From a bacterium (GTDB taxonomy: Bacteria; Armatimonadota; Fimbriimonadia; Fimbriimonadales; Fimbriimonadaceae), in NCBI GenBank assembly GCA_027483535.1, contig JAIXUN010000002.1, forward strand, positions 992,001 through 1,056,000: DNA of 64,000 nucleotides, given 5' to 3'. The translations under genes were made by a program, and so were the position numbers. A model generated the notes under the pieces. It did no database searches. It was not told the origin of the DNA and worked only from the letters and a program-made list of their open reading frames with translations. Positions within the stretch are counted from its first letter, which is position 1, and each line of letters opens with the position of its first letter. Shown here one piece after another: positions 1 to 64,000 of the stretch.

Positions 1-532
1 GTGGTGATCGCTAAGGTTCCGTGAAGAAATGGCATTAATGAATCAAATAAATGTCGATTGTTCGGATCGTAAACGTTTTTTGTTTGACGGCAAAACAATT
101 TTGATCGAAAGCAGAAATGAACCTGATTGCTTGAATAAACACCTTGATTAGAGGGTGATTGAGTTCAATTGATATGCAAGATTGTTCGATCTGAAAACAA
201 TTTGATTCGTCGAAGGAACTCGCTGGATCGTTCCGTTTCTTGAAGAACGAGTGATCGAATATTGAGAAAGTGTTAAGTGCTGTTTATGAGTTTAATCACT
301 AATCACTGCAATAGCAGGTAAGTCGAAGGTCCCGAAGAGCACCTTTCAGCCCGGGCCGATCAGAATCGCGATTCGTTCGACACGCGCTTGGCTCCTCGCA
401 AAGAAACCTGGAGTGACGCAAGCGGTTGCGCCAATAATCCCTTTTAGGGTTTAATGCAATGTTCGTCAATTTGTCTGTCGGCACAATCATCGACAGGCCC
501 TGACCGCGCAGCCAAGCTGTAGGAGGTTCCGA
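1..532. other. Intergenic region with no recognisable gene
   Basis: The first ~300 bases are clearly more AT-rich than the rest of the window and hold no open frame with coding character. I looked for DnaA boxes, tRNA folds and long inverted repeats and saw none that convince. The only frame of any length, on the minus strand at 299-490, has an Arg/Cys-rich composition unlike a real protein. A good Shine-Dalgarno (AGGAGG at about 522-527) marks the end of the region, just before the first gene. Confidence 0.5.
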
Positions 533-1174
533 ATGCGCAACTGCTCACAAAGGGTGAGTTTTGTGATTGCCGGGATGTGTGCGATTTCTGTCGCTCATGC
601 CGGGAAAAAACAAGAAAATAAGAGCTTCGAGACGAAGGTTATCTCGAAGTCGTTGAAAGCGGAGACGCTCTATCGATTGAGCCGATCCGTGAGGGCTGGA
701 CAAATTGTCAAAGCCCAAAGTGGGGTTGACGGGAAACTCGTCCGCACCTATCGCCTGATCAAGAAGGGCGGCAAGGTTGTTGGTAAAGAGTTGATCAAAG
801 AAGTCAAAACCGATCCCACTCCCACCGTCTTCCACATGGGCAAGAGTGGTTTCGAGACGAGTCGTTCCGGCTTTGTCCGATCCAAAACTCTCGTCATGAA
901 GGCCTCTGCATACGACCCTGGAGTTCAGTCCAATGGTCGCTGGGCGGGTCGAACGAGCCTTGGTATTCGGGCTCGATTCGGAGTCGTAGCCGTTGATCCT
1001 CGAGTGATTCCTCTTGGCACTCTTCTGTTTGTTGAAGGGTATGGCATGGCTTACGCGGCCGACACCGGCAGCGCCATCAAAGGCAATCGAATCGATCTCT
1101 GCATGCCGACCGTGGCTCAGTGTTATCAATTCGGTCGTCGCAAAGTGACCGTTCACGTTCTGAAACCACGATGA
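533..1174 (+). CDS. Secreted G5/3D-domain cell-wall protein (YabE/Rpf-like)
   Basis: The 213-residue product begins with a signal peptide (hydrophobic residues about 8-21, likely cleavage after VAHA). It is followed by a G5-type beta domain (about 50-105) and a C-terminal 3D domain (about 118-213). The three aspartates that name the 3D fold are visible in AYDPG, ADTGSAIKG and NRIDLC. Proteins of this architecture (B. subtilis YabE, RpfB) act on or bind peptidoglycan, and the 3D fold resembles the MltA lytic transglycosylase core. The N-terminal DUF348 repeats of YabE are absent, so this is a minimal version. AGGAGG lies 8 bases before the ATG. The stop overlaps the rsmA start (ATGA), the same neighbour relationship as yabE-ksgA in Firmicutes. 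Enzymatic activity is inferred. Confidence 0.85.
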   Translation: MRNCSQRVSFVIAGMCAISVAHAGKKQENKSFETKVISKSLKAETLYRLSRSVRAGQIVKAQSGVDGKLVRTYRLIKKGGKVVGKELIKEVKTDPTPTVFHMGKSGFETSRSGFVRSKTLVMKASAYDPGVQSNGRWAGRTSLGIRARFGVVAVDPRVIPLGTLLFVEGYGMAYAADTGSAIKGNRIDLCMPTVAQCYQFGRRKVTVHVLKPR

Positions 1175-1983
1175 ACTTAGCCGACCGAGGCGAATTGGTC
1201 GGTTTTCTACGTCGACACGGGATCGACGCGAATAAGGGACTGGGTCAGCACTTTTTGTGCTCCCAGTCCGTTGTTTCCAAAATCATTGAGGCTACGGGCA
1301 CCGCTGCCGCAGCGTTAGAGGTTGGCCCTGGTCCAGGTGTTCTCTCGCAAGCTCTCACTCGAAAGTTTCCTCAGGTCACTCTTGTCGAGCTCGACGACCG
1401 GATGGAAGCCCTTCTTCGGGAATCCGCCCCGACGGCTCAGTTCGTTCAAGCAGACGCCCTGCAAACGGATCTCGCCGTTCTGCTGGCCGAGTTGCCTGAT
1501 CCGAGAGTGCTGGTTTCCAACCTGCCTTATTACATCACCGGTCCCCTTTTAGATCGCTTTTCTTCGGTGAGAGCCCACTTTTCGATGGGAGTGTTCATGA
1601 TGCAGCGAGAGGTGGGGGTTCGAATCCTCGCTAAGCCCGGAAATCGGGAGCGAGGGGCGCTGAGCGTCATGCTCCAAACTCAGTTCGAAATCTCCAAGGT
1701 TGTTGATGTTCCCCCAGGAGCGTTTCTGCCACCCCCGAAGGTGCAGAGCATTGTCCTGGCGTTCAAACCCCGATTCGTCGATCTGCCGGAGAACTTCGAA
1801 AAGATCGTGCGCGCGGGGTTCTCTCAGCCAAGGAAGACCTTGGCCAACAACCTCATGGCCAATCTCCGGATGGAAAAGTCCGCCGTGGAGTCGGCGCTTA
1901 GCGGAGCGGGTATCGATTCCATGTTGCGCCCTCACGAACTCACCCACGACCAGTGGGTTTTAGTTGCGAACGCGGGTTGGTAG
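1171..1983 (+). CDS. rsmA: 16S rRNA (adenine1518-N6/adenine1519-N6)-dimethyltransferase RsmA
   Basis: RsmA/KsgA dimethylates two adjacent adenines in the 3'-terminal hairpin of 16S rRNA late in 30S assembly. The 270-residue frame shows the family start NKGLGQHFL, SAM motif I EVGPGPGVLSQAL (about residues 46-58), the acidic VELDDRM and the catalytic NLPYYITGPL (about 111-120). C-terminal RPHEL follows the usual end. Length matches the family. I use ATG 1171 because it overlaps the upstream stop and puts the family N-terminus in the right place; an upstream in-frame start at 1120 would add 17 unrelated residues. Downstream it is followed within 23 bases by queG. Confidence 0.95.
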   Translation: MNLADRGELVGFLRRHGIDANKGLGQHFLCSQSVVSKIIEATGTAAAALEVGPGPGVLSQALTRKFPQVTLVELDDRMEALLRESAPTAQFVQADALQTDLAVLLAELPDPRVLVSNLPYYITGPLLDRFSSVRAHFSMGVFMMQREVGVRILAKPGNRERGALSVMLQTQFEISKVVDVPPGAFLPPPKVQSIVLAFKPRFVDLPENFEKIVRAGFSQPRKTLANNLMANLRMEKSAVESALSGAGIDSMLRPHELTHDQWVLVANAGW

Positions 1984-2005
1984 CCACGAGGCAAAACAGC
2001 TTCTC

Positions 2006-2956
2006 ATGAAAGAACTTCGTGATGAGATCGAAGCCATCGCCCTCAAAGAGGGTTTCGATCGATTCGGAGTTTCCTCGGCGATTCCAAGCGAAGAATCGCT
2101 GACGTTCTACTCGCACTGGCTGCAAGAGGGTTTCCATGCAGACATGGAGTACATGGCAACGCACTTGCCGCTTAAAGGCGATTTGGACACCCTCCTTCCC
2201 GGAGTCCGGTCGGTGCTGGCTTTCTCGCTTCCTTACTTCCAAGAATCAGATCGGCCCGAAACGGAGGGGAAGATCGCTCGCTATGCCCTGGGGAAGGATT
2301 ATCACAAGGTCATCCGGAAGAAACTCGGAAAAGTGGTTCAACACTTGGAAGGTCGGTTCCCCGGTGAGCGGCACCGCATCTGTGTGGACTCCGCCCCCAC
2401 GCTCGACCGTGTCTTTGCGCATCAAGCGGGTTTGGGCTGGTTCGGCAAAAACACACTCCTGATCAACAGTCGCACAGGTTCTTACTTCTTCATTGGGCTG
2501 ATCCTAACAACTCTCGATTTGGAGCCCTCAGAGCCATCGCTGGGAGGGTGCGGAACCTGCCAAAAGTGCATCGAGGCTTGTCCGACAGGCGCCATCGTTC
2601 TTCTGGGAGATCGCTGGGCGGTGGACTCCAGATTGTGTCTCAGCTACCTCACCATCGAACATCGTGGCGAGTTTGAAGACTCAGTAGACCTTTACGGGTG
2701 GCTGTACGGTTGCGATGTGTGCCAAGAAGTGTGCCCCTTCAATCAGCCTCGGGAATCTCAGCCAGAACGGCGACCCACAACGACCGTCGAGGAGTTCCTC
2801 GTACACAAGCAGTTCCCAACCCTTTTGGAGCTTGCTCAACTGCCAGAGGACCGGTGGGACGAACTCACGCAAGGCTCTCCGATCCGACGTGCGAAAGTGG
2901 AGGGGCTTAGGCGGAACGCTCGCCGAGTAGCTCGTGGTAGCGCTCCGGGTTCCTAG
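2006..2956 (+). CDS. queG: Epoxyqueuosine reductase QueG
   Basis: QueG reduces epoxyqueuosine to queuosine in tRNA using cobalamin and two [4Fe-4S] clusters. The frame has the DUF1730-type N-terminal region, then the ferredoxin-like cluster motif CGTCQKCIEACP (about residue 181) and the second motif CDVCQEVCP (about 235). The intervening SYLTIEHRG is characteristic. From ATG 2006 it is 316 residues, slightly short of the ~350-380 usual because the C-terminal HEAT-like part found in some homologues is missing. The last 50 bases overlap the 3' end of glgA on the other strand. Confidence 0.92.
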   Translation: MKELRDEIEAIALKEGFDRFGVSSAIPSEESLTFYSHWLQEGFHADMEYMATHLPLKGDLDTLLPGVRSVLAFSLPYFQESDRPETEGKIARYALGKDYHKVIRKKLGKVVQHLEGRFPGERHRICVDSAPTLDRVFAHQAGLGWFGKNTLLINSRTGSYFFIGLILTTLDLEPSEPSLGGCGTCQKCIEACPTGAIVLLGDRWAVDSRLCLSYLTIEHRGEFEDSVDLYGWLYGCDVCQEVCPFNQPRESQPERRPTTTVEEFLVHKQFPTLLELAQLPEDRWDELTQGSPIRRAKVEGLRRNARRVARGSAPGS

Positions 2957-4370
2957 ACTCAAGGGCTCTTCGATACGTTTCCAGATACTGCTCCGCGGGG
3001 CCGTTCCACCGAAAATCGGTGGCGAAACAGTTTGCACGAATGGTCGACCATTGATCGCCCTTATAGGCGTTCATCGCCCGTCGCACCGCTTCCACCAGGG
3101 ATGCTGCGGATCGTTCGTGGAAAGCAAAACCGTTGAACTCATCTTGAACCGTGTCTCGCAGCCCGCCCGTGGACCGAACGATCGGAACGGTGCCGTAGCG
3201 CATCGCGATCATCTGACCCAAGCCGCACGGTTCAAATGCGGAGGGCATCAAGAACATATCCGAGCCGCCGTAGATCCTATTCGCGGTGTCGGGATCGAAG
3301 CGATTCACCAATCGGAAGTTGTTGGGGAAGCGGCGTTCGAGGTCTTGGAAGGCATCTACCATCGCTGGGTCGCCAAGACCCTGGATCACCAATTGGAGGC
3401 CCTGGTCAAAGAGACGCTCCGCGCCCTCTAGAATGAGGTCGAAGCCCTTCTGGTGAGACAATCGGCTAACCATGCCCGCAATGGGACCCTCTGACTCTGG
3501 CAGCCCCAGGCGTGCGCGAAGATCCATTTTGCACAGAGCTTTGCCTTCTATCGTTTCGGCGGTGAACCGAGAAGCGAGTACGGGATCCGTCGCCGGGTTC
3601 CAAACGTCGTAGTCGATTCCGTTGAGGATGCCCGTGAGTCGGCCGGTGAAAGCGAGATGCTGCATCAGGCCCTCTAGGCCATGACCAAACTCTCTTGTCT
3701 GAATCTCCTCTGCGTATCGCGGAGAAACGGTTGTGGTGTGATCGGCAAAGGCACAACCGGACTTGAGGAAATTGACCCGACCCCACGCCTCAACCTGGGT
3801 GTAGTTGAAAAGATAGTGGGGAAGTCCCACCCAGTCCAACGATTCCAGACCGAACTCTCCTTGATAGGCCTGGTTGTGGATGGTGAACACCGAAGCGGTC
3901 GATCCCCAAGCGGGTCCTGCCTTTTGCTTGAGCAAAACAGGAAGGAATCCAGTGTGCCAATCGTTCGCGTGCAGGATGTCGGGAATCCACCCGAGAAGCT
4001 CCATGGCTCGGAGGACTCCGGCGCAAAAGAAGGCGTGCATCTCGCCGCCGGGTCGATAAAGCGTTTCGGAGGAGACGGATTCGGTGAACCAGCGATTGGT
4101 GCCCAGGAGATAAATAGGACCACCTTCGTGATCGATTTTCTTAAGGTAGGCGGGCTGAACCTCGCCATTCCCCATGATCACGGGGAAGTCTTCGATAACG
4201 GTTTCAACGTCCAGCGATGAGTTGCTTTCAACCATCGCATACGCGGGCATGATGGTACGCGCATCTACGCCTAACGACCGAAGCGCATGAGGGAGCGAAC
4301 CCGCCACATCGGCTAGTCCCCCCACTTTGGCAAAAGGTGCCACCTCTGCCGATACGTATAAAACTCGCAT
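2907..4370 (-). CDS. glgA: Glycogen synthase (ADP-glucose type)
   Basis: GlgA is a GT5 glycosyltransferase that transfers glucose from ADP-glucose to the growing alpha-1,4-glucan. The ADP-glucose-binding K-V-G-G-L motif is at residues 15-19 straight after MRVLYVSAE, and a GT-B C-terminal domain carries GMVSRLSHQKG and the acidic EPCGLGQMIAMRYG site. Length is 487 residues from ATG 4370, normal for the family. An in-frame upstream start at 4418 would add 16 residues before the conserved N-terminus and is unlikely. No other glg genes are nearby, so glycogen metabolism is not clustered here. It converges on queG with a 50-bp overlap. Confidence 0.94.
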   Translation of the reverse strand: MRVLYVSAEVAPFAKVGGLADVAGSLPHALRSLGVDARTIMPAYAMVESNSSLDVETVIEDFPVIMGNGEVQPAYLKKIDHEGGPIYLLGTNRWFTESVSSETLYRPGGEMHAFFCAGVLRAMELLGWIPDILHANDWHTGFLPVLLKQKAGPAWGSTASVFTIHNQAYQGEFGLESLDWVGLPHYLFNYTQVEAWGRVNFLKSGCAFADHTTTVSPRYAEEIQTREFGHGLEGLMQHLAFTGRLTGILNGIDYDVWNPATDPVLASRFTAETIEGKALCKMDLRARLGLPESEGPIAGMVSRLSHQKGFDLILEGAERLFDQGLQLVIQGLGDPAMVDAFQDLERRFPNNFRLVNRFDPDTANRIYGGSDMFLMPSAFEPCGLGQMIAMRYGTVPIVRSTGGLRDTVQDEFNGFAFHERSAASLVEAVRRAMNAYKGDQWSTIRANCFATDFRWNGPAEQYLETYRRALESRNPERYHELLGERSA

Positions 4371-4517
4371 TCTTCGATCGCCCCGCATTGGACGGTTCCC
4401 CCAGTCTAGGCGTTCCATACCGGTAAGTCATCCGACCCGGTAATGCTACCGTCGCCCTTTTTATTGGGTTCAATGCAAGAGTCGGACTCCGGGGAGTATC
4501 CCCCGGAGTCCATGAGT

Positions 4518-5705
4518 CTACGCGATGTTCTCGATAAGAATCGCGGTAGCCTCGCCGCCGCCGATGCAAGGGGTGGCAATGGCGAATCGCCCTCCACGCC
4601 GCTTCAATTCGTAAAGGGCGGTCATGATCAAGCGCGTTCCGGTCATGCCGATCGGGTGACCGATCGCAACGGCGCCGCCGTTAACGTTGAGCTTGTCGTG
4701 AGGTATTCCTACTTCCTTCGCCGCGGCCATGGCGACGACGGCGAACGCCTCGTTGACCTCAAAGAGGTCGATATCTTCAACGGTGAGCCCCTGCTGATCG
4801 AGAAGCTTTTTCACCGCACTTGCCGGGGCAGTGGTGAACCATTGGGGTTCTTGAGCGTGCTGGGCATAGCCAACGATCCTTCCGAGCGGCTTGAGTCCGT
4901 GCTTGTTCACCGCCTCTTCGGAGGCGAGGATCATTGCCGCTGCACCGTCGTTGATCGAGCTTGCGTTTCCGGCAGTGGTTACACCGTCTTTCGCGAAAGC
5001 GGGTCTCAATGCGGCGAGTTTGGCAGGGTCGCCGCCTTTGTTGGGTTCCTCATCAGTGGAAACGACGATTGGATCGCCTTTTCGCTGAGGGACTTCCACA
5101 TTGACAATCTCATCGGCGAACAGCCCGGTGTTCACCGCGTTCTGGGCTCGCTTGTAGCTCTCTGCGCTGAACGCGTCGAGTTCTTCTCGACTGAAGGTGA
5201 GCTCACGGGCGGTGGCGTCGCCGCAGTTGCCCATGTGGCAATTGTTGTACGGATCCCAGAGCCCGTCGTTGATCATCGAGTCGACCAACGTGCCGTTGCC
5301 CATGCGGTATCCGGTACGTGCCTTATCGAGCAAGTAGGGTGCGTTGGACATCGACTCCATGCCACCTGCCAGTACAAGGTTAGCGTCTCCGGCCTTGATG
5401 GCCTGAGCAGCGAGCATAGCGGTTTTCATTCCGCTGCCGCACACCTTATTGATCGTGGTGCAGGGAATCGAGTTCGGGAGTCCAGCACCCAGAGCGGCCT
5501 GGCGGGCGGGGGCTTGACCTTGTCCTCCGGTGAGCACGCATCCCATAAGCACTTCATCAAGACTTTCGCCGGAGATACCTGCTTGGGCAAGCGCTCCTTT
5601 GATGGCAATTGCCCCAAGTTGGGAAGCAGTTAGCGACGACAGCGATCCTGAAAACGCGCCGATGGGCGTTCGCTTGGCAGCGACAATGTAAGCGTTATTG
5701 GCCAT
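4518..5705 (-). CDS. Acetyl-CoA C-acetyltransferase (thiolase)
   Basis: A 395-residue thiolase II. The acylated cysteine is in NKVCGSGM (about residue 90), the catalytic histidine in GHPIGMTG, and the second cysteine in CIGGGEA near the C-terminus. NEAFA is also present. The enzyme condenses two acetyl-CoA to acetoacetyl-CoA or runs the thiolytic reverse. Without neighbours such as phaB, atoAD or HMG-CoA synthase the pathway (PHB, isoprenoid or fatty-acid degradation) cannot be assigned. It lies downstream of murJ on the same strand with about a 90-base gap. Confidence 0.93.
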   Translation of the reverse strand: MANNAYIVAAKRTPIGAFSGSLSSLTASQLGAIAIKGALAQAGISGESLDEVLMGCVLTGGQGQAPARQAALGAGLPNSIPCTTINKVCGSGMKTAMLAAQAIKAGDANLVLAGGMESMSNAPYLLDKARTGYRMGNGTLVDSMINDGLWDPYNNCHMGNCGDATARELTFSREELDAFSAESYKRAQNAVNTGLFADEIVNVEVPQRKGDPIVVSTDEEPNKGGDPAKLAALRPAFAKDGVTTAGNASSINDGAAAMILASEEAVNKHGLKPLGRIVGYAQHAQEPQWFTTAPASAVKKLLDQQGLTVEDIDLFEVNEAFAVVAMAAAKEVGIPHDKLNVNGGAVAIGHPIGMTGTRLIMTALYELKRRGGRFAIATPCIGGGEATAILIENIA

Positions 5706-5797
5706 GTAGGTTGCTCAAACTCCGTTGTTTCCTACGCCCCAAGAATGGAACCGTAGTGCGTTGTTCAGGGTACCTGCAGGCGGTTGAAAACTCGGTG

Positions 5798-7447
5798 CTA
5801 GGCGGGCATTCCTAACTTGCCCTTGACCTTGCCCATCGCGCGGTCGACCCACTCCGATTCCGGCATTTTCAAGGCTTTGGTGAGGAAGAAATAGCCCCAA
5901 CTGGCAACCATCAACGCCAAGAAGGTCACACCGAGCGTTGGCAATTTCTTGCCCCAAATCGCGTCGGAAATCGGCGTGTACGCCACCACGGCTCCCGCTA
6001 GGGCCACCGCAGTCGAGCCAATAACGCACTTGCCAACAGTGACGGCGAGATTCTTAATGTCCATGCCACCGATCTTCGGAGCAAGGACGACCGCCATCAT
6101 CAACACAAGCGCGATCGCAGAAATGGAGCTGGCCAATGGCAGGGCGAGATAACCGAGTGAGGTGTTCCTTAGGGTGAGGAGTAAGGTGAAAAACAGTCCC
6201 GTGCAGAGGGTTCCGAGAACGACCGGGGTAACGGTGTCCTGGATCGAGTAGAAGGCCCGCATCAGCACTGGGTGAAGACACCACGCCCAAATTCCAACGG
6301 AGAAGAATCGAAGGCAATCGGCGACTCGCATCGCCGCTTCGGGAGTGAACTTTCCGTGAAGATACATCGCCGCCGAGAGCTGAGGCGCCATGACGAACAT
6401 GATCACCGAGACCGGAACGGTGAGGTACATCACGGTTCGAAGCGTGGAGTCGAGTTGTCGACGGAACTTATCCATCTCCTTCTGAGCGAAGAACTGGCTC
6501 AGGGCAGGGAATACGGCGATCGCGAGGCTTGATCCAAAGACTCCCAGAGGCGCCTGCATCAGCTTGTTGGCATAGTCCAAAACGGTGTTCGTACCCGCCG
6601 CATAGTAGCTTCCGAAGGCCTGCATGATGAGGCCAAAGACGCCCGGCAAAGATAGACCAAGCACCACGGGCAGCATCAACTTAAAGACTTTTCGAACGCC
6701 CGGGTGGGAGGTATCGAAGCTCGGTTTGAACTTGACACCCATCTTTCGGAGCACGAAGAAGGGAATCACCAGGTTGCCAATGACGGCTCCTACAAGCGCG
6801 CCCCAAGACATTCCAGAAACGCTCGGCGTGACTAACCCGCTGAGGACAACCGCGCCGACAATGATCCCGATGTTGTAAACGTTCGGTCCAAGCCCAGGGA
6901 CGGAAAAGACTTGGCGCGCATAGAGGGTTCCGAACATGAGTCCGCCAATGAAGAAGGCGAACTGCGCGGGTAGAAGAATCCGCGACATGTACGCGATCAT
7001 CTGGACCGATTCAGGACCGGCTCCGGGAGCGATCATCTGGCTCAGTGGGGCGGCAAAGATCCATGCCACAACAATAAATCCGAGCACGATCGCGGACATG
7101 ATGGTGGTCACGCCGCTGAACACCTTCCAGGCGTCTTCCTCGCGCTGAGTGTGCCAATACTCGCTAAACACGGGAATAAACGCCGAACTAAGTGCTCCGC
7201 CCGAGATGAGGAAAAAGAGCAGGTCTGGAACGCTAAAGGCGAGTCGGTAGGCGTCCGTGTTGGGGTCCGCGCCGAACATTCCCGCGATAATGAAGTCTCT
7301 CACGAGGCCGAGAACTCGGCTCAAGAGAAGGCTTGCGACCATGATGCCGCCTGCTTTGGCGACATTCGGGACATTTGAAGACTTCTGCCCTTTGGGAGAT
7401 TCGCGAGATTCGGGAGATTCGGGGGCGATGGATGGCTCTTGATCCAT
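5798..7447 (-). CDS. murJ: Lipid II flippase MurJ
   Basis: A polytopic inner-membrane protein of 549 residues of the MOP/MviN family, which flips undecaprenyl-linked peptidoglycan precursor across the membrane. Roughly 13-14 hydrophobic segments can be counted. The N-terminal signature GLVRDFIIAGMFGA, followed by DAYRLAFSVPDLLFFL, is typical, as is the Arg-rich first loop. The first ~30 residues form a polar Ser/Pro/Glu-rich tail encoded by short repeated codons. It is separated from upstream trxA by an intrinsic terminator. Confidence 0.93.
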   Translation of the reverse strand: MDQEPSIAPESPESRESPKGQKSSNVPNVAKAGGIMVASLLLSRVLGLVRDFIIAGMFGADPNTDAYRLAFSVPDLLFFLISGGALSSAFIPVFSEYWHTQREEDAWKVFSGVTTIMSAIVLGFIVVAWIFAAPLSQMIAPGAGPESVQMIAYMSRILLPAQFAFFIGGLMFGTLYARQVFSVPGLGPNVYNIGIIVGAVVLSGLVTPSVSGMSWGALVGAVIGNLVIPFFVLRKMGVKFKPSFDTSHPGVRKVFKLMLPVVLGLSLPGVFGLIMQAFGSYYAAGTNTVLDYANKLMQAPLGVFGSSLAIAVFPALSQFFAQKEMDKFRRQLDSTLRTVMYLTVPVSVIMFVMAPQLSAAMYLHGKFTPEAAMRVADCLRFFSVGIWAWCLHPVLMRAFYSIQDTVTPVVLGTLCTGLFFTLLLTLRNTSLGYLALPLASSISAIALVLMMAVVLAPKIGGMDIKNLAVTVGKCVIGSTAVALAGAVVAYTPISDAIWGKKLPTLGVTFLALMVASWGYFFLTKALKMPESEWVDRAMGKVKGKLGMPA

Positions 7448-7493
7448 AGAGGGCTCAACTGAAGATGGTAGCCGATTGGGAGTCAGAAACTAA

Positions 7494-7529
7494 AAATGGC
7501 AACGCTCCGAAACTCGAGCGTTGCCATTT
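7494..7529 (-). terminator. Intrinsic terminator of trxA
   Basis: A perfect 14-bp inverted repeat (AAATGGCAACGCTC at 7494-7507, its complement at 7516-7529) with an 8-base loop lies 20 bases after the trxA stop. The stem ends in AAA/TTT, so read leftward it finishes in a short U tract. Confidence 0.8.
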
Positions 7530-7548
7530 CTAATTCTCGTTTATCCCT

Positions 7549-7869
7549 TTAGAGGTGTCGGTCGATCAGCGCGGCGAGGTGTGCCTTTGGGGCATTGCCG
7601 ACGTGTTGGTCAACCACCTGGCCACCCTTGAAGACGAGGATCGCCGGGATGCTCATGATGCCGTATTTCATGGCGAGCTCGCCCTCTTGGTCCACGTCTA
7701 CCTTGAAAACTTTGGCTTTCCCTGCGTAGTCGTTCGCAAGCTCTTCAACCGCCGGAGCGATGAGTCGGCAAGGACCGCACCACGTCGCCCAGAAGTCGAT
7801 GAGAACGGGCTGGTCGGACTGAAGCACTTGGGAATCGAATTCGGCGGTGGTGATAGCGAGGTTTGCCAT
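7549..7869 (-). CDS. trxA: Thioredoxin
   Basis: A 106-residue classical thioredoxin. The redox site is WCGPCR (residues 30-35), the buried Asp is in LIDFW (residue 25) and the cis-proline is in MSIPA. It is a cytoplasmic dithiol reductant for ribonucleotide reductase, peroxiredoxins and possibly the DsbD protein encoded further on. A TACAAT box lies 12 bases upstream, inside a perfect palindrome. The gene is monocistronic, with a terminator following. Confidence 0.96.
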   Translation of the reverse strand: MANLAITTAEFDSQVLQSDQPVLIDFWATWCGPCRLIAPAVEELANDYAGKAKVFKVDVDQEGELAMKYGIMSIPAILVFKGGQVVDQHVGNAPKAHLAALIDRHL

Positions 7870-7875
7870 GTTGTT

Positions 7876-7890
7876 TTCCTATTGTAGGAA
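7876..7890 (-). promoter_or_regulatory. Palindrome over the trxA -10 box (possible operator)
   Basis: TTCCTA-TTG-TAGGAA is a perfect 6-3-6 inverted repeat ending 7 bases before the trxA ATG. Its centre reads TACAAT on the minus strand, a good -10 hexamer. No matching -35 was found. A repressor bound here would block polymerase, but the palindrome could be chance. Confidence 0.35.
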
Positions 7891-8098
7891 TACGTAAAGG
7901 TTACCCCCTGTGCTTCAGTTCCCCTAAAAGTCGTACGGACGCACTGAAGAGGTTGGATTGAGTTGTACGTGCAAAATTTCGTTTCTGAAATGTGACATCC
8001 AAATCGATAGATGCGTCTATACTGCCAAGTCGGACAGGAGAACGCGACCTTAAGGGTGCTTAAGGAAGTGCTTGCAATCTCCGACGGAGGCTAGACGA

Positions 8099-8989
8099 TT
8101 GAATAGGAACATCGCGATTCTTGCCGGGACGCTGGCACTTGTAACTGTGGTAAGCCCGGTTGCAGTAGCTCAGAAGAAGTCCAGCGCCAAAAAGAAGGCA
8201 GCTCCAGCACGGACCATTTCTGGTCCTGAGACGGGTCTGCTCGGCGTCAAGTTGTTGGACAACGCTCTTAAGGTCATCACCCTTTACGGGAACCCCGACC
8301 AAATCCAAGCCCTTGGCGGAAGTACAACGGCAGCGGGTGGTGGCGGTGGCTTTGGTGGCCCCGGTGGTCCTGGTGGCCCTGGCGGAGGCGGTTTCGCTCC
8401 TCCTGGTGGCGGTCGGCCCGGCGCGGGTGGCGGAACGGGTTCGCCTGACGTCGACAGGTTCTTCAATCCCTTTGATTTGAATCCTTCTCTCAATCGCCAA
8501 CTTTCGCCAGAAGGCGTTGGTGGTGGAATGTCTCCTGGTCAGCAGGGTGGCGCTCCGTTCGGCCCCGGTGGAGCAGGTGGACCTGGTGGACGAGGCGGAT
8601 TCGGTGGTCCTGGTGGACCTGGTGGTCCCGGAGGACCTGGCGGTGGCGCAGGTCAGCAAGCTTCCAGCGCAGAGTACACGCGATGGGTCTACCTTCGAAA
8701 CGGAACCAAGATCGGCTTCGTTGTCGACAAGTTCCAGCGAGTTGTCCAGATCGAAGCGATCGGTCTGCAAAATCAGCGAGTCAAGACTCGCCGAGGCATC
8801 GGTTTCGGTTCTTCCTTCGGATCGGTTCTGAAGGCCTACAGCCAAAACCCGCCGGACAACTACGACATCGCAGGCGACACGGTCACTGTCAAGTACTTGA
8901 CCCGGGAGCGCGTCGCTTTCCGAATGTCTCGACTTGGTAGCAAGAAGGCGCACGTTGTCACGGGCATCGTCGTCGCGGCCGGTAAGTAA
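8099..8989 (+). CDS. Secreted collagen-like Gly/Pro-rich protein with SmpA-like ends
   Basis: Function unknown. From TTG 8099 (GGAGG 8 bases upstream) the product has a signal peptide of ~25 residues ending near AVAQ and a basic KKSSAKKK stretch. A short globular segment (GLLGVKLLDNALKVI.LYGNP) follows, then ~120 residues dominated by GGPGGPGG-type repeats in two blocks. The conserved C-terminal segment contains RGIGFGSSFGSVLKAY. The paired 'G..G.....VLK.YG.P' pattern on both sides resembles SmpA/BLIP-like repeats; this is pattern recognition, not a search result. An upstream TTG at 8072 is in frame but has no ribosome-binding site. dnaG starts 15 bases downstream. Confidence 0.7.
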   Translation: MNRNIAILAGTLALVTVVSPVAVAQKKSSAKKKAAPARTISGPETGLLGVKLLDNALKVITLYGNPDQIQALGGSTTAAGGGGGFGGPGGPGGPGGGGFAPPGGGRPGAGGGTGSPDVDRFFNPFDLNPSLNRQLSPEGVGGGMSPGQQGGAPFGPGGAGGPGGRGGFGGPGGPGGPGGPGGGAGQQASSAEYTRWVYLRNGTKIGFVVDKFQRVVQIEAIGLQNQRVKTRRGIGFGSSFGSVLKAYSQNPPDNYDIAGDTVTVKYLTRERVAFRMSRLGSKKAHVVTGIVVAAGK

Positions 8990-9004
8990 AGCAGGGAACG
9001 CTCG

Positions 9005-10843
9005 TTGAGCGATGAACGCGATGAAATCCGGCGGCGTATCGACCTTGTCGATCTCGTTGGGCAGCGCGTTCGCCTAAAAAAGTCTGGCAAAAACTATACG
9101 GGGCTCTGTCCTTTTCATGAGGACAAGAGCCCCTCATTCATGGTGAGCCCCACCACTGGGCGTTACAAGTGCTTCGCTTGCGGAGAATCCGGGGACGTGT
9201 TCACCTGGACCATGAAAACCCAGGGTCTCGAGTTCCGAGAGGCCTTGGAGACCCTCGCGAAAGAAGCGGGGATTACGCTCCAGAAAGGTGGGTCGTCACC
9301 TGCACAACGTTCCGATCACGTGCGGCGACTGGAGGCGATGGAATTCGCCCTCCGCTTCTTCCGCGATGCCTTCCTGAAGAGCGAGGCCGCGACACAGTAC
9401 TGTCAGCGTCGAGGATTCGAGAAGACGGTCACCGATAAGTGGGAGATCGGGTACGCCCCAGATGTTGGCGACGCGCTCGCAACGGCTCTCAAGAAGGCGG
9501 GCTATGCGCTCGACGAATGCAAGTCGCTCTTCTTAGTTGAGAGAGATGGGGGCGGCGGATACTACGATAAGTTTCGCGGACGACTCATGTTTCCCATTCG
9601 GAATGAGCGCGGCGAACTGGTCGGGTTTGGTGGGCGACTTCTCGGTGATGGCACCCCGAAATACGTCAATAGCTCCGATACCCCGCTCTTCCATAAGAGC
9701 CACGTTCTTTATGGCTATTTTCAGGCTCGCGATCGGCTAATGAAGAACAGCCACGCGATCCTCACCGAGGGGTATTTCGATGTTATCGCCTGTCATCGAG
9801 CTGGCGTAACGGGGGCGGTCGCGAGTTTGGGTACAGCCTTTACGGAAGATCACGCGAAGCTCCTTAAACGCTTTGCAAGCAAGGTAACCATCTTGTACGA
9901 CGGTGATGGAGCCGGACAAAAGGCGGCCCTGCGAGCGCTTGAAATCCTAGAGCAAACCGGACTCGATGTTCGGATCGCCCGTACGCCTCAGGGTTCGGAC
10001 CCGGACACGGTTCTTCAGAAAGATGGCGCCGAAGCGGTGCAGAAGTTGGTGGACGATGCCGTCATCCCGCTCGACTTTGAGCTGAGCTTGCTGGAGAAGA
10101 ATCATCCCGTTTCGACGGCGGACTTCTGGAAGCTCGTGTTGCCTGTTCTTGCGAAAGCACGGTCGAATGTCGACCTCGAACGGCATCTCATGCGTCTTGC
10201 GGCCGTTCACCCGGATATCTCCGACTTCAGGAGCGCGAAAAAGGGAATTGAACGTGACCTGAAAGACTACAAAGGACGTCAAGCTCTTGCTCCGACAGGC
10301 CCCCTGCCAGTCGCACGCCAACGGTGGACGAAAGCTGACGTTAAAGGCATTAAGCGAATAGAGGCAACACTGTTCAAAGCCATTCTTGACCCGGTGTTTG
10401 TTAAATCTGCCTGGGTTGGCGCTACAAATCCAGAGATCATGCAAACCGATATTGCTCGATCGATCTCGATTAATCTCCGTGAAGCGTTTGGTGAGCTACC
10501 TCCGACGGAGCTATCGAGAGTCTGGTTGACTCGGCTTGATGACCAAATTCGAGACGTGCTGGGTGAGATCGAGGTAGCAAGGGAATTTGAGTTACTGTTG
10601 ATAAACGAACAACAGGTTCTCGCTGCCATTTCGCGTCTCGAGCACGATGCAGCGAAGATGAAACGAACCTCAAGTTGGATGCGCATGAAGTTTCAGGAGG
10701 AGTCCGGCGGAAATCAGCAGGAACCAGGTTCAATCATTCCCCAAGGTCAGTTAGGTGAAAGCGAAGAGACGAGAATCCGCGCTTACAGCGAAAGGTTGAA
10801 AAGAGAAAAGCGAACGTCCGAAAACGACTCCGACGCGACTTGA
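9005..10843 (+). CDS. dnaG: DNA primase
   Basis: DnaG synthesises RNA primers at the replication fork. The 612-residue frame opens with the CHC2 zinc finger (C35, H38, C56, C59). It continues with the catalytic core and Toprim motifs ILTEGYFDVIA and ILYDGDGAG. The C-terminal third, which in other bacteria binds DnaB, is less conserved. Translation begins at TTG (MSDERDEI), with AGGGA upstream. It directly precedes rpoD, preserving part of the rpsU-dnaG-rpoD macromolecular synthesis operon. Confidence 0.96.
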   Translation: MSDERDEIRRRIDLVDLVGQRVRLKKSGKNYTGLCPFHEDKSPSFMVSPTTGRYKCFACGESGDVFTWTMKTQGLEFREALETLAKEAGITLQKGGSSPAQRSDHVRRLEAMEFALRFFRDAFLKSEAATQYCQRRGFEKTVTDKWEIGYAPDVGDALATALKKAGYALDECKSLFLVERDGGGGYYDKFRGRLMFPIRNERGELVGFGGRLLGDGTPKYVNSSDTPLFHKSHVLYGYFQARDRLMKNSHAILTEGYFDVIACHRAGVTGAVASLGTAFTEDHAKLLKRFASKVTILYDGDGAGQKAALRALEILEQTGLDVRIARTPQGSDPDTVLQKDGAEAVQKLVDDAVIPLDFELSLLEKNHPVSTADFWKLVLPVLAKARSNVDLERHLMRLAAVHPDISDFRSAKKGIERDLKDYKGRQALAPTGPLPVARQRWTKADVKGIKRIEATLFKAILDPVFVKSAWVGATNPEIMQTDIARSISINLREAFGELPPTELSRVWLTRLDDQIRDVLGEIEVAREFELLLINEQQVLAAISRLEHDAAKMKRTSSWMRMKFQEESGGNQQEPGSIIPQGQLGESEETRIRAYSERLKREKRTSENDSDAT

Positions 10844-10924
10844 TAAATATTCCCACGATTTGTTTTGGGAATCTTGAAAACCTTTGCTACTATGTTCTCT
10901 GATTTGGATTTCACCTTGGGGAAC

Positions 10925-11941
10925 ATGGCAGTAAACGAATCGATGGAGACCAACGAGGGTCTCGATCAACCTAAAACACAATCGGCATCGCAAATGTACG
11001 CGCACCTTCGCTGCCCCGCACGAAGAATTGCGACGACGAACGCGCATCGAGCGCGCCCGATCTTATTTGAAGACTACGAAGAAGCGGAGGAGCAACCGGT
11101 CCCTATGGAGCCGGGTTACGAGGACTCCATTCAGTCTTGGTTTAAGAAAATCGGCCGCATCGCCCTTCTCACGCCCGATCAAGAGGTGGAGCTAGCAACC
11201 CACGCTTCTTTCGGCTGCGACCAGTGCAAATCTCTCCTCATCGAAGCCAACCTACGGTTGGTGGTAAGCATCGCCAAACGGTACGTTGGCAGAGGCTTAT
11301 CGCTCCAAGACCTCATCCAAGAAGGAAACATGGGTCTTATCCGAGCAGTTGAGAAGTTCGACCCGACTCGCGGATTCAGGTTCAGCACCTACGCCACCTG
11401 GTGGATCCGCCAAGCCATTTCCCGAGCCATCTGTGACCATGGCCGTACGATTCGAATTCCGGTTCACACTCTCGAAGCGGTCAATCGAATGCTGAAGACA
11501 GCGGGTCAGTTGCAGCAGCAACTGGGGCGCGAGGCCACTCTCGGCGAGCTGTCTGGAACGCTCAACGTTTCCGTTGATCGACTCCAAGAGTTCCACCGAG
11601 CCACCCACGACACCGTGTCGCTCGACTCCCCGGTCGGCGAGAGCGAAGATCTTTCGCTCATCGAGTTCATCGTCGACAAGAGCGGAGAGAATGCGGTGGA
11701 AAGCGCGCACAAGTCTTTGTTGCGCGAGCAGATCGAATCCATTCTTGGAACGCTAACGGATCGAGAAAGGGAGGTCCTGTCGCTTCGCTTCGGTCTTGCC
11801 GATGGTCAAGCACGAACCCTCGAAGAGGTGGCCCGCCACTTCAACGTGACTCGCGAGCGGATTCGGCAAATCGAGCAAAAGTCGCTTAAGAAGCTGAAGC
11901 ACCCGGCGCGAATCAAGCCCCTGAAAGAGCTGCTGGACTAG
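10925..11941 (+). CDS. rpoD: Primary RNA polymerase sigma factor (RpoD/SigA)
   Basis: A 338-residue group 1-like sigma-70 factor. Region 1.2 contains [10 protein letters not shown]. Region 2 reads [20 protein letters not shown], then [15 protein letters not shown], the surface that recognises and melts the -10 element. Regions 3 and 4 follow, with the HTH near [10 protein letters not shown] that reads the -35. It lacks the large non-conserved insertion of E. coli RpoD. I prefer ATG 10925; a TTG at 10865 would add 20 residues. Position after dnaG supports it being the housekeeping factor. It probably reads the TTGNNN/TATAAT-type promoters described below. Confidence 0.92.
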
Positions 11942-11967
11942 TCCAAACGCCGCCAATAACGAGAAAG

Positions 11968-12000
11968 CCTCTCTGGAACTTTTTTCCGAGAGGTTTTCTT
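11968..12000 (+). terminator. Intrinsic terminator of rpoD
   Basis: CCTCTC(T)GGAA pairs with TTCCGAGAGG across a 5-base loop (11968-11978 with 11984-11993, one bulged T), followed by TTTTCTT. It lies 27 bases past the rpoD stop. Confidence 0.8.
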
Positions 12001-12015
12001 ACGTATGCTTACAGC

Positions 12016-12528
12016 ATGTATGCACCTAACGTGGTTGTAGCCTTGGATGGCAAGGAGCAGAAAGATCTGGCGTCGTTCTATAGAGAGCGACCGTTGGTTC
12101 TCATCTTCCTGCGACACTTCGGGTGCATTTTCTGCCGGGAGCAGGTGGCTCAGTTGCGATCGCATCCTGAATGGAACGTCTTGTTCGTCACCATGGGGAC
12201 CCAAGAAGAAGCGACGGAGTTTCGCCAAAGCATGGAGTCGCCCCACCGATTCATCTCCGACCCGAACAAGCGACTCTACGAAGATTTCGGTCTTCGCCGG
12301 GGATCGTTTGGGCAGATGTTCTCTCCCCGGACCTTTAAGCGCGGCTTTCAAGCCACAAGAGCCGGGAATTCGGTTGGGAAGCCTGTGGGCGATCCATGGC
12401 AGTTGAGCGGGGCCTTCCTGATCGGCACCGATGGTCGCGTGCTTGGCGAGCACCGAAGCTCGGATGCTTCGGACAACCTCACCACCGAAGATATCTCCGG
12501 ATGGTTGGCGACTGAATCAGTCGCTTAA
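12016..12528 (+). CDS. Peroxiredoxin-like 2 / AhpC-TSA family protein
   Basis: A 170-residue thioredoxin-fold protein of the AhpC/TSA_2 (PRXL2-like) type. The redox centre is GCIFC (C37, C40). The tail contains QLSGAFLIG..G, typical of this group. It has no signal peptide, so it is cytoplasmic. Family members are thought to reduce peroxides or act as thiol oxidoreductases; the substrate is not predictable. Its last 12 bases overlap the convergent inositol-phosphatase gene. Confidence 0.8.
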   Translation: MYAPNVVVALDGKEQKDLASFYRERPLVLIFLRHFGCIFCREQVAQLRSHPEWNVLFVTMGTQEEATEFRQSMESPHRFISDPNKRLYEDFGLRRGSFGQMFSPRTFKRGFQATRAGNSVGKPVGDPWQLSGAFLIGTDGRVLGEHRSSDASDNLTTEDISGWLATESVA

Positions 12529-13254
12529 CCGAGGAAGGATGCGCCAGGGGCCCTGAATAGAGCTTGGGCGCTTGTAACGAGCCTCCTCAAACGGAGAACC
12601 ATCCAGATAGCTCGCCTCCATGCCAACTTCTCGGCACAGGAGCAACGCCGCCGCGACGTCGTAAAGGCACTCATTCAGCCCGTAGAGCGCTCTGTAACGG
12701 CCCATGGCGGTAAAGGTGCCATCGATCACAAACGCGCCGGAACAGCGGGGCTTGCCCGTTAACGAGCCTCGGAGGCGGGTGACGATACCGTCGCAAGCTG
12801 AAATTGGCGCAAAGAAGTCGATGGGCCCAGGCTGCACCTTCGGCAGACGTTTGCCGTTCAGCCACGCCCCCTCTCCAGCTTCGGCTAGATACACCTCGTT
12901 CAGGTCGGGAAGAGCGATTCCCCCCGCGATTACTTTGTCGCCCCGCATATAGGCAATAGAGATGCCCCAGAGCGGATTGCCGTAAGCGAAGTTCGTGGTT
13001 CCGTCGATGGGATCGACCAGCCAGACACCTTCGCTGGATCGCTCGTGGTAGCGCACCTCTTCTCCGTAATAGTCCCCTTCGAACCCGGGGATGTGCTCGG
13101 TGGCGTGCAAGAGGACGTTATCGACCGCCTTGTCGACATTGGTCACCAGCGATCCATCCGTTTTGAGTTCGACCTGCAAGTTGGCCCGCTCCTCCATGGC
13201 CTTGTCGGTTGCCAACTTCAAAAGGTTTTCAATGACGGATCGGCCGCTCTCCAT
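12517..13254 (-). CDS. Inositol monophosphatase family protein
   Basis: A Mg2+-dependent phosphatase of 245 residues. Metal-binding GEE is at 64-66 and the signature DPIDGTTNF at 81-89; the C-terminal metal aspartate is in YDVAAALLL. The Trp that often precedes it is replaced (LYDVAA), a common variation. Substrates in this family include myo-inositol-1-phosphate, histidinol phosphate, PAP and fructose-1,6-bisphosphate. The sequence alone does not decide between them. Confidence 0.85.
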   Translation of the reverse strand: MESGRSVIENLLKLATDKAMEERANLQVELKTDGSLVTNVDKAVDNVLLHATEHIPGFEGDYYGEEVRYHERSSEGVWLVDPIDGTTNFAYGNPLWGISIAYMRGDKVIAGGIALPDLNEVYLAEAGEGAWLNGKRLPKVQPGPIDFFAPISACDGIVTRLRGSLTGKPRCSGAFVIDGTFTAMGRYRALYGLNECLYDVAAALLLCREVGMEASYLDGSPFEEARYKRPSSIQGPWRILPRLSD

Positions 13255-13353
13255 AGTTTATTATGGCTGTCCTCAGGTTCAAGGGAAGTTAAGGTGTCTC
13301 ACCCTGGCAACACCCAATGTGAAAGGAAAATCTGGGATCGAAGGGCTCAGGGC

Positions 13354-13382
13354 TTGCCTTTCTGGAAATCCGCGGGTATAAA
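13354..13382 (+). promoter_or_regulatory. Promoter of tRNA-Gly
   Basis: TTGCCT (13354-13359), a 17-base spacer and TATAAA (13377-13382) form a near-consensus sigma-70 promoter. It would start transcription about 7 bases before the tRNA. Confidence 0.75.
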
Positions 13383-13395
13383 TTTAGATCCGCGA

Positions 13396-13470
13396 GCGGG
13401 CATAGCTCAGTGGTAGAGCGACTCCTTGCCAAGGAGTAGGTCGCGGGTTCGAATCTCGTTGCCCGCTCCA
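13396..13470 (+). tRNA. tRNA-Gly (anticodon GCC), CCA encoded
   Basis: A full cloverleaf can be drawn: acceptor GCGGGCA/TGCCCGC, D arm GCTC/GAGC, anticodon stem ACTCC/GGAGT around TTGCCAA, and T arm GCGGG/CTCGT around TTCGAAT. The discriminator is T and CCA is genome-encoded at 13468-13470. Confidence 0.97.
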
Positions 13471-13520
13471 TTTTTGTTTGTCCCGATCTCCTCTGTGACA
13501 AACTTCGCGACTGGCTCGCA

Positions 13521-14213
13521 CTAGAACCAAGCGTCGGCGGCGTACACGGTTCGGTACTCGGCGTTCACCCTAATGGAAAGCGATCCATCGTCGTGGATGG
13601 ACTGAGCGACGCCAACAGACCCATCTTCTAGCCGGAAGGGTTTCCCGGCCGTTTCATCTCTTTCCATCCACCGCTTCCGCAGGTCTTCCCAGGTGTTGGG
13701 CTCGGGGATGTCTTCAATGGCGGCTACAACCCGCTCCAGCGCCTCGCCCGGGGTGGTCTCGATGCCTCGGCTGAGGAGGATAGAGGTGGCTCGGTGAGCA
13801 ATGACGATCGGAAATTCTTTCTGATTCAGGTTGAGACCCAACCCAACGACCGGGATGTTCTGACCTTCGTGAGGGAACATTTCAACCAAAATTCCCCCGA
13901 TCTTCTTGCCGTTCTCCACCAGATCGTTTGGCCACTGAAGGCATAGATCAAACGCCTCCGCGGTGGCAAGCGCAACTGCCATGCCGACGAGATAGGGTCG
14001 CGGATGGTTGGCGTAGGCCGTAAAAGCAAGCGAAACGGTGAGCGAATCGTCTTTCCCGCTCACCCAAGATCGATCTTTGCGACCTCTTCCGGCGGTCTGC
14101 AGGGACGCGTAGAGAATTTCGACATCCTCACCCGCAAGAATCGCCTGACGAAGGGCGTCTTGGGTGCTACTCACGGCTAAAAAGTGCCGTGTCTGGCCGG
14201 AAGGAACCTGCAT
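13521..14213 (-). CDS. birA: Biotin--[acetyl-CoA-carboxylase] ligase
   Basis: BirA activates biotin to biotinyl-AMP and attaches it to the lysine of biotin carboxyl carrier protein. The 230-residue frame shows the early SSTQD motif, the biotinyl-AMP loop GRGRKDRSW (42-50) and the catalytic QWPNDL followed by GKKIGGIL. It has no N-terminal HTH, so it is a monofunctional (class I) ligase without the repressor role of E. coli BirA. It lies directly downstream of nadC on the same strand (37-base gap). Confidence 0.92.
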   Translation of the reverse strand: MQVPSGQTRHFLAVSSTQDALRQAILAGEDVEILYASLQTAGRGRKDRSWVSGKDDSLTVSLAFTAYANHPRPYLVGMAVALATAEAFDLCLQWPNDLVENGKKIGGILVEMFPHEGQNIPVVGLGLNLNQKEFPIVIAHRATSILLSRGIETTPGEALERVVAAIEDIPEPNTWEDLRKRWMERDETAGKPFRLEDGSVGVAQSIHDDGSLSIRVNAEYRTVYAADAWF

Positions 14214-14250
14214 TGGCTTAATTGAACGTGAAATTGTACGACTTCTGCCG

Positions 14251-15102
14251 CTAGTTCCGAAACTCCATGTGCAAAGAAAGACTTGGCGCGGAGTGGGTTA
14301 AGGCGCCAACACTAATGACGTCTACGCCTGTCTCAGCGACTCCCCGAACTGTGTCGAGTGAAATTCCCCCGCTTGCTTCAAAGATCACGTGACCTTTGAA
14401 GCGGGTGACCAGCGATCGCATGGTGAAAGGATCCATGTTGTCGAGCATCACAATATCTGCTCCAGACTGGATTGCCTCCTCCACTTGTTCGGGGTTTTCA
14501 CATTCCACTTCAATACGGGTGGTGTGTGAGTTGAGGGCGCGCAAAACGCCCACCGCTCGGGAGATGGAGCCATGGGCGGCGATGTGGTTGTCTTTTATCA
14601 TTACCGCGTCGTAAAGGCCCATTCGGTGGTTGTATCCACCCCCACAACGAACCGCGTACTTCTGGAGTTGCCTCATCATCGGAACCGTTTTGCGAGTGTC
14701 GACTATGCGCACGGGCAGGCCCTTCACGCGATCGACGTACTTGGCGGTAAGCGTGGAGACCCCGGAGAGTTGCATCAGGAAGTTAAGCGCGGTGCGCTCC
14801 AGTTGGAGAATTCTTGCCGCCGAGGCGCGTCCGGCAAGGATCACGTCGCCCCGATCCACGACGTCGCCGTCTCGGTGTTCAAGCGTCATCGTGCCCGATT
14901 CAGTCCCCATCGGACCGAGTAGGGAAGCAGCGATGCCGACACCGCAAACAATGCCTCTCTCCTGAGCCTCGATTTCCCACTGCACGATACGGCCCGGATC
15001 CATGCCGAGAGTGCTCAGGTCGCCGGGGCCAACGTCTTCGGCAAGCGCATCTTCAACAATGCCCCACCATCCATTCGGTTCGTATCCAAGCCAGCCCGTC
15101 AT
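14251..15102 (-). CDS. nadC: Nicotinate-nucleotide pyrophosphorylase (carboxylating), NadC
   Basis: NadC converts quinolinate and PRPP to nicotinate mononucleotide in de novo NAD synthesis. Recognisable motifs are LQLERTALNFLMQLSGVST, DTRKT, the GGGYNHR phosphate-binding stretch and MIKDNH, then EVECENPEQ and VMLDNMDP. From ATG 15102 it has 283 residues, the usual length; AAAGGG lies about 9 bases upstream. A GTG at 15111 is in frame but less well placed. nadA and nadB are not in the window. Confidence 0.94.
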   Translation of the reverse strand: MTGWLGYEPNGWWGIVEDALAEDVGPGDLSTLGMDPGRIVQWEIEAQERGIVCGVGIAASLLGPMGTESGTMTLEHRDGDVVDRGDVILAGRASAARILQLERTALNFLMQLSGVSTLTAKYVDRVKGLPVRIVDTRKTVPMMRQLQKYAVRCGGGYNHRMGLYDAVMIKDNHIAAHGSISRAVGVLRALNSHTTRIEVECENPEQVEEAIQSGADIVMLDNMDPFTMRSLVTRFKGHVIFEASGGISLDTVRGVAETGVDVISVGALTHSAPSLSLHMEFRN

Positions 15103-15246
15103 CGCCAACACCCTTTCAAAGCCAACACCCCGACATTAGGTTCGGGTTTACCTAACTACCGGCTCTGTACGCTCTCCTTTCGGAGAATCGAGTAACCCCG
15201 TGGCATTTCTGGGATGCATCACGGTATCCTATATGTTCGCCCCGCC

Positions 15247-15750
15247 ATGCTTCCAAATCCCGATATTCTTAACGACTTTCCTCAGGGCAAGTTCGTCCTT
15301 TCCAATCTTGCAGCTAAGCGCGCGAAGCAACTTCGTGAGGGAGCCATCCCGCTGGTGCATATTGACTCGCACCACCCGCTAACGATTGCACTTGCCGAGA
15401 TCGCAGCCGGAAAGATTAAGCCCATCATGTCTGCCGCTCCGCTTGAGTTGGATACGGATGACCTAGTAGGCGGCGTTTTGCTCTCCGACGAGGCGGTACC
15501 TGCCGAATTCGGAATGTTGCTCCCTGCTTTGGATGAAAGTGAGTCGACGCTCATTGCCGACGAGGTCATCGATGATGTACTCGACGGTGACTCCGAGCAT
15601 GCCGACGATGAACTCAGCCTGAGCGACCTCGCGGGTGAGGACGACGTCGAAGAGGAAGTTGTTGAATCGGACGACGACACGCTTTCGTTGAACGACCTCG
15701 CGGACGAAGAAGCATCCCTCGAGGACGACGGCGAAGCCTCCGACCTCTAA
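15247..15750 (+). CDS. rpoZ: RNA polymerase omega subunit with long acidic C-terminal extension
   Basis: The first ~60 residues match omega: a short N-terminus, then NLAAKRAKQL, a loop, and ALAEIAAGKI, the helices that clamp the beta' C-terminus during RNA polymerase assembly. Omega is normally 60-100 residues; this frame has 167. The added ~100 residues are strongly acidic and include two similar blocks (DDELSLSDLAGED and DDTLSLNDLADEE). I chose ATG 15247; an ATG at 15214 would add 11 residues. dnaJ follows after 75 bases. The omega assignment is from motif recognition; the tail has no assigned function. Confidence 0.78.
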   Translation: MLPNPDILNDFPQGKFVLSNLAAKRAKQLREGAIPLVHIDSHHPLTIALAEIAAGKIKPIMSAAPLELDTDDLVGGVLLSDEAVPAEFGMLLPALDESESTLIADEVIDDVLDGDSEHADDELSLSDLAGEDDVEEEVVESDDDTLSLNDLADEEASLEDDGEASDL

Positions 15751-15825
15751 TTTCAAGTGAATCGCCCCGAGTAGCATCCCAGCGTGCTGCCGGGGCGTAG
15801 ATTTGCGTGACGGAATCGAATCGGT

Positions 15826-16941
15826 ATGTCTCAACGCGATCCCTACGAAGTCCTTGGAGTCTCACGTTCTGCCACCGCAGACGAAATTAAGTCTGCTTAC
15901 CGACGTCTTGCTCGGCGATATCACCCAGACGTCAATCCCAACGATCCCGAAGCGGAAGAGAAGTTCAAAGAGATAGGCAACGCCTACTCGATCCTTTCCG
16001 ACGCGGAGAAGAGAGCCCAGTTCGACCGGTTCGGAACCGTTGGCGATATTCCGCAAGACCCCTTCTTTGGCGGTGCGGGTGGTGGAATCTCCGACCTGTT
16101 CGACATGTTCTTCGGAGCCGCCTCGGGTGGTTCACGAGGCCCTCGATCTGCTGCACGTGAAGGCGAGGACGTTCGTGTCGATATCGAACTCAGCCTTGCT
16201 GAGGTCATCACCGGTTTTGAGCGCGGCATTGATGTCGCCAGGTCTGAAGAGTGCGATTCCTGCGCGGGAACGGGTGCAGAAGGTGGCGCCGCTCCGGACC
16301 GATGCTCCCAGTGCAACGGCGCGGGAGTGGTGACTCAGATCAAGAGCACGTTTATCGGCCAAGTTCGCACCAGTGCTCCTTGCCCATCTTGTCGAGGCGA
16401 AGGATTCCTCATCAAAAACCCTTGTTCAAAGTGCCGAGGTGTGGGCGTAAAGCCTGCAACGGGCAAGGTGAACATAAAGGTGCCCGCGGGTGTGGAGACG
16501 GGCATGACGATGCACATTCCCGGACAGGGAAGCGATGGCATTCGAGGCGGGCGACCGGGCGATCTTTACGTTGTCCTGCACGTTGCCGACGACGATCGGT
16601 TCGAGCGACAAGGTCAGCACCTTTTCACCTCCATCGATCTAAGTTTTGCTCAGGCGGTTTTGGGCGACGAGGTTGAGATTGACGGCGTTGACGCGGAGCA
16701 CACCGTGGAGGTGCCTGCCGGAACGCAACCGGGTGATCGGGTCACGGTAAAAGGGGCGGGACTCCCGCCGTTGCACGGTGGTCGACGAGGCGATTTGATT
16801 TGTTCATTCAACCTCGCGGTGCCGAAATCTGTTTCAGAAACCGAGGCAAAACTCATTCGGGAGTTTGCCGAACTTCGCGGAGAACGCGTTCCGAAGCCCA
16901 AGGGCGGATTCCTTGGCGGGCTTTTTGGTAAGAAGAAATGA
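15826..16941 (+). CDS. dnaJ: Chaperone DnaJ
   Basis: A 371-residue type I J-protein. The J domain (1-70) has the HPD tripeptide in RRYHPDVNP, followed by a Gly-rich segment. Four CxxCxGxG zinc motifs follow (CDSCAGTG, CSQCNGAG, CPSCRGEG, CSKCRGVG), then the two C-terminal beta domains. It stimulates DnaK ATPase and delivers clients. dnaK and grpE are not adjacent. The stop overlaps the prmA start by 4 bases, giving a dnaJ-prmA-rsmE operon as in many Firmicutes. Confidence 0.96.
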   Translation: MSQRDPYEVLGVSRSATADEIKSAYRRLARRYHPDVNPNDPEAEEKFKEIGNAYSILSDAEKRAQFDRFGTVGDIPQDPFFGGAGGGISDLFDMFFGAASGGSRGPRSAAREGEDVRVDIELSLAEVITGFERGIDVARSEECDSCAGTGAEGGAAPDRCSQCNGAGVVTQIKSTFIGQVRTSAPCPSCRGEGFLIKNPCSKCRGVGVKPATGKVNIKVPAGVETGMTMHIPGQGSDGIRGGRPGDLYVVLHVADDDRFERQGQHLFTSIDLSFAQAVLGDEVEIDGVDAEHTVEVPAGTQPGDRVTVKGAGLPPLHGGRRGDLICSFNLAVPKSVSETEAKLIREFAELRGERVPKPKGGFLGGLFGKKK

Positions 16942-17771
16942 GTTGGATTGAAGTAAGGGCCATTTTTGAACCCGCTCCCCTGGATTGGAGCCCTATGGTC
17001 GAGGCCTTTCGCGATCACGGGATCGAGAACACGCTTGAGGAGTCCAACGCTCTCTCCGGGGCTATCGTGGACGTGGAAGCCACGGGCGCGGAAGTTGCCG
17101 CGCTCAAGAGCCTTTTGGAGCAACTCGGTGCCACCGAGGTGATCGTTCGTCCGCTTGAAGAAGTGAATTGGGAAGAGGCGTGGAAGCAGTTTTTCAAGCC
17201 TCAACGGATCGGAAACAGATTCGTTGTTCGACCCACGTGGGAAGAGTTCGCCGCTGAGCCGGATGATCTTGTGATCGTTCTTGATCCTGGTCAGGCCTTT
17301 GGTACAGGCGATCACGGCACGACCCGAATGTGTCTTGCCTTGTTGGAGGAGTACGTGAAACCGGGCCAAACGGTGATTGACCTTGGTTGCGGAAGCGGCA
17401 TTCTCTCCATTGCCGCCAAGATGCTCGGCGCGAGTCGGGTTCTGGGACTCGACATCGAGCCCGTCTCAGTAGAGGTTTCGAAAGAGAACGCCGCTCGGAA
17501 CAACGTTGAGTGCGAGTTTGAGACGGGAGACGTTTTGGACTTTCGCCCCGATCTCGGCTGGGACATCGTGGTTTCGAACATCATCTCCGCGACCCTCATC
17601 TATCTATCGCCAGATGCGTACGCGTCTGTGAAGGAAGGGGGCTATTGGATCGTCAGCGGCATCATCCAGCAGAACTGGGCCGACGTGCAGAGGGCGGCGG
17701 AGAAGCAAGGCTTTAAACTGGTAGAGCGGCGAGAAGAGATCGACTGGGTCTCGGGTGTTTTCCAGCGCTGA
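16938..17771 (+). CDS. prmA: Ribosomal protein L11 methyltransferase
   Basis: PrmA trimethylates lysines and the N-terminus of ribosomal protein L11. The N-terminal ferredoxin-like substrate domain precedes a Rossmann methyltransferase domain. Diagnostic motifs are PGQAFGTGDHGTTRMCL, SAM motif I DLGCGSGILSIAA and VVSNII. Length (277) is close to the family norm. It overlaps dnaJ by 4 bases and rsmE by 1. Confidence 0.94.
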   Translation: MSWIEVRAIFEPAPLDWSPMVEAFRDHGIENTLEESNALSGAIVDVEATGAEVAALKSLLEQLGATEVIVRPLEEVNWEEAWKQFFKPQRIGNRFVVRPTWEEFAAEPDDLVIVLDPGQAFGTGDHGTTRMCLALLEEYVKPGQTVIDLGCGSGILSIAAKMLGASRVLGLDIEPVSVEVSKENAARNNVECEFETGDVLDFRPDLGWDIVVSNIISATLIYLSPDAYASVKEGGYWIVSGIIQQNWADVQRAAEKQGFKLVERREEIDWVSGVFQR

Positions 17772-18487
17772 TGAGCAAAGCCGAATCCTCTTCGACCCGA
17801 GGGTTGCCTCGCGCCTTTGTTGCAGGCGCACCCCATGACGAAGAGTTCGAACTCCCGAAGGACGAGGTCAAGAAGTTTCGTCAGGTCCTTCGACTGAACT
17901 CGGGAGCGACCATTGCGATCTTGCCCAATGACGGCACCCTCCTTGTCTGCAAGTTGGATGGGCATCGAGCCGTGCCCCTTTCGGTCGAGCGGCCGGAAAC
18001 GGAAGCCGCCGTTGAGGTTGCGATTCTTCAAGCACTTCCCAAAGGCGACAAACTCGACGAAGTCGCTCGGTCTTGTTCCTCGATCGGTGTGACGAAGTTT
18101 GTCTTCTTTCCCTCCGAGCGGAGCGTTGTCCGGTGGGACTCCAAAAAGCTCGAGGATCGGCTGGAGCGGGTCCGCACCATTTGTCGCGAGTCTTGTGAAC
18201 TCTCTTTCCGCACGAGGTTGCCAGAGGTGGAATACGTCGATTCCTTGAAAGTCGCTCTCACCCGGTATCCAGAGGCGATTGTTCTGAGTGAAGTGGAGTC
18301 GGAAACGTCTTCATTTTCCGAGCGGGTAAGTGGCAAAAGCTCCATTGCTCTGGCGATCGGACCAGAAGGCGGATGGGCTCCGCGCGAACTGGAACTCATT
18401 GGAGATCGAGGAGTGACGCTCGGTCCGCGAGTGTTGCGAACCGAGCATGCCGCCTTCGCCGCGGCTTCAAAAATCCTCATCCCCTAA
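17771..18487 (+). CDS. rsmE: 16S rRNA (uracil1498-N3)-methyltransferase
   Basis: A SPOUT-class methyltransferase of 238 residues with an N-terminal PUA-like domain and the knotted C-terminal SAM site. The trefoil-knot signature AIGPEGGWAPREL is followed by LGPRVLRTEHAAFAA. It methylates U1498 in the 30S decoding region. The start codon shares its A with the prmA stop. Only 4 bases separate its stop from the convergent dsbD stop. Confidence 0.94.
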   Translation: MSKAESSSTRGLPRAFVAGAPHDEEFELPKDEVKKFRQVLRLNSGATIAILPNDGTLLVCKLDGHRAVPLSVERPETEAAVEVAILQALPKGDKLDEVARSCSSIGVTKFVFFPSERSVVRWDSKKLEDRLERVRTICRESCELSFRTRLPEVEYVDSLKVALTRYPEAIVLSEVESETSSFSERVSGKSSIALAIGPEGGWAPRELELIGDRGVTLGPRVLRTEHAAFAAASKILIP

Positions 18488-18491
18488 CGGG

Positions 18492-20354
18492 TTAGGAGCC
18501 GAGCCACGCGGCGAACGCCTTCACGTCCCGTGTGAATTCACGAACTTGGACCGTTCCATCGGGCTTTACGATGACGTACTGAGGCAGCGTGATCGACTTC
18601 GTGAGGTCTTGCATGAGCTTTTGGTTGGCCATGTCTTCTTCAGTCGGGCGATCTGTGAACAACTTCACCTTCACGTACTTGTCGAACTCCTTCTGCACCT
18701 CTGGCTTGGGAAACACGTTGCGCTCCATGTATCGACAATTGGTGCAGTAGATGCCCGTGAAGTCGATGAAGATCGGCTTGCCGGTTCGCTTCGACTCTTC
18801 TTGAGCGGCCGCATACGTTGAGAGGAATCCACCTTCAGCTTTCGCTACCGGACGACCCTTCTGGTTTGGATAAGGGGATGGGGGAAGGAAGGCGTCAATA
18901 TCTTCCAGCGGTTGCCCATTGAGACCGCTCAGAACGAATCCGGAGAGGACGATCGTGGCAATGCCAAACACGAGTCGGAACGGACCTGGTCGACCCTCTT
19001 CGTGGACTGTCGGTAGTTTGATCGACCCAACTAGGTAGAGACCTGCAAGAAGCAGAAGTCCAAACCATACGGCAAGGAACGTCTCGCGGGTGAGGATTCC
19101 TAGTCCACCGCCCAGTCCAAGGTCTGTGGAGGAGAGGAACTTCACCGCGGCCATCAGCTCGATAAAGCCCATGTACGCTTTGATCGTCGCCAACCAAGCG
19201 CCCGACTTTGGCAACTTGGAAAGCGCCTGCGGCCAGAGAGCAAGCAGGAAGAATGGCAAACAGAACGCCGTGCTGAAACAAAGCATTCCAATAACCGGAT
19301 AAAGGAAGTCGCCCTTGGACGCGCTCACCAAGATGGTCCCGACAAACGGGAGCGTACACGTGAAGCTGGTAAGGCTGAAGGTGAGACCCATCAAAATCGG
19401 CGCGATCAGACCCGTCTTGCCGGATGCGGAGAACTTGTTGAGCAACGCGGGAGGAAGGGCGAACTCGAACACTCCGAAAAGGCTGAACGCAAGCACGATG
19501 AACACGATGGCGAGCACCAGGTTCATCCATGGGTTGTTCGCAAGAGTGGTGACTCCGGCGGCTCCGAAAAGAAGCGAGGCGATGATTCCCAGGATCGTAA
19601 ACGTGCCAACAATCCCACCGCAGTAAGCGAGCGCCTGTTTCAGCACCTCGCGCATGCCCCCTTCCTTGCTTTTCTTGCTGAAGAAGCTCACCGTGATCGG
19701 GATCATCGGGAAGACGCATGGGGTGAGCAGGGCGAGGAATCCGGCTCCGATGGCGAGCTTGATGTAAGAAAAGAGACCTTCTTTCTTTGCCTTTTCAACC
19801 TCGTTCAGGCTCTGTGTTGCAGGTGCTTTAGGGTCGGGAGTCGTTGTGCCCGCTCCAGCGGGTGTGTTCTCCTCATTGTCGTCGGGCGTCGTTGCCGCGC
19901 CAAACCTTGTCTTTGCAATCACGCCTTCGCCGTTGAGTGGGAGGTCGACGGTTTGAGGCGGAAGGCACCGACTGTCGTCGCACGCCTGGAAGCGAACCTT
20001 GATTCCACCGTTTTTGCCAAATCGTTTGACCCCGATTTTGAATTCAGCCGTCTTGGAGAAGTAGCCGACTTCAACACCAAAGTTTGGGTCGACTTCACGG
20101 ATCGGTTCGCCTTCTTTGACTTCGCCAACTATCTCGGCATCGCCACTGCTAAACGTGGTCGGGAATGGACCATCCTTGACCTCTTTGATCGAATAGAGGT
20201 GCCACTTGTCATCAATGGTGGCGGTGACGGTCATCACGCCTTCTTTGTCATCGCCCACGAAAGTGGACGACCATTTGACGGGTTGCTGAGCCACCGCAAG
20301 TGCGGCGAAGAGGCTCATGACCATCAACAGGAGAAGGCGAAAAGCGTTGCGCAT
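18492..20354 (-). CDS. dsbD: Thiol:disulfide interchange protein DsbD
   Basis: Carries reducing power from cytoplasmic thioredoxin across the inner membrane to exported proteins. Signal peptide residues 1-23 (ALAVAQ) lead into the DsbD-alpha-like periplasmic domain with the pair in ACDDSRCLPP. Eight or so membrane segments follow, with TPCVFPMIP and FTCTLPFVG carrying the transmembrane cysteines. The C-terminal thioredoxin domain has CTNC (GIYCTNCRYME). All three redox pairs are present. I use ATG 20354; an in-frame start at 20411 would precede the signal peptide by 19 residues. Confidence 0.92.
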   Translation of the reverse strand: MRNAFRLLLLMVMSLFAALAVAQQPVKWSSTFVGDDKEGVMTVTATIDDKWHLYSIKEVKDGPFPTTFSSGDAEIVGEVKEGEPIREVDPNFGVEVGYFSKTAEFKIGVKRFGKNGGIKVRFQACDDSRCLPPQTVDLPLNGEGVIAKTRFGAATTPDDNEENTPAGAGTTTPDPKAPATQSLNEVEKAKKEGLFSYIKLAIGAGFLALLTPCVFPMIPITVSFFSKKSKEGGMREVLKQALAYCGGIVGTFTILGIIASLLFGAAGVTTLANNPWMNLVLAIVFIVLAFSLFGVFEFALPPALLNKFSASGKTGLIAPILMGLTFSLTSFTCTLPFVGTILVSASKGDFLYPVIGMLCFSTAFCLPFFLLALWPQALSKLPKSGAWLATIKAYMGFIELMAAVKFLSSTDLGLGGGLGILTRETFLAVWFGLLLLAGLYLVGSIKLPTVHEEGRPGPFRLVFGIATIVLSGFVLSGLNGQPLEDIDAFLPPSPYPNQKGRPVAKAEGGFLSTYAAAQEESKRTGKPIFIDFTGIYCTNCRYMERNVFPKPEVQKEFDKYVKVKLFTDRPTEEDMANQKLMQDLTKSITLPQYVIVKPDGTVQVREFTRDVKAFAAWLGS

Positions 20355-20414
20355 CGAAGTATTCCTAATTCCTCGGGCGGGCAAAAGGTTCCAGTTGGTG
20401 TTCACCAACATAAA

Positions 20415-20445
20415 GGACCCCAGAGCCGATGTGCCTCTGGGGTCC
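20415..20445 (-). terminator. Intrinsic terminator of hppD
   Basis: A perfect 11-bp inverted repeat (GGACCCCAGAG at 20415-20425, complement at 20435-20445) with a 9-base loop lies between the hppD stop and the dsbD start. Read leftward it is followed by TTTA, a short U tract. Confidence 0.75.
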
Positions 20446-20518
20446 GATCTTTATTGTCGTCCCTCAAGAGAAATCCGTTGCCAGAAAGTCTACTTGAGGG
20501 GCAAGGGCGATCCCTGAC

Positions 20519-21607
20519 TTATAGGGTGCCGCGGACAGCTTGTTCGCGCTCGATTGCTTCAAAGAGCGCCTTGAAGTTGCCCTTGCCAAACGAGGTCGCC
20601 CCTTTGCGGTGGATGATTTCGTAGAAGAGGGTCGGCCTGTCCGTGATCGGCTTGGTGAAGATCTGAAGCAAGTAGCCCTCGTCGTCACGGTCGACCAAGA
20701 TGCCAAGCTCGGCTAGGACGTCGATGTCTTCGTCGATGGCGCCTACCCGCTGAGGCAGCATGTCGTAATAGCTGCGCGGCACGGAGAGGAACTCCATCCC
20801 GCGAGCCCGCAAGCGGCTTACCGTGTGAACGATGTCGTCGGTGCGAAGCGCGACGTGCTGCACTCCCGATCCTCCGAAGAACTCCAGATATTCGTCGATC
20901 TGGCTCTTCTTTTTGCCCTCGGCGGGCTCGTTGATCGGGAACTTCACCCGGCCGTTGCCCGATGCCATCACCTTAGACATCAACGCGGTGTACTCGGTGG
21001 AGATATCGTTGTCGTCAAACGAAATGAGGTTCTTGAACCCGAGAACTTGCTCGTACCAGTTCACCCAGTAGTTCATTTTTCCGATCTCGACGTTGCCCAC
21101 GCAGTGGTCGATCTCTTGGATGCCAATGGGGTCCCCGGCGGTCATGGTCTTCTTGAAACCGGGCATGAAGTGGCCCCTAAAGTTGTCTCGATTGATGAAG
21201 GTGTGCAGGGTGTCGCCGTAGGTGTGGATGCTTGCGATACGAACGTACCCCTCGTCACTTTCCAGCGAGTAGGGCTCGCGAGCGCCAACTGCGCCGCGCT
21301 TCACCGCTTCGCTGTACGCCCAGTCAACATCGTCGACTTCGAAAGCAATGTCCTGAACGAAGTCGCCATGTTGGGCGATCATCTCGGACATGGCATGGCC
21401 GGGGCGGATGGGAGCGGTGAACAGCAACTTTACGTCGCCTTGCTCCAGAAGGTAATCCACCTCGTGGCGGAGCCCCGTTTCCAGGCCGTGATAGCCCGTG
21501 ATGTGGAATCCGAAAACGTTGTTGTAGTAGAAGGCGGATTGTCGAGCGTTGCCGACATAGTGGCGAATATGGTCGACTTTACGGATGGGGAAGGTGTCTT
21601 GCGTCAT
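20519..21607 (-). CDS. hppD: 4-hydroxyphenylpyruvate dioxygenase
   Basis: A non-haem Fe(II) enzyme converting 4-hydroxyphenylpyruvate to homogentisate in tyrosine breakdown. The 362-residue frame shows two vicinal-oxygen-chelate domains. Iron ligands are visible as His in EIDHCVGNV, His in GVQHVALRTDDI and Glu in FYEIIHRKGA. The C-terminal helix GNFKALFEAIE gates the active site in known structures. No homogentisate dioxygenase or other tyrosine catabolic gene is adjacent. Confidence 0.94.
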   Translation of the reverse strand: MTQDTFPIRKVDHIRHYVGNARQSAFYYNNVFGFHITGYHGLETGLRHEVDYLLEQGDVKLLFTAPIRPGHAMSEMIAQHGDFVQDIAFEVDDVDWAYSEAVKRGAVGAREPYSLESDEGYVRIASIHTYGDTLHTFINRDNFRGHFMPGFKKTMTAGDPIGIQEIDHCVGNVEIGKMNYWVNWYEQVLGFKNLISFDDNDISTEYTALMSKVMASGNGRVKFPINEPAEGKKKSQIDEYLEFFGGSGVQHVALRTDDIVHTVSRLRARGMEFLSVPRSYYDMLPQRVGAIDEDIDVLAELGILVDRDDEGYLLQIFTKPITDRPTLFYEIIHRKGATSFGKGNFKALFEAIEREQAVRGTL

Positions 21608-21629
21608 TGCTGTAGAACCTCGAGGTTTA

Positions 21630-21645
21630 GTCTCTATTATGAGAC
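21630..21645 (-). promoter_or_regulatory. Palindrome over a possible hppD -10 box
   Basis: GTCTC-TATTAT-GAGAC is a perfect 5-6-5 inverted repeat 22 bases before the hppD start. On the minus strand its centre reads CATAAT, a fair -10 hexamer. No convincing -35 was found. Confidence 0.3.
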
Positions 21646-21746
21646 CTCTTGGGTTGGCTAGCCGGACTTCTTAACAGGATTGCATTCGGTAATCCCTTTA
21701 AGTTCGAATAGTCCTTTGTTGCGGTTCGGTTATTCTTGTCGGTGAG

Positions 21747-22826
21747 ATGGAGTTCTCCTTTGACGAGCATCCGCACCGGCGATACAACCCGCTGACCATG
21801 GAGTACGTGCTCGTGTCGCCGCACCGCACAAAGCGACCTTGGCAAGGAAAGGTCGAAGAACCTGATCGAACCGTTCGACCCGCGCACGATCCCGCTTGCT
21901 ATCTCTGTCCGGGAAACACGCGGGCTTCTGGGGATGTGAACCCTAACTACGAAACCACGTTCGTTTTCACCAACGATTTTGCGGCGGTTCTGGAGGACAC
22001 TCCAACTTACGGATCGCCCCCTGAAGACGACCTTTTCCAAGTTCAATCGGTCACCGGTACCAGCCGAGTCATTTGCTTTTCGCCCCGCCACGATCTAACC
22101 CTCGCGGAGATGTCGGTCGAAGAGATCCTTCCCGTCATCGCCGTTTGGAAATCGCAAACCGCTGAACTGGGCGAGCGGTACAAGTGGGTGCAGGTTTTCG
22201 AAAACAAAGGCGCCCTGATGGGATGCAGCAACCCTCACCCGCACGGCCAAATTTGGGCAACGGATTCCTTGCCAACACTCGTCGCGAAAGAAGGCGTGTC
22301 GCAGAGCATGTTTACTCATAAAACGGGCAAGAATCTGCTCGTTGAGTACGCCAAACAGGAGAGCGCAAAGGGTGAGCGGACGGTTGAAGAGAACGACGAC
22401 TGGATCATGGTCGTTCCGTTTTGGGCAACGTGGCCGTACGAACTGCTCCTGCTTCCAAAGCAGCATCGGCGGCGGATTACGGACATCACCGAAAGTGAAG
22501 AACGGTCACTGGCAGAAATCCTGAGGCTCTCCCTCGTTCGTTACGACAACCTCTTTGAGACCTCATTCCCGTATTCCATGGGTTGGCATGGGGCGCCGTT
22601 CATCGGTGCCGGGACCGGTATGACTTCGTCCGATGCCGACTCGATTCTTGTGGGTCCATGGCAACTTCACGCCCATTTCTATCCGCCCCTGCTCCGATCC
22701 GCGTCGGTGAGGAAGTTCATGGTCGGATACGAAATGCTCGGCGAAGCACAGCGAGACATCACCCCAGAACAAGCCGCTCAACGACTGAGAGAAGTCTCCA
22801 CCACGCACTACCGGACGAGATCGTGA
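21747..22826 (+). CDS. galT: Galactose-1-phosphate uridylyltransferase
   Basis: GalT exchanges UMP between UDP-glucose and galactose-1-phosphate in the Leloir pathway. The 359-residue HIT-superfamily protein has the catalytic HPHGQIW (nucleophilic second His) and the zinc-binding CYLCPGN pair. A second HIT-like half contains [11 protein letters not shown]. galK and galE are not nearby. Two SDR genes follow on the same strand. Confidence 0.94.
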
Positions 22827-22843
22827 CGTAGGAGGATGTGATT

Positions 22844-23569
22844 ATGAGTAAGAAAACCGTGCTGATCACCGGAGCGAATCGCGGGCTCGGACTTGAGACC
22901 GCCCGACAAATGGGGCAACTTGGATATCACGTTTACTTGGGCGTTCGCGACCTCGCTAAGGGCGAAGCGGTCGCCACCGAGCTTGCGAATCACGGCATTG
23001 AATCCGAAGCGATTCTGCTGGATATGGCGAATCCGGCGACCATTGCGCCTGCTATCGAGGCCATCTCCGCCAAGTCAGGTTCCCTGGATGCGCTGATCAA
23101 CAACGCGGGAGTGAACCTGGACGAGGGTCGAAAGGCGAGCGAGGTCCCGGTAGATGCCATTCGCGAGACGTACGAAATCAACGTTTTCAACGTGATCGCG
23201 TTGATCCAGGCGGCTTTGCCCCTTCTGCACAAATCTCCCGCGGGTCGAATCGTGAACCTCTCCTCCATTTTGGGTTCGCTAACCTACAACTCCGATCCCA
23301 AGGCTCCCCTCGGCGACTGGCGACTGCTCGGTTACAACTCTTCGAAGACGGCGCTGAATGCGGTCACGGCTATCTTCAGCTACGAACTTCGAAACACGAA
23401 GATCAAGATCAACTCGGCGCACCCAGGTTGGGTGAAGACCGATCTCGGCGGCCCCAATGCTCCCATGGAGCTTGAGGATGGAGCCAAGACATCGGTGTGG
23501 CTTGCCACGCTGCCAGAAGATGGTCCGACGGGTGGTTACTTCCACTTGCAAGATCGCCTTCCTTGGTAA
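22844..23569 (+). CDS. SDR family oxidoreductase
   Basis: A classical short-chain dehydrogenase of 241 residues. The nucleotide-binding TGANRGLG is at the N-terminus, NNAG in the middle, and the catalytic Ser/Tyr/Lys set is seen as NLSS and YNSSK. PGWVKTDLGG follows, as in carbonyl-reductase-like members. An Arg after the glycine motif (ANRG) suggests NADP(H). AGGAGG sits 8 bases before ATG 22844; the in-frame GTG at 22838 is too close to it. Substrate unknown. Confidence 0.88.
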   Translation: MSKKTVLITGANRGLGLETARQMGQLGYHVYLGVRDLAKGEAVATELANHGIESEAILLDMANPATIAPAIEAISAKSGSLDALINNAGVNLDEGRKASEVPVDAIRETYEINVFNVIALIQAALPLLHKSPAGRIVNLSSILGSLTYNSDPKAPLGDWRLLGYNSSKTALNAVTAIFSYELRNTKIKINSAHPGWVKTDLGGPNAPMELEDGAKTSVWLATLPEDGPTGGYFHLQDRLPW

Positions 23570-23592
23570 GTCCCTATTCGAAGAGGCAATAA

Positions 23593-24429
23593 ATGGATCG
23601 TCGCGTTTGGGTGGTAACGGGTTGCTCGTCCGGCATCGGTCGAGCAACCATCGAGACGGTTCTCAGCGCGACCGATGACCTTGTTGTTGCCACCGTCCGG
23701 CAGGCGGGGACGCTTGTGGACCTTTCAGCCAAGTTTCCCGACCGGCTCCATGAGTTTGTCCTCGACGTCACTGATCCCGACGGTCGCGAATCTTTGGCGA
23801 CTTATGTCGCAGAGCGATTCGGTCGAGTCGATGTTCTTGTCAACAATGCCGGGATCGCCACGATGGGCTCAGCCCTGGATCTCCCAGAAGACGAGCTTCG
23901 CCGCGTATTCGAAACCAATTTCTTCGCGGCGATTGCGCTTTCCCAGTGGGCGGGCAGGGGCATGGTCGCTCAGAAAAGCGGCGTGATCATTCAAATCAGC
24001 TCGACCGCAGGTCTATTGGGTTTTGCCGCCAACGGTGCCTACGGAGCCTCTAAGTTTGCGCTTGAAGGCTTCTCGGAGGTCTTGCAAGAGGAGCTTCAAA
24101 GCTTTGGGGTGCGGGTTCATTTGATCGAACCGGGCAACTGCAACACCAACTTTTTTGGTCACAACTACCGGGCGGTGGAATCTACTTCGGCGGTCGATTC
24201 GGTGAACCAAGCCCTTGAGTTTTTCGAATCGCGCTCTGCGGGCGAACCCTCGATCGGTCTCACCGCCGACCAAGTAGCCGAGGCCATTCTTGGAGCGGCG
24301 ATCCGGTCAAACGCGCCGTTCCGATTGATGGTCGGAGGCGAGGCGCTGATGACGGGCATGGGCAAACTCGATCTTCTTCACGAGGATTACCGTCGATCTC
24401 TGGCTTTTCCGTCCGAGCCGAAAGCCTAA
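23593..24429 (+). CDS. SDR family oxidoreductase
   Basis: A second classical SDR (278 residues), not a close copy of the preceding one. Motifs are TGCSSGIG, NNAG, and the catalytic QISSTAG and YGASK. The C-terminal part is longer, as in the 17-beta-hydroxysteroid/retinol dehydrogenase-like group. Only 23 bases separate it from the upstream SDR, so they are probably co-transcribed. Substrate unknown. Confidence 0.87.
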   Translation: MDRRVWVVTGCSSGIGRATIETVLSATDDLVVATVRQAGTLVDLSAKFPDRLHEFVLDVTDPDGRESLATYVAERFGRVDVLVNNAGIATMGSALDLPEDELRRVFETNFFAAIALSQWAGRGMVAQKSGVIIQISSTAGLLGFAANGAYGASKFALEGFSEVLQEELQSFGVRVHLIEPGNCNTNFFGHNYRAVESTSAVDSVNQALEFFESRSAGEPSIGLTADQVAEAILGAAIRSNAPFRLMVGGEALMTGMGKLDLLHEDYRRSLAFPSEPKA

Positions 24430-24463
24430 CCTGGTTGGATGGTGAAAGCTCTACAATAGAGGC

Positions 24464-25375
24464 GTGAGCATGGCGGTGTTGGGGGTTTTGGTAGCAACCG
24501 GGGTCGCGAAACCTGCCCTCACGGTCACCCGCATTGAGTCGCCAACCTTCAACAAAGAACGCGCTGCTTCCGCTCAGCTTGAGAGCGATCCCTCTGGCAC
24601 CACCAGTTTCCGGTTCTCCACGACAAAAACTCTGAAACCTGCACCCGAAGGGGTGAAATTTGAGGTGCCGAGTTACCTCACGCGAGACAGAGACTTGGGG
24701 CAAGTCTTCGTGGCCGAGGAGTCTGGAGTCGTTCAACGATTGATCTTGCGCGTGGGCCCCACGGAAACTGCAGTTGGTGCCCACGCGGAAGGGGCGGAGA
24801 TTTTTGTCCAATGGTTTGAAGTCTCCGGCACCGCACGGATCAATCAGAATCGCACGACCGACGGGAAGGTCGTTGGGTGGACCGACGATCCCAGAGCGGA
24901 TGATTTTCTGGAAGGCGAGAGGTACCGATCAGCGGGCCTTTTCCGTGGTGGCATTTTGCCCTCGCTTGGCCCGGGCGACTGGTTCGAGATTCAGTTCAAC
25001 GGTCGTGCCCCTCGACTCGGGAAAGGGAAGCGATATGGATTCCTAATCGGTTTCGAGAAGGCGGGCCCCGACCGCTCTCTCGCCTTGGCAAATCTCTACT
25101 GGGGACGACTGGGACCAGACGATGCCACCGTCCGCCTGAACCACGGCATTCGCCGAGAAGGCTCTCCTATGCCCGATCCGTACTTCTATCCGGAAAGGGT
25201 TGTTCCTCCTCCGGGAATGGCTAAAGACACGTTCCCTCCGAACTACGACCGATGGTGGTGGCGACCTTCGCTACCGGCTGTCTTTTCCACTCGGATCAAG
25301 CAAACTCCTGGCACAGTGGGGCGGCCGGATGTGGACACCTGGCGAGAGCTCACCCACGTGATTGTTCTGCGCTAG
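24464..25375 (+). CDS. Secreted protein of unknown function
   Basis: Not recognised. The GTG start at 24464 opens a short hydrophobic leader (MAVLGVLVATGVA). About 285 residues of mostly beta-type sequence with many aromatic residues follow, ending in a Trp-rich PNYDRWWWRPSLP region. It has no PEP-CTERM or lipobox. A TACAAT box ends 7 bases before the GTG, so the mRNA may be leaderless. Secretion is inferred from the leader, which is rather short. Confidence 0.65.
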   Translation: MSMAVLGVLVATGVAKPALTVTRIESPTFNKERAASAQLESDPSGTTSFRFSTTKTLKPAPEGVKFEVPSYLTRDRDLGQVFVAEESGVVQRLILRVGPTETAVGAHAEGAEIFVQWFEVSGTARINQNRTTDGKVVGWTDDPRADDFLEGERYRSAGLFRGGILPSLGPGDWFEIQFNGRAPRLGKGKRYGFLIGFEKAGPDRSLALANLYWGRLGPDDATVRLNHGIRREGSPMPDPYFYPERVVPPPGMAKDTFPPNYDRWWWRPSLPAVFSTRIKQTPGTVGRPDVDTWRELTHVIVLR

Positions 25376-25511
25376 GGAGCCGATTTTCCCTGGTTATATG
25401 AACAGTTCATGACAGCAGTGAATGCTTCCTGACAGATTCTGAAATAGCCGGGTGATCGCCTGTAGATTCTTCTCAGAGCGCAACGAATATCGGGGCGCTT
25501 GGTGAAGAAAA

Positions 25512-26399
25512 ATGAATTTTCGTGTACTCGGCTCCGTTGCCCTTCTAACTGTCTCGTTATCCGCTCATGCGGTCGATGTTTTCGGGCTTTCGACTCGCAA
25601 CCAACTGGTGCGGTTTGACTCTTCCACTCCAGGCATGATCGCGCAGTCCCAGTTCATTTGGGGACTCGCCGCGAATGAGGAGCTCATCGGCATCGACTTC
25701 CGACCTGCAAACGGAATGCTCTATGGCGTGGGTTCGTTTGGTCGCATTTACACGCTCAACGCCAATTCTGGAATGGCGTCCTTCGTCACCTCGCTCACCG
25801 ATTCCATCACTGGAGCACCGCTCAGCCTGATGGGAACCGAGTTTGGCGTTGACTTTAACCCCGTGCCCGACCGACTTCGAGTGACCAGCAACCAAGGTCA
25901 AAACCTTCGGATCAACGTCGCCACGGGTGTGACGGTCGTTGATGGGATGCTCAACCAAGCTTCGGGAACCCCGTTCATCGTCGCTTCGGCTTACACCAAC
26001 AACCGAGCGGGGGCAACGACGACCACTCTTTACAACATCGACTCGGTGAGCGACATGCTGACTCGTCAGGTTCCGCCCAACGATGGCACCCAACAAAACG
26101 TCGGGATGCTCGGAATGGATGTCTCCGCACTGGCTGGATTTGACATTCGAACCACCAGCGGCATCGATACCGCCTACGCGGCTCTTCAACCTGCTGGCAC
26201 GGGCTTCTCGCGATTCGCCCAGATCAACCTCATGACGGGCATGGCCACCGATCTCGGTGTGATTGGTGCGAACCAGTCCACTGACCCGCTTGCCATTCGC
26301 GACATCGCGGTTGCACCGGTGCCCGAGCCCGGCACTCTTGCCGCTCTCGCAGCAGGACTTCTCGTCACTATTCGACGGCGTAAGGCTCGTCGCTCCTGA
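25512..26399 (+). CDS. DUF4394 protein with PEP-CTERM sorting signal
   Basis: A 295-residue exported protein. The signal peptide (1-20, ending SAHA) is followed by a DUF4394 domain, recognisable from the repeated pattern IDFRPANGMLYGVG..GRIYTLN and FNPVPDRLRV. It ends in a PEP-CTERM tripartite signal: VPEPGT, a hydrophobic helix, and RRRKARR. This predicts processing by an exosortase (EpsH/XrtA-type) encoded elsewhere and a fate in the extracellular matrix or envelope. Confidence 0.88.
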   Translation: MNFRVLGSVALLTVSLSAHAVDVFGLSTRNQLVRFDSSTPGMIAQSQFIWGLAANEELIGIDFRPANGMLYGVGSFGRIYTLNANSGMASFVTSLTDSITGAPLSLMGTEFGVDFNPVPDRLRVTSNQGQNLRINVATGVTVVDGMLNQASGTPFIVASAYTNNRAGATTTTLYNIDSVSDMLTRQVPPNDGTQQNVGMLGMDVSALAGFDIRTTSGIDTAYAALQPAGTGFSRFAQINLMTGMATDLGVIGANQSTDPLAIRDIAVAPVPEPGTLAALAAGLLVTIRRRKARRS

Positions 26400-26406
26400 T
26401 TTGTTG

Positions 26407-26440
26407 AGCCGCCGTCCTTCCCCAAGGCGAGCGGCTTTTC
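26407..26440 (+). terminator. Intrinsic terminator after the PEP-CTERM gene
   Basis: AGCCGC (26407-26412) pairs with GCGGCT (26431-26436) around a loop that can itself fold (CCTT/AAGG), followed by TTTTCC. Confidence 0.6.
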
Positions 26441-26540
26441 CTCGGGTGCGTTTTCCAATGGTTGCGTTTATTCATCGCATTCTTCTCGCCCATGGGCGCA
26501 CCCCCTTTTCTTCCGAAACAGAACCTCTCAAGGAATCCAA

Positions 26541-27293
26541 ATGATCAACCTCAACGAAAAATCACTCGACCGTCGCTCTCTTCTGAAGGCGGCAGCCATC
26601 ACGGGCACCGGCGCCCTGCTCGGTGGTCTCCTCTCCGGGTGCGGTGGCAATGGCGTCACCGAGGTAACCACCAATCGAGACGCGACCATCCTAGGCGCGG
26701 CAAAGATTGCGGAAGCTTTGGCGACCACGATGTACACCGCCATCATTGACGATGCGCCGTTCTTTGCGACCCTGTCGGCCGAGAACCAGGCTTACATCAC
26801 CGCCGCAAGGGACCAAGAAAAATTCCACTACGACCTCCTCAAGGGGGCAACGGGTGGTGCGGACGCTCAGGTGAACTATTACTTCCCGACGGGCATGTTC
26901 ACGAACATCCAGACCACCATTAACGTGTTGGTCACGCTGGAAGATGCGTTCATTGCCGCCTATCTCATCGGCGTCAAGGACCTCAGCACCCCGGCGCTGC
27001 GTGTGCTCGCCGCTCAGATCATGGGTATCGAGAGCGACCATAGAACACTCGCCCGCCTCATCGGTGACGACCTTGGTCTTACCGAGGTCACAGGACTCAG
27101 CGGTTCGCCGGAAGAAGTGGATCCGCCCAACAACAACGTGTACGAACGCACGTACGGTCTCACCAACATCGACCAGGTGGTGACGGCCCTCACCCCGTTC
27201 CTCGCCTTAGGTGCCAATACGGTTGAAAAGACCTTTGTGCCCACCTACGTGCCAAGCAACGCGGACCTCTACCCGAATCCGGCTAACGGCTAA
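26541..27293 (+). CDS. Ferritin-like domain lipoprotein
   Basis: A 250-residue protein exported by a Tat-like leader (DRRSLLKAAA) that ends in a lipobox (LSGC). The mature domain has two E-x-x-H pairs (DQEKFHYDL and GIESDHRTL) in predicted helices, the pattern of the ferritin-like family with a di-metal site. The function of these exported members is not established; roles in stress or desiccation have been suggested for relatives. Confidence 0.8.
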   Translation: MINLNEKSLDRRSLLKAAAITGTGALLGGLLSGCGGNGVTEVTTNRDATILGAAKIAEALATTMYTAIIDDAPFFATLSAENQAYITAARDQEKFHYDLLKGATGGADAQVNYYFPTGMFTNIQTTINVLVTLEDAFIAAYLIGVKDLSTPALRVLAAQIMGIESDHRTLARLIGDDLGLTEVTGLSGSPEEVDPPNNNVYERTYGLTNIDQVVTALTPFLALGANTVEKTFVPTYVPSNADLYPNPANG

Positions 27294-27322
27294 GTCCAGT
27301 ACGGGCTAGACTCCCATTAGGT

Positions 27323-28912
27323 ATGCCGCTTAGCAAATCCTCCGTCGCTCTCCGGTCTATGCAGACCGGGGAGCAACTTGGCGTCCTCCTTTCAATCCTT
27401 GGATCGGTTGAGGTGGGAGTGATGCTCACCGACCTCGAGCATCACACTTTGGTGAGCAACGAGCGATTAGGGGAGTTGTTTGGATTTGCCCATGACAAAG
27501 CGGTTCGAAACGACCCTCAAGCGGTTCGACAATGGGTGGCGGATCGGATTGTTCATTACGCCGCATGGGAACAGAACCTTGCGGATGTTTATGCCGACCC
27601 TTTGAAGGTTCAATTGGATCACCTAGAACTCACGAACCCTTATGCGGTGTTAGAAAGGCGAACGCGCCCGGTGCTGGACGAAAACGGAAAGCCGTTTGCC
27701 CGCCTTTGGACCTTTCTAGATCGCACCCAAGAGCACCGCAGAGACAAGATCCAGTCGTTCATTCAAGAGATCAGTCTTACGTTTGATCCAAAGCCGAGCG
27801 TGGTGTACCAAAAGATCGTTCGCTCACTCAGCGAGTTTTACGATACGACCAGCATCCTGAGCATTCTTGAAGGAGACACGATGCGGTTTCAGGCGATCGC
27901 AAGCCCTGTTCCGGGTGCGGAGCAAATGACGCAGAACGCGCTGAGCGAGTCTTATTGCCAATTCTGCATGGAGGTCGACTCGCCTTTTGTGGTCCAGAAC
28001 GCCCTGGACGACCCTCGGCACGCGAAGGTCCTTCCCGCGACGATGGGCGTGACGCGCTATATCGGGGTTCCGCTACGAATGTCGAATGGGTCGGTAATCG
28101 GCACGCTTTGCATCATGGACCACCGGTCTGAGATCGGCGTCACCGAAGACGACGTTCGCCTGTTGAGCGTTCTTGGCATGCGGGTCAGCACCGAATTGGA
28201 GCGAGAATCGCACCTGAATGCGCTGGAAAAGAGCGTCGAATCCGCCGAGGCAAAGATGATCCAGAGCGAGAAACTCGCGGCGGTCGGCACACTCGCGGCT
28301 TCGATCGCCCACGATATTCGGAATATCGTGAGCGCGATCACCCTCGACATTCGGCAACCCGGCGAGGCGGAGTTGGATCGGCTGGAGCGGGTGGGAGCCC
28401 ACGTGGACCGTTTCAACGTGCTTGCCGCTCGGTTGCTCTCTTACGTGCGACCGACCCAAATTGCGGTTCGACCCGTTTCGGTCCGAGGCGCGGTTCAGTA
28501 CGTTGCCGACCTGCTTTCGAGACACCTGGATTTGGCAGAGGTCGAGCTCGTGATCGACCTTCCCGACTCCCTTTCGCCCGTACTTGCCGACCTTGCGAGG
28601 CTGGAACACTTGTTCATGAATCTGCTTTTGAACGCCCTGCAAGCTTCTGGGACTGGAGGGAGGTTGCGCGTCTCTTCTGAGGAGAGGGGTCCGCGCGTGG
28701 TGATTCGTGTAGAAGACAACGGGCCGGGCATGACCGCGGAGCAGATTCAGGTTGCCTTCGATGCCTTCCAGAGTTCTCGTAACGATGGCTTTGGGCTTGG
28801 ACTCTACAGTTGTCGACAGATCATGCGCGAAATTGAAGGGAAGATCGAGATCGAGTCTGAGGTAGGCAAAGGGACCGTTGTTTCGCTCGAGTTTCAGAAG
28901 GGGATGCCGTGA
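27323..28912 (+). CDS. Sensor histidine kinase (PAS-GAF-HisKA-HATPase)
   Basis: A cytoplasmic sensor kinase of 529 residues with no membrane segment. A PAS-like domain lies at ~25-140 and a GAF domain at ~155-295. A coiled linker leads to the H-box AASIAHDIRN (phospho-His about 332), then N-box NLLLNALQAS, G1 DNGPGM and G2 GFGLGLY. The GAF domain has two nearby cysteines in SYCQFCMEVDSP, which might bind a ligand or sense redox. The downstream response regulator overlaps by 4 bases, so they form a pair. Confidence 0.9.
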   Translation: MPLSKSSVALRSMQTGEQLGVLLSILGSVEVGVMLTDLEHHTLVSNERLGELFGFAHDKAVRNDPQAVRQWVADRIVHYAAWEQNLADVYADPLKVQLDHLELTNPYAVLERRTRPVLDENGKPFARLWTFLDRTQEHRRDKIQSFIQEISLTFDPKPSVVYQKIVRSLSEFYDTTSILSILEGDTMRFQAIASPVPGAEQMTQNALSESYCQFCMEVDSPFVVQNALDDPRHAKVLPATMGVTRYIGVPLRMSNGSVIGTLCIMDHRSEIGVTEDDVRLLSVLGMRVSTELERESHLNALEKSVESAEAKMIQSEKLAAVGTLAASIAHDIRNIVSAITLDIRQPGEAELDRLERVGAHVDRFNVLAARLLSYVRPTQIAVRPVSVRGAVQYVADLLSRHLDLAEVELVIDLPDSLSPVLADLARLEHLFMNLLLNALQASGTGGRLRVSSEERGPRVVIRVEDNGPGMTAEQIQVAFDAFQSSRNDGFGLGLYSCRQIMREIEGKIEIESEVGKGTVVSLEFQKGMP

Positions 28913-29586
28913 TTCTGGTTGTTGATGACGACATTTTCTTGGTGACAAGCATTCGTCGCCTGTTGGTGGCGAACAACTTCCAGGTGGAGTGCGCTCACCG
29001 AGTGGACACCGCTTGGCAAATGATCTTGGCGGCCCAGCCGGATTTGCTCATTCTCGACCTATCGCTTCCGGACGGCGACGGGAATGAGCTGTGCCAGCGC
29101 ATTAGAACTCAGTTCGACTTTCCGATCCTCATGCTCACGTCTCGATCGGACTCTATTGACAAGGTCACCGGGTTGGGTTTGGGCGCGGACGACTACCTCA
29201 CCAAGCCCTTCGACCCAAGCGAACTGATTGCCAGGATTCAGGCGATACTGCGGCGAACGAAGGGCATGTCTCACTCCACGATCAAGTCGGTGGAGATCGG
29301 CAATATCGAACTGAGCCTCTCCGAGCACGAGTTTCGGGTGAAGGGGGGTCTCCTCACTCTCACCCACACCGAGTTCAACCTCCTTGGCTATCTTGTGCAG
29401 AATGCCTCGCGAGCGGTGAGCCGGGAAGAACTCTTCCGGGCGGTCTGGGGATACGAAGCGGACTTCGCGAGTAATACGCTCGACGTGCTGGTGTACCGGG
29501 TCAGGAACAAACTGAAACTCGCCGAGGCCGACCATACGATCGGAACGATCCGATCGCATGGTTATCGGCTGAAACCGACCCCTTAG
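28909..29586 (+). CDS. OmpR/PhoB-family response regulator
   Basis: A 225-residue two-domain regulator. The receiver domain has the acidic pocket VVDDD (7-11 region), the phospho-acceptor in ILDLSLPDGDG and the Lys in LTKPFD. A winged helix-turn-helix follows, with TEFNLLGYL and the recognition region NTLDVLVYRVRNKL. Translation starts at GTG overlapping the kinase stop. The target promoters are unknown. Confidence 0.93.
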   Translation: MILVVDDDIFLVTSIRRLLVANNFQVECAHRVDTAWQMILAAQPDLLILDLSLPDGDGNELCQRIRTQFDFPILMLTSRSDSIDKVTGLGLGADDYLTKPFDPSELIARIQAILRRTKGMSHSTIKSVEIGNIELSLSEHEFRVKGGLLTLTHTEFNLLGYLVQNASRAVSREELFRAVWGYEADFASNTLDVLVYRVRNKLKLAEADHTIGTIRSHGYRLKPTP

Positions 29587-30761
29587 GCGGGATCGGAAAT
29601 GACCGCAGGCTCGGGGTTATCGATCGGAGCCGTGAATCCGGAATGGAGTCGGCGGAACTCTTGGAAGACTTCAAAGAAGAACAGCCCGGCGGTGAGAATC
29701 ATGGGGCCGATCATTAGCCCGATGGGACCCAAGAGGGCGATTCCACCAAGAACGAAGAAGAAGGTCGCCATGGGGTGCTGATTGGCTCGGCTTCCGATGA
29801 GCCACGGCTTCAGCACGTTGTCGATTTGACTCACGATGAGGAACCCGACCCCAAGGATGATCGCCGCTTCTTTCACCTTGCCTTGGGCGAGAAACACCAG
29901 TCCCACGGGGATGTAGATCACGGGAGCCCCGAGCAGAGGCACGATGCAGAGCACGATCGAGATCGCGCCGAGAAGGGCGGCGTTCGGCACCTTCAAAAAC
30001 GCATAGGTGAATCCAATGATGCTGCCCTGAACGATTGCCACCAGCACGGTGCCGACAAACACCGCGTGAACGGTGTCGTGCAGTCTCTTGAGCAGCCGAT
30101 CCCAGGCTGATTTGGGCAAACCTAGAACGGACCGGGCGGGCTCCGAAAGGGAAGCACCGTCCCGAAGGAAGAAGAAGAGAGACAGGAGGGCGATGACGAT
30201 GGTGAAGACGGTGAATCCGGCCTGAGTCGCAATCTTCGTGGCCGGTCCACGCACCGAACGCGTGATCTCCTCTCGGTTCTGGTCGAGGGTCTCCCGCAGG
30301 TGGAAGTTCTCGACGCCTACTTTCTGAAGCAGCGGTCCGACCGACTTGTCCAATTGGTCGACAATCTGGCTCACCGACATCGACTCCAGTTGCTTCACCG
30401 CCGCCGTCAACTGGGTAGCTACCAACCCACCGACCAGAATGAAGGGCAAGCAGATGAGGAAGAACGTGAGCAGCGTGATGGAGATGGAAGCAAGGGTGGG
30501 CGCGGAACCTTTAGCCCAGCTAAAACCTTTGACCCATTTGGAGTAAAGCGGGCCCATTAAGATGGCCAGAACCGTCGCCCACATGATCGCGGGAAGAAAC
30601 GGCGAGACGACCGCCGCAGAAAGGGCAACCAGCACCCCCGCACCCAGCAAAAACGCGACTCGACCGTATTTCGACTTTTCAAGAACGTCGGCTTCTTGCT
30701 GAAGCGCGAGTTTGTCTTCTGCATAGGTGTCTGGAGCCGGAGGAGGAGTGGGCATCTTCAT
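29583..30761 (-). CDS. AI-2E family transporter (PerM-like permease)
   Basis: A polytopic membrane protein of 392 residues with seven to eight hydrophobic segments. It carries the family's central cytoplasmic loop and the signature near VLCIVPLLGAPVIYIP and the C-terminal GPIGLMIGPMI. Members export small molecules or act as Na+/H+ antiporters; a link to autoinducer-2 is proven only for TqsA. Frames open at 30887 and 30761; ATG 30761 is preferred because earlier residues are basic and unconserved. It overlaps the response regulator stop by 4 bases. Confidence 0.85.
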   Translation of the reverse strand: MKMPTPPPAPDTYAEDKLALQQEADVLEKSKYGRVAFLLGAGVLVALSAAVVSPFLPAIMWATVLAILMGPLYSKWVKGFSWAKGSAPTLASISITLLTFFLICLPFILVGGLVATQLTAAVKQLESMSVSQIVDQLDKSVGPLLQKVGVENFHLRETLDQNREEITRSVRGPATKIATQAGFTVFTIVIALLSLFFFLRDGASLSEPARSVLGLPKSAWDRLLKRLHDTVHAVFVGTVLVAIVQGSIIGFTYAFLKVPNAALLGAISIVLCIVPLLGAPVIYIPVGLVFLAQGKVKEAAIILGVGFLIVSQIDNVLKPWLIGSRANQHPMATFFFVLGGIALLGPIGLMIGPMILTAGLFFFEVFQEFRRLHSGFTAPIDNPEPAVISDPA

Positions 30762-30873
30762 TGGCGCTTTGCTCTTACTGTATCTTGGCAGGGCCGCGTG
30801 TTGCAGGATTCGGCTCCGAGGATCACGCAACGCCCTTCTGGAAGCTTCCAATCGTTCAGCGCATAATGGGCTT

Positions 30874-31596
30874 ATGCGGTTCCGCACCGTACTTCCAAAC
30901 TGGTTGCCCTTCTCGTTTGTTCTGACTTTGGGGTGTTTACTCCCTTCAGCCTCTTTGGGGTTGCAGGTGGAAAAAGCCGACTACATGGGGAAGACCCCCG
31001 AGCAAGTGGTCGCCATGGGAAGATCGGTCTGGTTTAAGGCCTACACAGGCAAGTTCGGCGACTCCACCATGGGGATGGCGAACGCCGAGTACGTCTTTGG
31101 AGACGCCCTGAAGCGGGTGAACGACCGCAAGATGGCTACGCTCCCGAAGAGCCGTAGGGAGGCCCTTCTGGCCTACCGAAAGGAGCTGCTCGGGTTCGCG
31201 GCGAACGCCCATCGCATTGGGGAACTGGTTTCCATGGGCGGAACCATGTGGCGCAACTTTGACTCCACCATTCCCGCCGACGTGGAGGAGATTCTTGCCG
31301 AAGCTCTGCGAGGCAAGTTCGATCCAAAGAAATCGGCTTCGCTTGCGGCTGTCGACCGAGAATTTGAACGATCCGGCGCAAAGTTAAAGAAGGGTGCCGC
31401 AGCGTTGGACCAAATGGCGATGGAAGAAGAGCGGTCTGGCAAACAGGTGCTGAAGCTGTTCGGCGAGTTGAAGCAACGGTATCGATCCACCCGGTTGATC
31501 CTGCTCCAAGAGAAAAATCTTGGGTTGAGAGCGCGCATATGCGCTTTTCTCATTCGAAAGCTCGATATAACGTCTGAGTTCACTCAAGACGATTAA
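30874..31596 (+). CDS. Secreted hypothetical protein
   Basis: Not recognised. From ATG 30874 the product has a signal peptide (hydrophobic 10-30, SASLG) and about 210 mostly helical, Lys/Glu-rich residues with no cysteines in the mature part. A longer frame from 30727 would cover the divergent permease gene's N-terminus and is unlikely. It lies just upstream of an S41 peptidase on the same strand. Confidence 0.6.
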   Translation: MRFRTVLPNWLPFSFVLTLGCLLPSASLGLQVEKADYMGKTPEQVVAMGRSVWFKAYTGKFGDSTMGMANAEYVFGDALKRVNDRKMATLPKSRREALLAYRKELLGFAANAHRIGELVSMGGTMWRNFDSTIPADVEEILAEALRGKFDPKKSASLAAVDREFERSGAKLKKGAAALDQMAMEEERSGKQVLKLFGELKQRYRSTRLILLQEKNLGLRARICAFLIRKLDITSEFTQDD

Positions 31597-31669
31597 TCAA
31601 CGGGGTGCAAATCGAACTTCTGTCAAGGTTGGTCGTTGAACCGCCAGAGGGCCTCATCGCGTGCGAAAT

Positions 31670-31698
31670 TTGTCCCCGGGGGCCCAGATCGCTACAAT
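31670..31698 (+). promoter_or_regulatory. Promoter of the S41 peptidase gene
   Basis: TTGTCC (31670-31675), a 17-base spacer and TACAAT (31693-31698) resemble sigma-70 consensus. They would give an mRNA with a leader of only ~10 bases before ATG 31714. Confidence 0.65.
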
Positions 31699-31713
31699 GA
31701 GGTTCGATTGTTT

Positions 31714-32964
31714 ATGATCATCCGTCCTTCCATCCTTCGAGTCGCTCGGCTATCGGTCGCGCTGGCGTTGTTGACCGCCTTCCCGATGATTGCTCGGGCC
31801 CAGGCGCTCACCCCTGAACAGAAAGACAAAGTTCTCACCTCGATGAAGACCGTTCTCTTCGAGAACGCATTTGTTCCGGGTGTGGACTTCAAGAAGTTCG
31901 AGGAGTTCCTCACGACTCGCAAGGAAAAGATTGACGCCGCCGAGCAAGTTGCTGACTTTTCGCGAGTGGTCAACGAGGCTCTCCGGGAGTTTGGCTTCAG
32001 CCACATTCGCTTACAAACTCCCAGACAAGCCGCAAACCGGAATAGGACCTCCGCCATCGGCGTTGGAGTCAACGCCACCGTGGTCACTGAGGGGCTTCGA
32101 GTGGGTCGTGTGCTGGAGGGAAGTCCTGCCGAAACCGCCGGGTTGAAGGTGGGCGACGTGATCCTGAAGATCGACGATGTTGTGCCCACCAAGCCAGAAG
32201 AGTTAGAGGGTGAAGAGGGCAAGAAGGTCAAACTGGAGGTCAAAAATCCTGCGGGTGAGACCAGGCAGGTTGAGGTGGAGTACAAGCGATTCTCCACCGT
32301 TCGTAAAGAGACCCTCACCTGGGCAAACGACGACACCGCTGTTCTGAAAATTTGGACGTTCAGCGCCGGGTACAGCCGGGAGAACATCGAGAACCTGCTC
32401 AAAGAGGCGGCTCCAAAGGCGAAGCACCTGATTCTTGACTTGCGCAGCAACGGTGGCGGGTTGGTGAACAACCTGAACCACTTGCTCTCTTTGCTGATGC
32501 CAGACAACACCGAATACGGCACGTTCATCTCCAAGAGAGTCGCCAGCCAGTTTGCCGAAGCAAACCCCGGGAAAGAGGTGACCACCGACGCAGTCGCGGC
32601 TTGGGCCCCGAACAAAGCCAAAACGCGCAAGCGGTCTGTCGAGCCCTTTGCAGGAAAGATCGCCGTGCTCATCAATCGCGGGTCGGCCTCAGCGAGTGAA
32701 ATCTGCGCCGCTGCTCTTCGAGAATGTGTGCAAGCGAAGGTGGTAGGTCCACGAACCGCAGGCGCCGTGCTCGCTTCGGTTTTCCGACCCTTAGCCGAGG
32801 GATTCTCGCTGCAGTACCCAACGTCCGACTACGTGACGATCAAGGGCATTCGCCTAGAGAAGAACCCGGTCATCGGCGACGCCGATGTTCCTACTCCCGC
32901 CATTGTGGACGGAAAGGATCTGTTCATCGAGAAGGCCATCGAGCTTCTCAGCGCAGCGGGCTAG
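31714..32964 (+). CDS. S41 family C-terminal processing peptidase
   Basis: A 416-residue exported serine protease. The signal peptide ends near ARAQ. A helical N-terminal part is followed by a PDZ domain (~105-175, AIGVGVN to GLKVGDVILKIDD) and the tail-specific protease domain. The core shows LILDLRSNGGG, the nucleophile in NRGSASASE and the Lys base in QAKVVGPRTAG. It resembles CtpA-type proteases that trim envelope proteins. ATG 31714 is chosen because it follows a promoter and starts the signal peptide. Confidence 0.88.
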   Translation: MIIRPSILRVARLSVALALLTAFPMIARAQALTPEQKDKVLTSMKTVLFENAFVPGVDFKKFEEFLTTRKEKIDAAEQVADFSRVVNEALREFGFSHIRLQTPRQAANRNRTSAIGVGVNATVVTEGLRVGRVLEGSPAETAGLKVGDVILKIDDVVPTKPEELEGEEGKKVKLEVKNPAGETRQVEVEYKRFSTVRKETLTWANDDTAVLKIWTFSAGYSRENIENLLKEAAPKAKHLILDLRSNGGGLVNNLNHLLSLLMPDNTEYGTFISKRVASQFAEANPGKEVTTDAVAAWAPNKAKTRKRSVEPFAGKIAVLINRGSASASEICAAALRECVQAKVVGPRTAGAVLASVFRPLAEGFSLQYPTSDYVTIKGIRLEKNPVIGDADVPTPAIVDGKDLFIEKAIELLSAAG

Positions 32965-34259
32965 ATCTTCATCTCTTCGGTGAAGATTCTGATGAAGTAA
33001 TCCACCTCGGAGTTCTTTGGGAGCCCCGAGGGTGGGTTTTGCGCCGCCCCGGTGGCTAAGTCTCGAATCGTCGCCGCATCGTAGCTCCAGAGTTGGCGCG
33101 TGTCGGATTGTCCGTTCGCGAGCTCGATGTAAACCCCTTGAGAAGTGGTGTATGCCTGAGCCGCTTGTCTTCGCACCTGGCACTGCAACGGCTTTTGACC
33201 CGTTGCCGCCTGAACCTCGGCGGTGAGCCAAACCTTAAACTCGACCAGTGCGGTGTACCGATCGATCAGGTTCTTGGCGGCAGGTAGGTCACTACCGGGT
33301 TGCTTGATGATGAGGGCCAAGATCTCCTCGAAACTGTACGACTGCTTGAGCGAATCGATGTTCGCCCACACGTCTGGACTCAGCGAAAAGCCCGCTTGAA
33401 CGGGCACTTGATTCGCGGCCGGAGGCTGATTCGTTTTCGGCTCCGGTTTCTTAGCACCGTTGTCGTTACGTTTCGAAAGCTTCTCGCCGATCTTCTTTAG
33501 CTCGTCGGGTGTGGATTTGCCCTTCGCCATCTCTTTCGCAGGCTTGGCCTGCAAGGAGGGAAGCAACATTGCCAAGCCGACCACACCGCCGATCATCACC
33601 GCCGTGATCGCCAGAAGGACAACCGCCCTTCGACCCGTTGCACCCGTATCCGCCTCGGACTGCATGTTCACCACCTCATCCACGTTGCCCGCGTTCAGGG
33701 TTTGTGCGATCGGGGGGATTTCGAACAGGGCGATGTTGGCCTGAATGTTCTTGAGTCGATTCGGTCCGAGCGCTCGTTCGTTCTTGAGGCTCACATGGTA
33801 GAGAACGAGGTCTCGCACTTGCTTGCTATAGGCAACCGCGCCAGGCCTGGCGGTGGCTTGGATGCGCGCCGCAATGTTCACACCGTCGCCGAAAACGTTC
33901 GTCCCTTCCACCAGAATGTCGCCCACGTGCATGCCGATTCGGTGCTCGAGAATGCCGTCTTTGGGGCTCAGCATGGCGGTGCGGTGCAAGTTCTCTTGCA
34001 TCGCCAGGGCGGCTCGCATGGCGCCGACCGCGCTCGCGTAGATCACCAGCATGCCGTCGCCCATGGTGTTAATGACCTGCCCTCCGTGCTCCTCGATCAC
34101 CTTCTTAAACATGGAGAAGTCTCGGTTGAGGGCGGCGTAAGTGCGCTCTTCGTTGACGGCGGCGAGCTTGGAAAACCCGACCACGTCGGTGAACATGATG
34201 GTTTGGAGCGAACGGTGCTCCATGTTCTCACGATTCACTTGGGTTGGTTCTTGGCTCAT
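32961..34259 (-). CDS. Class III adenylate/guanylate cyclase with membrane anchor
   Basis: A 432-residue protein. The N-terminal cyclase homology domain (~15-190) has the metal aspartates in FTDVVGFS and GDGMLV and the transition-state pair in VNIAARI. One membrane segment lies at ~212-235 (AVVLLAITAVMIGGVV), followed by a Lys/Pro-rich linker and a soluble domain of ~150 residues. The domain order is unusual: the catalytic domain is N-terminal and, by the positive-inside rule, cytoplasmic. The C-terminal domain would then be periplasmic and may sense something. Adenylate versus guanylate specificity cannot be read safely. Confidence 0.82.
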   Translation of the reverse strand: MSQEPTQVNRENMEHRSLQTIMFTDVVGFSKLAAVNEERTYAALNRDFSMFKKVIEEHGGQVINTMGDGMLVIYASAVGAMRAALAMQENLHRTAMLSPKDGILEHRIGMHVGDILVEGTNVFGDGVNIAARIQATARPGAVAYSKQVRDLVLYHVSLKNERALGPNRLKNIQANIALFEIPPIAQTLNAGNVDEVVNMQSEADTGATGRRAVVLLAITAVMIGGVVGLAMLLPSLQAKPAKEMAKGKSTPDELKKIGEKLSKRNDNGAKKPEPKTNQPPAANQVPVQAGFSLSPDVWANIDSLKQSYSFEEILALIIKQPGSDLPAAKNLIDRYTALVEFKVWLTAEVQAATGQKPLQCQVRRQAAQAYTTSQGVYIELANGQSDTRQLWSYDAATIRDLATGAAQNPPSGLPKNSEVDYFIRIFTEEMKI

Positions 34260-34418
34260 GGTGGGTTGGGCGTTGTGGTCGGTGATTTTGGCACGCCGGG
34301 GCGGTCTGCCCGGGGTGCGTTGGCAGAATGTCTAAAGCTTAGACGTGCGGAATTCCCAGATTGTGCCGAGATTAGGTATATTCCATGTTCGACGGACCCG
34401 CTCCGCTCGGACACCCGA

Positions 34419-34493
34419 GCCGATGTAGCTCAGCGGCAGAGCAGCTGTTTCGTAAACAGCAGGCCACCGGTTCAAATCCGGTCATCGGCTCCA
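34419..34493 (+). tRNA. tRNA-Thr (anticodon CGT), CCA encoded; prophage integration site
   Basis: Acceptor GCCGATG/CATCGGC, D arm GCTC/GAGC, anticodon stem GCTGT/ACAGC around TTCGTAA, T arm ACCGG/CCGGT around TTCAAAT, discriminator T, CCA at 34491-34493. A possible -10 (TATATT, 34377-34382) lies upstream. The integrase gene begins 55 bases beyond the 3' end, so this tRNA is the likely attB/attL. The matching attR copy would lie outside the window. Confidence 0.96.
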
Positions 34494-34547
34494 TTTTTTG
34501 AACCTAAAACGGTTCTCGGCACGCACTGGGAAGGCGCGTTTTTGGGG

Positions 34548-35603
34548 TTACTGTCCCTTTACTGTCCCTTTTGATTTTTGTTCTACATGTTTTGAAATTT
34601 GTCGTTTTCGAGAGACAAACCCGTAGACATCCAGAACAAGTTTTGAGTCTTTGTGACCAGCCCAGGACTTAGCCACATCGACCGGAATCTCTCGTTCGGC
34701 CCATTGGGTGATGGCCCAACGGCGAAGAGAGTAGGTCTGAGGGTTCGGGACGAGACCTGCTCGGACACAGGCTTCTCGCCATCGTTGAGAAACCCTCGAC
34801 TCGCGCAGTTTGAGTCCTTCCTTGCTCTGAAAGAGAAGCCCATCCTTCTCCCGAAGCCGGTTTCCAAGGTCCTCCGAGATCGGCACGAACCGACCGGCTC
34901 CGGCCTCGGTCTTTGACTCCCGGACGTGAACGAAGAAAGTTCCGTTCTCGTAACCGAGATCATCGGATGTGAGATGAACTGCCTCTTTCCAAGGTCGAAG
35001 GCCAGACTCCGCAAGGAACTGGAAGAACAAGCGAATTTCAGGGTCTCGAACGTTCAGGAGAATTCGTTGCAACTCTTCCTCGTCGTTGATGCGAACGATC
35101 GTGCTCTTCGAATATTTCGAGAACATGAACTTCACGCCCGCGAGAGGGTTCGAAGCGACGGCTCCTCGTAGAACTCCGAACTGGAAGATCAGTGAGAATA
35201 CGCTCTTCAAGATTCCTGCTGAGCGGGCGCTCTCCTTTGCTCTTCTCGTTAGCCACTCGTGAAGTTCTGGCAATCGGATGTCTCCGACCATGGTGTCCCC
35301 AAACATCGCATCGATCTCCTTTACGGCACCTCGGTAGCTACGGAGGGTTTTGGGCTTCAGGGTGGTTTGGACAGACGAAAGCCATATGCCCGAAAGCTCG
35401 CGCACACTGGCTGTAAGCGCTGGTGCGTTTCGACCTTGAGCAATCAGGTACGCCTCGCGCTTTGCAAGTGCTCCCTTTTTGGTCTTTGCTGTGAAGTTCT
35501 TCACTGTCCTTGTCCCATCTGGCCGGGTGAGGGTAAGCCTCACCCGATACAACCCATCCGAACGCTTGTGCCCTTCACCATTAGGCCGCCTTCTTGCCGC
35601 CAT
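34548..35603 (-). CDS. int: Tyrosine recombinase (prophage integrase)
   Basis: A 351-residue integrase. An N-terminal arm-binding region (GLYRVRLTL..DGTR) leads into a SAM-like core-binding domain (~65-160) and the catalytic domain. Catalytic Arg I is in ESGLRPWKE (about 205), box II reads TYSLRRWAITQW (about 295), then the His of WAGHKDS and the nucleophile in LDVYGFV (about 328). The first histidine of the usual HxLRH is a tyrosine here. It is the last gene of the leftward operon and abuts tRNA-Thr, as in phages that integrate into tRNA 3' ends. Its start overlaps the upstream gene by 23 bases. Confidence 0.93.
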   Translation of the reverse strand: MAARRRPNGEGHKRSDGLYRVRLTLTRPDGTRTVKNFTAKTKKGALAKREAYLIAQGRNAPALTASVRELSGIWLSSVQTTLKPKTLRSYRGAVKEIDAMFGDTMVGDIRLPELHEWLTRRAKESARSAGILKSVFSLIFQFGVLRGAVASNPLAGVKFMFSKYSKSTIVRINDEEELQRILLNVRDPEIRLFFQFLAESGLRPWKEAVHLTSDDLGYENGTFFVHVRESKTEAGAGRFVPISEDLGNRLREKDGLLFQSKEGLKLRESRVSQRWREACVRAGLVPNPQTYSLRRWAITQWAEREIPVDVAKSWAGHKDSKLVLDVYGFVSRKRQISKHVEQKSKGTVKGQ

Positions 35604-35793
35604 CCTCTACCTTGAAGGGTTGACTTCGGAGTCGTTCGATTGCCGCGTCGAGATCTTCCCGAACGTACATCCGGTCGCCTCGTTCGTTCCACCGAACACA
35701 GGGGAGGTTCAGCTTTTCGAACTGAGAGATCGAGACGTCGAGGTACTCGGCGGCAGTCGTTTTGCGCATAATAGCGGGCCAGCGTTCAGGCAT
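35581..35793 (-). CDS. Excisionase-like small HTH protein
   Basis: A 70-residue protein with a MerR/HTH_17-like winged helix: TTAAEYLDVSISQFEKL, then a wing and RMYVREDLDAAIERL. Directly upstream of and overlapping int, this is the classical place for xis, a recombination directionality factor. The function is inferred from fold and position. A second in-frame ATG at residue 9 could be the true start. Confidence 0.72.
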   Translation of the reverse strand: MPERWPAIMRKTTAAEYLDVSISQFEKLNLPCVRWNERGDRMYVREDLDAAIERLRSQPFKVEDGGKKAA

Positions 35794-36271
35794 TGGTGAT
35801 CGCCTCCTTCGCTCTTCGAGAGTGTGACGGTTTCACACGATCCCGACCGAGGATCTCGCCGATGTCCTTCATCTCAAGGGCGGCAACAATCCGCTCGCGG
35901 AGGACCTTCCGAAGAGCCTCGTTGATCCTAATCGCCTCGAGCTCCACTGGAGCGTTCGGTTGCGGCTTCAGGAGGCACCAGTCATAGAAGACTTCCAGAA
36001 GCGCCTCGGCTCTGGTTAGCCGACCGTAGACGTCTGCCTCGGCCTTTTGTCGCTCGGCGGCTTGGATTGCTTCGACAAGGTCCACGACACCCATCAGCTT
36101 TTGTTGCGAAGAGTCGTCAAGGCTGCTGATCACGTTATCGAAGCGGTTCACTGATGCAAGAATTTCTCTCGTATCCATGACCAGAGCTAGGCCCTTAACG
36201 ATGCAATACTGCAAGTAAGTAACCATTGCTTTACCGTTTCTTTTGGGGCTAGGTAGGTGATAAAAGATCAT
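35786..36271 (-). CDS. Prophage protein of unknown function
   Basis: Not recognised. It has 161 residues, is mostly helical, with ERQKAEADVYGRLTRAEALLE suggesting a short coiled coil, and a basic C-terminus (HSRRAKEA). The start overlaps the methylase-like gene stop (ATGA), which supports translational coupling. A later ATG at 36178 would give a 130-residue form lacking the odd N-terminus. Confidence 0.6.
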   Translation of the reverse strand: MIFYHLPSPKRNGKAMVTYLQYCIVKGLALVMDTREILASVNRFDNVISSLDDSSQQKLMGVVDLVEAIQAAERQKAEADVYGRLTRAEALLEVFYDWCLLKPQPNAPVELEAIRINEALRKVLRERIVAALEMKDIGEILGRDRVKPSHSRRAKEAITNA

Positions 36272-37083
36272 GCTGCCGCCTCGAAGTTGAACGATCCTTG
36301 GACCGTTTCGAACACGTATCGGACCTCATCGTCGGGGATGGCCGATGGTTGCGCGACAATCGCCTCTGTGGCCGATCCAGGAGCGATAGCGGACCACCAA
36401 TGCATGTTGCGCCACGTTCTCCGCACTTCGAGCGACAGGGCGTTGCCTTGGATGATCTGCGCGGGAATCCCATAAAGGGTCGTGTTGATGATCGCCATCT
36501 CGTAGGCGAGCGGCGAGACATCGATGAGTGTCGCCTTCATGTTCCTCGGGCTGAGTCTGTGGTCGACCAAGTGCTGTGCGACGGCGAGCACCATCCCGCC
36601 CGAACCGGACGCGGGCTCCAATAGCGTGAACGGTCGATCCTGGGGGATCTGCGGCGGGGTGCCAAGAAGCATGGCGGCGGATGCACGGGAGAGGCTCCAG
36701 GGAGTGTAGAACTCGCCAAGATCGCGCTGGGCCGCCTTGGTGGACGATACCTCCATGTGCATCGGACCAAGGACGTCGGCGAAGTCCGCGACCTCCATCG
36801 CCTCCACGAGGAAAGCGAAGGCCTTCGGCAGATGGGCCGCCCCGTTCGGATGGAAGCGTTCGGCTTCCTTCAAGTACTCCGCCTCGCGCATCCCAAGGCT
36901 GAGACTGCAAGCAGCCATCGTTACGAAGGACCGGAATGTCTCGGGAAGACTGAGACCGGACGGTCGACCTGCATCCTCCAGGATGGAGATCATCTCCTTC
37001 GTGAAGGCGCTGTGGTCTCCCGTGGAGATCGAGCGGAGGCGGGAATCCCGCCTCTCAACTTTCTTGCGCTCAGTGGCGTTCAT
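36268..37083 (-). CDS. N-6 DNA methylase-like protein without a catalytic NPPF motif
   Basis: A 271-residue protein resembling the SAM-binding half of HsdM-type adenine methylases. DLGEFYTPWSLSRASA and EPASGSGGMVLAVAQHL (motif I) are clear, followed by an acidic motif II region (LIDVSPLAYEMA) and LYGIPAQIIQGNAL. The expected (N/D)PP(Y/F) motif IV after the last stretch is absent; ALSLEVRRTWRN follows instead. The same arrangement occurs in a known set of prophage/plasmid 'N-6 DNA methylase' proteins, so this is not simply a broken gene. It may bind SAM or modify something else. ATGA overlaps on both sides place it in the leftward operon. Confidence 0.75.
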   Translation of the reverse strand: MNATERKKVERRDSRLRSISTGDHSAFTKEMISILEDAGRPSGLSLPETFRSFVTMAACSLSLGMREAEYLKEAERFHPNGAAHLPKAFAFLVEAMEVADFADVLGPMHMEVSSTKAAQRDLGEFYTPWSLSRASAAMLLGTPPQIPQDRPFTLLEPASGSGGMVLAVAQHLVDHRLSPRNMKATLIDVSPLAYEMAIINTTLYGIPAQIIQGNALSLEVRRTWRNMHWWSAIAPGSATEAIVAQPSAIPDDEVRYVFETVQGSFNFEAAA

Positions 37084-37292
37084 GCGACCTCCAGAAGCGG
37101 TGATTCCTCTTCGGATTGTTCATGGAAGAGCTCGTCGCGCACCTGCTCGTAGGGAGCGGTGACGATGAAGTACCAGCCCGTGCGCATGATAATTCGGGTG
37201 TTCTCTCCCTCGTCGCAGATCGCCTGAGGGGTTCCCGGCCTGATCATGCACTTGTTGCCGTTCCGCTGCGTGTACTCAAAGGCGGTGGGCAT
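37080..37292 (-). CDS. Small prophage protein of unknown function
   Basis: Not recognised. The 70 residues have a beta-rich first half (RIIMRTGWYFIVTAPYEQV) and an acidic tail (HEQSEEESP). AAGGAGG lies ~11 bases before the ATG, so unlike its uncoupled neighbours it has a standard ribosome-binding site. The stop overlaps the methylase-like gene. Confidence 0.6.
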   Translation of the reverse strand: MPTAFEYTQRNGNKCMIRPGTPQAICDEGENTRIIMRTGWYFIVTAPYEQVRDELFHEQSEEESPLLEVA

Positions 37293-37294
37293 GG

Positions 37295-37654
37295 TTATGC
37301 GGCCTCCTTCTTGGTGTTGTCTGCGATGATCTGAGCGCCAAGAGCCTTTTCGAGGTTGCTCGTCTCTTCTTGGACGGTGCGGATAACTAGGCGGCGGCGA
37401 AGCTCGTTTCTTCGCTCGATCAGTGGCCGCATCTCGTCATCGATCACGATGTGAGAAAGACCCGAAGCGCCTCCGGCCACGACGACTTGGTTTGGGTCGG
37501 TTGGGTCGGGCGTCTTGGTTTCGAGCTTCGCCCGGTGCGTTGCGTTTGCAATTCGAATCGCAAGAACGAAGACCAGAGCGAGTGTAAGCGCGACCAGAAG
37601 GGCGGTCGACGCTAGGATGAGATAAGTTGTAGTTTGAATCGAAAAGTTAGACAT
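37295..37654 (-). CDS. Small membrane protein
   Basis: Function unknown. The 119-residue product has a single strong N-terminal membrane helix (~9-33, alanine/leucine/valine-rich) and then a charged cytoplasmic tail with RRNELRRRLVIR and a helical end. There is no Shine-Dalgarno. Instead AAACCACTACA runs directly into the ATG, the element shared with five other early prophage genes. Confidence 0.6.
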   Translation of the reverse strand: MSNFSIQTTTYLILASTALLVALTLALVFVLAIRIANATHRAKLETKTPDPTDPNQVVVAGGASGLSHIVIDDEMRPLIERRNELRRRLVIRTVQEETSNLEKALGAQIIADNTKKEAA

Positions 37655-37684
37655 TGTAGTGGTTTTGTCTTGTGGTTCTAAGGG

Positions 37685-37984
37685 TCAGAGATTTCGGGCG
37701 CGGAGCTCTTCGCGTTTTGCTCCGGCGACCGTCGACGTCCGAAGTGCTATCCCGGCGAGGGAAAGGCATCGCCTGCGGATTCGCTCAAGCTGGAGGCTCG
37801 AAAGGTCCTGGGTGCGGATGAGCGTGCTTGCCGCCTCGAGCTCGCTTCTCATGCGAGATTCGGCGTCGAAGAACGAAACGATCGGCGAGTCGTCGCCATC
37901 GTTCACCGCATCCGTCACGGCTTCGGAGGCCGCCGACATGAGGGCCTCCGTGCGCACTATCTTGTCAGCGGCCTCCCGAGGCAC
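37685..37984 (-). CDS. Small prophage protein of unknown function
   Basis: Not recognised. It is a helical, charged protein of 99 residues. The likely start is GTG 37984, which shares a base with the stop of the Gam-like gene (TAGTG). An ATG at 38017 would overlap that gene by 34 bases. The sequence is rich in Arg, Ala and Glu without a recognisable motif. Confidence 0.5.
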   Translation of the reverse strand: MPREAADKIVRTEALMSAASEAVTDAVNDGDDSPIVSFFDAESRMRSELEAASTLIRTQDLSSLQLERIRRRCLSLAGIALRTSTVAGAKREELRARNL

Positions 37985-38727
37985 TAGATCTTCTCTCCGT
38001 CGATCTTGAGCTCGCACTTGTCCGGCTCGGTGACCCGAGCGATTCCAGGCACCTTCCCCTTGTCGATGAGTGCAACGATCTTCTCGGGGATGGCGCTCGT
38101 CTTGACCGAGTAGGTCACCGCATCGACCGCCTTCTTCCTGAGCAGGTATTTCGCTGCCAGGGTCGCGTCGTTCACGACCAGCTTTGAAGAGCCTTTTCGG
38201 AGTGAGATCGAACCGCCAAGGAGGTCGAGAGTCCGCTTCGTGGACGTCCCGAGCTTTCGCAGGGCGAATTCTTGCAACTGCTCTCGGTAGAAGCAGGCAA
38301 AAAAGGTGACGGCGTTTCCGGCGCGCTTTTCGATTTTCGCGGCCTGTTCGATTTCCATGCGGATCTCAAGACCATCAGCGGACTCAAGGGCGCGAGATAC
38401 GGCGTTATCGACGAGACCTTTGAGCGCTTCTTCGGCCCGTGTCCGCTGGAGGACGGCTGCCTTCTTGCGCGCAAGATGGTGCCGCACCTTGCGGAGGATC
38501 CATTCGGCAAAGGCCTCGGTGATGCCCGGCGCCTTGCCCTTGGCTCCCTTCTCGTAGAGCGGCTCTCCAAGGTCGGGACCGTCGGCCACGCCAACGATCT
38601 CACCTGTGGTCGGGTCGACCCAAAGACCGTCCTGAAGGATGGGCTCAATTGGGGTGACGATTGGTTCGGAAGATTCGATCAGCTCCAGAGGGGCTTGATC
38701 GAGAACGGTAGTAGTGGTTTCGTCCAT
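37984..38727 (-). CDS. Gam-like host-nuclease inhibitor protein
   Basis: A 247-residue protein. The C-terminal half matches the Mu Gam-like pattern: a helix rich in Lys/Glu, TLDLLGGSISLRKGSSKLVV, then DATLAAKYLLRKKAVDAV and the ending VPGIARVTEPDKCELKID. Gam-like proteins bind double-stranded DNA ends and block exonucleases such as RecBCD. The N-terminal ~70 residues are acidic and specific to this protein. The helicase stop lies 13 bases before ATG 38727; that gap holds no Shine-Dalgarno, and codons 4-7 carry an ACCACTACT element. Confidence 0.72.
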   Translation of the reverse strand: MDETTTTVLDQAPLELIESSEPIVTPIEPILQDGLWVDPTTGEIVGVADGPDLGEPLYEKGAKGKAPGITEAFAEWILRKVRHHLARKKAAVLQRTRAEEALKGLVDNAVSRALESADGLEIRMEIEQAAKIEKRAGNAVTFFACFYREQLQEFALRKLGTSTKRTLDLLGGSISLRKGSSKLVVNDATLAAKYLLRKKAVDAVTYSVKTSAIPEKIVALIDKGKVPGIARVTEPDKCELKIDGEKI

Positions 38728-38740
38728 TGTTTTAACTCGG

Positions 38741-40033
38741 CTAATTGCCGAAGACTTGGCGATGCCATTCGGCAACGCGGGGGTGGATTCGGACGTCCTG
38801 CGGTCGCAGAGGACGTGAGATGGTCATGGTCTCAAAGTGGCGACATCGAGACAGGGCGACGTAGGTCTGCCCAGCGGCGAAAGCCCATCCAGGGATTTGG
38901 ATATGCACCTTGTCGAGGGTCATCCCCTGGGACTTGTGCACGGAAATGGCGTAGGCGAGCTTGAGGGGAATCTGCGAATAGCAGACGATCCCTGCTTGTT
39001 CATCCACGAAGAGGTCACCGGTCGCGTCCTGCCTGATTGGCGATATCTCCCATGTGTGTGGGAAGAGCTCGTACTCTTGACCGCGATCAAAGCGGACGAC
39101 CACTGACTCGGACTTCAGTGCGATCACCGTCCCCAAATCGCCGTTGTAGAACCTCGGTTCGTCGAACATGCTAGGAGGCGGATCGTTGATTACGGCCACA
39201 ACCCTGCACCCGACTTTCAGCCGAAGTTCGCGCGGGGCGGGCACATCGTTCTCGTTGATTGAGCCGACCGTGACCCCGTTGTAGACCTTCGCCTCGCCCG
39301 AGAGAACCATCAGCTCATTCACGTTGATGTCGATGGCCACCTGGTTGTGGAAGCAGAGCTTGATCGCGCCCGTTTCGGGGACTTGTCCGGCTCTTTTGTT
39401 CAAGAACGCGAGAGCAGAGTTGTCGCCGAGCCGTAGCCGGTTGAGAGCATCGGTGAAGCAGTCGTTACCTTGTTGCCGGAAGACCTTCGTTAGCTGGACG
39501 TACTCGGGCCGTGAGCCTTGCCACACGAGCGAGTCGAACCAGTAAGGCGAGGTGTAGCCACGCTTATCGAAGTAGTCCCGCTCGATACCTTCTCTAGGAA
39601 GCACGGGCTCAAGCTGGAAGTGATCACCGATGCAGAAGATACCGATTCCGCCGAACGGCTTCGGGCTATCGAATGTAACCCGCAGGTCACGGTCCATGCG
39701 GTCCATGGCGTCCGCACGAAGCATGGATATCTCGTCGATCACGAGAGCGCCTGCTTGTTCGAGAAGTCGCCGATGGCTTCGTTTGAGTTGCTTCACGCCC
39801 GTCTCGCCCGGTCGCCATCCGAAGAACTTGGAGACGGTCATGCCGCCGACGTTGATCGCAGCGACGCCTGTAGGAGCCAAGATTGGAACCTTCGGCTTCT
39901 CTCGAAGGAACTGCCGTAGGTTGGTGGACTTGCCGGAACCCGCGTTGCCGGTCTGGTAGCCAAGGCCGCCTTCGGAGGCGACCTTGTGCATAAGCTCCAG
40001 CCCGACTTTCTGCTCGTCGGAAAGGGCGATCAT
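38741..40033 (-). CDS. PIF1/RecD-like ATP-dependent DNA helicase
   Basis: A 430-residue superfamily 1 helicase. Walker A GNAGSGKST is near residue 38, the TGVAAINVGG motif follows as in PIF1, and Walker B is VIDEISML. C-terminal motifs include AISVHKSQGMTLD and YVALSRCR. It unwinds DNA 5'-3' by family analogy. It is coupled by ATGA overlap to the upstream SSB-like gene and is followed by the Gam-like gene, making a recombination/replication module like the lambda left arm. Confidence 0.88.
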   Translation of the reverse strand: MIALSDEQKVGLELMHKVASEGGLGYQTGNAGSGKSTNLRQFLREKPKVPILAPTGVAAINVGGMTVSKFFGWRPGETGVKQLKRSHRRLLEQAGALVIDEISMLRADAMDRMDRDLRVTFDSPKPFGGIGIFCIGDHFQLEPVLPREGIERDYFDKRGYTSPYWFDSLVWQGSRPEYVQLTKVFRQQGNDCFTDALNRLRLGDNSALAFLNKRAGQVPETGAIKLCFHNQVAIDINVNELMVLSGEAKVYNGVTVGSINENDVPAPRELRLKVGCRVVAVINDPPPSMFDEPRFYNGDLGTVIALKSESVVVRFDRGQEYELFPHTWEISPIRQDATGDLFVDEQAGIVCYSQIPLKLAYAISVHKSQGMTLDKVHIQIPGWAFAAGQTYVALSRCRHFETMTISRPLRPQDVRIHPRVAEWHRQVFGN

Positions 40034-40554
40034 TTCAGCTCTTCGGCAGCCTTCTTGACGCCCTCGATGTAGACCTGGACGCCCATGTTCGCGTAGGCCT
40101 TGATCTGGTCAAGATCGGTTTTTCCGATCCCATTGCAGAGTTCGAAGGCAGACTTCACGACGCCCGCTATTGCCGAGGCGTGGATCTCCTGCGGGGTTCG
40201 GACGTATCCACCGCCACCTCCGCGACCGTTTCCGCCCTTCTTGCCTTGGTAGGCCTCTTTGGCTTTGCCGTTCCAGGACTGGAGCGAGTAGAAGAACTTG
40301 CGGTCGTTCTCTTTGTCGACGACCTTCTCAACGGTGATCTCGCCAACCTGATCGTCAGGGAAGTCCTCTGCGGTCCAGGTGTTGACGTCGGCGTACACAT
40401 CGATCTTGTCCACTGGGAGTTCAATGCCGTCGATTTCGCTGACCTTGAAGGTCACCTGGTGGGTTTTCTTGCCCTCTGCTGCGGCCTTGAAGACTCGGAC
40501 GGTGGCTTTCGCCTTGAAGGTGATGTTCTTGCTTGTAGTGGTGTTTTCGCTCAT
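40030..40554 (-). CDS. Candidate single-stranded-DNA-binding (OB-fold) protein
   Basis: Not firmly recognised. The 174 residues divide into a beta-rich N-terminal domain (~10-98, ending FFYSLQSWNGKAKEAYQG), a glycine-rich hinge (GGNGRGGGGG) and a helical C-terminal domain. A beta-barrel followed by a Gly-rich linker, plus the position just before a helicase, suggests an SSB-like role. No classical acidic SSB tip is present. There is no Shine-Dalgarno; ACCACTACAA occupies codons 5-8. Confidence 0.55.
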   Translation of the reverse strand: MSENTTTSKNITFKAKATVRVFKAAAEGKKTHQVTFKVSEIDGIELPVDKIDVYADVNTWTAEDFPDDQVGEITVEKVVDKENDRKFFYSLQSWNGKAKEAYQGKKGGNGRGGGGGYVRTPQEIHASAIAGVVKSAFELCNGIGKTDLDQIKAYANMGVQVYIEGVKKAAEELK

Positions 40555-40556
40555 GG

Positions 40557-40934
40557 TTAGAGTCCGTTTTCTTGTCGTTCGATTTGAGGCGAGAGGCCTC
40601 GGTCCCGCAGGTATTCCCGGCGGCTTGCCTGAGCGTTCGCCCAGAGGTTTCCGGCCATCAGTCCGGCAAGGAGCATCGCCAGGCCGAAGGCACCGATCTT
40701 CGAGAGATCGGGCTTGGCGACGATGTGATGGGTGTGGGTGATCTCCCGGATGGGTAGTGGTACGAAGTTGCCATCGTCCATCCGGTCGATCTGGTCGGCA
40801 AGCCTGAGAAGCCCCTCAGGCGCAGGAGGTAGTTCGAGGGTGGCTTGGCGAATGAACATTCGCTGTTCCTCGGTGGAGAGCTCGCGGAAATCCCTGCGAA
40901 CCTTGTTAAAGTAAGTGCTCGCAGGTTGGCTCAT
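40557..40934 (-). CDS. Prophage protein with C-terminal membrane helix
   Basis: Function unknown. From ATG 40934 (GGAGGAGC four bases upstream, also overlapping the upstream stop) it has 125 residues. A helical, charged N-terminal region is followed by a hydrophobic segment at ~82-102 (IGAFGLAMLLAGLMAGNLWA) and a basic C-terminal tail. It is probably a single-pass membrane protein. Confidence 0.6.
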   Translation of the reverse strand: MSQPASTYFNKVRRDFRELSTEEQRMFIRQATLELPPAPEGLLRLADQIDRMDDGNFVPLPIREITHTHHIVAKPDLSKIGAFGLAMLLAGLMAGNLWANAQASRREYLRDRGLSPQIERQENGL

Positions 40935-41293
40935 AGCTCCTCCAGGGTTTCGGCGATGGCGCACTCGGCGCAGGTGAACAAAAGCGTTGCCCCATCGGTC
41001 GATGGTCGCTGGTTGGTGATTCGGAAGACGGCGCTCGCCACAATCACGTCATGCGAGACGCGGAAGACGCCGGGAATGCGCAGGAAGTAGGAGGTCTGGC
41101 TCGGGTACATCTTCGATGGTCCCCAGTTAAGCTTCGCGCTGTATGGGCCGATCTCGACGTCTTCCACGCCCTTCGCTCTGCCTGCCCGAACGGCCTCAAC
41201 GGCTAACTTCCAGGCGGCCCGAATCCCTCGGGCCATTTCGAGCGCCTCGGGAGTGAGCCTCCCGAGTGCGGTGGAGGTTACGGTTGCTCTCAT
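40931..41293 (-). CDS. Prophage protein of unknown function
   Basis: Not recognised. The start is ATG 41293, overlapping the upstream stop. The apparent longer frame back to 41566 runs across the real upstream gene and the promoter. The 120-residue product has a helical N-terminus and a mixed C-terminal half with one CxxC (FTCAEC). Confidence 0.55.
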   Translation of the reverse strand: MRATVTSTALGRLTPEALEMARGIRAAWKLAVEAVRAGRAKGVEDVEIGPYSAKLNWGPSKMYPSQTSYFLRIPGVFRVSHDVIVASAVFRITNQRPSTDGATLLFTCAECAIAETLEEL

Positions 41294-41508
41294 CGAGCCA
41301 CCTCTGCGCCAAGTTTGGCGAGGATTTCTTCCGGAGATTCCTTGACCTCGTAGTTGCCGGTCACGAGGAAGATTCTCGTGAAGACTTCGCCCTCGACCTT
41401 TAGTTGCGGGCCGAGCGAGCAGACTTGCTCCGCGTTGATGAAGACCGGCTTTCCGTTCTCGGTCGTCAGCTGAATGTAGAAGGGCTTGGTTGTAGTGGTG
41501 CTTGGCAT
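41290..41508 (-). CDS. FlbD-like small protein, first gene of the leftward operon
   Basis: A 72-residue protein whose pattern (QLTTENGKPVFINAEQV, then VTGNYEVKESPEEILAKL) resembles the FlbD fold, a small domain also found in phages. No function is known. It is the promoter-proximal gene of the leftward operon, ~23 bases after the predicted start site. Codons 4-7 hold ACCACTACAA. A weak GGAG lies ~12 bases upstream of the ATG. Confidence 0.6.
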   Translation of the reverse strand: MPSTTTTKPFYIQLTTENGKPVFINAEQVCSLGPQLKVEGEVFTRIFLVTGNYEVKESPEEILAKLGAEVAR

Positions 41509-41537
41509 CTTCTTCTCCGCCTGTCGGCTTGAGAATG

Positions 41538-41566
41538 ATTATGCAACAATATGCAAAACTATGCAA
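41538..41566 (-). promoter_or_regulatory. Leftward early promoter (PL-like)
   Basis: On the minus strand TTGCAT (41566-41561), a 17-base spacer and CATAAT (41543-41538) form a good sigma-70 promoter that drives the int-gam operon. Both hexamers are part of the operator repeats. Confidence 0.75.
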
Positions 41567-41576
41567 GCAAATACAA
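41541..41576. repeat. Operator array, four ATGCAA half-sites at 10-bp period (OL-like)
   Basis: ATGCAA begins at 41541, 41551 and 41561, and ATACAA at 41571. The period is exactly one helical turn, so all sites face the same side of the DNA. The array covers the -35, spacer and -10 of the leftward promoter. A matching array lies at 44651-44690 by the repressor gene. Confidence 0.8.
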
Positions 41577-41683
41577 GAAGATTATTTTCGCGGACAAGGG
41601 CACGAGGTCGTCACGCAACTTCCTTTCTGTAACCCGATGGCACGGACGAGGCCTCGCAATGTAAGGTTTATCCGAGGAATCTG

Positions 41684-42832
41684 ATGGAAGCAGACAAGTC
41701 GTTCTCGGAGTTCATGGTCGCCGCTGAAGCGATTCTCGGGCGTAGGCCAAATCCTGACAGAGCCTATGAAGCGTTCACGCAAGGGGTGAGCCCTGAAGTT
41801 TTCGCTAGGTCGCTACCCAACGAGCCCCTGATCGAGAGCAACAAATCCACATATCCTCCAGAGCCGGACACTGCGCCATCGGAAGTCCCTTCCGATGTAG
41901 AACTGCCTAGACCGTGGGCATCTGTGACTTCATCCGAGAAAGGGTTGCTTATAACTCTGGGCGTTATTCTCCTTGTGGTGCTTGTGTTCAGCATCTGGAT
42001 TCCAAATGAAGCGGCTTCTATAGCTCAGCGAACTTCATCCCAGCTCGAGGTCGCCACAGTGTCATCTCCGCGAATTACGGAGGCTAAGGAAAAACTTCAG
42101 AACGCGATCAAATCCAAGGATGCCCAAAGACTCCAGAGTGCGTTAGCAAATGCCAAAGCAATCGATCCCGGAAGAAGTGATAAGGACCTTCAGAGTCTAA
42201 CCTCTAAGGCCCAAGCCCTTTTTACGCCCCTCGAATCATCTTGGAAGCAGGCGAAACGGGAAGAATTGCGCAGGGAGGAAGCAGCTCTAGTTTCAGCGCT
42301 TGAGAAGGCTACAAGAGAAAAGAACAAAGATTCGATTACTGTCGCCCGTTCGAAATCGGACGCTTTCAAAGCTCGGGTAGGGCAAGTAACGCCTGCGCAT
42401 GCAGCCGCTCGTTCGGGCGCTGAACGAATGCTGGCGCAAATATCCGAAGAGGAAGAGCGTGCGTCGATGAATACCTACGAAGGTTCTCCCGTTGGAATAG
42501 CCGTAGGCAACCTGGAGATCCGACGGTCCTTTGATGGCTACTCGTTTGACGGAAACGGTCGGTTCGTAAGTGTATTTGTATCTGCAGTCAACTCAGGCGC
42601 GGACTCCGAACACATTAATCCAACAAACTTCACTCTTGAAACCGAGGATGGGTACACAGTCCCATATTCAGCGCACACTTTCTCGAGCAGCCGACCCCTG
42701 GAGGCCGTCAACATCGGACCAGGCGCGACGACGTCCGGGTGGATCGTTTTCGAGTCCGTCCTATCGAGGCGGTACAGGCTCATCCACCAGCCGATTGGCG
42801 GGGAACGCGTGGTGAAGGTGCTGGTGCCCTAG
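41684..42832 (+). CDS. Membrane-anchored protein with coiled coil and DUF4352-like domain
   Basis: A 382-residue protein. An N-terminal cytoplasmic segment precedes one membrane helix (~86-106, GLLITLGVILLVVLVF). A long charged helical/coiled-coil region (~120-260) follows, then a C-terminal immunoglobulin-like domain of DUF4352 type (VGNLEIRRSF through SGWIVFE). GAGGA lies ~8 bases before the ATG. It is transcribed away from the early operon, inside the immunity region, and is less GC-rich than its neighbours. It may be expressed in the lysogen and alter the host surface, which is inference. Confidence 0.6.
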   Translation: MEADKSFSEFMVAAEAILGRRPNPDRAYEAFTQGVSPEVFARSLPNEPLIESNKSTYPPEPDTAPSEVPSDVELPRPWASVTSSEKGLLITLGVILLVVLVFSIWIPNEAASIAQRTSSQLEVATVSSPRITEAKEKLQNAIKSKDAQRLQSALANAKAIDPGRSDKDLQSLTSKAQALFTPLESSWKQAKREELRREEAALVSALEKATREKNKDSITVARSKSDAFKARVGQVTPAHAAARSGAERMLAQISEEEERASMNTYEGSPVGIAVGNLEIRRSFDGYSFDGNGRFVSVFVSAVNSGADSEHINPTNFTLETEDGYTVPYSAHTFSSSRPLEAVNIGPGATTSGWIVFESVLSRRYRLIHQPIGGERVVKVLVP

Positions 42833-42880
42833 AGTGGGTGTGGCGGTTGTTGGGATCGTGAGCTAGTACAGGCGAGGATC

Positions 42881-43366
42881 TTAAGAGTCCTTCCGCTTGG
42901 ACGTGATCACTTCCAATTTGGGCCAGATTTCATTTGGAGAGAGGTGCCGAGCGATTGCCAGCATATCTTCCGACGCGCGGTCAAGGCATTGTTTCAGCCC
43001 TTCGTACGACTCTTGGATTTCGTAGTCTGCCCACTTGCGGCGGCCAAACGATCTAAAGCCCTTGACTGCAACGTCCTCAAGTCCGTGGTGTCGAGAGTAA
43101 GAGCTGTCGATAAACCAGTTCCAAACGTCGGTATGCCCCGTATCGTCGGCTAAGGAAAAGTCCCTTGCTTGCGCAAACGATCGGGCCATCAGAAAGCTCG
43201 CGTAATAGCATCGACGCGTCGTTTCCCTCAGGTAGAACTCGACGACCTCGTCCCTATCTTCTTGCGATAACGACGTGCTTCTTAACACAGTGTCTATTAG
43301 ACCGAGTGTGGCAAAGTGAGATTTAAGGGCGATTTGGGAGTAAGAACTAACCGAGATCATTGCCAA
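42881..43366 (-). CDS. Immunity-region protein of unknown function
   Basis: Not recognised. The 161-residue product is helical and rich in Arg, Tyr and Trp, with no membrane segment. It overlaps the end of the upstream gene by 20 bases; a second Met at 43360 is an alternative start. The pair sits downstream of the repressor on the same strand, where superinfection-exclusion or defence genes are often found. Confidence 0.5.
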   Translation of the reverse strand: MAMISVSSYSQIALKSHFATLGLIDTVLRSTSLSQEDRDEVVEFYLRETTRRCYYASFLMARSFAQARDFSLADDTGHTDVWNWFIDSSYSRHHGLEDVAVKGFRSFGRRKWADYEIQESYEGLKQCLDRASEDMLAIARHLSPNEIWPKLEVITSKRKDS

Positions 43367-43709
43367 AGACCGAAACTATCGTTCTTTGGAGTCTATCACG
43401 AAGGCCGCTTTCTCGTGTCTGCCGAGCCCACGCTACGTACCTTGCGTCAACCTCTGGTGTCGGCAGGTCCGAGCACACGGTGATCATCAGTACGGATCCA
43501 GAATAGTCAGAGATCAGTTGGAGCTTGATGTGTCCTGGTTGAAACATCGCAGCTAGGATCGGAAGAGCTTCTGCTACCGCAGTTGCCAACTCAGGATTCG
43601 CTACCAAATGGGCCGATGTGTATCGGTCTGGATCGCAAAGATGCATCGGCAGACCGCTAGGGTTTGTGATGTCATTTAGGTATTCCTGAGTGAAATTCAT
43701 GCTGCGCAA
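43347..43709 (-). CDS. Immunity-region protein of unknown function
   Basis: Not recognised. It has 120 residues (117 if ATG 43700 is used), a mixed alpha/beta pattern with a buried-looking GHIKLQLISDYSGSVLMITV core and a basic C-terminal helix. No catalytic motif is visible. It is lower in GC than the early operon genes. Together with the overlapping downstream gene it may form a two-protein unit. Confidence 0.5.
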   Translation of the reverse strand: MRSMNFTQEYLNDITNPSGLPMHLCDPDRYTSAHLVANPELATAVAEALPILAAMFQPGHIKLQLISDYSGSVLMITVCSDLPTPEVDARYVAWARQTRESGLRDRLQRTIVSVFGNDLG

Positions 43710-43756
43710 GAAAGAATGCTTTTCTGTTCTTCTCCCTTAAAAGAGTTGGCTGTCTC

Positions 43757-43787
43757 CCTTTACTTTACAATAGTGTGAAGTAAAAGG
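43757..43787. promoter_or_regulatory. Imperfect inverted repeat between repressor and downstream gene pair
   Basis: CCTTTACTTTACA (43757-43769) and TGTGAAGTAAAAGG (43774-43787) are near-complementary arms with one insertion and one mismatch. It could be a terminator after the repressor gene or an operator for the 43709 promoter. No clear T tract decides it. Confidence 0.35.
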
Positions 43788-43906
43788 TGCCCAGTTTTTC
43801 CATTAATGTCCTGAGATATCTAGTGGCGAAAAAGGCGCATATTCTTCGATTTTCTCGCTCAATCTCCGATATTCGACTCTTCCGTCTCGTTCCCATTGAC
43901 CTGCAA

Positions 43907-44650
43907 TCAGAGCCTTGTACGAGGCCCAATACCCTTCTTGCTCACCCGCAGATCGTCGAACGAATCGCCGAGACCCCACGAGACCGCGATGCAGTAGCCC
44001 TTCACCTGCCATTCGCTTAATGGGAGCGTCTTCCCGTCCGCGCCTTGGATCAGGCTGCCGAAGTTGGGATCGATCCAGCCGATCAGCTCGGTCTCAGGAT
44101 CGGCCCTCGAGACGAACAACAGGTAGACGTCTTCGGACGGATAGTCCACTTCCGTGAAGGCGATCACGGATCCTCCCCTGATGTTTTGGAATGAGTTCTT
44201 AACGTGAACTATTCGGCTGGCCGCCCCCAGCAAGGCGCTTAAAGTTCTCTTCACCGTGCTCAAACCCTTTGCTGACCACGGAACGCCCACCTCGACGCTC
44301 GGTGCATCGACCGTAATGGTCTCGCCGGTTAGGAGCCTGTCGAGGAGGTCAGACCGCGCGCTGTCCTCTCGGTCCTTATTATAGTAGACATCTGTCTGTG
44401 TCTTGGCGGGTGTGGATAACTTTTCGTCCAGATCTCGAATCAGAGCAAGCGCTTCATCGACCCACGGCTTATTGGTACTCGGGCGCTTGGACTTGCCGGA
44501 GAGCCTTCGACTCAGGGTTGAAGGATCCATGTTCACCTTCTCGGCGAGCCACGAGGTTGTCCGGCCATGTTTGACCAGCCCATCTTGGATCACCTTCACT
44601 TTCTCGTTGAAGTCCACAACCTCAAGAGAATAATGAGAAAATGCAAACAT
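43907..44650 (-). CDS. XRE-family prophage repressor (CI-like)
   Basis: A 247-residue regulator. The N-terminal HTH is visible at ~19-45 (GRTTSWLAEKVNMDPSTLSRRL). A linker and a C-terminal domain (GSVIAFTEVDYPSEDVYLLF, IQGADGKTLPLSEWQVKGYCIAV) are reminiscent of the S24/LexA-like fold. I cannot identify a catalytic Ser/Lys pair, so self-cleavage is uncertain. It is divergent from the rightward early operon across an operator array, exactly the lambda cI position. The start at ATG 44650 lies just outside the main array. Confidence 0.8.
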   Translation of the reverse strand: MFAFSHYSLEVVDFNEKVKVIQDGLVKHGRTTSWLAEKVNMDPSTLSRRLSGKSKRPSTNKPWVDEALALIRDLDEKLSTPAKTQTDVYYNKDREDSARSDLLDRLLTGETITVDAPSVEVGVPWSAKGLSTVKRTLSALLGAASRIVHVKNSFQNIRGGSVIAFTEVDYPSEDVYLLFVSRADPETELIGWIDPNFGSLIQGADGKTLPLSEWQVKGYCIAVSWGLGDSFDDLRVSKKGIGPRTRL

Positions 44651-44690
44651 GCCTGTGCATGATATTGCATATTCGTGTATAGTCTTGCGT
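44651..44690. repeat. Operator array, four degenerate ATGCAA half-sites at 10-bp period (OR-like)
   Basis: Read on the minus strand the four decamers begin ACGCAA, ATACAC, ATGCAA and ATGCAC at exact 10-bp steps. A further ATGCAA at 44641, in the same register but opposite orientation, falls in the first codons of the repressor gene. The array matches the one at 41541-41576 in sequence, spacing and relation to the promoter. Confidence 0.75.
44655..44683 (+). promoter_or_regulatory. Rightward early promoter (PR-like), probably leaderless
   Basis: GTGCAT (44655-44660), a 17-base spacer and TATAGT (44678-44683) mirror the geometry of the leftward promoter. The ATG at 44692 is 8 bases after the -10, so the first gene would be translated without a leader. 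Confidence 0.6.
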
Positions 44691-45006
44691 GATGACCGAA
44701 ACCCTAGGATATTTGCCTGGGCGTCCTGGCCCGAAAAGGAAGCTCGCGCTAAGGGAGATAGCGGAGTTATGTGCCCGTTGGAACGCTCCCGGTGCTAACC
44801 GTAGCGCCTTGGCGCGTGCCTTTGGAATGAGCCCTTCCGGTGCCTACAGAGCGGTTCTTCGCTATCTCAAAGAAAAGGAGGCGGAGGGTTCAGATCCCAC
44901 TACGAACCTCGCCCTGCCGCCGATAGATCAGAGCCCTGCAGTGCTCCTCACTTTAGAGGATGGTACCTGCCCTGATGCCGTAGGGAACGGCTCCCTCGCA
45001 GCATGA
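44689..45006 (+). CDS. Small HTH protein in the cro position
   Basis: A 105-residue protein whose middle part forms a helix-turn-helix (NRSALARAFGMSPSGAYRAVL). It is the first gene of the rightward operon and starts at GTG 44689 or, more likely, ATG 44692. There is no Shine-Dalgarno, as expected if the mRNA is leaderless. The C-terminal tail is acidic/Pro-rich. By position it may be a Cro-like antagonist or an activator; no close family was recognised. The stop overlaps the next start (ATGA). Confidence 0.65.
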   Translation: MMTETLGYLPGRPGPKRKLALREIAELCARWNAPGANRSALARAFGMSPSGAYRAVLRYLKEKEAEGSDPTTNLALPPIDQSPAVLLTLEDGTCPDAVGNGSLAA

Positions 45007-45215
45007 ATACCACCACTACACATCCCACTTACGACCCGCGCCATTTGCGCAATTTGCAATACCGTTCCGCCGAGGCTCTCCTTGAAATCAAAGGCGCTTC
45101 CACCGACGGCACGAAGATCGGCGACGCCTTCGAACGACAGTTCGAGATGGTCACCGAATACATCACCGCGCTTGAGAAGCGCGTGCACGAATGCCGAGAG
45201 GCGGCCAATGCCTGA
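45003..45215 (+). CDS. Small prophage protein of unknown function
   Basis: Not recognised. The 70-residue product is mostly helical with a C-terminal amphipathic segment (FEMVTEYITALEKRVHECREA). It starts within the upstream stop (ATGA). Codons 3-6 carry the ACCACTACA element, encoding Thr-Thr-Thr. Eight bases overlap the next gene. Confidence 0.55.
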   Translation: MNTTTTHPTYDPRHLRNLQYRSAEALLEIKGASTDGTKIGDAFERQFEMVTEYITALEKRVHECREAANA

Positions 45216-46428
45216 GAACTGCTTCCTAACCCCTCGCACGATCTTCAAGGGCGAGACTTCTTTGCAGGTCACCGCTTTGCAGGCCCTGCGCTCGGAGTGC
45301 AAGTACCCCCACCTGTTCGACTCGGCGATTAACGAGATGTGCTCGACCCTTGTCGGGCAGCTGGAAGGCAAGCACAGCGAGTTCGTAAAGAACCTCATCG
45401 AGAGGCTTGGACTTGAAGGAGAGGCTTGTGAGACTTCCGTGCTGATGGAGGTTTCACAGCTGGTCGCCGATATCCAGAAGCTGGTAGTCGATGAGGAGCA
45501 AGCCCTCCAGAAGGCAGAGCAGGACCTGTGCGCCCGCTTCCTGGCGTTGATGGCACTTCGTGTCCACGAGCCTGAGGACTTCACCCCCGAACGAGTGGAT
45601 GAGGATATCAGGGCGCTGAAGAAAGACCGCGAGGTGCTTTATGCGTTCCGGGCGGATACAGCGGATATTGCAGGTTACAACACGAGTGGCAGGCTGCCCG
45701 ACTTCGATGAGTGGAAGAGAATGGTCACCGAGGCGCTGGTCGGATTTAAGGCGATCATCAGCCTAAAGAAAGACCCTGCCTCGCTCTACCCAGATCAAAG
45801 GGCTTACAGCGACGTCTTCGAGTTCTTCAAAGAGCTGATCAAAGAACGCGACGCGCTCCGAGAAGAGAACGAGAAGCTGATCGAGGCAGATCGGGAGTTC
45901 CGCAACGCGCTGTCCGAGTTGTTCCACAAAGAGTTCGACCCCGAACTCGCGTCCGCGAACATGCTTTGCCAAGCTGTCGAGGCTCGGATCGACGAGAACG
46001 AGTCCCTGAAGAAGGACCTCGAAGCTGCAAAAGCACAGATCGAAGCATTTGAGCGAGTAGGCCAGGGCGGCGAGAAGCCTCCCGCGCCGGTCGTGATCGT
46101 GGCGAAAGTCGAGCCGAAGAAGCCCGCACCCGCTCCTGGGCGACCAAAGAAAGCGGAGGCTCCCCCGAGGGTGTCCCTTCCAAGTTGGAACTACGTGACC
46201 TCGCCGGAAATCATGGTCGAGTACGTCCGCGTTCGAGCAAACGGCATGGACCACGCGCGTGCCTGTCGGGAAGCAAACGTGGAACCAGCCGAGCGAACCA
46301 CCGTGAGCGCCAACATGGCAACCACGGTCCAGCGGGCAAAGGAGTACTCGGGCGTCGAGCGTGAGGAATACCTCGCCAACCTTCTTGAGCGGTGGCGCGT
46401 TCGGGCGTCCATCCGGAGGGCGGCTTGA
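45208..46428 (+). CDS. Coiled-coil prophage protein of unknown function
   Basis: Not recognised. It has 406 residues from ATG 45208; the longer frame back to 45082 overlaps the upstream gene out of frame. It is a helical protein with a strong coiled coil (~205-285, KERDALREENEKLIEADREF and onward). A Pro/Lys/Ala-rich hinge follows, then a C-terminal ~95-residue domain that may bind nucleic acid (VRVRANGMDHARACREANV). Position before nuclease and helicase genes suggests DNA metabolism; this is inference. Confidence 0.6.
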   Translation: MPENCFLTPRTIFKGETSLQVTALQALRSECKYPHLFDSAINEMCSTLVGQLEGKHSEFVKNLIERLGLEGEACETSVLMEVSQLVADIQKLVVDEEQALQKAEQDLCARFLALMALRVHEPEDFTPERVDEDIRALKKDREVLYAFRADTADIAGYNTSGRLPDFDEWKRMVTEALVGFKAIISLKKDPASLYPDQRAYSDVFEFFKELIKERDALREENEKLIEADREFRNALSELFHKEFDPELASANMLCQAVEARIDENESLKKDLEAAKAQIEAFERVGQGGEKPPAPVVIVAKVEPKKPAPAPGRPKKAEAPPRVSLPSWNYVTSPEIMVEYVRVRANGMDHARACREANVEPAERTTVSANMATTVQRAKEYSGVEREEYLANLLERWRVRASIRRAA

Positions 46429-46544
46429 ACTCCGAAGTCGGGGCGGTCCTTGCGGGGATCGCCCTCCTTGCCATCTTGGTGATCCTAGTCTCGATCTTCC
46501 TCGACCATCTAGCCGAGATCGTCCGGCAGGAGACGAGGCGATGA
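46425..46544 (+). CDS. 39-residue single-pass membrane peptide
   Basis: A short gene with good translation signals: GGAGGG 8 bases before TTG 46425, which overlaps the upstream stop (TTGA). The stop TGA overlaps the next ATG. The peptide is almost wholly one membrane helix (AGIALLAILVILVSIFLDHL) with a charged end (ETRR). Overlaps on both sides make chance unlikely. Function unknown. Confidence 0.65.
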   Translation: MNSEVGAVLAGIALLAILVILVSIFLDHLAEIVRQETRR

Positions 46545-46750
46545 CGCTCGATCAGCTGCAGAGCCTAAAGCTCGGGCGACAATTCCGAGGGCTGTATTCA
46601 AGAAGGGTCTACACGGTGACCCGCGTGGAGAACTCGACCAAAAAGGGCACAAGAGTATTTGCTAAGACGGACGCCTTCGACAAGGAGTTTGAATTCACGG
46701 CGGACAGTCCACTTCGCTTTTACGAAGTGATCGAGGAGTCGGCGCGATGA
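46541..46750 (+). CDS. Small prophage protein of unknown function
   Basis: Not recognised. The 69-residue protein is beta-rich (FRGLYSRRVYTVTRVENS) with basic patches. It starts at ATG 46541 within the upstream stop and its own stop overlaps the ASCH gene. The longer frame from 46361 is out of frame with the real upstream gene. Confidence 0.55.
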   Translation: MTLDQLQSLKLGRQFRGLYSRRVYTVTRVENSTKKGTRVFAKTDAFDKEFEFTADSPLRFYEVIEESAR

Positions 46751-47301
46751 AGGCGATCTCCATCTGGCAGCCGTGGGCCTCAGCCATTGCGGTTGGGACG
46801 AAGCACTACGAGACGCGTTCTTGGGAATTCCCCAAGTCAATGGAGGGCGAGATTATTGCCATCCACGCCTCGAAGCGTTGCCAAGGTGAAGAGCGTGAAC
46901 TAGCAACGGAACTTCGGTTCTTCGGTATCAACATCGGTTTTGAGCCGTCCACTGAAAAGCCTCCCCTAGGGTCCATTGTCGCCGTCGGTCGGCTTGTCGA
47001 ATGCGTTTATACCGAGGCCCTTTATGGGGACTGGTTTGCGCCTTCATACAACATGGACAACCCTCGCGAGGTCGAATATCTTCTTGGCAATTTTGCGCCG
47101 GGAAGATTTGCCTGGAAGCTAGAAGACGTTGTCCGACTCGCTCCGATCCCGTGTATTGGTCGCCAGGGGTTCTGGAACCTTGAGCCAGAAGTAATTCGAG
47201 CAATCAGGGAGCAGGCGATCATCGACACCTGTCCTTTCTCTGGGCGGCTATGTCACCCAGGGTGTGATCGCCTCATGTGCGGGAGGGCGTCGGGCTCATG
47301 A
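46747..47301 (+). CDS. ASCH-domain protein
   Basis: A 184-residue protein with an N-terminal PUA-like ASCH domain: ISIWQPWASAIAVGTKHYETRSW, then IIAIHASKR and IVAVGRLVECV. ASCH domains bind or process RNA; the E. coli member YqfB hydrolyses N4-acetylcytidine. Phages often carry ASCH proteins of unknown role. The C-terminal region has four cysteines in a CPFSGRLCHPGCDRLMC cluster that could bind zinc, an uncommon addition. It is coupled on both sides by ATGA overlaps. Confidence 0.8.
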   Translation: MKAISIWQPWASAIAVGTKHYETRSWEFPKSMEGEIIAIHASKRCQGEERELATELRFFGINIGFEPSTEKPPLGSIVAVGRLVECVYTEALYGDWFAPSYNMDNPREVEYLLGNFAPGRFAWKLEDVVRLAPIPCIGRQGFWNLEPEVIRAIREQAIIDTCPFSGRLCHPGCDRLMCGRASGS

Positions 47302-47531
47302 CCATACTCCAGTGGGCGAACGGTGGGGACGGCCACAGTTACGGGTTTTCAAACGACGACACAACCCCTGTCGCTATGACCACACCTGATGCAAGGATAT
47401 GGGTGACTGGCTTCGGGACCGTGTACCTGCCGCCGAAACTGGTCCTCATTCAGCGCCAGAAGCAAGCCATTGCCAGCCTCCTGTACTGCCACCTGATCGG
47501 CGAGATCGACCTAGAGGAGATCCAGCGGTGA
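47298..47531 (+). CDS. Small prophage protein of unknown function
   Basis: Not recognised. It has 77 residues from ATG 47298, overlapping the ASCH gene stop; the GTG of the next gene overlaps its own stop. The central segment PPKLVLIQRQKQAIASLLYCHLIG looks like a helix that could interact with a partner. Confidence 0.5.
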   Translation: MTILQWANGGDGHSYGFSNDDTTPVAMTTPDARIWVTGFGTVYLPPKLVLIQRQKQAIASLLYCHLIGEIDLEEIQR

Positions 47532-47944
47532 GAGTCCTCCAAATCCGCATCCCTGTCCCAAAGGAACATGAGGTCCAAGCCGCCATCGTGGATGCTCTTC
47601 GCCTAGCGGGTTGCACCGTTCGGGAGACGACCGCCTACCGCCAAAAAGGATCGTCCGGTGTGGACAAGGGGATTCCCGACCTCCTCGTTTACGTGCCTGT
47701 CCAAGACGGCCCGAAGGTCTACATCGGGCTGGAGGTCAAGCGAAACCACGACGCCAGGGTCACCCCTGAGCAAAAGGCAGCGATTGCGAACGGCGAGTAC
47801 TCCATCGTGACCACCCCCGAGGAAGCCTTGCGGGCAATCGAGAAAGAACTCTGGAACATGTGCATTCTCCCTTCCCAGCGCGGGGACAGGATCGCTAATG
47901 TCCTAGCCGGACTAGCCGAAGGGTCGACCCACTACCGCCCCTGA
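47528..47944 (+). CDS. VRR-NUC domain nuclease
   Basis: A 138-residue stand-alone VRR-NUC protein of the PD-(D/E)XK class. Motifs are EHEVQAAIVDALRLAG, the SSGVDKGIPDLLVYVP stretch with the catalytic Asp, and YIGLEVKRNH (E-x-K). Phage members cut branched DNA such as Holliday junctions, so it may resolve replication or recombination intermediates. The start is GTG 47528 (overlapping the upstream stop). An ATG at 47399 would add 43 residues in the shadow of the previous gene. Confidence 0.85.
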   Translation: MRVLQIRIPVPKEHEVQAAIVDALRLAGCTVRETTAYRQKGSSGVDKGIPDLLVYVPVQDGPKVYIGLEVKRNHDARVTPEQKAAIANGEYSIVTTPEEALRAIEKELWNMCILPSQRGDRIANVLAGLAEGSTHYRP

Positions 47945-47967
47945 AGCCTGACTGAAACACCACTACA

Positions 47968-49812
47968 ATGAACAATCTTTTCGCAGAAGAGCGGCCACCG
48001 CTCCCGCAGGTGATCCTGCGGCCCTATCAACAGCAGATGGTGAATGCTTGGCAGGCGTTCATCGACAAAGGCGGACAGCGAGGTCTGATCATCGCCGCGA
48101 CCGGAGCAGGGAAGACCGTTCTCTTCTCCTCGATCGTTCGAGCGATGGCAGAAAGCGACCTCGGCTTCACTGCGCTCGCCCTGGCGCACCGGAAGGAGCT
48201 GCTCGAGCAAATCGCCGGGACGATGGACAAGATCGCTCCACACCTGAACTGCTCCATTCACTCAGGGGACCTCAAGGCGGACCGAATCAGTAGAGTCGTC
48301 GCTGCCTCGGTTCAGTCCTTGGCGATGCCAGGGTCCGAAGCCCTTCAATGGCTCGCACCGAACCTCGTGATCTGCGATGAAAGTCACCACGCCGCTGCGG
48401 ACTCCTATCAACGGGTGTTCAGCCGGTTCGGTTGCTACGACGAACCCGGTACCTACCTGCTCGGTGTGACCGCCACTCCCCACCGCCTCGACAATAAGGC
48501 ACTCGTTGGATCCGCAAGTAAGGCGATCTTCGAAGAGATCGTCTTCCGCTACGACATCGTGCAGGCGATCAAGGACGGGTTCCTCGTGGACCTTCGCGGA
48601 TACCGAGCCCAAGCGGACGTCGATCTCTCCAAGGTTAAGACCAGAGCTGGCGAGTACGTCCAATCCGACTTAGAGGAAGCGATGAACGTGGACCCGGTCA
48701 ACGAACTCGCGTTGCGAAGTTGGAAGGATGCCGCCGCCGGAAGGCAGACGATCATCTTCTGTTCGGGCGTCGACCACGCCAAGAAGGTAGCCGAAGTCTT
48801 CCGAGAGGGAGGTATCGCCGCAGAGGCGATCTACGGGGATATGCCGCGCGTCGAGCGGGAGGCTGCCATTGAGCGGTTCCGAGCCGGAAAGACCACCGTG
48901 CTCACGAACATGGACATCCTCACCGAAGGGTTCGACTCCCAGGCTTGCTCCTGCGTCGTGATGCTTCGGCCCACGAAGTCTTGGTCGCTTTTCGTCCAGA
49001 TGTGCGGGCGGGCGCTCCGGGTTCTACCGGGCGTCATCGATGGACTCGACAACGCGCCATCCCGACGGGAGGCCATCTCTCGCTCACAAAAGATCGACTG
49101 CCTCGTTATCGACATCGTTGGTCTGACATCCTCGCACCAGCTCACGGCCAAGGCGAACGGTCAAGGTGATCCGTGCCTTAATGCCCTCGTCGGGCTGCCG
49201 AGCGAGATGGATCTCGAAGGGCGCTCCGTGGTCGAGGCTCTCGAAGAGTTCGAGGAACTCCCCGAGATCGTCAAGGCAGCGGCCTTCCGCCGCAAGACGT
49301 CGTTCTCGGGGCTATCCGCCGTTCTCACGCAAGTGGAGATGCTCGCCGAGATAGAACCGCCCGAGGAGGCGGTCGAGGCGGGAGCGGACCTCTACTGGAT
49401 GAAGATCGGCGACAGCGACTACATCGTCGACTGTGGAACGTCTCCGCAGGGAATCGCCCGTTCTGCGGCGATCTCCGCCGATCTGCTCGGCAACTTAACC
49501 CTTCGCCTGTCGAGCGGGGACAAGTCCGAAGGGCGGGCGCTTCGGGATCAAGAGTTCGAACTCGACTCAGACCTGCAGGTCGCCTTCATTCAGGCGGAGG
49601 CGATCATCCAGAAGAACTTCTTCGGAGTCGCTCGTCTCGCCTCGCGCAAGGCGCAGTGGAGACTTGGTTCACCGACGCAAGCTCAGCTGAGCTATCTCAA
49701 GTCCTGCGGGATCCACGAAGACGTTCTCCACACCCTGACCAAGGGGACCGCTTCGGCGATGATCGGGATGCTCCGGCGGAAGGGAATCGGCCCGCAGAAG
49801 GAGGTGGCGTAA
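47968..49812 (+). CDS. DEAD/DEAH-type superfamily 2 helicase
   Basis: A 614-residue SF2 helicase of the SSL2/RadD-like type. The Q-like RPYQQQMVNA precedes Walker A AATGAGKT. Then come DESHH (motif II), GVTATPHRLD (motif III) and the helicase C domain with TEGFDSQACSCVVMLRPT and MCGRALRV. The last ~180 residues are specific to this group. It probably remodels DNA during phage replication. There is no Shine-Dalgarno and a 23-base gap from the upstream gene; ACACCACTACA abuts the ATG. Confidence 0.85.
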   Translation: MNNLFAEERPPLPQVILRPYQQQMVNAWQAFIDKGGQRGLIIAATGAGKTVLFSSIVRAMAESDLGFTALALAHRKELLEQIAGTMDKIAPHLNCSIHSGDLKADRISRVVAASVQSLAMPGSEALQWLAPNLVICDESHHAAADSYQRVFSRFGCYDEPGTYLLGVTATPHRLDNKALVGSASKAIFEEIVFRYDIVQAIKDGFLVDLRGYRAQADVDLSKVKTRAGEYVQSDLEEAMNVDPVNELALRSWKDAAAGRQTIIFCSGVDHAKKVAEVFREGGIAAEAIYGDMPRVEREAAIERFRAGKTTVLTNMDILTEGFDSQACSCVVMLRPTKSWSLFVQMCGRALRVLPGVIDGLDNAPSRREAISRSQKIDCLVIDIVGLTSSHQLTAKANGQGDPCLNALVGLPSEMDLEGRSVVEALEEFEELPEIVKAAAFRRKTSFSGLSAVLTQVEMLAEIEPPEEAVEAGADLYWMKIGDSDYIVDCGTSPQGIARSAAISADLLGNLTLRLSSGDKSEGRALRDQEFELDSDLQVAFIQAEAIIQKNFFGVARLASRKAQWRLGSPTQAQLSYLKSCGIHEDVLHTLTKGTASAMIGMLRRKGIGPQKEVA

Positions 49813-50885
49813 TGCCCTCGCCTTTGCCATACCTGAACCTGTATCACAAAGAATGGCTCGCCTCGAGCACGGTGCGCATGATGCCGTTCGCGGCCCAGGG
49901 CATCTACCTGAACCTCGTCTTCACTCAGTGGGAGGACGAGAAGCTCGTGAGCAGTCCGTCCGACATCAAGCGGCTCCTGCGTGCGACCGATGAGGAGTGG
50001 GCGGCCTTCGAGCCGTTCCTCGACGCGTGCTTCCCAATCTGTGAGGACGGATTCCGCCGAAACGAGCGGGTCAATAACGATCGCATTCTCGCCCTTCAAA
50101 AGGTCGAAGCTCGCCGGGAGAGCGGTGGCATGGGAGGCAGGCCGTCGAAAGCAAGCAATAACCAACAGGGAAGCAAACCGAAACCAAAAGCAAACCAATC
50201 GGATAACCAAAGCGAAACCGAACCAAAAGCAAACGGAAAGCAAACGGAAACCAAAAGGTTAAGCAAATCAAAAGCAAACGGAAACCAAACCGAAAGCGAA
50301 ACGAAACCTATACCAGAACCAGATACAGAACCATATATAACCCCCTCTAATCCCCCAGTGGGGGAAGTTGGGGTGGTGGAGAATTCTGGCGAATCCTGGA
50401 GAAAACCAACCTGGGCTGAGTTCTGGGCTGAGTTCAAAAAGCGCTACCCGAAACGGGGTCCGGGCGATTCGAACAACTTCCCGAACGCCGAGCAGAAGGT
50501 CAAAGCGGCGTGGAGCCGAGCGAAGTCGCCCGAAGCGCTGGACGAGATTCTCCAGGCGCTGGATTCGCTCTCGGCATGGGCTTCGTGGAAGGAAGCCAAC
50601 TCTCCCGACTGGTCCCGGACGTACGTCCCGATGGCGGCGACTTGGGTGAACCAGAGGGCGAAGGCCGGTACGTGGCTCGACGACGAGCGGATCGCGCCCA
50701 CAACGAGGCACAGCCGGCCAGGAACGGGTGGTCCTCGTGCGATTCCCAAGCCTGTCTTGGGAACGGACTACGAGCTCCGGTACGACGCCGAAACCGAGAT
50801 GTCGAGGCGCTTCGTTCCTGGAACCGATGAACCCTTCGTCGAAGCTGAATGGCTCAAAGCGCAGATCGGTCGGGAGGCGGCATGA
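49812..50885 (+). CDS. DUF1376 replication-initiation-like protein with internal repeat tract
   Basis: A 357-residue protein. The N-terminal DUF1376 (YdaU-type) domain (~1-95) starts LPYLNLYHKEWLASSTVRMM. Residues ~115-175 are low-complexity, rich in Lys, Asn, Gln, Thr and Glu. The C-terminal part contains WAEFWAEFKKRYPKR, a pattern seen in phage DnaA/DnaD-like initiators. Phages often place such proteins before DnaB, as here. The low-complexity part is encoded by AAGCAAAC-type repeats. GAAGGAGG precedes the ATG, which shares a base with the upstream stop. Confidence 0.75.
   Translation: MPSPLPYLNLYHKEWLASSTVRMMPFAAQGIYLNLVFTQWEDEKLVSSPSDIKRLLRATDEEWAAFEPFLDACFPICEDGFRRNERVNNDRILALQKVEARRESGGMGGRPSKASNNQQGSKPKPKANQSDNQSETEPKANGKQTETKRLSKSKANGNQTESETKPIPEPDTEPYITPSNPPVGEVGVVENSGESWRKPTWAEFWAEFKKRYPKRGPGDSNNFPNAEQKVKAAWSRAKSPEALDEILQALDSLSAWASWKEANSPDWSRTYVPMAATWVNQRAKAGTWLDDERIAPTTRHSRPGTGGPRAIPKPVLGTDYELRYDAETEMSRRFVPGTDEPFVEAEWLKAQIGREAA
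50171..50340. repeat. Iteron-like repeat tract and AT-rich stretch inside the replication gene
   Basis: AAGCAAAC occurs exactly at 50171, 50188, 50227, 50238 and 50272. Close variants lie at 50209, 50261 and 50293, several extended as AAGCAAACGGAAACCAAA. An AT-rich CCATATATAA at 50331 follows. The tract could be a replication origin within the initiator gene, as in lambda O, or simply codons for a polar linker. Confidence 0.5.
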
Positions 50886-52225
50886 GCGGGCGTCTAGACC
50901 GAATCCCGCTCTACAGCATCGAAGCTGAGATGTCGGTCCTTGGCTCGATGATCCTCTCCACCTCGGCGGGACAGACTCTGGTCGGAAAGCTCGAGGAAGG
51001 TGACTTCTATCGCCCTGCGCATAGGCTCATCTACCGGGCTATGTGCGAGCTCATCAAGCAGGGGCGGGAGATCGACCTTGTGACCTTGCGGGCTGAGCTG
51101 GTCGAGAAAGGATGCCTGCCCGACGTCGGCGGAATCGACTTTCTGATCGAGATCGCCGAGTACGTCCCGAGTGCGGCCAACTTTGAGGATTATGCCGAGA
51201 TAGTCCTCGACCGCCGCAGGCTCCGGGACCTTGAGAACCTCGGTGGCAAGATTGTCGCCCTGGTGCATGATCCCGAAGCGGGAACAGCAACGGACAAGTT
51301 CGACAAGGCGGGCGAGATGTTCATCGGTGCCCAAAAGGGTCTGCACGAGGAAGAGTTCAAGCCGATTTCAGGGCCTTTGCGCTCCATCATCAACCGAATC
51401 GACCGCGCAATGGAAACGGGTAAGGCGGAGTTCGGAGTCTCAACGGGCTTCCCGAGCCTCGACAAGCTGATCTGCGGGTACGTCCCTGGCAACTTCGTTC
51501 TAGTAGGCGCTCGGACATCCATGGGCAAGACTTCCTTCGGAATCGGATCAGCCATCCGGGTCGCAAGGCAGGGAATTCCTGTGTTGTATGTAACGATCGA
51601 GATGACGGCCGAGGAAGTGACTAGGCGGGCGATAGCAGCGGTTGGCGGGATTCCTCTTCGGTGGACCCAAGGGATTCCGCTGAATGAGGAGGACTATCAG
51701 AAAGTCACGGACGCGATGGAGCGCCTCACCTCGCTTCCCATCGACTTCGTGGAAGCCACCGGTTCTTTTGGGGTTGCCTCGCTCCGCTCGAACCTTCACC
51801 GGGCATCCCAAAAGCATGGTCGACCGCCCATCGTCTTCATCGACTATCTGCAGATCATGCACACCGAGAGCAAGGAGTATCGAGCGCTCGACCTAACGCG
51901 GCTTGCTCGTGACGTGAAGATAACCACCAAGTCCTTCAACACGACGGGCATCGGGTTCTCCCAGATCAATCAAGCCGTGGATAAGCGTGAGAACAAGAGG
52001 CCGATGATCGGCGACTTCTCCGACTCCTCGGGTCTGGCAAACGAAGCAGACGTGGCGGTCGCCCTCTACCGGGACGAGTACTACAAAGCCAGAGAAGAGA
52101 ACCGGGCTGAGGATCCGTCCTCCGTCGCAGAGATCATCGTGCTAAAGAACCGGAACGGTCCCCTTGGAACCGTCGAGGTCGGATGGGAAGGCGCGTACAC
52201 ACGCTTTGCGGAGGTGGCGGCATGA
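50882..52225 (+). CDS. Replicative DNA helicase (DnaB-like)
   Basis: A 447-residue hexameric helicase. The N-terminal DnaB domain (PLYSIEAEMSVLGSMI) is followed by the RecA-like motor: Walker A GARTSMGKTSF, H1a region VTIEMTAEEVTRR, Walker B VFIDYLQIM and the arginine-finger region near KNRNGPLGTVEVGW. It has an N-terminus like host DnaB rather than a minimal phage form, so it could replace the host helicase. GGAGG precedes ATG 50882, which overlaps the DUF1376 stop. Confidence 0.93.
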   Translation: MSGRLDRIPLYSIEAEMSVLGSMILSTSAGQTLVGKLEEGDFYRPAHRLIYRAMCELIKQGREIDLVTLRAELVEKGCLPDVGGIDFLIEIAEYVPSAANFEDYAEIVLDRRRLRDLENLGGKIVALVHDPEAGTATDKFDKAGEMFIGAQKGLHEEEFKPISGPLRSIINRIDRAMETGKAEFGVSTGFPSLDKLICGYVPGNFVLVGARTSMGKTSFGIGSAIRVARQGIPVLYVTIEMTAEEVTRRAIAAVGGIPLRWTQGIPLNEEDYQKVTDAMERLTSLPIDFVEATGSFGVASLRSNLHRASQKHGRPPIVFIDYLQIMHTESKEYRALDLTRLARDVKITTKSFNTTGIGFSQINQAVDKRENKRPMIGDFSDSSGLANEADVAVALYRDEYYKAREENRAEDPSSVAEIIVLKNRNGPLGTVEVGWEGAYTRFAEVAA

Positions 52226-53049
52226 ACCGGCAGGAAGAGGAAGCCCTCGTGCTTCGAGCCCAGTCGGGCGACGAACACGCCAGAGAGGCGATTGTGGCCG
52301 CCTTTGCGCGTACCTGTCGGGCGGAAGCGGTGGATCACCCGATGCGAACCCTCGACGTGGACGACCGCGAGCAGGAGTGCCGGATCTCGCTGCTCAAATC
52401 CATCGACACGTACAACCCGGCGGCGGGTGTGAAGTTCTCGCACTACGCCAAGACGAACATGCGAAGACGCCTCATCGACCTGTTCCGAGCCGACGGCCGA
52501 ATGTCCCGCAAGGAGACGATCAGCCTCTCGATGGAAGTTGGTGAAGGGGAACTGAAGCTCGAGGAGATCATCGCTTTGCCGGAAGGCGACGAGGGCGCTG
52601 AGTCCCGCCTTCAGGTCTCACTCCTGCTCACCGCGGTGGCCGAGGAACTGACCTCCCGCTACCGGGCGATGTTCGACGGAAGCGAACCAGCCGATGCAGA
52701 CGTGATCGCCGCAATGGAGGCGTTCCTTTACGACCTTGAGGTTGCGAAGGCGGTCTCGCCGCTCGGCGTCTGTGCCGTTCGCGGAACGCTCTCTAGACTT
52801 TCGCCGCAGTCATCGCTCTTCGACGAATCCGAAGGGATCGAACCGAGGCTCGTGGCAATCAATCAGGACCGCTTCATCTTCCGGTTCGTCGAGGCCCAGG
52901 TGCGGATCGCCGTGGCGATCTCGGAAGGGGAAGGTTTGCCGGAGGTCGCCGAGCTGCTCGGGATCTCGGCAGAGACGGTCGGAAGGCTCCTTCGTGGACT
53001 CTCCTGCCTAGTTGGATTCGAAGAAGAGTGGTGGAGGGAGGCTGCTTGA
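52222..53049 (+). CDS. Phage-encoded sigma-70-like factor
   Basis: A 275-residue protein. The first ~100 residues follow sigma region 2: EEALVLRAQSGDEHAREAIV, then DREQECRISLLKSIDTYNP and GVKFSHYAKTNMRRRLIDLF, matching the region 2.1-2.4 helices. The middle is divergent, and the last 50 residues form a region-4-like HTH (LPEVAELLGISAETVGRLL). It is likely to redirect host RNA polymerase to late phage promoters. It sits between DnaB and the lysis genes, coupled by ATGA overlap. The sigma assignment is by motif; activity is inferred. Confidence 0.78.
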   Translation: MNRQEEEALVLRAQSGDEHAREAIVAAFARTCRAEAVDHPMRTLDVDDREQECRISLLKSIDTYNPAAGVKFSHYAKTNMRRRLIDLFRADGRMSRKETISLSMEVGEGELKLEEIIALPEGDEGAESRLQVSLLLTAVAEELTSRYRAMFDGSEPADADVIAAMEAFLYDLEVAKAVSPLGVCAVRGTLSRLSPQSSLFDESEGIEPRLVAINQDRFIFRFVEAQVRIAVAISEGEGLPEVAELLGISAETVGRLLRGLSCLVGFEEEWWREAA

Positions 53050-53065
53050 TTTCGTATCGGGCCGC

Positions 53066-53548
53066 GTGAGCACCCAACGAGACCTCGCGCTTCTCCACCC
53101 TCGTCTGAGGTCGAAGGTGGAGAAGATCCTCACCGAACTTGCCTCCTATTCGGCGGTCCATATGCCCGGCTGCAAGTGGACGGTCATCGAGACCTATCGC
53201 CCGCAGTCGCGCCAGGACGCACTCTTCGCCCAAGGACGAACCAAGCCCGGCCCCATCGTCACGAAGACTCGTTCCTCGCGTCACACGCTCTGCGTCGCCT
53301 TCGACATCGTGCCGTTCCTGAACGGTCAGCCCTTGTGGAACGCAGACAAGCGACACTGGGCCTACCTCGGGCACCTCGCGCGAAAGCACGGCCTTGTCTG
53401 GGGCGGTGACTGGGACAGCGACGGATCATCCGATGACGAGTCCTTTGTGGACTCTCCGCACGTCGAGTGGCCAAGGTCGGACGTTGCCATGACTCGGACA
53501 GCTATCGCCTGGAGGAATCGACAGCCATGGTTCGGGAGCATTCGATGA
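53066..53548 (+). CDS. M15-family endolysin (L-Ala-D-Glu / D,D-peptidase)
   Basis: A lysis enzyme of about 160 residues. The zinc ligands fit peptidase M15: SRHTLCVAFDIVP supplies His and Asp, and DSPHVEWP supplies the second His. ETYRPQSRQDALFAQG and GLVWGGDWDSDG are family hallmarks. There is no signal peptide, so release depends on the adjacent holin. I use GTG 53066; an in-frame TTG at 53012 would overlap the sigma gene more. It cleaves peptidoglycan stem peptides at phage release. Confidence 0.85.
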   Translation: MSTQRDLALLHPRLRSKVEKILTELASYSAVHMPGCKWTVIETYRPQSRQDALFAQGRTKPGPIVTKTRSSRHTLCVAFDIVPFLNGQPLWNADKRHWAYLGHLARKHGLVWGGDWDSDGSSDDESFVDSPHVEWPRSDVAMTRTAIAWRNRQPWFGSIR

Positions 53549-54033
53549 TCCGCGAGTACCTCCACCCGCTTGCCCAGGCGTTCACACCCACGTGGCCGAA
53601 GGGAATCGTAGGTGGGTTGGTGGGACTTCTCGCCCTCCTGTATCCTGTGCAAGCCCTTCGGGACCTGATGGTCTTGACGGTCGTTCTCCTCGTGGTTGAC
53701 ACTTCGATGGGCGTCCTTGCAATCTTCGTCGAGGGAAAGGCGTTCGAGAGTTCTAAGTTCAGGCGGGTGCTGGGGAAGTCCTTCGGTTACTTCGTTGTGC
53801 CGGCCAGCATCTATTGGTCGGCGAAGATCCTAAGCGCCTCGTTTGGAAGCCAAGGGTTCGATGTATTCTCCGCGTCGCTCGTGTGCAGTTTTGTCGTCCT
53901 CACCGAGCTCTCGTCTATCCTCGAAAACGCGAAGCGGTGCGGCATGGCGATACCGCCGAAGGTGATCGAAGCATTGCGAGGAAGAGCGACGGTGCTAGGT
54001 GGGGATGAAGAGAATGTCGATGAGCCTCCCTGA
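53545..54033 (+). CDS. Phage holin (Holin_4_1/TcdE-like)
   Basis: A 162-residue membrane protein with three to four hydrophobic segments. The signature KSFGYFVVPASIYW and, further on, LTELSSILENAKRCGMAIP are typical of the phi29/Cph1 holin family. It forms lesions that let the endolysin reach the wall. ATG 53545 overlaps the endolysin stop; an ATG at 53527 is possible. The acidic C-terminus is usual for cytoplasmic holin tails. Confidence 0.85.
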   Translation: MIREYLHPLAQAFTPTWPKGIVGGLVGLLALLYPVQALRDLMVLTVVLLVVDTSMGVLAIFVEGKAFESSKFRRVLGKSFGYFVVPASIYWSAKILSASFGSQGFDVFSASLVCSFVVLTELSSILENAKRCGMAIPPKVIEALRGRATVLGGDEENVDEPP

Positions 54034-54043
54034 GCAGGGAGGC
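54024..54043. terminator. Hairpin between the convergent holin and 54060 genes
   Basis: GCCTCCCT-GAGC-AGGGAGGC is a perfect 8-bp stem with a tetraloop covering the holin stop. No T tract follows on either strand, so termination would need help from a factor or from convergent pausing. Confidence 0.5.
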
Positions 54044-54059
54044 GACACCCCTGGCGTAG

Positions 54060-54269
54060 TCACTCCTCTTCGTAGGCTTTAACTACCTCAGCGATTCGGT
54101 CGGCGAGTTCTCGCTCGGTCACGACGATCACCCACGAGGCGGGGTTTTCTGGTGTGTCGGCAAGGCCCTGCGTGATGGTCATGGAAACGACACCGTTAGC
54201 ATGGGCGAACTCAGAGAGGGCGCAAGACGCATGGTCTAGCACGTCGAGGGTTTCAGGATTAGGCACCAT
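54060..54269 (-). CDS. Small prophage protein of unknown function
   Basis: Not recognised. It has 69 residues from ATG 54269; the frame continues to 54368 but that part overlaps the upstream gene. The sequence is mixed alpha/beta with a C-terminal acidic helix (ELADRIAEVVKAYEEE). It lies on the minus strand against the rightward operon. Confidence 0.5.
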   Translation of the reverse strand: MVPNPETLDVLDHASCALSEFAHANGVVSMTITQGLADTPENPASWVIVVTERELADRIAEVVKAYEEE

Positions 54270-54340
54270 CGCCCCATACGGGCACCCCTCATTTTTGCCC
54301 AGATTTACGGAAAACCACGGAAAAATTCCGTGAGAAAGCC

Positions 54341-55153
54341 CTAGCTCATGTAGTGGCTGAGCAGGCAAGCCATGTATTCGGCATAGTCCGAATCCTGATA
54401 GCGGACGAGAACTGTTTTCTTTCGGTTGGAGAACGAAAAAGCCACGCCATTAGCCATTGGGGACGCGCTCAGAACCTTTGTCCAATCGCTTGCGAAGTTC
54501 TGCCGGTTGCCGATGAAGGCCACGCGCTTCGAGGTGATGCTCAGCGTCCCCGAATCAACGACGACGATCTCGGTGATGGGGATTGACCTACCGCGAGTGC
54601 TGCCCGTACGGTAAGAGACCCCCTTCATGATCCTCACGGACACGCCGGAAGAACCGCCAACGTAGTGGCGATACGTTCTCTCGTCGAGCATGTCTGCGTA
54701 AAGCTCGGCATGAACGATCTCACCAGGCGTTGTCCTTATCATCGCTTCATGAGGCGCGACCTCCGGAAGGCGACCGTTTTTGATGTTGATCACCGATCCG
54801 GCTAGCTGGATCGCCTTGAGCTGATGGGGGGGCAGGTCTCTCCAGTCGAGTCCAAGTGGCTCGGTGATGCGAAGCATGTCCTCAAGCTCCTGTTCTGTCA
54901 CAACGCCATCGGCAAAGATTCGGTCGACCACGATTGAGTAAAGCTCTCTGTGAACCTGGTGAACGCTATCGGGCGGCAGATTCAAGCTCTTCTGTTGGGC
55001 TTGGAGTCCCGCAATCTCGTAGTCGTCGAGCTTCATGTCCGAGAGCATCCGTAGGACCGAATCCTTGTATCCGGACAGGTTTGTCTTTGCGGTTGCCCGT
55101 TCTTTGTTCTCTCTGATCACACTCTCGATTGCGTCCTTTATCCGACCGAACAT
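54341..55153 (-). CDS. Prophage protein with helical N-terminus and PH-like C-terminal domain
   Basis: Function unknown. The 270-residue protein has a helical first half with a TerB-like acidic segment (DGVVTEQELEDMLRITEPLG). The beta-rich second half (IVVVDSGTLSITSKRVAFIG, then VAFSFSNRKKTVLV) looks like a bacterial PH-like domain. No signal peptide. It is transcribed opposite to surrounding lytic genes from the region next to a strong divergent promoter, so it may be expressed in the lysogen. Confidence 0.6.
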   Translation of the reverse strand: MFGRIKDAIESVIRENKERATAKTNLSGYKDSVLRMLSDMKLDDYEIAGLQAQQKSLNLPPDSVHQVHRELYSIVVDRIFADGVVTEQELEDMLRITEPLGLDWRDLPPHQLKAIQLAGSVINIKNGRLPEVAPHEAMIRTTPGEIVHAELYADMLDERTYRHYVGGSSGVSVRIMKGVSYRTGSTRGRSIPITEIVVVDSGTLSITSKRVAFIGNRQNFASDWTKVLSASPMANGVAFSFSNRKKTVLVRYQDSDYAEYMACLLSHYMS

Positions 55154-55248
55154 GGTTCAAATATACACACGCCACAAGCCCGAGAGGGAGCCCAAAGTAT
55201 CAACTTCGCCCTTCAAAGTGGACGCTGCGAAAAATTCAAGAAAGCCTG

Positions 55249-55277
55249 TTTACAAATAGTAAGAAATGGTATACAAT
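55249..55277 (+). promoter_or_regulatory. Strong promoter giving a leaderless mRNA
   Basis: TTTACA (55249-55254), exactly 17 bases, TACAAT (55272-55277). The GTG start of the Arc-like gene is 8 bases downstream, which leaves no room for a leader. Confidence 0.75.
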
Positions 55278-55284
55278 CCTCACA

Positions 55285-55527
55285 GTGAAGAAACAACAAG
55301 CGTTTCGGCTATCGGAGGGGTTGATCAGACGGCTGAAAGAGTCGGCTGATCGCAATTTCCGAAGCCTCACCAAAGAGGTGGAAATGCGGTTGTGGCAATC
55401 ACTTGATCAAAACCCGGCAGGTGCTGTAACACCTCCGGGCGCGGATCAGCCTAGTAGAGAGGCCGACCAACATGAGTGTACTAACGATCCCGTCGGAAAC
55501 GACCGTTCATCATCAACTGAAGAGTGA
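55285..55527 (+). CDS. Arc-like ribbon-helix-helix DNA-binding protein
   Basis: An 80-residue protein whose first ~45 residues fit the Arc/MetJ ribbon-helix-helix fold: QQAFRLSEGLIRRLKESADR, then SLTKEVEMRLWQSL. The rest is a polar, unstructured tail. GTG 55285 is favoured over upstream frames because it begins the domain and fits a leaderless promoter. By analogy with P22 Arc/Mnt it may repress the antirepressor gene two positions downstream. 56 bases overlap the next gene. Confidence 0.72.
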   Translation: MKKQQAFRLSEGLIRRLKESADRNFRSLTKEVEMRLWQSLDQNPAGAVTPPGADQPSREADQHECTNDPVGNDRSSSTEE

Positions 55528-55864
55528 TTTAGGCTTTTATGCCGGTTCGACCGCCGAGAAGGTGGAGATTTACCGCTTGTGTCGCAACAAGGGGATTCTC
55601 ACCACGGGCGAGTTTTATCTGTTCACCTTTCTTGCGGTGTCTCATCTCACTTCGGAGGTGGTCGCCCCGATCAGTACGTTCGAGCGCACCCTGCGTTCTC
55701 TCAGCCCGGAAGTGGCGGACGTGTACGAGAACCACATGGGCGAGATGTTCGAACTCATGAACCATGCGTACAAGCAGCACTTCGGAGCACCTTGGCGTGT
55801 CTACGAGGAGTTTTTGGAAGACGGGCTTCTTGAGACCGAAACCGTAGCTGGGAGGGTCGCATGA
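55472..55864 (+). CDS. Prophage protein of unknown function
   Basis: Not recognised. The 130-residue product is helical and acidic with several aromatic residues and no membrane segment. The start at 55472 has AGAGG ~10 bases upstream and lies within the end of the Arc-like gene. The stop overlaps the antirepressor start (ATGA), so the three form an operon. Confidence 0.55.
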   Translation: MSVLTIPSETTVHHQLKSDLGFYAGSTAEKVEIYRLCRNKGILTTGEFYLFTFLAVSHLTSEVVAPISTFERTLRSLSPEVADVYENHMGEMFELMNHAYKQHFGAPWRVYEEFLEDGLLETETVAGRVA

Positions 55865-57078
55865 ACATTCTCGAATCGATCAAGCACGTTCGCCCCATCG
55901 ATGGAAAAGCATTCTGGATTCTGCCCGAGGTCTTTGACGCTCTCGGCGTGAACCGTCAAATCACGCGTGACTCCATCATCGACCGTGCGAGGAAGTGGCT
56001 CGTTAGCAACGGGATTAACCCGGGTCAGATATTCGACCTTGGCATGGGTCCCACCGATCTTGGTTGCACCGAGCGCGGGTTGTACGCGGTGATCTCCGAA
56101 ACCATCTACATCCACGGCAACAAGCAAGCGATCCTTGCCGCCAAGGAAGAGATCGGGATTGTCACCCACCCTCCCGCTCAGGCATTGCTCCCCGTGGACG
56201 ATTTCGAGGACGTGACGGCAACTCTCGCTCCCAGGTTCATGCCCTCGTCTTCTGTTCCGGTGTACGTGGCTCCGACTCCCGCACCTTCCCCGATCGTTCC
56301 CGCTCCCCCAAAGAACGACCTGATGGTCTTTGACTATTCGGGCAAGGAGGTTCGGACGGTGATGAAGGACGGTCAGCCCTGGTGGGTGGCGAAAGACGTG
56401 TGTGAGGTGCTTGGGATTTCAAGCCATCGAGACGCACTTGCCCGGCTAGATGACGACGAAAGGGAGTCGGTATTAGTCGACACCCTTGGTGGTGCTCAAG
56501 AGTTTGGAGCCGTCAACGAGGCGGGTCTCTACTCGCTCATCCTCCGCTCTCGAAAGCCAGAGGCGAAAGCGTTCAAACGCTGGGTGACGCACGAGGTTCT
56601 GCCGTCGATCCGTAAGACGGGTTCCTACTCGGTCCAACCGGCTGCACCTGCTCCCGCCCTTCCGACCGATTACAAGTCGGCTCTTGTGGCGTTGCTTCAA
56701 GAGGTGGAGAAGACCGAGGCGCAATCAGCTGTCATTAGGGAGCTTGCTCCTAAGGCGGCATTTCACGACACCGTTCACGACGCCGCAGGGTGCCACACGT
56801 TCCAGGAGGCCGCGAAGATCCTAGGCACGGGCCGCGAGCGTCTCTTCAAGTTCTGCCGAGAGAACAAGATCATCATCCCGAATAGCACCCAGCCATATCA
56901 GCAGTTCATCGACCGTGGTTACTTCCGCGTTGTGGAAAACCCGTACCCTCACCCTAAGACCGGAGAGACCGTTCTCGCGTTTACGACGATGATCACGGGC
57001 AAAGGGCTTGCGTGGCTCGAAAGGAAGATCGCCGCTGCGAAAGAGAGCCTTGTTGAATCTGATTCGGAAGCCGCCTAG
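55861..57078 (+). CDS. Phage antirepressor with BRO-N and KilA-C domains
   Basis: A 405-residue protein in three parts. Residues ~155-260 are a BRO-N domain (EVRTVMKDGQPWWVAKDVCE, LYSLILRSRKPEAK, FKRWVTHEVLPSIR). Residues ~300-400 are the KilA-C/ANT domain (TFQEAAKILGTGRERLFKFC and GKGLAWLERKI). The N-terminal ~105 residues are extra (LGVNRQITRDSIIDRARKWL) and may be a further DNA- or protein-binding module. Such proteins inactivate repressors of related prophages. GGAGGG precedes the ATG. Confidence 0.85.
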   Translation: MNILESIKHVRPIDGKAFWILPEVFDALGVNRQITRDSIIDRARKWLVSNGINPGQIFDLGMGPTDLGCTERGLYAVISETIYIHGNKQAILAAKEEIGIVTHPPAQALLPVDDFEDVTATLAPRFMPSSSVPVYVAPTPAPSPIVPAPPKNDLMVFDYSGKEVRTVMKDGQPWWVAKDVCEVLGISSHRDALARLDDDERESVLVDTLGGAQEFGAVNEAGLYSLILRSRKPEAKAFKRWVTHEVLPSIRKTGSYSVQPAAPAPALPTDYKSALVALLQEVEKTEAQSAVIRELAPKAAFHDTVHDAAGCHTFQEAAKILGTGRERLFKFCRENKIIIPNSTQPYQQFIDRGYFRVVENPYPHPKTGETVLAFTTMITGKGLAWLERKIAAAKESLVESDSEAA

Positions 57079-57128
57079 CCCTTGTGGGCGGCCTCCGATC
57101 ACACATGGGCAGTCCGTAAAGGGCACCG

Positions 57129-57422
57129 ATGTACAAACGACTCCAGATCGAGATTCAAGGCGACGTGACCGGCGACGGCCGACCGGAGTTCAAGCTGACT
57201 CCCGTCGACATCGAGATTGCCGACAACGTTGCCTTCCCCCTCGAGCAGGCCCTTAAGATGGCCGACCAATTCGACGCCGAACCCGGCGACGGAGAATACG
57301 ACCAGCTCTTCAAAACCCGAATCCCGGTGAGGGTCAACCTATTCGTCGCGAAGCTGAACACCGAGGTTGATGTCCAAGGCAAGGTGACTATCAGGATCAA
57401 GGAAGTAGATTCGCCGGAGTAA
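57129..57422 (+). CDS. Small prophage protein of unknown function
   Basis: Not recognised. It has 97 residues, is beta-rich and acidic, with DGEYDQLFKTRIPVRVNLFV as its most distinctive stretch. AAAGGG lies 6 bases before the ATG. It ends ~180 bases before the metallopeptidase gene. Confidence 0.55.
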   Translation: MYKRLQIEIQGDVTGDGRPEFKLTPVDIEIADNVAFPLEQALKMADQFDAEPGDGEYDQLFKTRIPVRVNLFVAKLNTEVDVQGKVTIRIKEVDSPE

Positions 57423-57572
57423 GTGTTCCTTGCCCGCTCGGTGAGGAAACCAACCCATGAGTCTTCACCCCCTAGGGTTCGCCTTAGGGCCCCCGTTGAC
57501 TAGATTGGCGGGGAAAACAACCGGCGCAGTTAGCGCACGACCAAGGGGCTGGCCCGATGACGCCAGCGGACA

Positions 57573-57594
57573 CCCCGGAAAGACGGGGATTTTT
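57573..57594 (+). terminator. Weak intrinsic terminator
   Basis: CCCCG (57573-57577) and CGGGG (57584-57588) form a short stem followed by ATTTTTG. The rest of the 57423-57599 interval contains no supported gene. Confidence 0.4.
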
Positions 57595-57599
57595 GATTT

Positions 57600-58082
57600 A
57601 TGCCGCATTGGAAAGACGCACCGGAGTTGCTGGAACTCGCGACGCCGATCATCGAGAAGCACCACGAACACCTCGTCGGATGCCCGATCCGGTTTGTCTG
57701 GCGAAGCCCTGCTCGAAAGATGGGGAAGAAGCACATAGCTCTCGGAACGGCCGAAGTGATCACCGGGCGGTTCGCTTGGTTTGTCATGACCGAGGAAGAG
57801 AAGGAGTTGGCCGCAAGTTTTGGAATCGAGTCGCCCAAGATGTTCTGGATCGAGATCAGTGCGGACGATTGGCCGGACCTAACCGAGCCTCAGCAGCTTG
57901 CCCTGATCGACCACGAGCTTTGCCACTGCGGTGTGGAGTGGACCGAAGACGACCCCGAGCCGGAGTTGCACCTGATCCGTCACGACGTGGAGGAATTCGA
58001 GGCCATCCTCAGGCGACACGGGGCGTGGGAAGCGGGGTTGGAGCGGTTTGCGGCGGCCCTCATGGGGTTCGAGGGTGCGTAG
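57600..58082 (+). CDS. Phage putative metallopeptidase
   Basis: A 160-residue protein of the phage metallopeptidase group. The zinc motif is LIDHELCHC (HExxH type, HELCH), with the C-terminal HDVEEFEAILRRHG typical of these phage proteins. There is no export signal. The biological target is unknown. The ATG lacks a strong Shine-Dalgarno; a short terminator-like hairpin precedes it. Confidence 0.78.
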   Translation: MPHWKDAPELLELATPIIEKHHEHLVGCPIRFVWRSPARKMGKKHIALGTAEVITGRFAWFVMTEEEKELAASFGIESPKMFWIEISADDWPDLTEPQQLALIDHELCHCGVEWTEDDPEPELHLIRHDVEEFEAILRRHGAWEAGLERFAAALMGFEGA

Positions 58083-58172
58083 ACTTGGGTTTTGATCCAC
58101 AAAACTCGCGGCAATGTTGCTAGATATCAATTATTTTTCGCTTTTGGGGATACAGATTGGAGATTCCCTCGT

Positions 58173-58178
58173 TATAAT
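58173..58178 (+). promoter_or_regulatory. Consensus -10 box of the toxin-antitoxin operon
   Basis: TATAAT is a perfect -10. The best -35 is GATACA at 58149-58154 (18-base spacer, 3 of 6 matches). The start site falls at the first of two repeat operators. Confidence 0.55.
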
Positions 58179-58184
58179 TAATGC

Positions 58185-58216
58185 AGGGGAAGACCCTAAT
58201 TAGGGGAATCCCCTAA
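58185..58216. repeat. Two tandem palindromic operators upstream of the toxin-antitoxin pair
   Basis: AGGGGAAGACCCTAA (58185-58199) and AGGGGAATCCCCTAA (58202-58216) are spaced by 17 bp. The second extends to the 17-bp palindrome TTAGGGGA-A-TCCCCTAA. This is the expected arrangement for an autoregulating antitoxin. Confidence 0.65.
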
Positions 58217-58227
58217 AAGGACAGCTA

Positions 58228-58545
58228 TTGAGCAATCAAAGGCTGGTAAGCATTATGGCTACCAAGACCACGGAGACCAAAGGACAAGAGCTGAGGAAGC
58301 CAGACGCACAGGGCAGGATCGCAATCGGGAAAGAACATGCCGATGAAACCTACGCTGTGGAGAAGCAGAGCAACGGAGACATATTGCTACGCCCGGTGAT
58401 CGGGATCCATAAGCGGGAGGCATGGTTGTTCAACAACTCTCTCGCCCTGGAATCGGTCAAGCGCGGGTTGGCAGACTCTGCGGCAGGAAGGATCCACGAT
58501 TTGGGTTCTTTCGAAGAGTTCGCAGAGGACGACGACGAGGACTAA
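58228..58545 (+). CDS. AbrB/MazE-like antitoxin
   Basis: A 105-residue protein (97 if ATG 58255 is used). A swapped-hairpin AbrB-type segment (PDAQGRIAIGKEHADETYAV, then DILLRPV) is followed by a helical, acidic C-terminus that would wrap the toxin. AAGGA lies ~9 bases before TTG 58228. Two palindromic operators upstream suggest autorepression, and a RelE-like gene follows after 4 bases. Confidence 0.75.
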   Translation: MSNQRLVSIMATKTTETKGQELRKPDAQGRIAIGKEHADETYAVEKQSNGDILLRPVIGIHKREAWLFNNSLALESVKRGLADSAAGRIHDLGSFEEFAEDDDED

Positions 58546-58549
58546 ACAA

Positions 58550-58837
58550 ATGATATTCAGATTGGCGTTTACCGACGAATCAAAGGAACAGCTGGAGGCC
58601 CTTAAAAAGGACCCGGCGAAGTTAAAGAAGGTGAAGAAGTGCTTGGGGCTCCTCCAGAAGGACCCCAAGTATCCCGGTCTGAACTCGCATAAGTACAGGG
58701 TCATGAAAACCGAAGATGGTAAAGATATCTGGGAATCATACGTTGAAAACAACACGCCAGCAGCCTGGCGTGTTTTTTGGCATTACGGCCCCTCTGAAGA
58801 TCAGTTAACGATTTTTTCGATTACACAACACCCATGA
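58550..58837 (+). CDS. RelE/ParE-superfamily toxin
   Basis: A 95-residue protein with the compact RelE fold. The N-terminal IFRLAFTDESKEQLEAL and two helices are followed by the beta core: KYRVMKT, DIWESYVENNTPAAWRVFW, IFSITQHP. RelE-type toxins cut mRNA on the ribosome; ParE-type ones target gyrase. Which applies here is not evident. A perfect intrinsic terminator lies inside the coding sequence at 58751-58778. The stop overlaps the next gene. Confidence 0.8.
   Translation: MIFRLAFTDESKEQLEALKKDPAKLKKVKKCLGLLQKDPKYPGLNSHKYRVMKTEDGKDIWESYVENNTPAAWRVFWHYGPSEDQLTIFSITQHP
58751..58778 (+). terminator. Intrinsic terminator inside the toxin coding sequence
   Basis: AACACGCCAG (58751-58760), tetraloop CAGC, CTGGCGTGTT (58765-58774), then the T run to 58778: a perfect 10-bp stem with a TTTTTT tract, 60 bases before the toxin stop codon. 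Confidence 0.75.
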
Positions 58838-59184
58838 ACGACCGACCAAATCGATTGACGGAGGAAGATCCTATGCTCGAAGTCAGCGTCGGCGGATTTA
58901 TGGGATTTCCGGCATCTGTTTACATCATTGAGATCGAGAATGGTCTTCATGCAGCGAACAATGCGACCCTGCCGGATGGGGCAACGGTAAATGGGCTCGC
59001 CTGTTTCCCAGAGATTTCTGACGCAACTTGCTACATGGAGCTTCCTACAAAGCGGGGTCTTTCCGGGAGCATCGTGAAGGTCGCATTTGATCGTGCGCGT
59101 GAGTTGGCCAAGGACAAGCTGAAACTGAACAGCTTGCTTCTTTTTCGGTCTGGCAAAATCGTCGACTATCACTTTGTTGAATGA
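58834..59184 (+). CDS. Prophage protein of unknown function
   Basis: Not recognised. It has 116 residues and starts inside the toxin stop (ATGA); a GGAGGA upstream of an internal Met (residue 14) offers an alternative start. Mixed alpha/beta with no membrane segment. If the terminator in the toxin gene works, this gene would be reached only by read-through. Confidence 0.55.
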   Translation: MNDRPNRLTEEDPMLEVSVGGFMGFPASVYIIEIENGLHAANNATLPDGATVNGLACFPEISDATCYMELPTKRGLSGSIVKVAFDRARELAKDKLKLNSLLLFRSGKIVDYHFVE

Positions 59185-59270
59185 CCTAGTGGCAACACGA
59201 CCCCTCCCTGCCGCCGTCTCTCGACGTGGGCATCGGTCGCGCGCGATATGCGCAAAGCTCTACTTGATGG

Positions 59271-59567
59271 TCATTTGCTAGGGAGATACGGCAGGCGATC
59301 CTTGAGGAGCCGATCAGTCCACGGGATGTCGTCTCGCAGACACCGGACTTCCATGCCGAGGTGGACGCTGTTGATCGTTTCGACCTCGATCACCACAAAC
59401 TGTCGACTCGTTCCGTCACCCTTCCCGCACGACTCGGTGAAGTTTCTAACGACCTTGCCCGTGAACGCAACCGTCTCGTCCTTGGTCCCTTCCTTGGCAT
59501 AATCAATGCCGCCGATTAGATCGCCCATCAGACCACCCGTCGCCACGTTCGCCGCTTTGGAGGGCAT
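59271..59567 (-). CDS. Prophage protein of unknown function
   Basis: Not recognised. A 98-residue protein with a small Gly-rich N-terminal stretch (ATGGLMGDLIGGIDYA) and a beta-type middle (AFTGKVVRNFTE). It is the last gene of a three-gene leftward unit, overlapping the 46-residue membrane peptide gene by 40 bases. Confidence 0.5.
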   Translation of the reverse strand: MPSKAANVATGGLMGDLIGGIDYAKEGTKDETVAFTGKVVRNFTESCGKGDGTSRQFVVIEVETINSVHLGMEVRCLRDDIPWTDRLLKDRLPYLPSK

Positions 59568-59668
59568 GGTCGGAATCCGTCAGAAGCAAAGGCGAGCGGT
59601 GGAACTCGTCTGGCAACGAAGGCAACGAGCGCGAAGACAACGGCGATTGCGAAGATGATGTTCATCAT
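59528..59668 (-). CDS. 46-residue membrane peptide
   Basis: A short gene with AAAGGG a few bases before two adjacent ATGs (59668 and 59665). It starts 6 bases after the upstream stop. The peptide begins with one membrane helix (NIIFAIAVVFALVAFVA) and continues with a basic, Pro-rich tail (RRVPP to KRRTWRRVV). It overlaps the next gene in another frame. Function unknown; an Rz1-like or holin-accessory role is only a guess. Confidence 0.5.
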   Translation of the reverse strand: MMNIIFAIAVVFALVAFVARRVPPLAFASDGFRPCPPKRRTWRRVV

Positions 59669-59674
59669 AGCCCT

Positions 59675-60013
59675 TTACGGAACTGGGTAAGCCCAGTCGT
59701 TTTTGGAAGCATCCCACGGGATCATGGGCACGGTCTTCCCAGCAAACCCGTGTGGGCAGTCGCCGCAATACTCAATCTGACCGTCTCGAACGAACAGGTG
59801 ACACATCACCTCTTTCGCAACTGTGTCGCGCTTCCAGATCAGCAAAGACGGGGAGAACGTAGGTCGCTCGTGGTTGCCATTAAAGGACCAAGTTGGACCA
59901 CCTTCCACGCTCGGAATAACACGGAACGGGTGCTCACAATTGCAAGCTGGGCACCAAAACACCAAGATCGCAGGACGCTCTTGCGAGTCTGGGTAAGTGA
60001 ATAGAACTCCCAC
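59675..60013 (-). CDS. DUF6527-like zinc-binding prophage protein
   Basis: A 112-residue protein whose pattern FWCPACNCEHPF, WSFNGNHERPTFSPSLL and CHLFVRDGQIEYCGDCPHG is shared by phage proteins named DUF6527 (often mis-annotated as ammonia monooxygenase). The paired cysteines suggest a zinc site. The role is unknown. It heads the small leftward unit upstream of terminase. Confidence 0.7.
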   Translation of the reverse strand: MGVLFTYPDSQERPAILVFWCPACNCEHPFRVIPSVEGGPTWSFNGNHERPTFSPSLLIWKRDTVAKEVMCHLFVRDGQIEYCGDCPHGFAGKTVPMIPWDASKNDWAYPVP

Positions 60014-60192
60014 TTCTCCCGCTACGAGTCACGTATACTTTCCACAACCCCGGTGAACGGTTTCGGACGTTATGGCAGGGCTTATGCATGCGCCGCGCTG
60101 GGTACCTCCTTTCCCTCGACCTAGTGGTCCATCATCGTCCTTTTAGAGCCTTGCCCATAGTCTCAGCTTAAGACTTTCGTACAGGGCTGAGG
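60014..60192. other. Intergenic region before the terminase genes
   Basis: About 180 bases with no gene, containing a divergent start region for the leftward unit. Packaging sites (cos or pac) are often near the small terminase gene, but I see no feature here that identifies one. Confidence 0.4.
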
Positions 60193-60771
60193 ATGCCGCC
60201 TCCGAAGCTCACAGACGCCCAATGGGAAGCGATCCGCCAAGAGTGGGAGGCAGGGTCGCTTTCCGTCGCCCTTCTAGCCAAACAGTACGGTGTCTCGCGC
60301 CAGGCGATTATGAAGCGGGCGAGGACGGAAGCGTGGCCCACACGGCCCGAACAGGGCTTGGTTACAGCCCAGGTTACATCCTCTATTAAGGCGGTAACCC
60401 CTGTAACCAACGTGGAGAGCACTCGCGTGATGCTCACGTCGTTCCACCGGGTGATGCTGCTCCTCCTTCGGCATCGGAAGCTTATCGCCCAGCTCAGCGC
60501 GGAGTGGGAGGACCTCTTCGAGATGCTGTCGGTGGTCAAGGAGCGACTGCGTAACCAGAAGCGCGGCATCCACCAGGGCGCGACCCTCGACGATCTCGAA
60601 TCGGTGGCGAACATCCTGACCAAGGCTTCGATCGCGCTCGCCAAGATCGTTCCGCTCGAGCGGCAGGCGTTCGGCCTCACCGATAAGGACGGCCCGTCTG
60701 AGTTCGATCAACTGACGGATGATCAGATCGAGGCACTTGACCGCCACGTCCGTAAGGTGCTCGGTGAATGA
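60193..60771 (+). CDS. Terminase small subunit
   Basis: A 192-residue DNA-recognition subunit. The N-terminal HTH (WEAIRQEWEAGSLSVALLAK, VSRQAIMKRA) would bind the packaging site. A helical central region probably oligomerises and the C-terminus (DQIEALDRHVRKVL) contacts the large subunit. The assignment rests on the HTH pattern and its place, overlapping the large subunit by 4 bases. Confidence 0.8.
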   Translation: MPPPKLTDAQWEAIRQEWEAGSLSVALLAKQYGVSRQAIMKRARTEAWPTRPEQGLVTAQVTSSIKAVTPVTNVESTRVMLTSFHRVMLLLLRHRKLIAQLSAEWEDLFEMLSVVKERLRNQKRGIHQGATLDDLESVANILTKASIALAKIVPLERQAFGLTDKDGPSEFDQLTDDQIEALDRHVRKVLGE

Positions 60772-62201
60772 GCTGGACAGACTTCTCCCGGCGGTTTCGT
60801 AGGGACTCGGCGTCCACGGCCACAGAGAGCAACGACGAGCGCCTAGAGGCGTTCATTCGCCGGGTGAACCCTCGGTTCAAGTTTTACTACCACAACCGGT
60901 TGATGATCGAGGCTCTGGAGTCCGCCTATCGCGGCGAGATCGAGTGGCTGATGATCTGGGTTCCGCCCGGAACGGGTAAGTCTGAGGTTGTGAGTCGCCT
61001 TGGTGCGGCCTACCACGTCTACACCAACCCGAGGGAGCGGGTGTTCATCACGTCCTACGGTGCCGCCCTCGCCCAGGGTCTCAGCCGAGACGCCCGCGAC
61101 TACTTCACCGAGGCAGGAGGGCAACTCTCGCCCGCACAACGGGCAAAGACGCAGTGGAAGTCGCTCCAGGGCGGCGGAATCAGTGGAGCGGGCTTTGGCG
61201 GTGCTGTGCGTGGTATGCGCTACCACATTGGCGTTACTGACGACCCGCACAAGGGTCTCGACGACATTGACTCGGACCTTAAACGGGAGCGCCTCTATCG
61301 CTGGTGGGACAACACGTGGCTGAACCGTGCCGAGCTCAACACCGACCGAAAAGTGGTGCGCATCATCGTGATGCAGAGGCTGGCAGACAACGACCTATGC
61401 GGTTGGCTTCTATCGCGTCCTGACGCGGACAAGTGGACGATCCTCGCGCTAGACGCAATCCACAGCGACGAGCCGTTCTTGCCGGAAACGTGTGGCGCGA
61501 GATTGATCCCAGACTATCGGCAAGTCGGCGAGCTGCTCGCCCCAGAGATCCTCGGACACGAGCGCCTAAAAGAGGTGATGGTCGACAGCGACACGGCCGA
61601 CGCGCAGTACCAGCAACGACCTAGGGCGCGGAAAGGCAAGATCATCGACCCAGCGTGGTTCAAGAGGATCGACCCGATTTACGTGCCGCTCATGATGGCG
61701 AGAGTCGTCGGCGTCGACCTTGCGATCTCCATCAAGACTTCGGCGGACTTCACCGTTGCGATCTGCGTCGGCTATGGCGTTGACGGTCATTACTACATCT
61801 TCAGACCGTACCGAGAGAAGCGCGAGTCACCGGACCTTCGGCGAGATATCCCGCTCTACACACGTCAGCACTTTGCCTCACAAGTCGCGGTCGAATCGGT
61901 CGCCTACCAGCTCTCATTCGTTCAGGAGCTACGGGCGGACCCCATGATGATGGGTATCGCGGTGATCGAGGCGGACGCTGATCGCGACAAGGAGTCCCGT
62001 GCCCGCACGTGGTCTCCTATTCCCGAGATGGGTTTGGTGTACTTGGTCGACGACGGCTCGGGTTGGGTGGACACCTTCCTAGATGAGGCACGCGACTTCC
62101 CGCGAGGAAAGCACGACGACCAGATCGACGCAGTGGGGAACGCGTTCACCGCCCTGAGGGGGCTCAAGGGCGGTGGAGCGTTGCAAACGGCTGTAGGCTA
62201 G
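60768..62201 (+). CDS. Terminase large subunit
   Basis: The 477-residue packaging motor. The ATPase has a Walker A variant VPPGTGKSE, then VFITSYGAALAQGLSRD. The RNase H-like nuclease starts at GVDLAISIKTSADFTVA (first Asp), continues with VAVESVAYQ, and ends with DDQIDAVGNAFTAL (third acidic site). It cuts and translocates phage DNA into the prohead. The stop is 2 bases from the convergent next gene. Confidence 0.92.
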   Translation: MSWTDFSRRFRRDSASTATESNDERLEAFIRRVNPRFKFYYHNRLMIEALESAYRGEIEWLMIWVPPGTGKSEVVSRLGAAYHVYTNPRERVFITSYGAALAQGLSRDARDYFTEAGGQLSPAQRAKTQWKSLQGGGISGAGFGGAVRGMRYHIGVTDDPHKGLDDIDSDLKRERLYRWWDNTWLNRAELNTDRKVVRIIVMQRLADNDLCGWLLSRPDADKWTILALDAIHSDEPFLPETCGARLIPDYRQVGELLAPEILGHERLKEVMVDSDTADAQYQQRPRARKGKIIDPAWFKRIDPIYVPLMMARVVGVDLAISIKTSADFTVAICVGYGVDGHYYIFRPYREKRESPDLRRDIPLYTRQHFASQVAVESVAYQLSFVQELRADPMMMGIAVIEADADRDKESRARTWSPIPEMGLVYLVDDGSGWVDTFLDEARDFPRGKHDDQIDAVGNAFTALRGLKGGGALQTAVG

Positions 62202-62203
62202 AA

Positions 62204-62944
62204 CTACTTTTTTGGAGGCGGAGTCGGGGCCGGCGTTGTCGGACCCACCGTCCGCTCAATAATTGGCTGTGTACTCGGCGTAGGCCGTGGAGCGGGAGTA
62301 GGCTGCGGAGTCGTCGGTTTCGGGGGATTTGAAGCCATTGATTGTTTGTACCCTGAGTAATCTACTGCAGCAAGAAAGAACAAAACCAAAGCAACACAAA
62401 GAAGCGCGGGAAGAAGGATATTGCAAAGCCAAAGAGTGTGCTTCTGCTCTTCGATGTAGTCACTTTTCTGAGCGCACGCCTTTGCCATTTCCCGCAAATC
62501 CTTGTTGTTCCACCGAGATCTGCTGTTAAAACCAATGGGGACTAGGACGTTCGACTTCTTCTCCTCTTCATACAGAATATCTGCCTTGATGCCTAGTCGC
62601 CGTCGATCATCCAGCAGATTCAGCTGCAGGCCGTGCAACCAAACTGAATAGTAAAGTAAGGCAATATCAGCAACGAGTGCCACGCCGAAGAAGAAGGTCG
62701 CTACAATTGCAAGTCGTTCACCGAATCCGGAATATCCTTTGTCGCTAAGTGCAGTCTCGGCGAGCTTCCAAGAAGCTGCGGAGACTGCGAGACAAAAGGC
62801 AGATCTTGCCTTGGTGATCCATTCAGCTTCCGTGTGACGCTGCTTTCCGACTACTTCTCGCTCGGTCGTGTAAAGCGATAGTCGATCATCGTCGTAAGCG
62901 AGTTCAGCGGCTGTGTCACTTAGAAAGTCATGCGGTGCCTTCAA
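62204..62944 (-). CDS. Two-helix membrane protein with Pro/Thr-rich tail (SLATT-like)
   Basis: Not firmly recognised. The 246-residue protein has a helical N-terminus, then one or two hydrophobic segments around 84-105 and one at ~176-197. It ends in a Pro/Thr-rich tail (PTTPQPTPAPRPTPS). The helix-TM-helix layout resembles SLATT-type proteins linked to defence. It lies between terminase and portal and is lower in GC than both, which suggests a later insertion (moron). Confidence 0.55.
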   Translation of the reverse strand: MKAPHDFLSDTAAELAYDDDRLSLYTTEREVVGKQRHTEAEWITKARSAFCLAVSAASWKLAETALSDKGYSGFGERLAIVATFFFGVALVADIALLYYSVWLHGLQLNLLDDRRRLGIKADILYEEEKKSNVLVPIGFNSRSRWNNKDLREMAKACAQKSDYIEEQKHTLWLCNILLPALLCVALVLFFLAAVDYSGYKQSMASNPPKPTTPQPTPAPRPTPSTQPIIERTVGPTTPAPTPPPKK

Positions 62945-62964
62945 CGAGGCTGATTTTATCCGGT

Positions 62965-64000
62965 CTAAGGATTAACTAAACGTCCCATCTCCCCAGCCTG
63001 CACGCGGTTCATCTCGACCTCCTCGCGGAGCACCTCGATGTCGACAGGCGGCAAGCCTAGCTCGTCGTACAGCGCGGGGAGCTGATCAAGCTTGATGAAG
63101 CCCTTCGCATAGCCGTCCGAGTAGGCGGTCATGGCGACGAATCGGTCCTGTTGCTCGAGCTTCGATAGGCTGAAGTTTGGCGCGTAAGGCACCTCGCTGT
63201 CACCGAAGTTCACCGACACAAGCAAGCGGGAGAGTGACTTCATCGCGTTTCCGAGGCGCCGTCGCGCGTTGGCCACCCGCAAACCGAGAACGTCCTGTCC
63301 GACCGCCTTCGAGGAGCGAGACTCGTGTTGCGCCTCCTTGGTCGCTTGCGAGGTTCCGAGGATCGCCTCGTGGATCTGACGTCCGAAGTACTCGAAGGCG
63401 TGAGCGAACGCCTGGCCGTCGCTATCGGGCGACATGAGGTCAATCTCCGTGCCGCCGGGCACCACGAGTGCGTAGGCGTTCTTCCACGCGATCAGCTGGT
63501 TGAGCAGCTTCTGAGCCTTGGGCGTGAAGACCGGCTTGTCGTCCTTGAGGACAGGCTGACCATCCTCGCCGAAGACCTGCTCTAGTGGCTGAGCGCCTGC
63601 GGGATCATCGACCGGCTTCGGTAGCTTGCCGACAACCGAGCCGCCCGCGAAGAGCTTGAGGAACCGGAAGAACTCCGGGAGCAGCTGAGTCTTGATGAAC
63701 CACGGCGTGTACGCCGGACGGAGTATTGAGCGCCCGAGCACGTCGTTCTCCTTTGGTCTGAAGGTGTGGACGATGAACTTCCACTTCGGGATGACGTTGT
63801 TCCACGTCTCGACTTGCGTCTCGTCCGACTCGGCAAGTGCCTGCGCCTGGTCGTTTCCGAGCGGTTGGGTTGGGCGAATGCCTACGAGGGCACCGTCTCG
63901 CCCGATGACGTACTCCATGTGCTTTGCCGACTTGACCTTGAGTGACTTGGGGATCAGCTTGCCGGCAAACTCGCCCGAACCGGGCTGCAGAACGATCTCC
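62965..64000 (-). CDS. DUF935-type portal protein (Mu gp29-like), partial
   Basis: At least 345 residues; the frame is open to the window edge, so the N-terminus is missing. The stretch FRPKENDVLGRSILRPAYTP, then WFIKTQLLPEFFRFLKLFAG, is typical of DUF935 portals, as are EAILGTSQATKEAQHESRSS and the C-terminal LPPVDIEVLREEVE. The portal is the dodecameric ring through which DNA enters the head. An ATG at 63918 is internal: upstream codons are open and in keeping with the domain. It is oriented opposite to terminase. Confidence 0.85.
   Translation of the reverse strand, partial: EIVLQPGSGEFAGKLIPKSLKVKSAKHMEYVIGRDGALVGIRPTQPLGNDQAQALAESDETQVETWNNVIPKWKFIVHTFRPKENDVLGRSILRPAYTPWFIKTQLLPEFFRFLKLFAGGSVVGKLPKPVDDPAGAQPLEQVFGEDGQPVLKDDKPVFTPKAQKLLNQLIAWKNAYALVVPGGTEIDLMSPDSDGQAFAHAFEYFGRQIHEAILGTSQATKEAQHESRSSKAVGQDVLGLRVANARRRLGNAMKSLSRLLVSVNFGDSEVPYAPNFSLSKLEQQDRFVAMTAYSDGYAKGFIKLDQLPALYDELGLPPVDIEVLREEVEMNRVQAGEMGRLVNP

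Follow-up and report, generated by a model that had tools for sequence, protein, structure and literature searches.

Two overlapping genes that follow the repressor-like gene of an Armatimonadota prophage encode a HEPN protein, assigned by profile and model fold to the HEPN-T family, and a partner new to that family. The pair is reasonably likely to be a putative lysogen-expressed, toxin–antitoxin-like abortive-infection module that the prophage carries as defence cargo. The DNA analysed here, called the window, is a stretch of 64,000 nucleotides that lies on contig C1 of a genome of 3.77 Mb. The three open reading frames of the original prediction were all found in it, at the positions given, and code for a membrane protein of 382 aa, gene 2 of 161 aa and gene 3 of 120 aa (Table 1). 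Genes 2 and 3 overlap by 20 nt with the TTG start listed for gene 2 and by 14 nt with its internal ATG, in keeping with the tight overlap described for them. The membrane gene and gene 2 show a modest coding signal and gene 3 almost none, and in each case the frame is the best among its six. The three proteins have no match in phages by tblastn, gene 2 has none in plasmids, and a single-protein scan of viral contigs gave no close relatives.

Table 1. Features of the prophage and its immunity region, numbered from the first nucleotide of the window unless the genome is named
Feature	Position	Strand	Basis or remark
attL	34445..34496		52-bp repeat, 3' part of tRNA-Thr
tyrosine integrase	34548..35603	-	Pfam PF00589 E 1.5e-13; phrog_1 E 1.6e-42
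putative left operator	41540..41566		three TATGCAA direct repeats, 10-bp phase (41540, 41550, 41560)
membrane protein, 382 aa	41684-42832	+	ORF, DUF4352, hydropathy
gene 2, HEPN-domain protein, putative RNase toxin/effector, 161 aa	42881-43366	-	alternative ATG at 43360
gene 3, 120-aa partner, alpha/beta, putative antitoxin/sensor	43347-43709	-	ATG at 43700
26-bp dyad TTTACTTTACA-ATAG-TGTGAAGTAAA	43759-43784		upstream of pair; putative autoregulatory operator
repressor-like gene, HTH	43907..44650	-	weak phrog repressor matches, best PHROG 'transcriptional repressor' E 0.002
putative right operator	44641..44671		ATGCAAA ... TTGCATA (heptamer at 44665)
HTH protein, first gene of rightward early region	44689..45006	+	weak HTH matches
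attR	genome C1:1080563-1080614		identical to attL; outside window

The prophage extends about 54 kb rightwards from position 34445, its first 29.5 kb lying inside the window, with identical att repeats of 52 bp at genome positions 1026445-1026496 and 1080563-1080614. PHROG matches to helicases, a sigma factor, terminase, portal, a MuF-like head protein, tape measure and tail proteins are distributed in it, and the prophage is complete in outline. The DNA from 38000 to 48000 of the window has no match in phages. An N6 DNA methylase-like gene lies in the left arm (36268-37083, minus strand; Pfam PF02384 E 1.9e-9). The gene at 54341-55153 on the minus strand, which matches the PADLOC candidate defence family PDC-S48 (E 1.6e-10) and nothing in Pfam, is by this match another possible defence cargo of the prophage. 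A Bro-N/KilAC antirepressor gene lies to the right of the early region (55861-57078, plus strand); three relatives of it are found near the HEPN cassette of a prophage in genome G025. After the tape-measure gene, outside the window (L084:13774-15462, genome C1:1069774-1071462), genes for a 202-aa unknown and an HTH-Peptidase_M78 (ImmA/IrrE-like) protein make up what looks from its sequence like a second toxin–antitoxin-like pair, at the tail position that HEPN pairs use in other phages. Two small adjoining ORFs at 58228-58837 on the plus strand resemble a RelBE-type pair by eye and have no Pfam match at E 0.1. Nine overlapping copies of an AAAAGCAAACG-like repeat with a period of 11 nt, which is not a multiple of three, lie within an ORF at 50158-50325.

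As claimed, the trio sits between the leftward early genes, which start at 41508, and the rightward early genes, which start at 44689. The gene order also bears out the lambda-like layout, in which the lysogeny region holds accessory genes, and the pair does follow the repressor-like gene on the same strand, about 200 bp downstream of it. TATGCAA or TTGCATA occurs five times in the 64 kb, and four of these occurrences fall between the divergently oriented genes on either side of the immunity region; putative operators through which a single repressor acts at both early promoters would be placed in this way, although the nominal p of 6e-10 is optimistic because the motif was picked by eye. In the dyad upstream of the pair, 10 of 11 arm positions are paired, which was equalled in 4 of 300 shuffles. 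Since this dyad differs from the repressor operators, the pair is probably not simply the tail of the repressor operon, and it may be read in that way as well as from a start of its own linked to the dyad. A promoter and terminator scan gave nothing above chance. The expected lower GC content was also seen, with 53.0% in the three-gene block and 51.5% in the pair, while the part of the window that belongs to the prophage has 57.5%; no more than 4% of equal-sized prophage windows have a GC content as low.

Gene 2 scored 47.8 bits when compared with a profile made from nine homologues, the window being left out, and the best of 200 shuffles reached 5.3 bits. A single-protein scan of the genome contigs gave only two loci. 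L011, from another genus of the window's bacterial family, is a relative of gene 2 (E 4e-4), and a two-sequence HEPN profile reached nine more genomes in the phylum. Within this bacterial family, all three HEPN copies are surrounded by genes of phage type. The homologues L011 (23.8 against a gathering score of 22), L014 and L018 pass the PF05168 gathering score; PF05168 is not listed at E<=1 in a single-sequence Pfam scan of gene 2. PADLOC gives for gene 2 only HEPN_IX (E 0.0078), with no model convincingly matched. An AlphaFold (AF2) model built from 13 sequences (pLDDT 86.3) has AF0298 (2hsb) as its top fold match, with Z 12.1 and 2.7 Å over 120 residues. HepT toxins come next with nearly equal Z, the fold-match probability being 1.00 for 7bxo and 5yep, and HEPN proteins fill nearly all of the top 25 rows. 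The nearest solved chains by sequence profile are 9xbd/9xbc (HEPN domain-containing), 2hsb and the retron-Kva2 HEPN protein, the last with an E value of 0.0011 for the HEPN profile. The earlier description of the pair as soluble unknowns thus no longer applies to gene 2, a HEPN protein by both profile and fold.

The canonical Rx4-6H RNase motif is absent from gene 2, which has RKWADY instead. Residues E43, R47, Y54, Y55, H78, R110, D114 and Y115 (window numbering) are invariant in 10 Armatimonadota sequences, and all but E43, namely R47, Y54, Y55, H78, R110, D114 and Y115, are also invariant when 12 viral homologues are included. Gene 2 keeps an alternative site made of His78 and Arg110 together with Tyr54-Tyr55. 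In a described sub-class of HEPN-T marked by the lack of this motif, and in AbiV, D takes the place of H, and another conserved His, located on the N-terminal side of the motif, could serve as an alternative site (Anantharaman et al. 2013, PMC3710099), and 2hsb is an example of the D-for-H HEPN class with a conserved H elsewhere (PMC3710099). Mutations of the retron-Kva2 HEPN protein have shown that H64, R122 and Y40-42 are required for defence against phage T5, and RNA profiling suggests tRNA degradation by this system (PMC13405049, preprint). In the profile alignment, the His, Arg and Tyr that this family conserves fall at these retron-Kva2 positions. The retained alternative site and the retron-Kva2 mutants together make RNase activity of gene 2 a well-founded prediction.

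The HEPN gene is the second of a pair in its relatives, and the first gene ends close to the HEPN start in both Armatimonadota and viral loci. A co-directional gene ends -20 to +10 bp from the HEPN start in 20 of 20 viral loci, and a gene lies directly upstream of the HEPN gene in all nine intact Armatimonadota loci, a pattern that is weak by itself because adjoining upstream genes are common in phages. Two kinds of partner were seen, short alpha/beta proteins of 110-200 aa and longer proteins of about 260-330 aa that look helical-repeat-like by eye, many of them in phage tail regions. No similarity was detected between the two kinds. When seven short partners were made into a profile, none of the 221 control ORFs scored as high as the held-out L020, L011 and L013 or, below these in rank, gene 3, L017 and L016, and gene 3 obtains 9.2 bits (E 0.015) against a profile of the seven other short partners. 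A wider, noisier partner profile gives gene 3 4.7 bits, with 7.3 bits for the best shuffle. We take gene 3 to be probably a short partner of divergent sequence. The gene 3 model (pLDDT 72) consists of helix, helix, two strands, helix and strand; its fold search gave weak, mixed matches that serve as a lead only (ribosomal S3 KH domain, Z 7.5; TdT/polymerase mu palm, Z 6.9), and no nucleotidyltransferase (MNT) family match was found in Pfam or NCBIfam. At two Armatimonadota loci and one viral contig (L015:180-932, L016:2444-3181, L059:2710-3594), a third gene with the common motif PPI.E...E..F....W..T.P precedes the partner–HEPN pair; its product presumably resembles TIGR04255.

The membrane protein has an N-terminal DUF5419-like domain (aa 1-45), a transmembrane helix, a charged helical stretch or coiled coil, and DUF4352, in this order. 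The membrane anchor and DUF4352 that had been predicted were both recovered, with a mean Kyte-Doolittle hydropathy of 3.03 over residues 88-106 and a Pfam DUF4352 match at E 6.6e-9 (36.5 bits against a cut-off of 25.9). The N-terminal domain of about 45 residues occurs in 22 copies in 16 of 291 genomes of the phylum, all in the window's own family (L022-L057), fused to varied membrane or other parts and with three copies in tandem in G022. Where the domain stands alone, it matches phrog_519 (E 1.9e-7 and 2.7e-9) and, with scores short of the cut-off, DUF5419. By eye, the neighbours are often HTH genes, integrases, or ArdC-like, SIR2-like or AlbA-like genes, from which the domain appears to be associated with mobile elements and defence within the family. 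No relative of the DUF4352 protein was found in phages, and a literature search found no link between DUF4352 and superinfection. The membrane protein is probably a second putative lysogen-expressed cargo gene, and possibly a membrane component of the system of the HEPN pair.

Genes of these three kinds recur side by side in the G025 prophage (L011), with HEPN at 9347-9823, the partner at 9798-10202 and the membrane protein at 10365-10865. The G025 trio adjoins a tape-measure-like gene, and its membrane gene is divergent whereas that of the window is convergent. The two prophages are distantly related, with 37% identity for DnaB and 42-49% for antirepressor-like proteins. In G175 (L058), as judged by eye, the membrane gene is missing and the pair adjoins genes resembling those for terminase and portal. 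The two joint occurrences, in the window and in G025, point to a functional trio without proving it.

Several known systems are similar to the pair, which would work in the way of the HEPN-based abortive systems (Tha, the retron IX effector, HepT). The HEPN protein of the type IX retron (retron-Kva2, PMC13405049; PADLOC HEPN_IX) is likewise a non-canonical HEPN protein with a distant His and Arg and a Tyr motif, as seen when gene 2 is compared with it at RYYYACFLCIRTF / RCYYASFLMARSF, AHLDV / GHTDV and R...DYE. Its partner is an RT/msDNA/winged-helix complex, whereas gene 2 has gene 3, and a type IX retron was rejected because the single RVT_1 match of the genome is on contig C4, with none near the pair. 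The HEPN-MNT system (HepT-MntA) shares an upstream partner that overlaps the HEPN gene, and the gene 2 fold matches HepT; this candidate was rejected since gene 3 has no MNT family match and gene 2 no Rx4-6H. The Tha/Ith system resembles the pair in that tha is a prophage HEPN defence gene in the lysogeny region, that of S. aureus phage 80alpha, and in that the system includes an inhibitor gene (PMC11087260). Unlike gene 2, Tha is a single 301-aa protein with a canonical RNSIMH motif, and the Ith inhibitor is antisense-encoded whereas gene 3 is an upstream operon partner (PMC11087260). Lambda rexAB has the same place in the immunity region, after the repressor on the same strand, but is an ion channel and its sensor, where the window pair has a putative HEPN effector. 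Searches of Pfam, PHROGs and PADLOC at E<=1 gave no RexA or RexB family, and the idea that the pair are rexA and rexB counterparts has given way to a HEPN gene with an upstream partner. For AF0298 / UPF0332 we know of no characterised partner or defence role. This HEPN-T protein (2hsb) is the best fold match of gene 2 and falls in the same alternative active-site class (PMC3710099). The HEPN class is already known, and no characterisation of the pair, the partner or the host lineage was found in the sources searched.

We propose that gene 2 would act as the effector, namely as a HEPN RNase dimer with Asp where Rx4-6H has His. The distant His78 would work with Arg110 at the dimer cleft, and Tyr54-Tyr55 would be placed at the substrate. 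Gene 3 would be made first, translationally coupled to gene 2, and would keep gene 2 inactive and probably serve as the sensor. Transcription of the pair in the lysogen would start from its own promoter under the dyad, come by read-through from the repressor gene, or both. Infection by another phage would disturb gene 3, the toxic HEPN protein would then cut RNA, with tRNA as the best guess, and growth would halt before the invading phage multiplies. The exclusion or defence function first predicted for these genes gains from the assignment of gene 2 to HEPN, a class recurrent in toxin–antitoxin systems and phage defence, and from the presence of its relatives in prophages of the window's own bacterial family.

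The same anatomy of an upstream partner, an overlap and a dyad of its own would also fit a toxin–antitoxin addiction module that stabilises the prophage, in which prophage loss frees the HEPN toxin to kill or stall the cured cell and phage protection is incidental, and HEPN-MNT modules are established toxin–antitoxin pairs (PMC7641770). An integrated prophage, however, is inherited with the chromosome and has less need of addiction than a plasmid, and the relatives are exchangeable cargo in phage tail regions, which defence cargo fits at least as well; we consider addiction unlikely. A role of the HEPN protein as a regulator that binds RNA without catalysis, like the one proposed for MtlR, and that tunes the lysis–lysogeny decision together with gene 3, is very unlikely, since the H78/R110/Y54-Y55 set is invariant in the homologues and several of these lie in tail regions and not by a repressor. 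Such a role would agree with the immunity-region site beside the repressor and with the absence of canonical Rx4-6H; non-catalytic roles have been proposed for HEPN domains without active-site residues (PMC3710099), and some HEPN domains without the canonical motif may be RNA binders only. A mere position effect, by which unrelated host-fitness morons have gathered in a permissive spot, would account for the low GC content and the near-orphan sequences, but a HEPN effector family with a retained active-site set and a recurring operon form makes this highly improbable as well.

The part of the membrane protein can be judged separately from the abortive-infection reading of the pair. There is a slightly better than even chance that it is an independent surface or entry-exclusion protein, single-pass with DUF4352 outside the membrane and unlinked to the HEPN pair, which would be compatible with abortive infection by the pair. 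It is encoded on the opposite strand, where it would have its own transcript, its DUF4352 relatives L009 and L010 have no HEPN pair alongside, and only 2 of the 22 N-domain copies are beside one; against this, the G025 prophage repeats the neighbourhood of the trio. The opposite view, to which we give a rather low probability, is a three-component prophage immune system composed of an alternative-site HEPN RNase, a dedicated alpha/beta inhibitor-sensor and a single-pass membrane protein. The family-restricted cytoplasmic domain of the latter would dock the pair at the membrane and its DUF4352 outer domain would report phage entry, and the trio would move between prophages as one cassette.

With the assignment of a putative abortive-infection pair, two 'unknown' prophage genes become a HEPN module with named candidate catalytic residues. 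The family phrog_5176, whose function is unknown in PHROGs, would stand for uncharacterised phage-borne HEPN pairs with non-canonical sites, in which other partners replace MNT. To our knowledge, Armatimonadota phages have been little studied. The gene arrangement described here suggests that the lambda plan, with defence cargo in the lysogeny region, extends to Armatimonadota.
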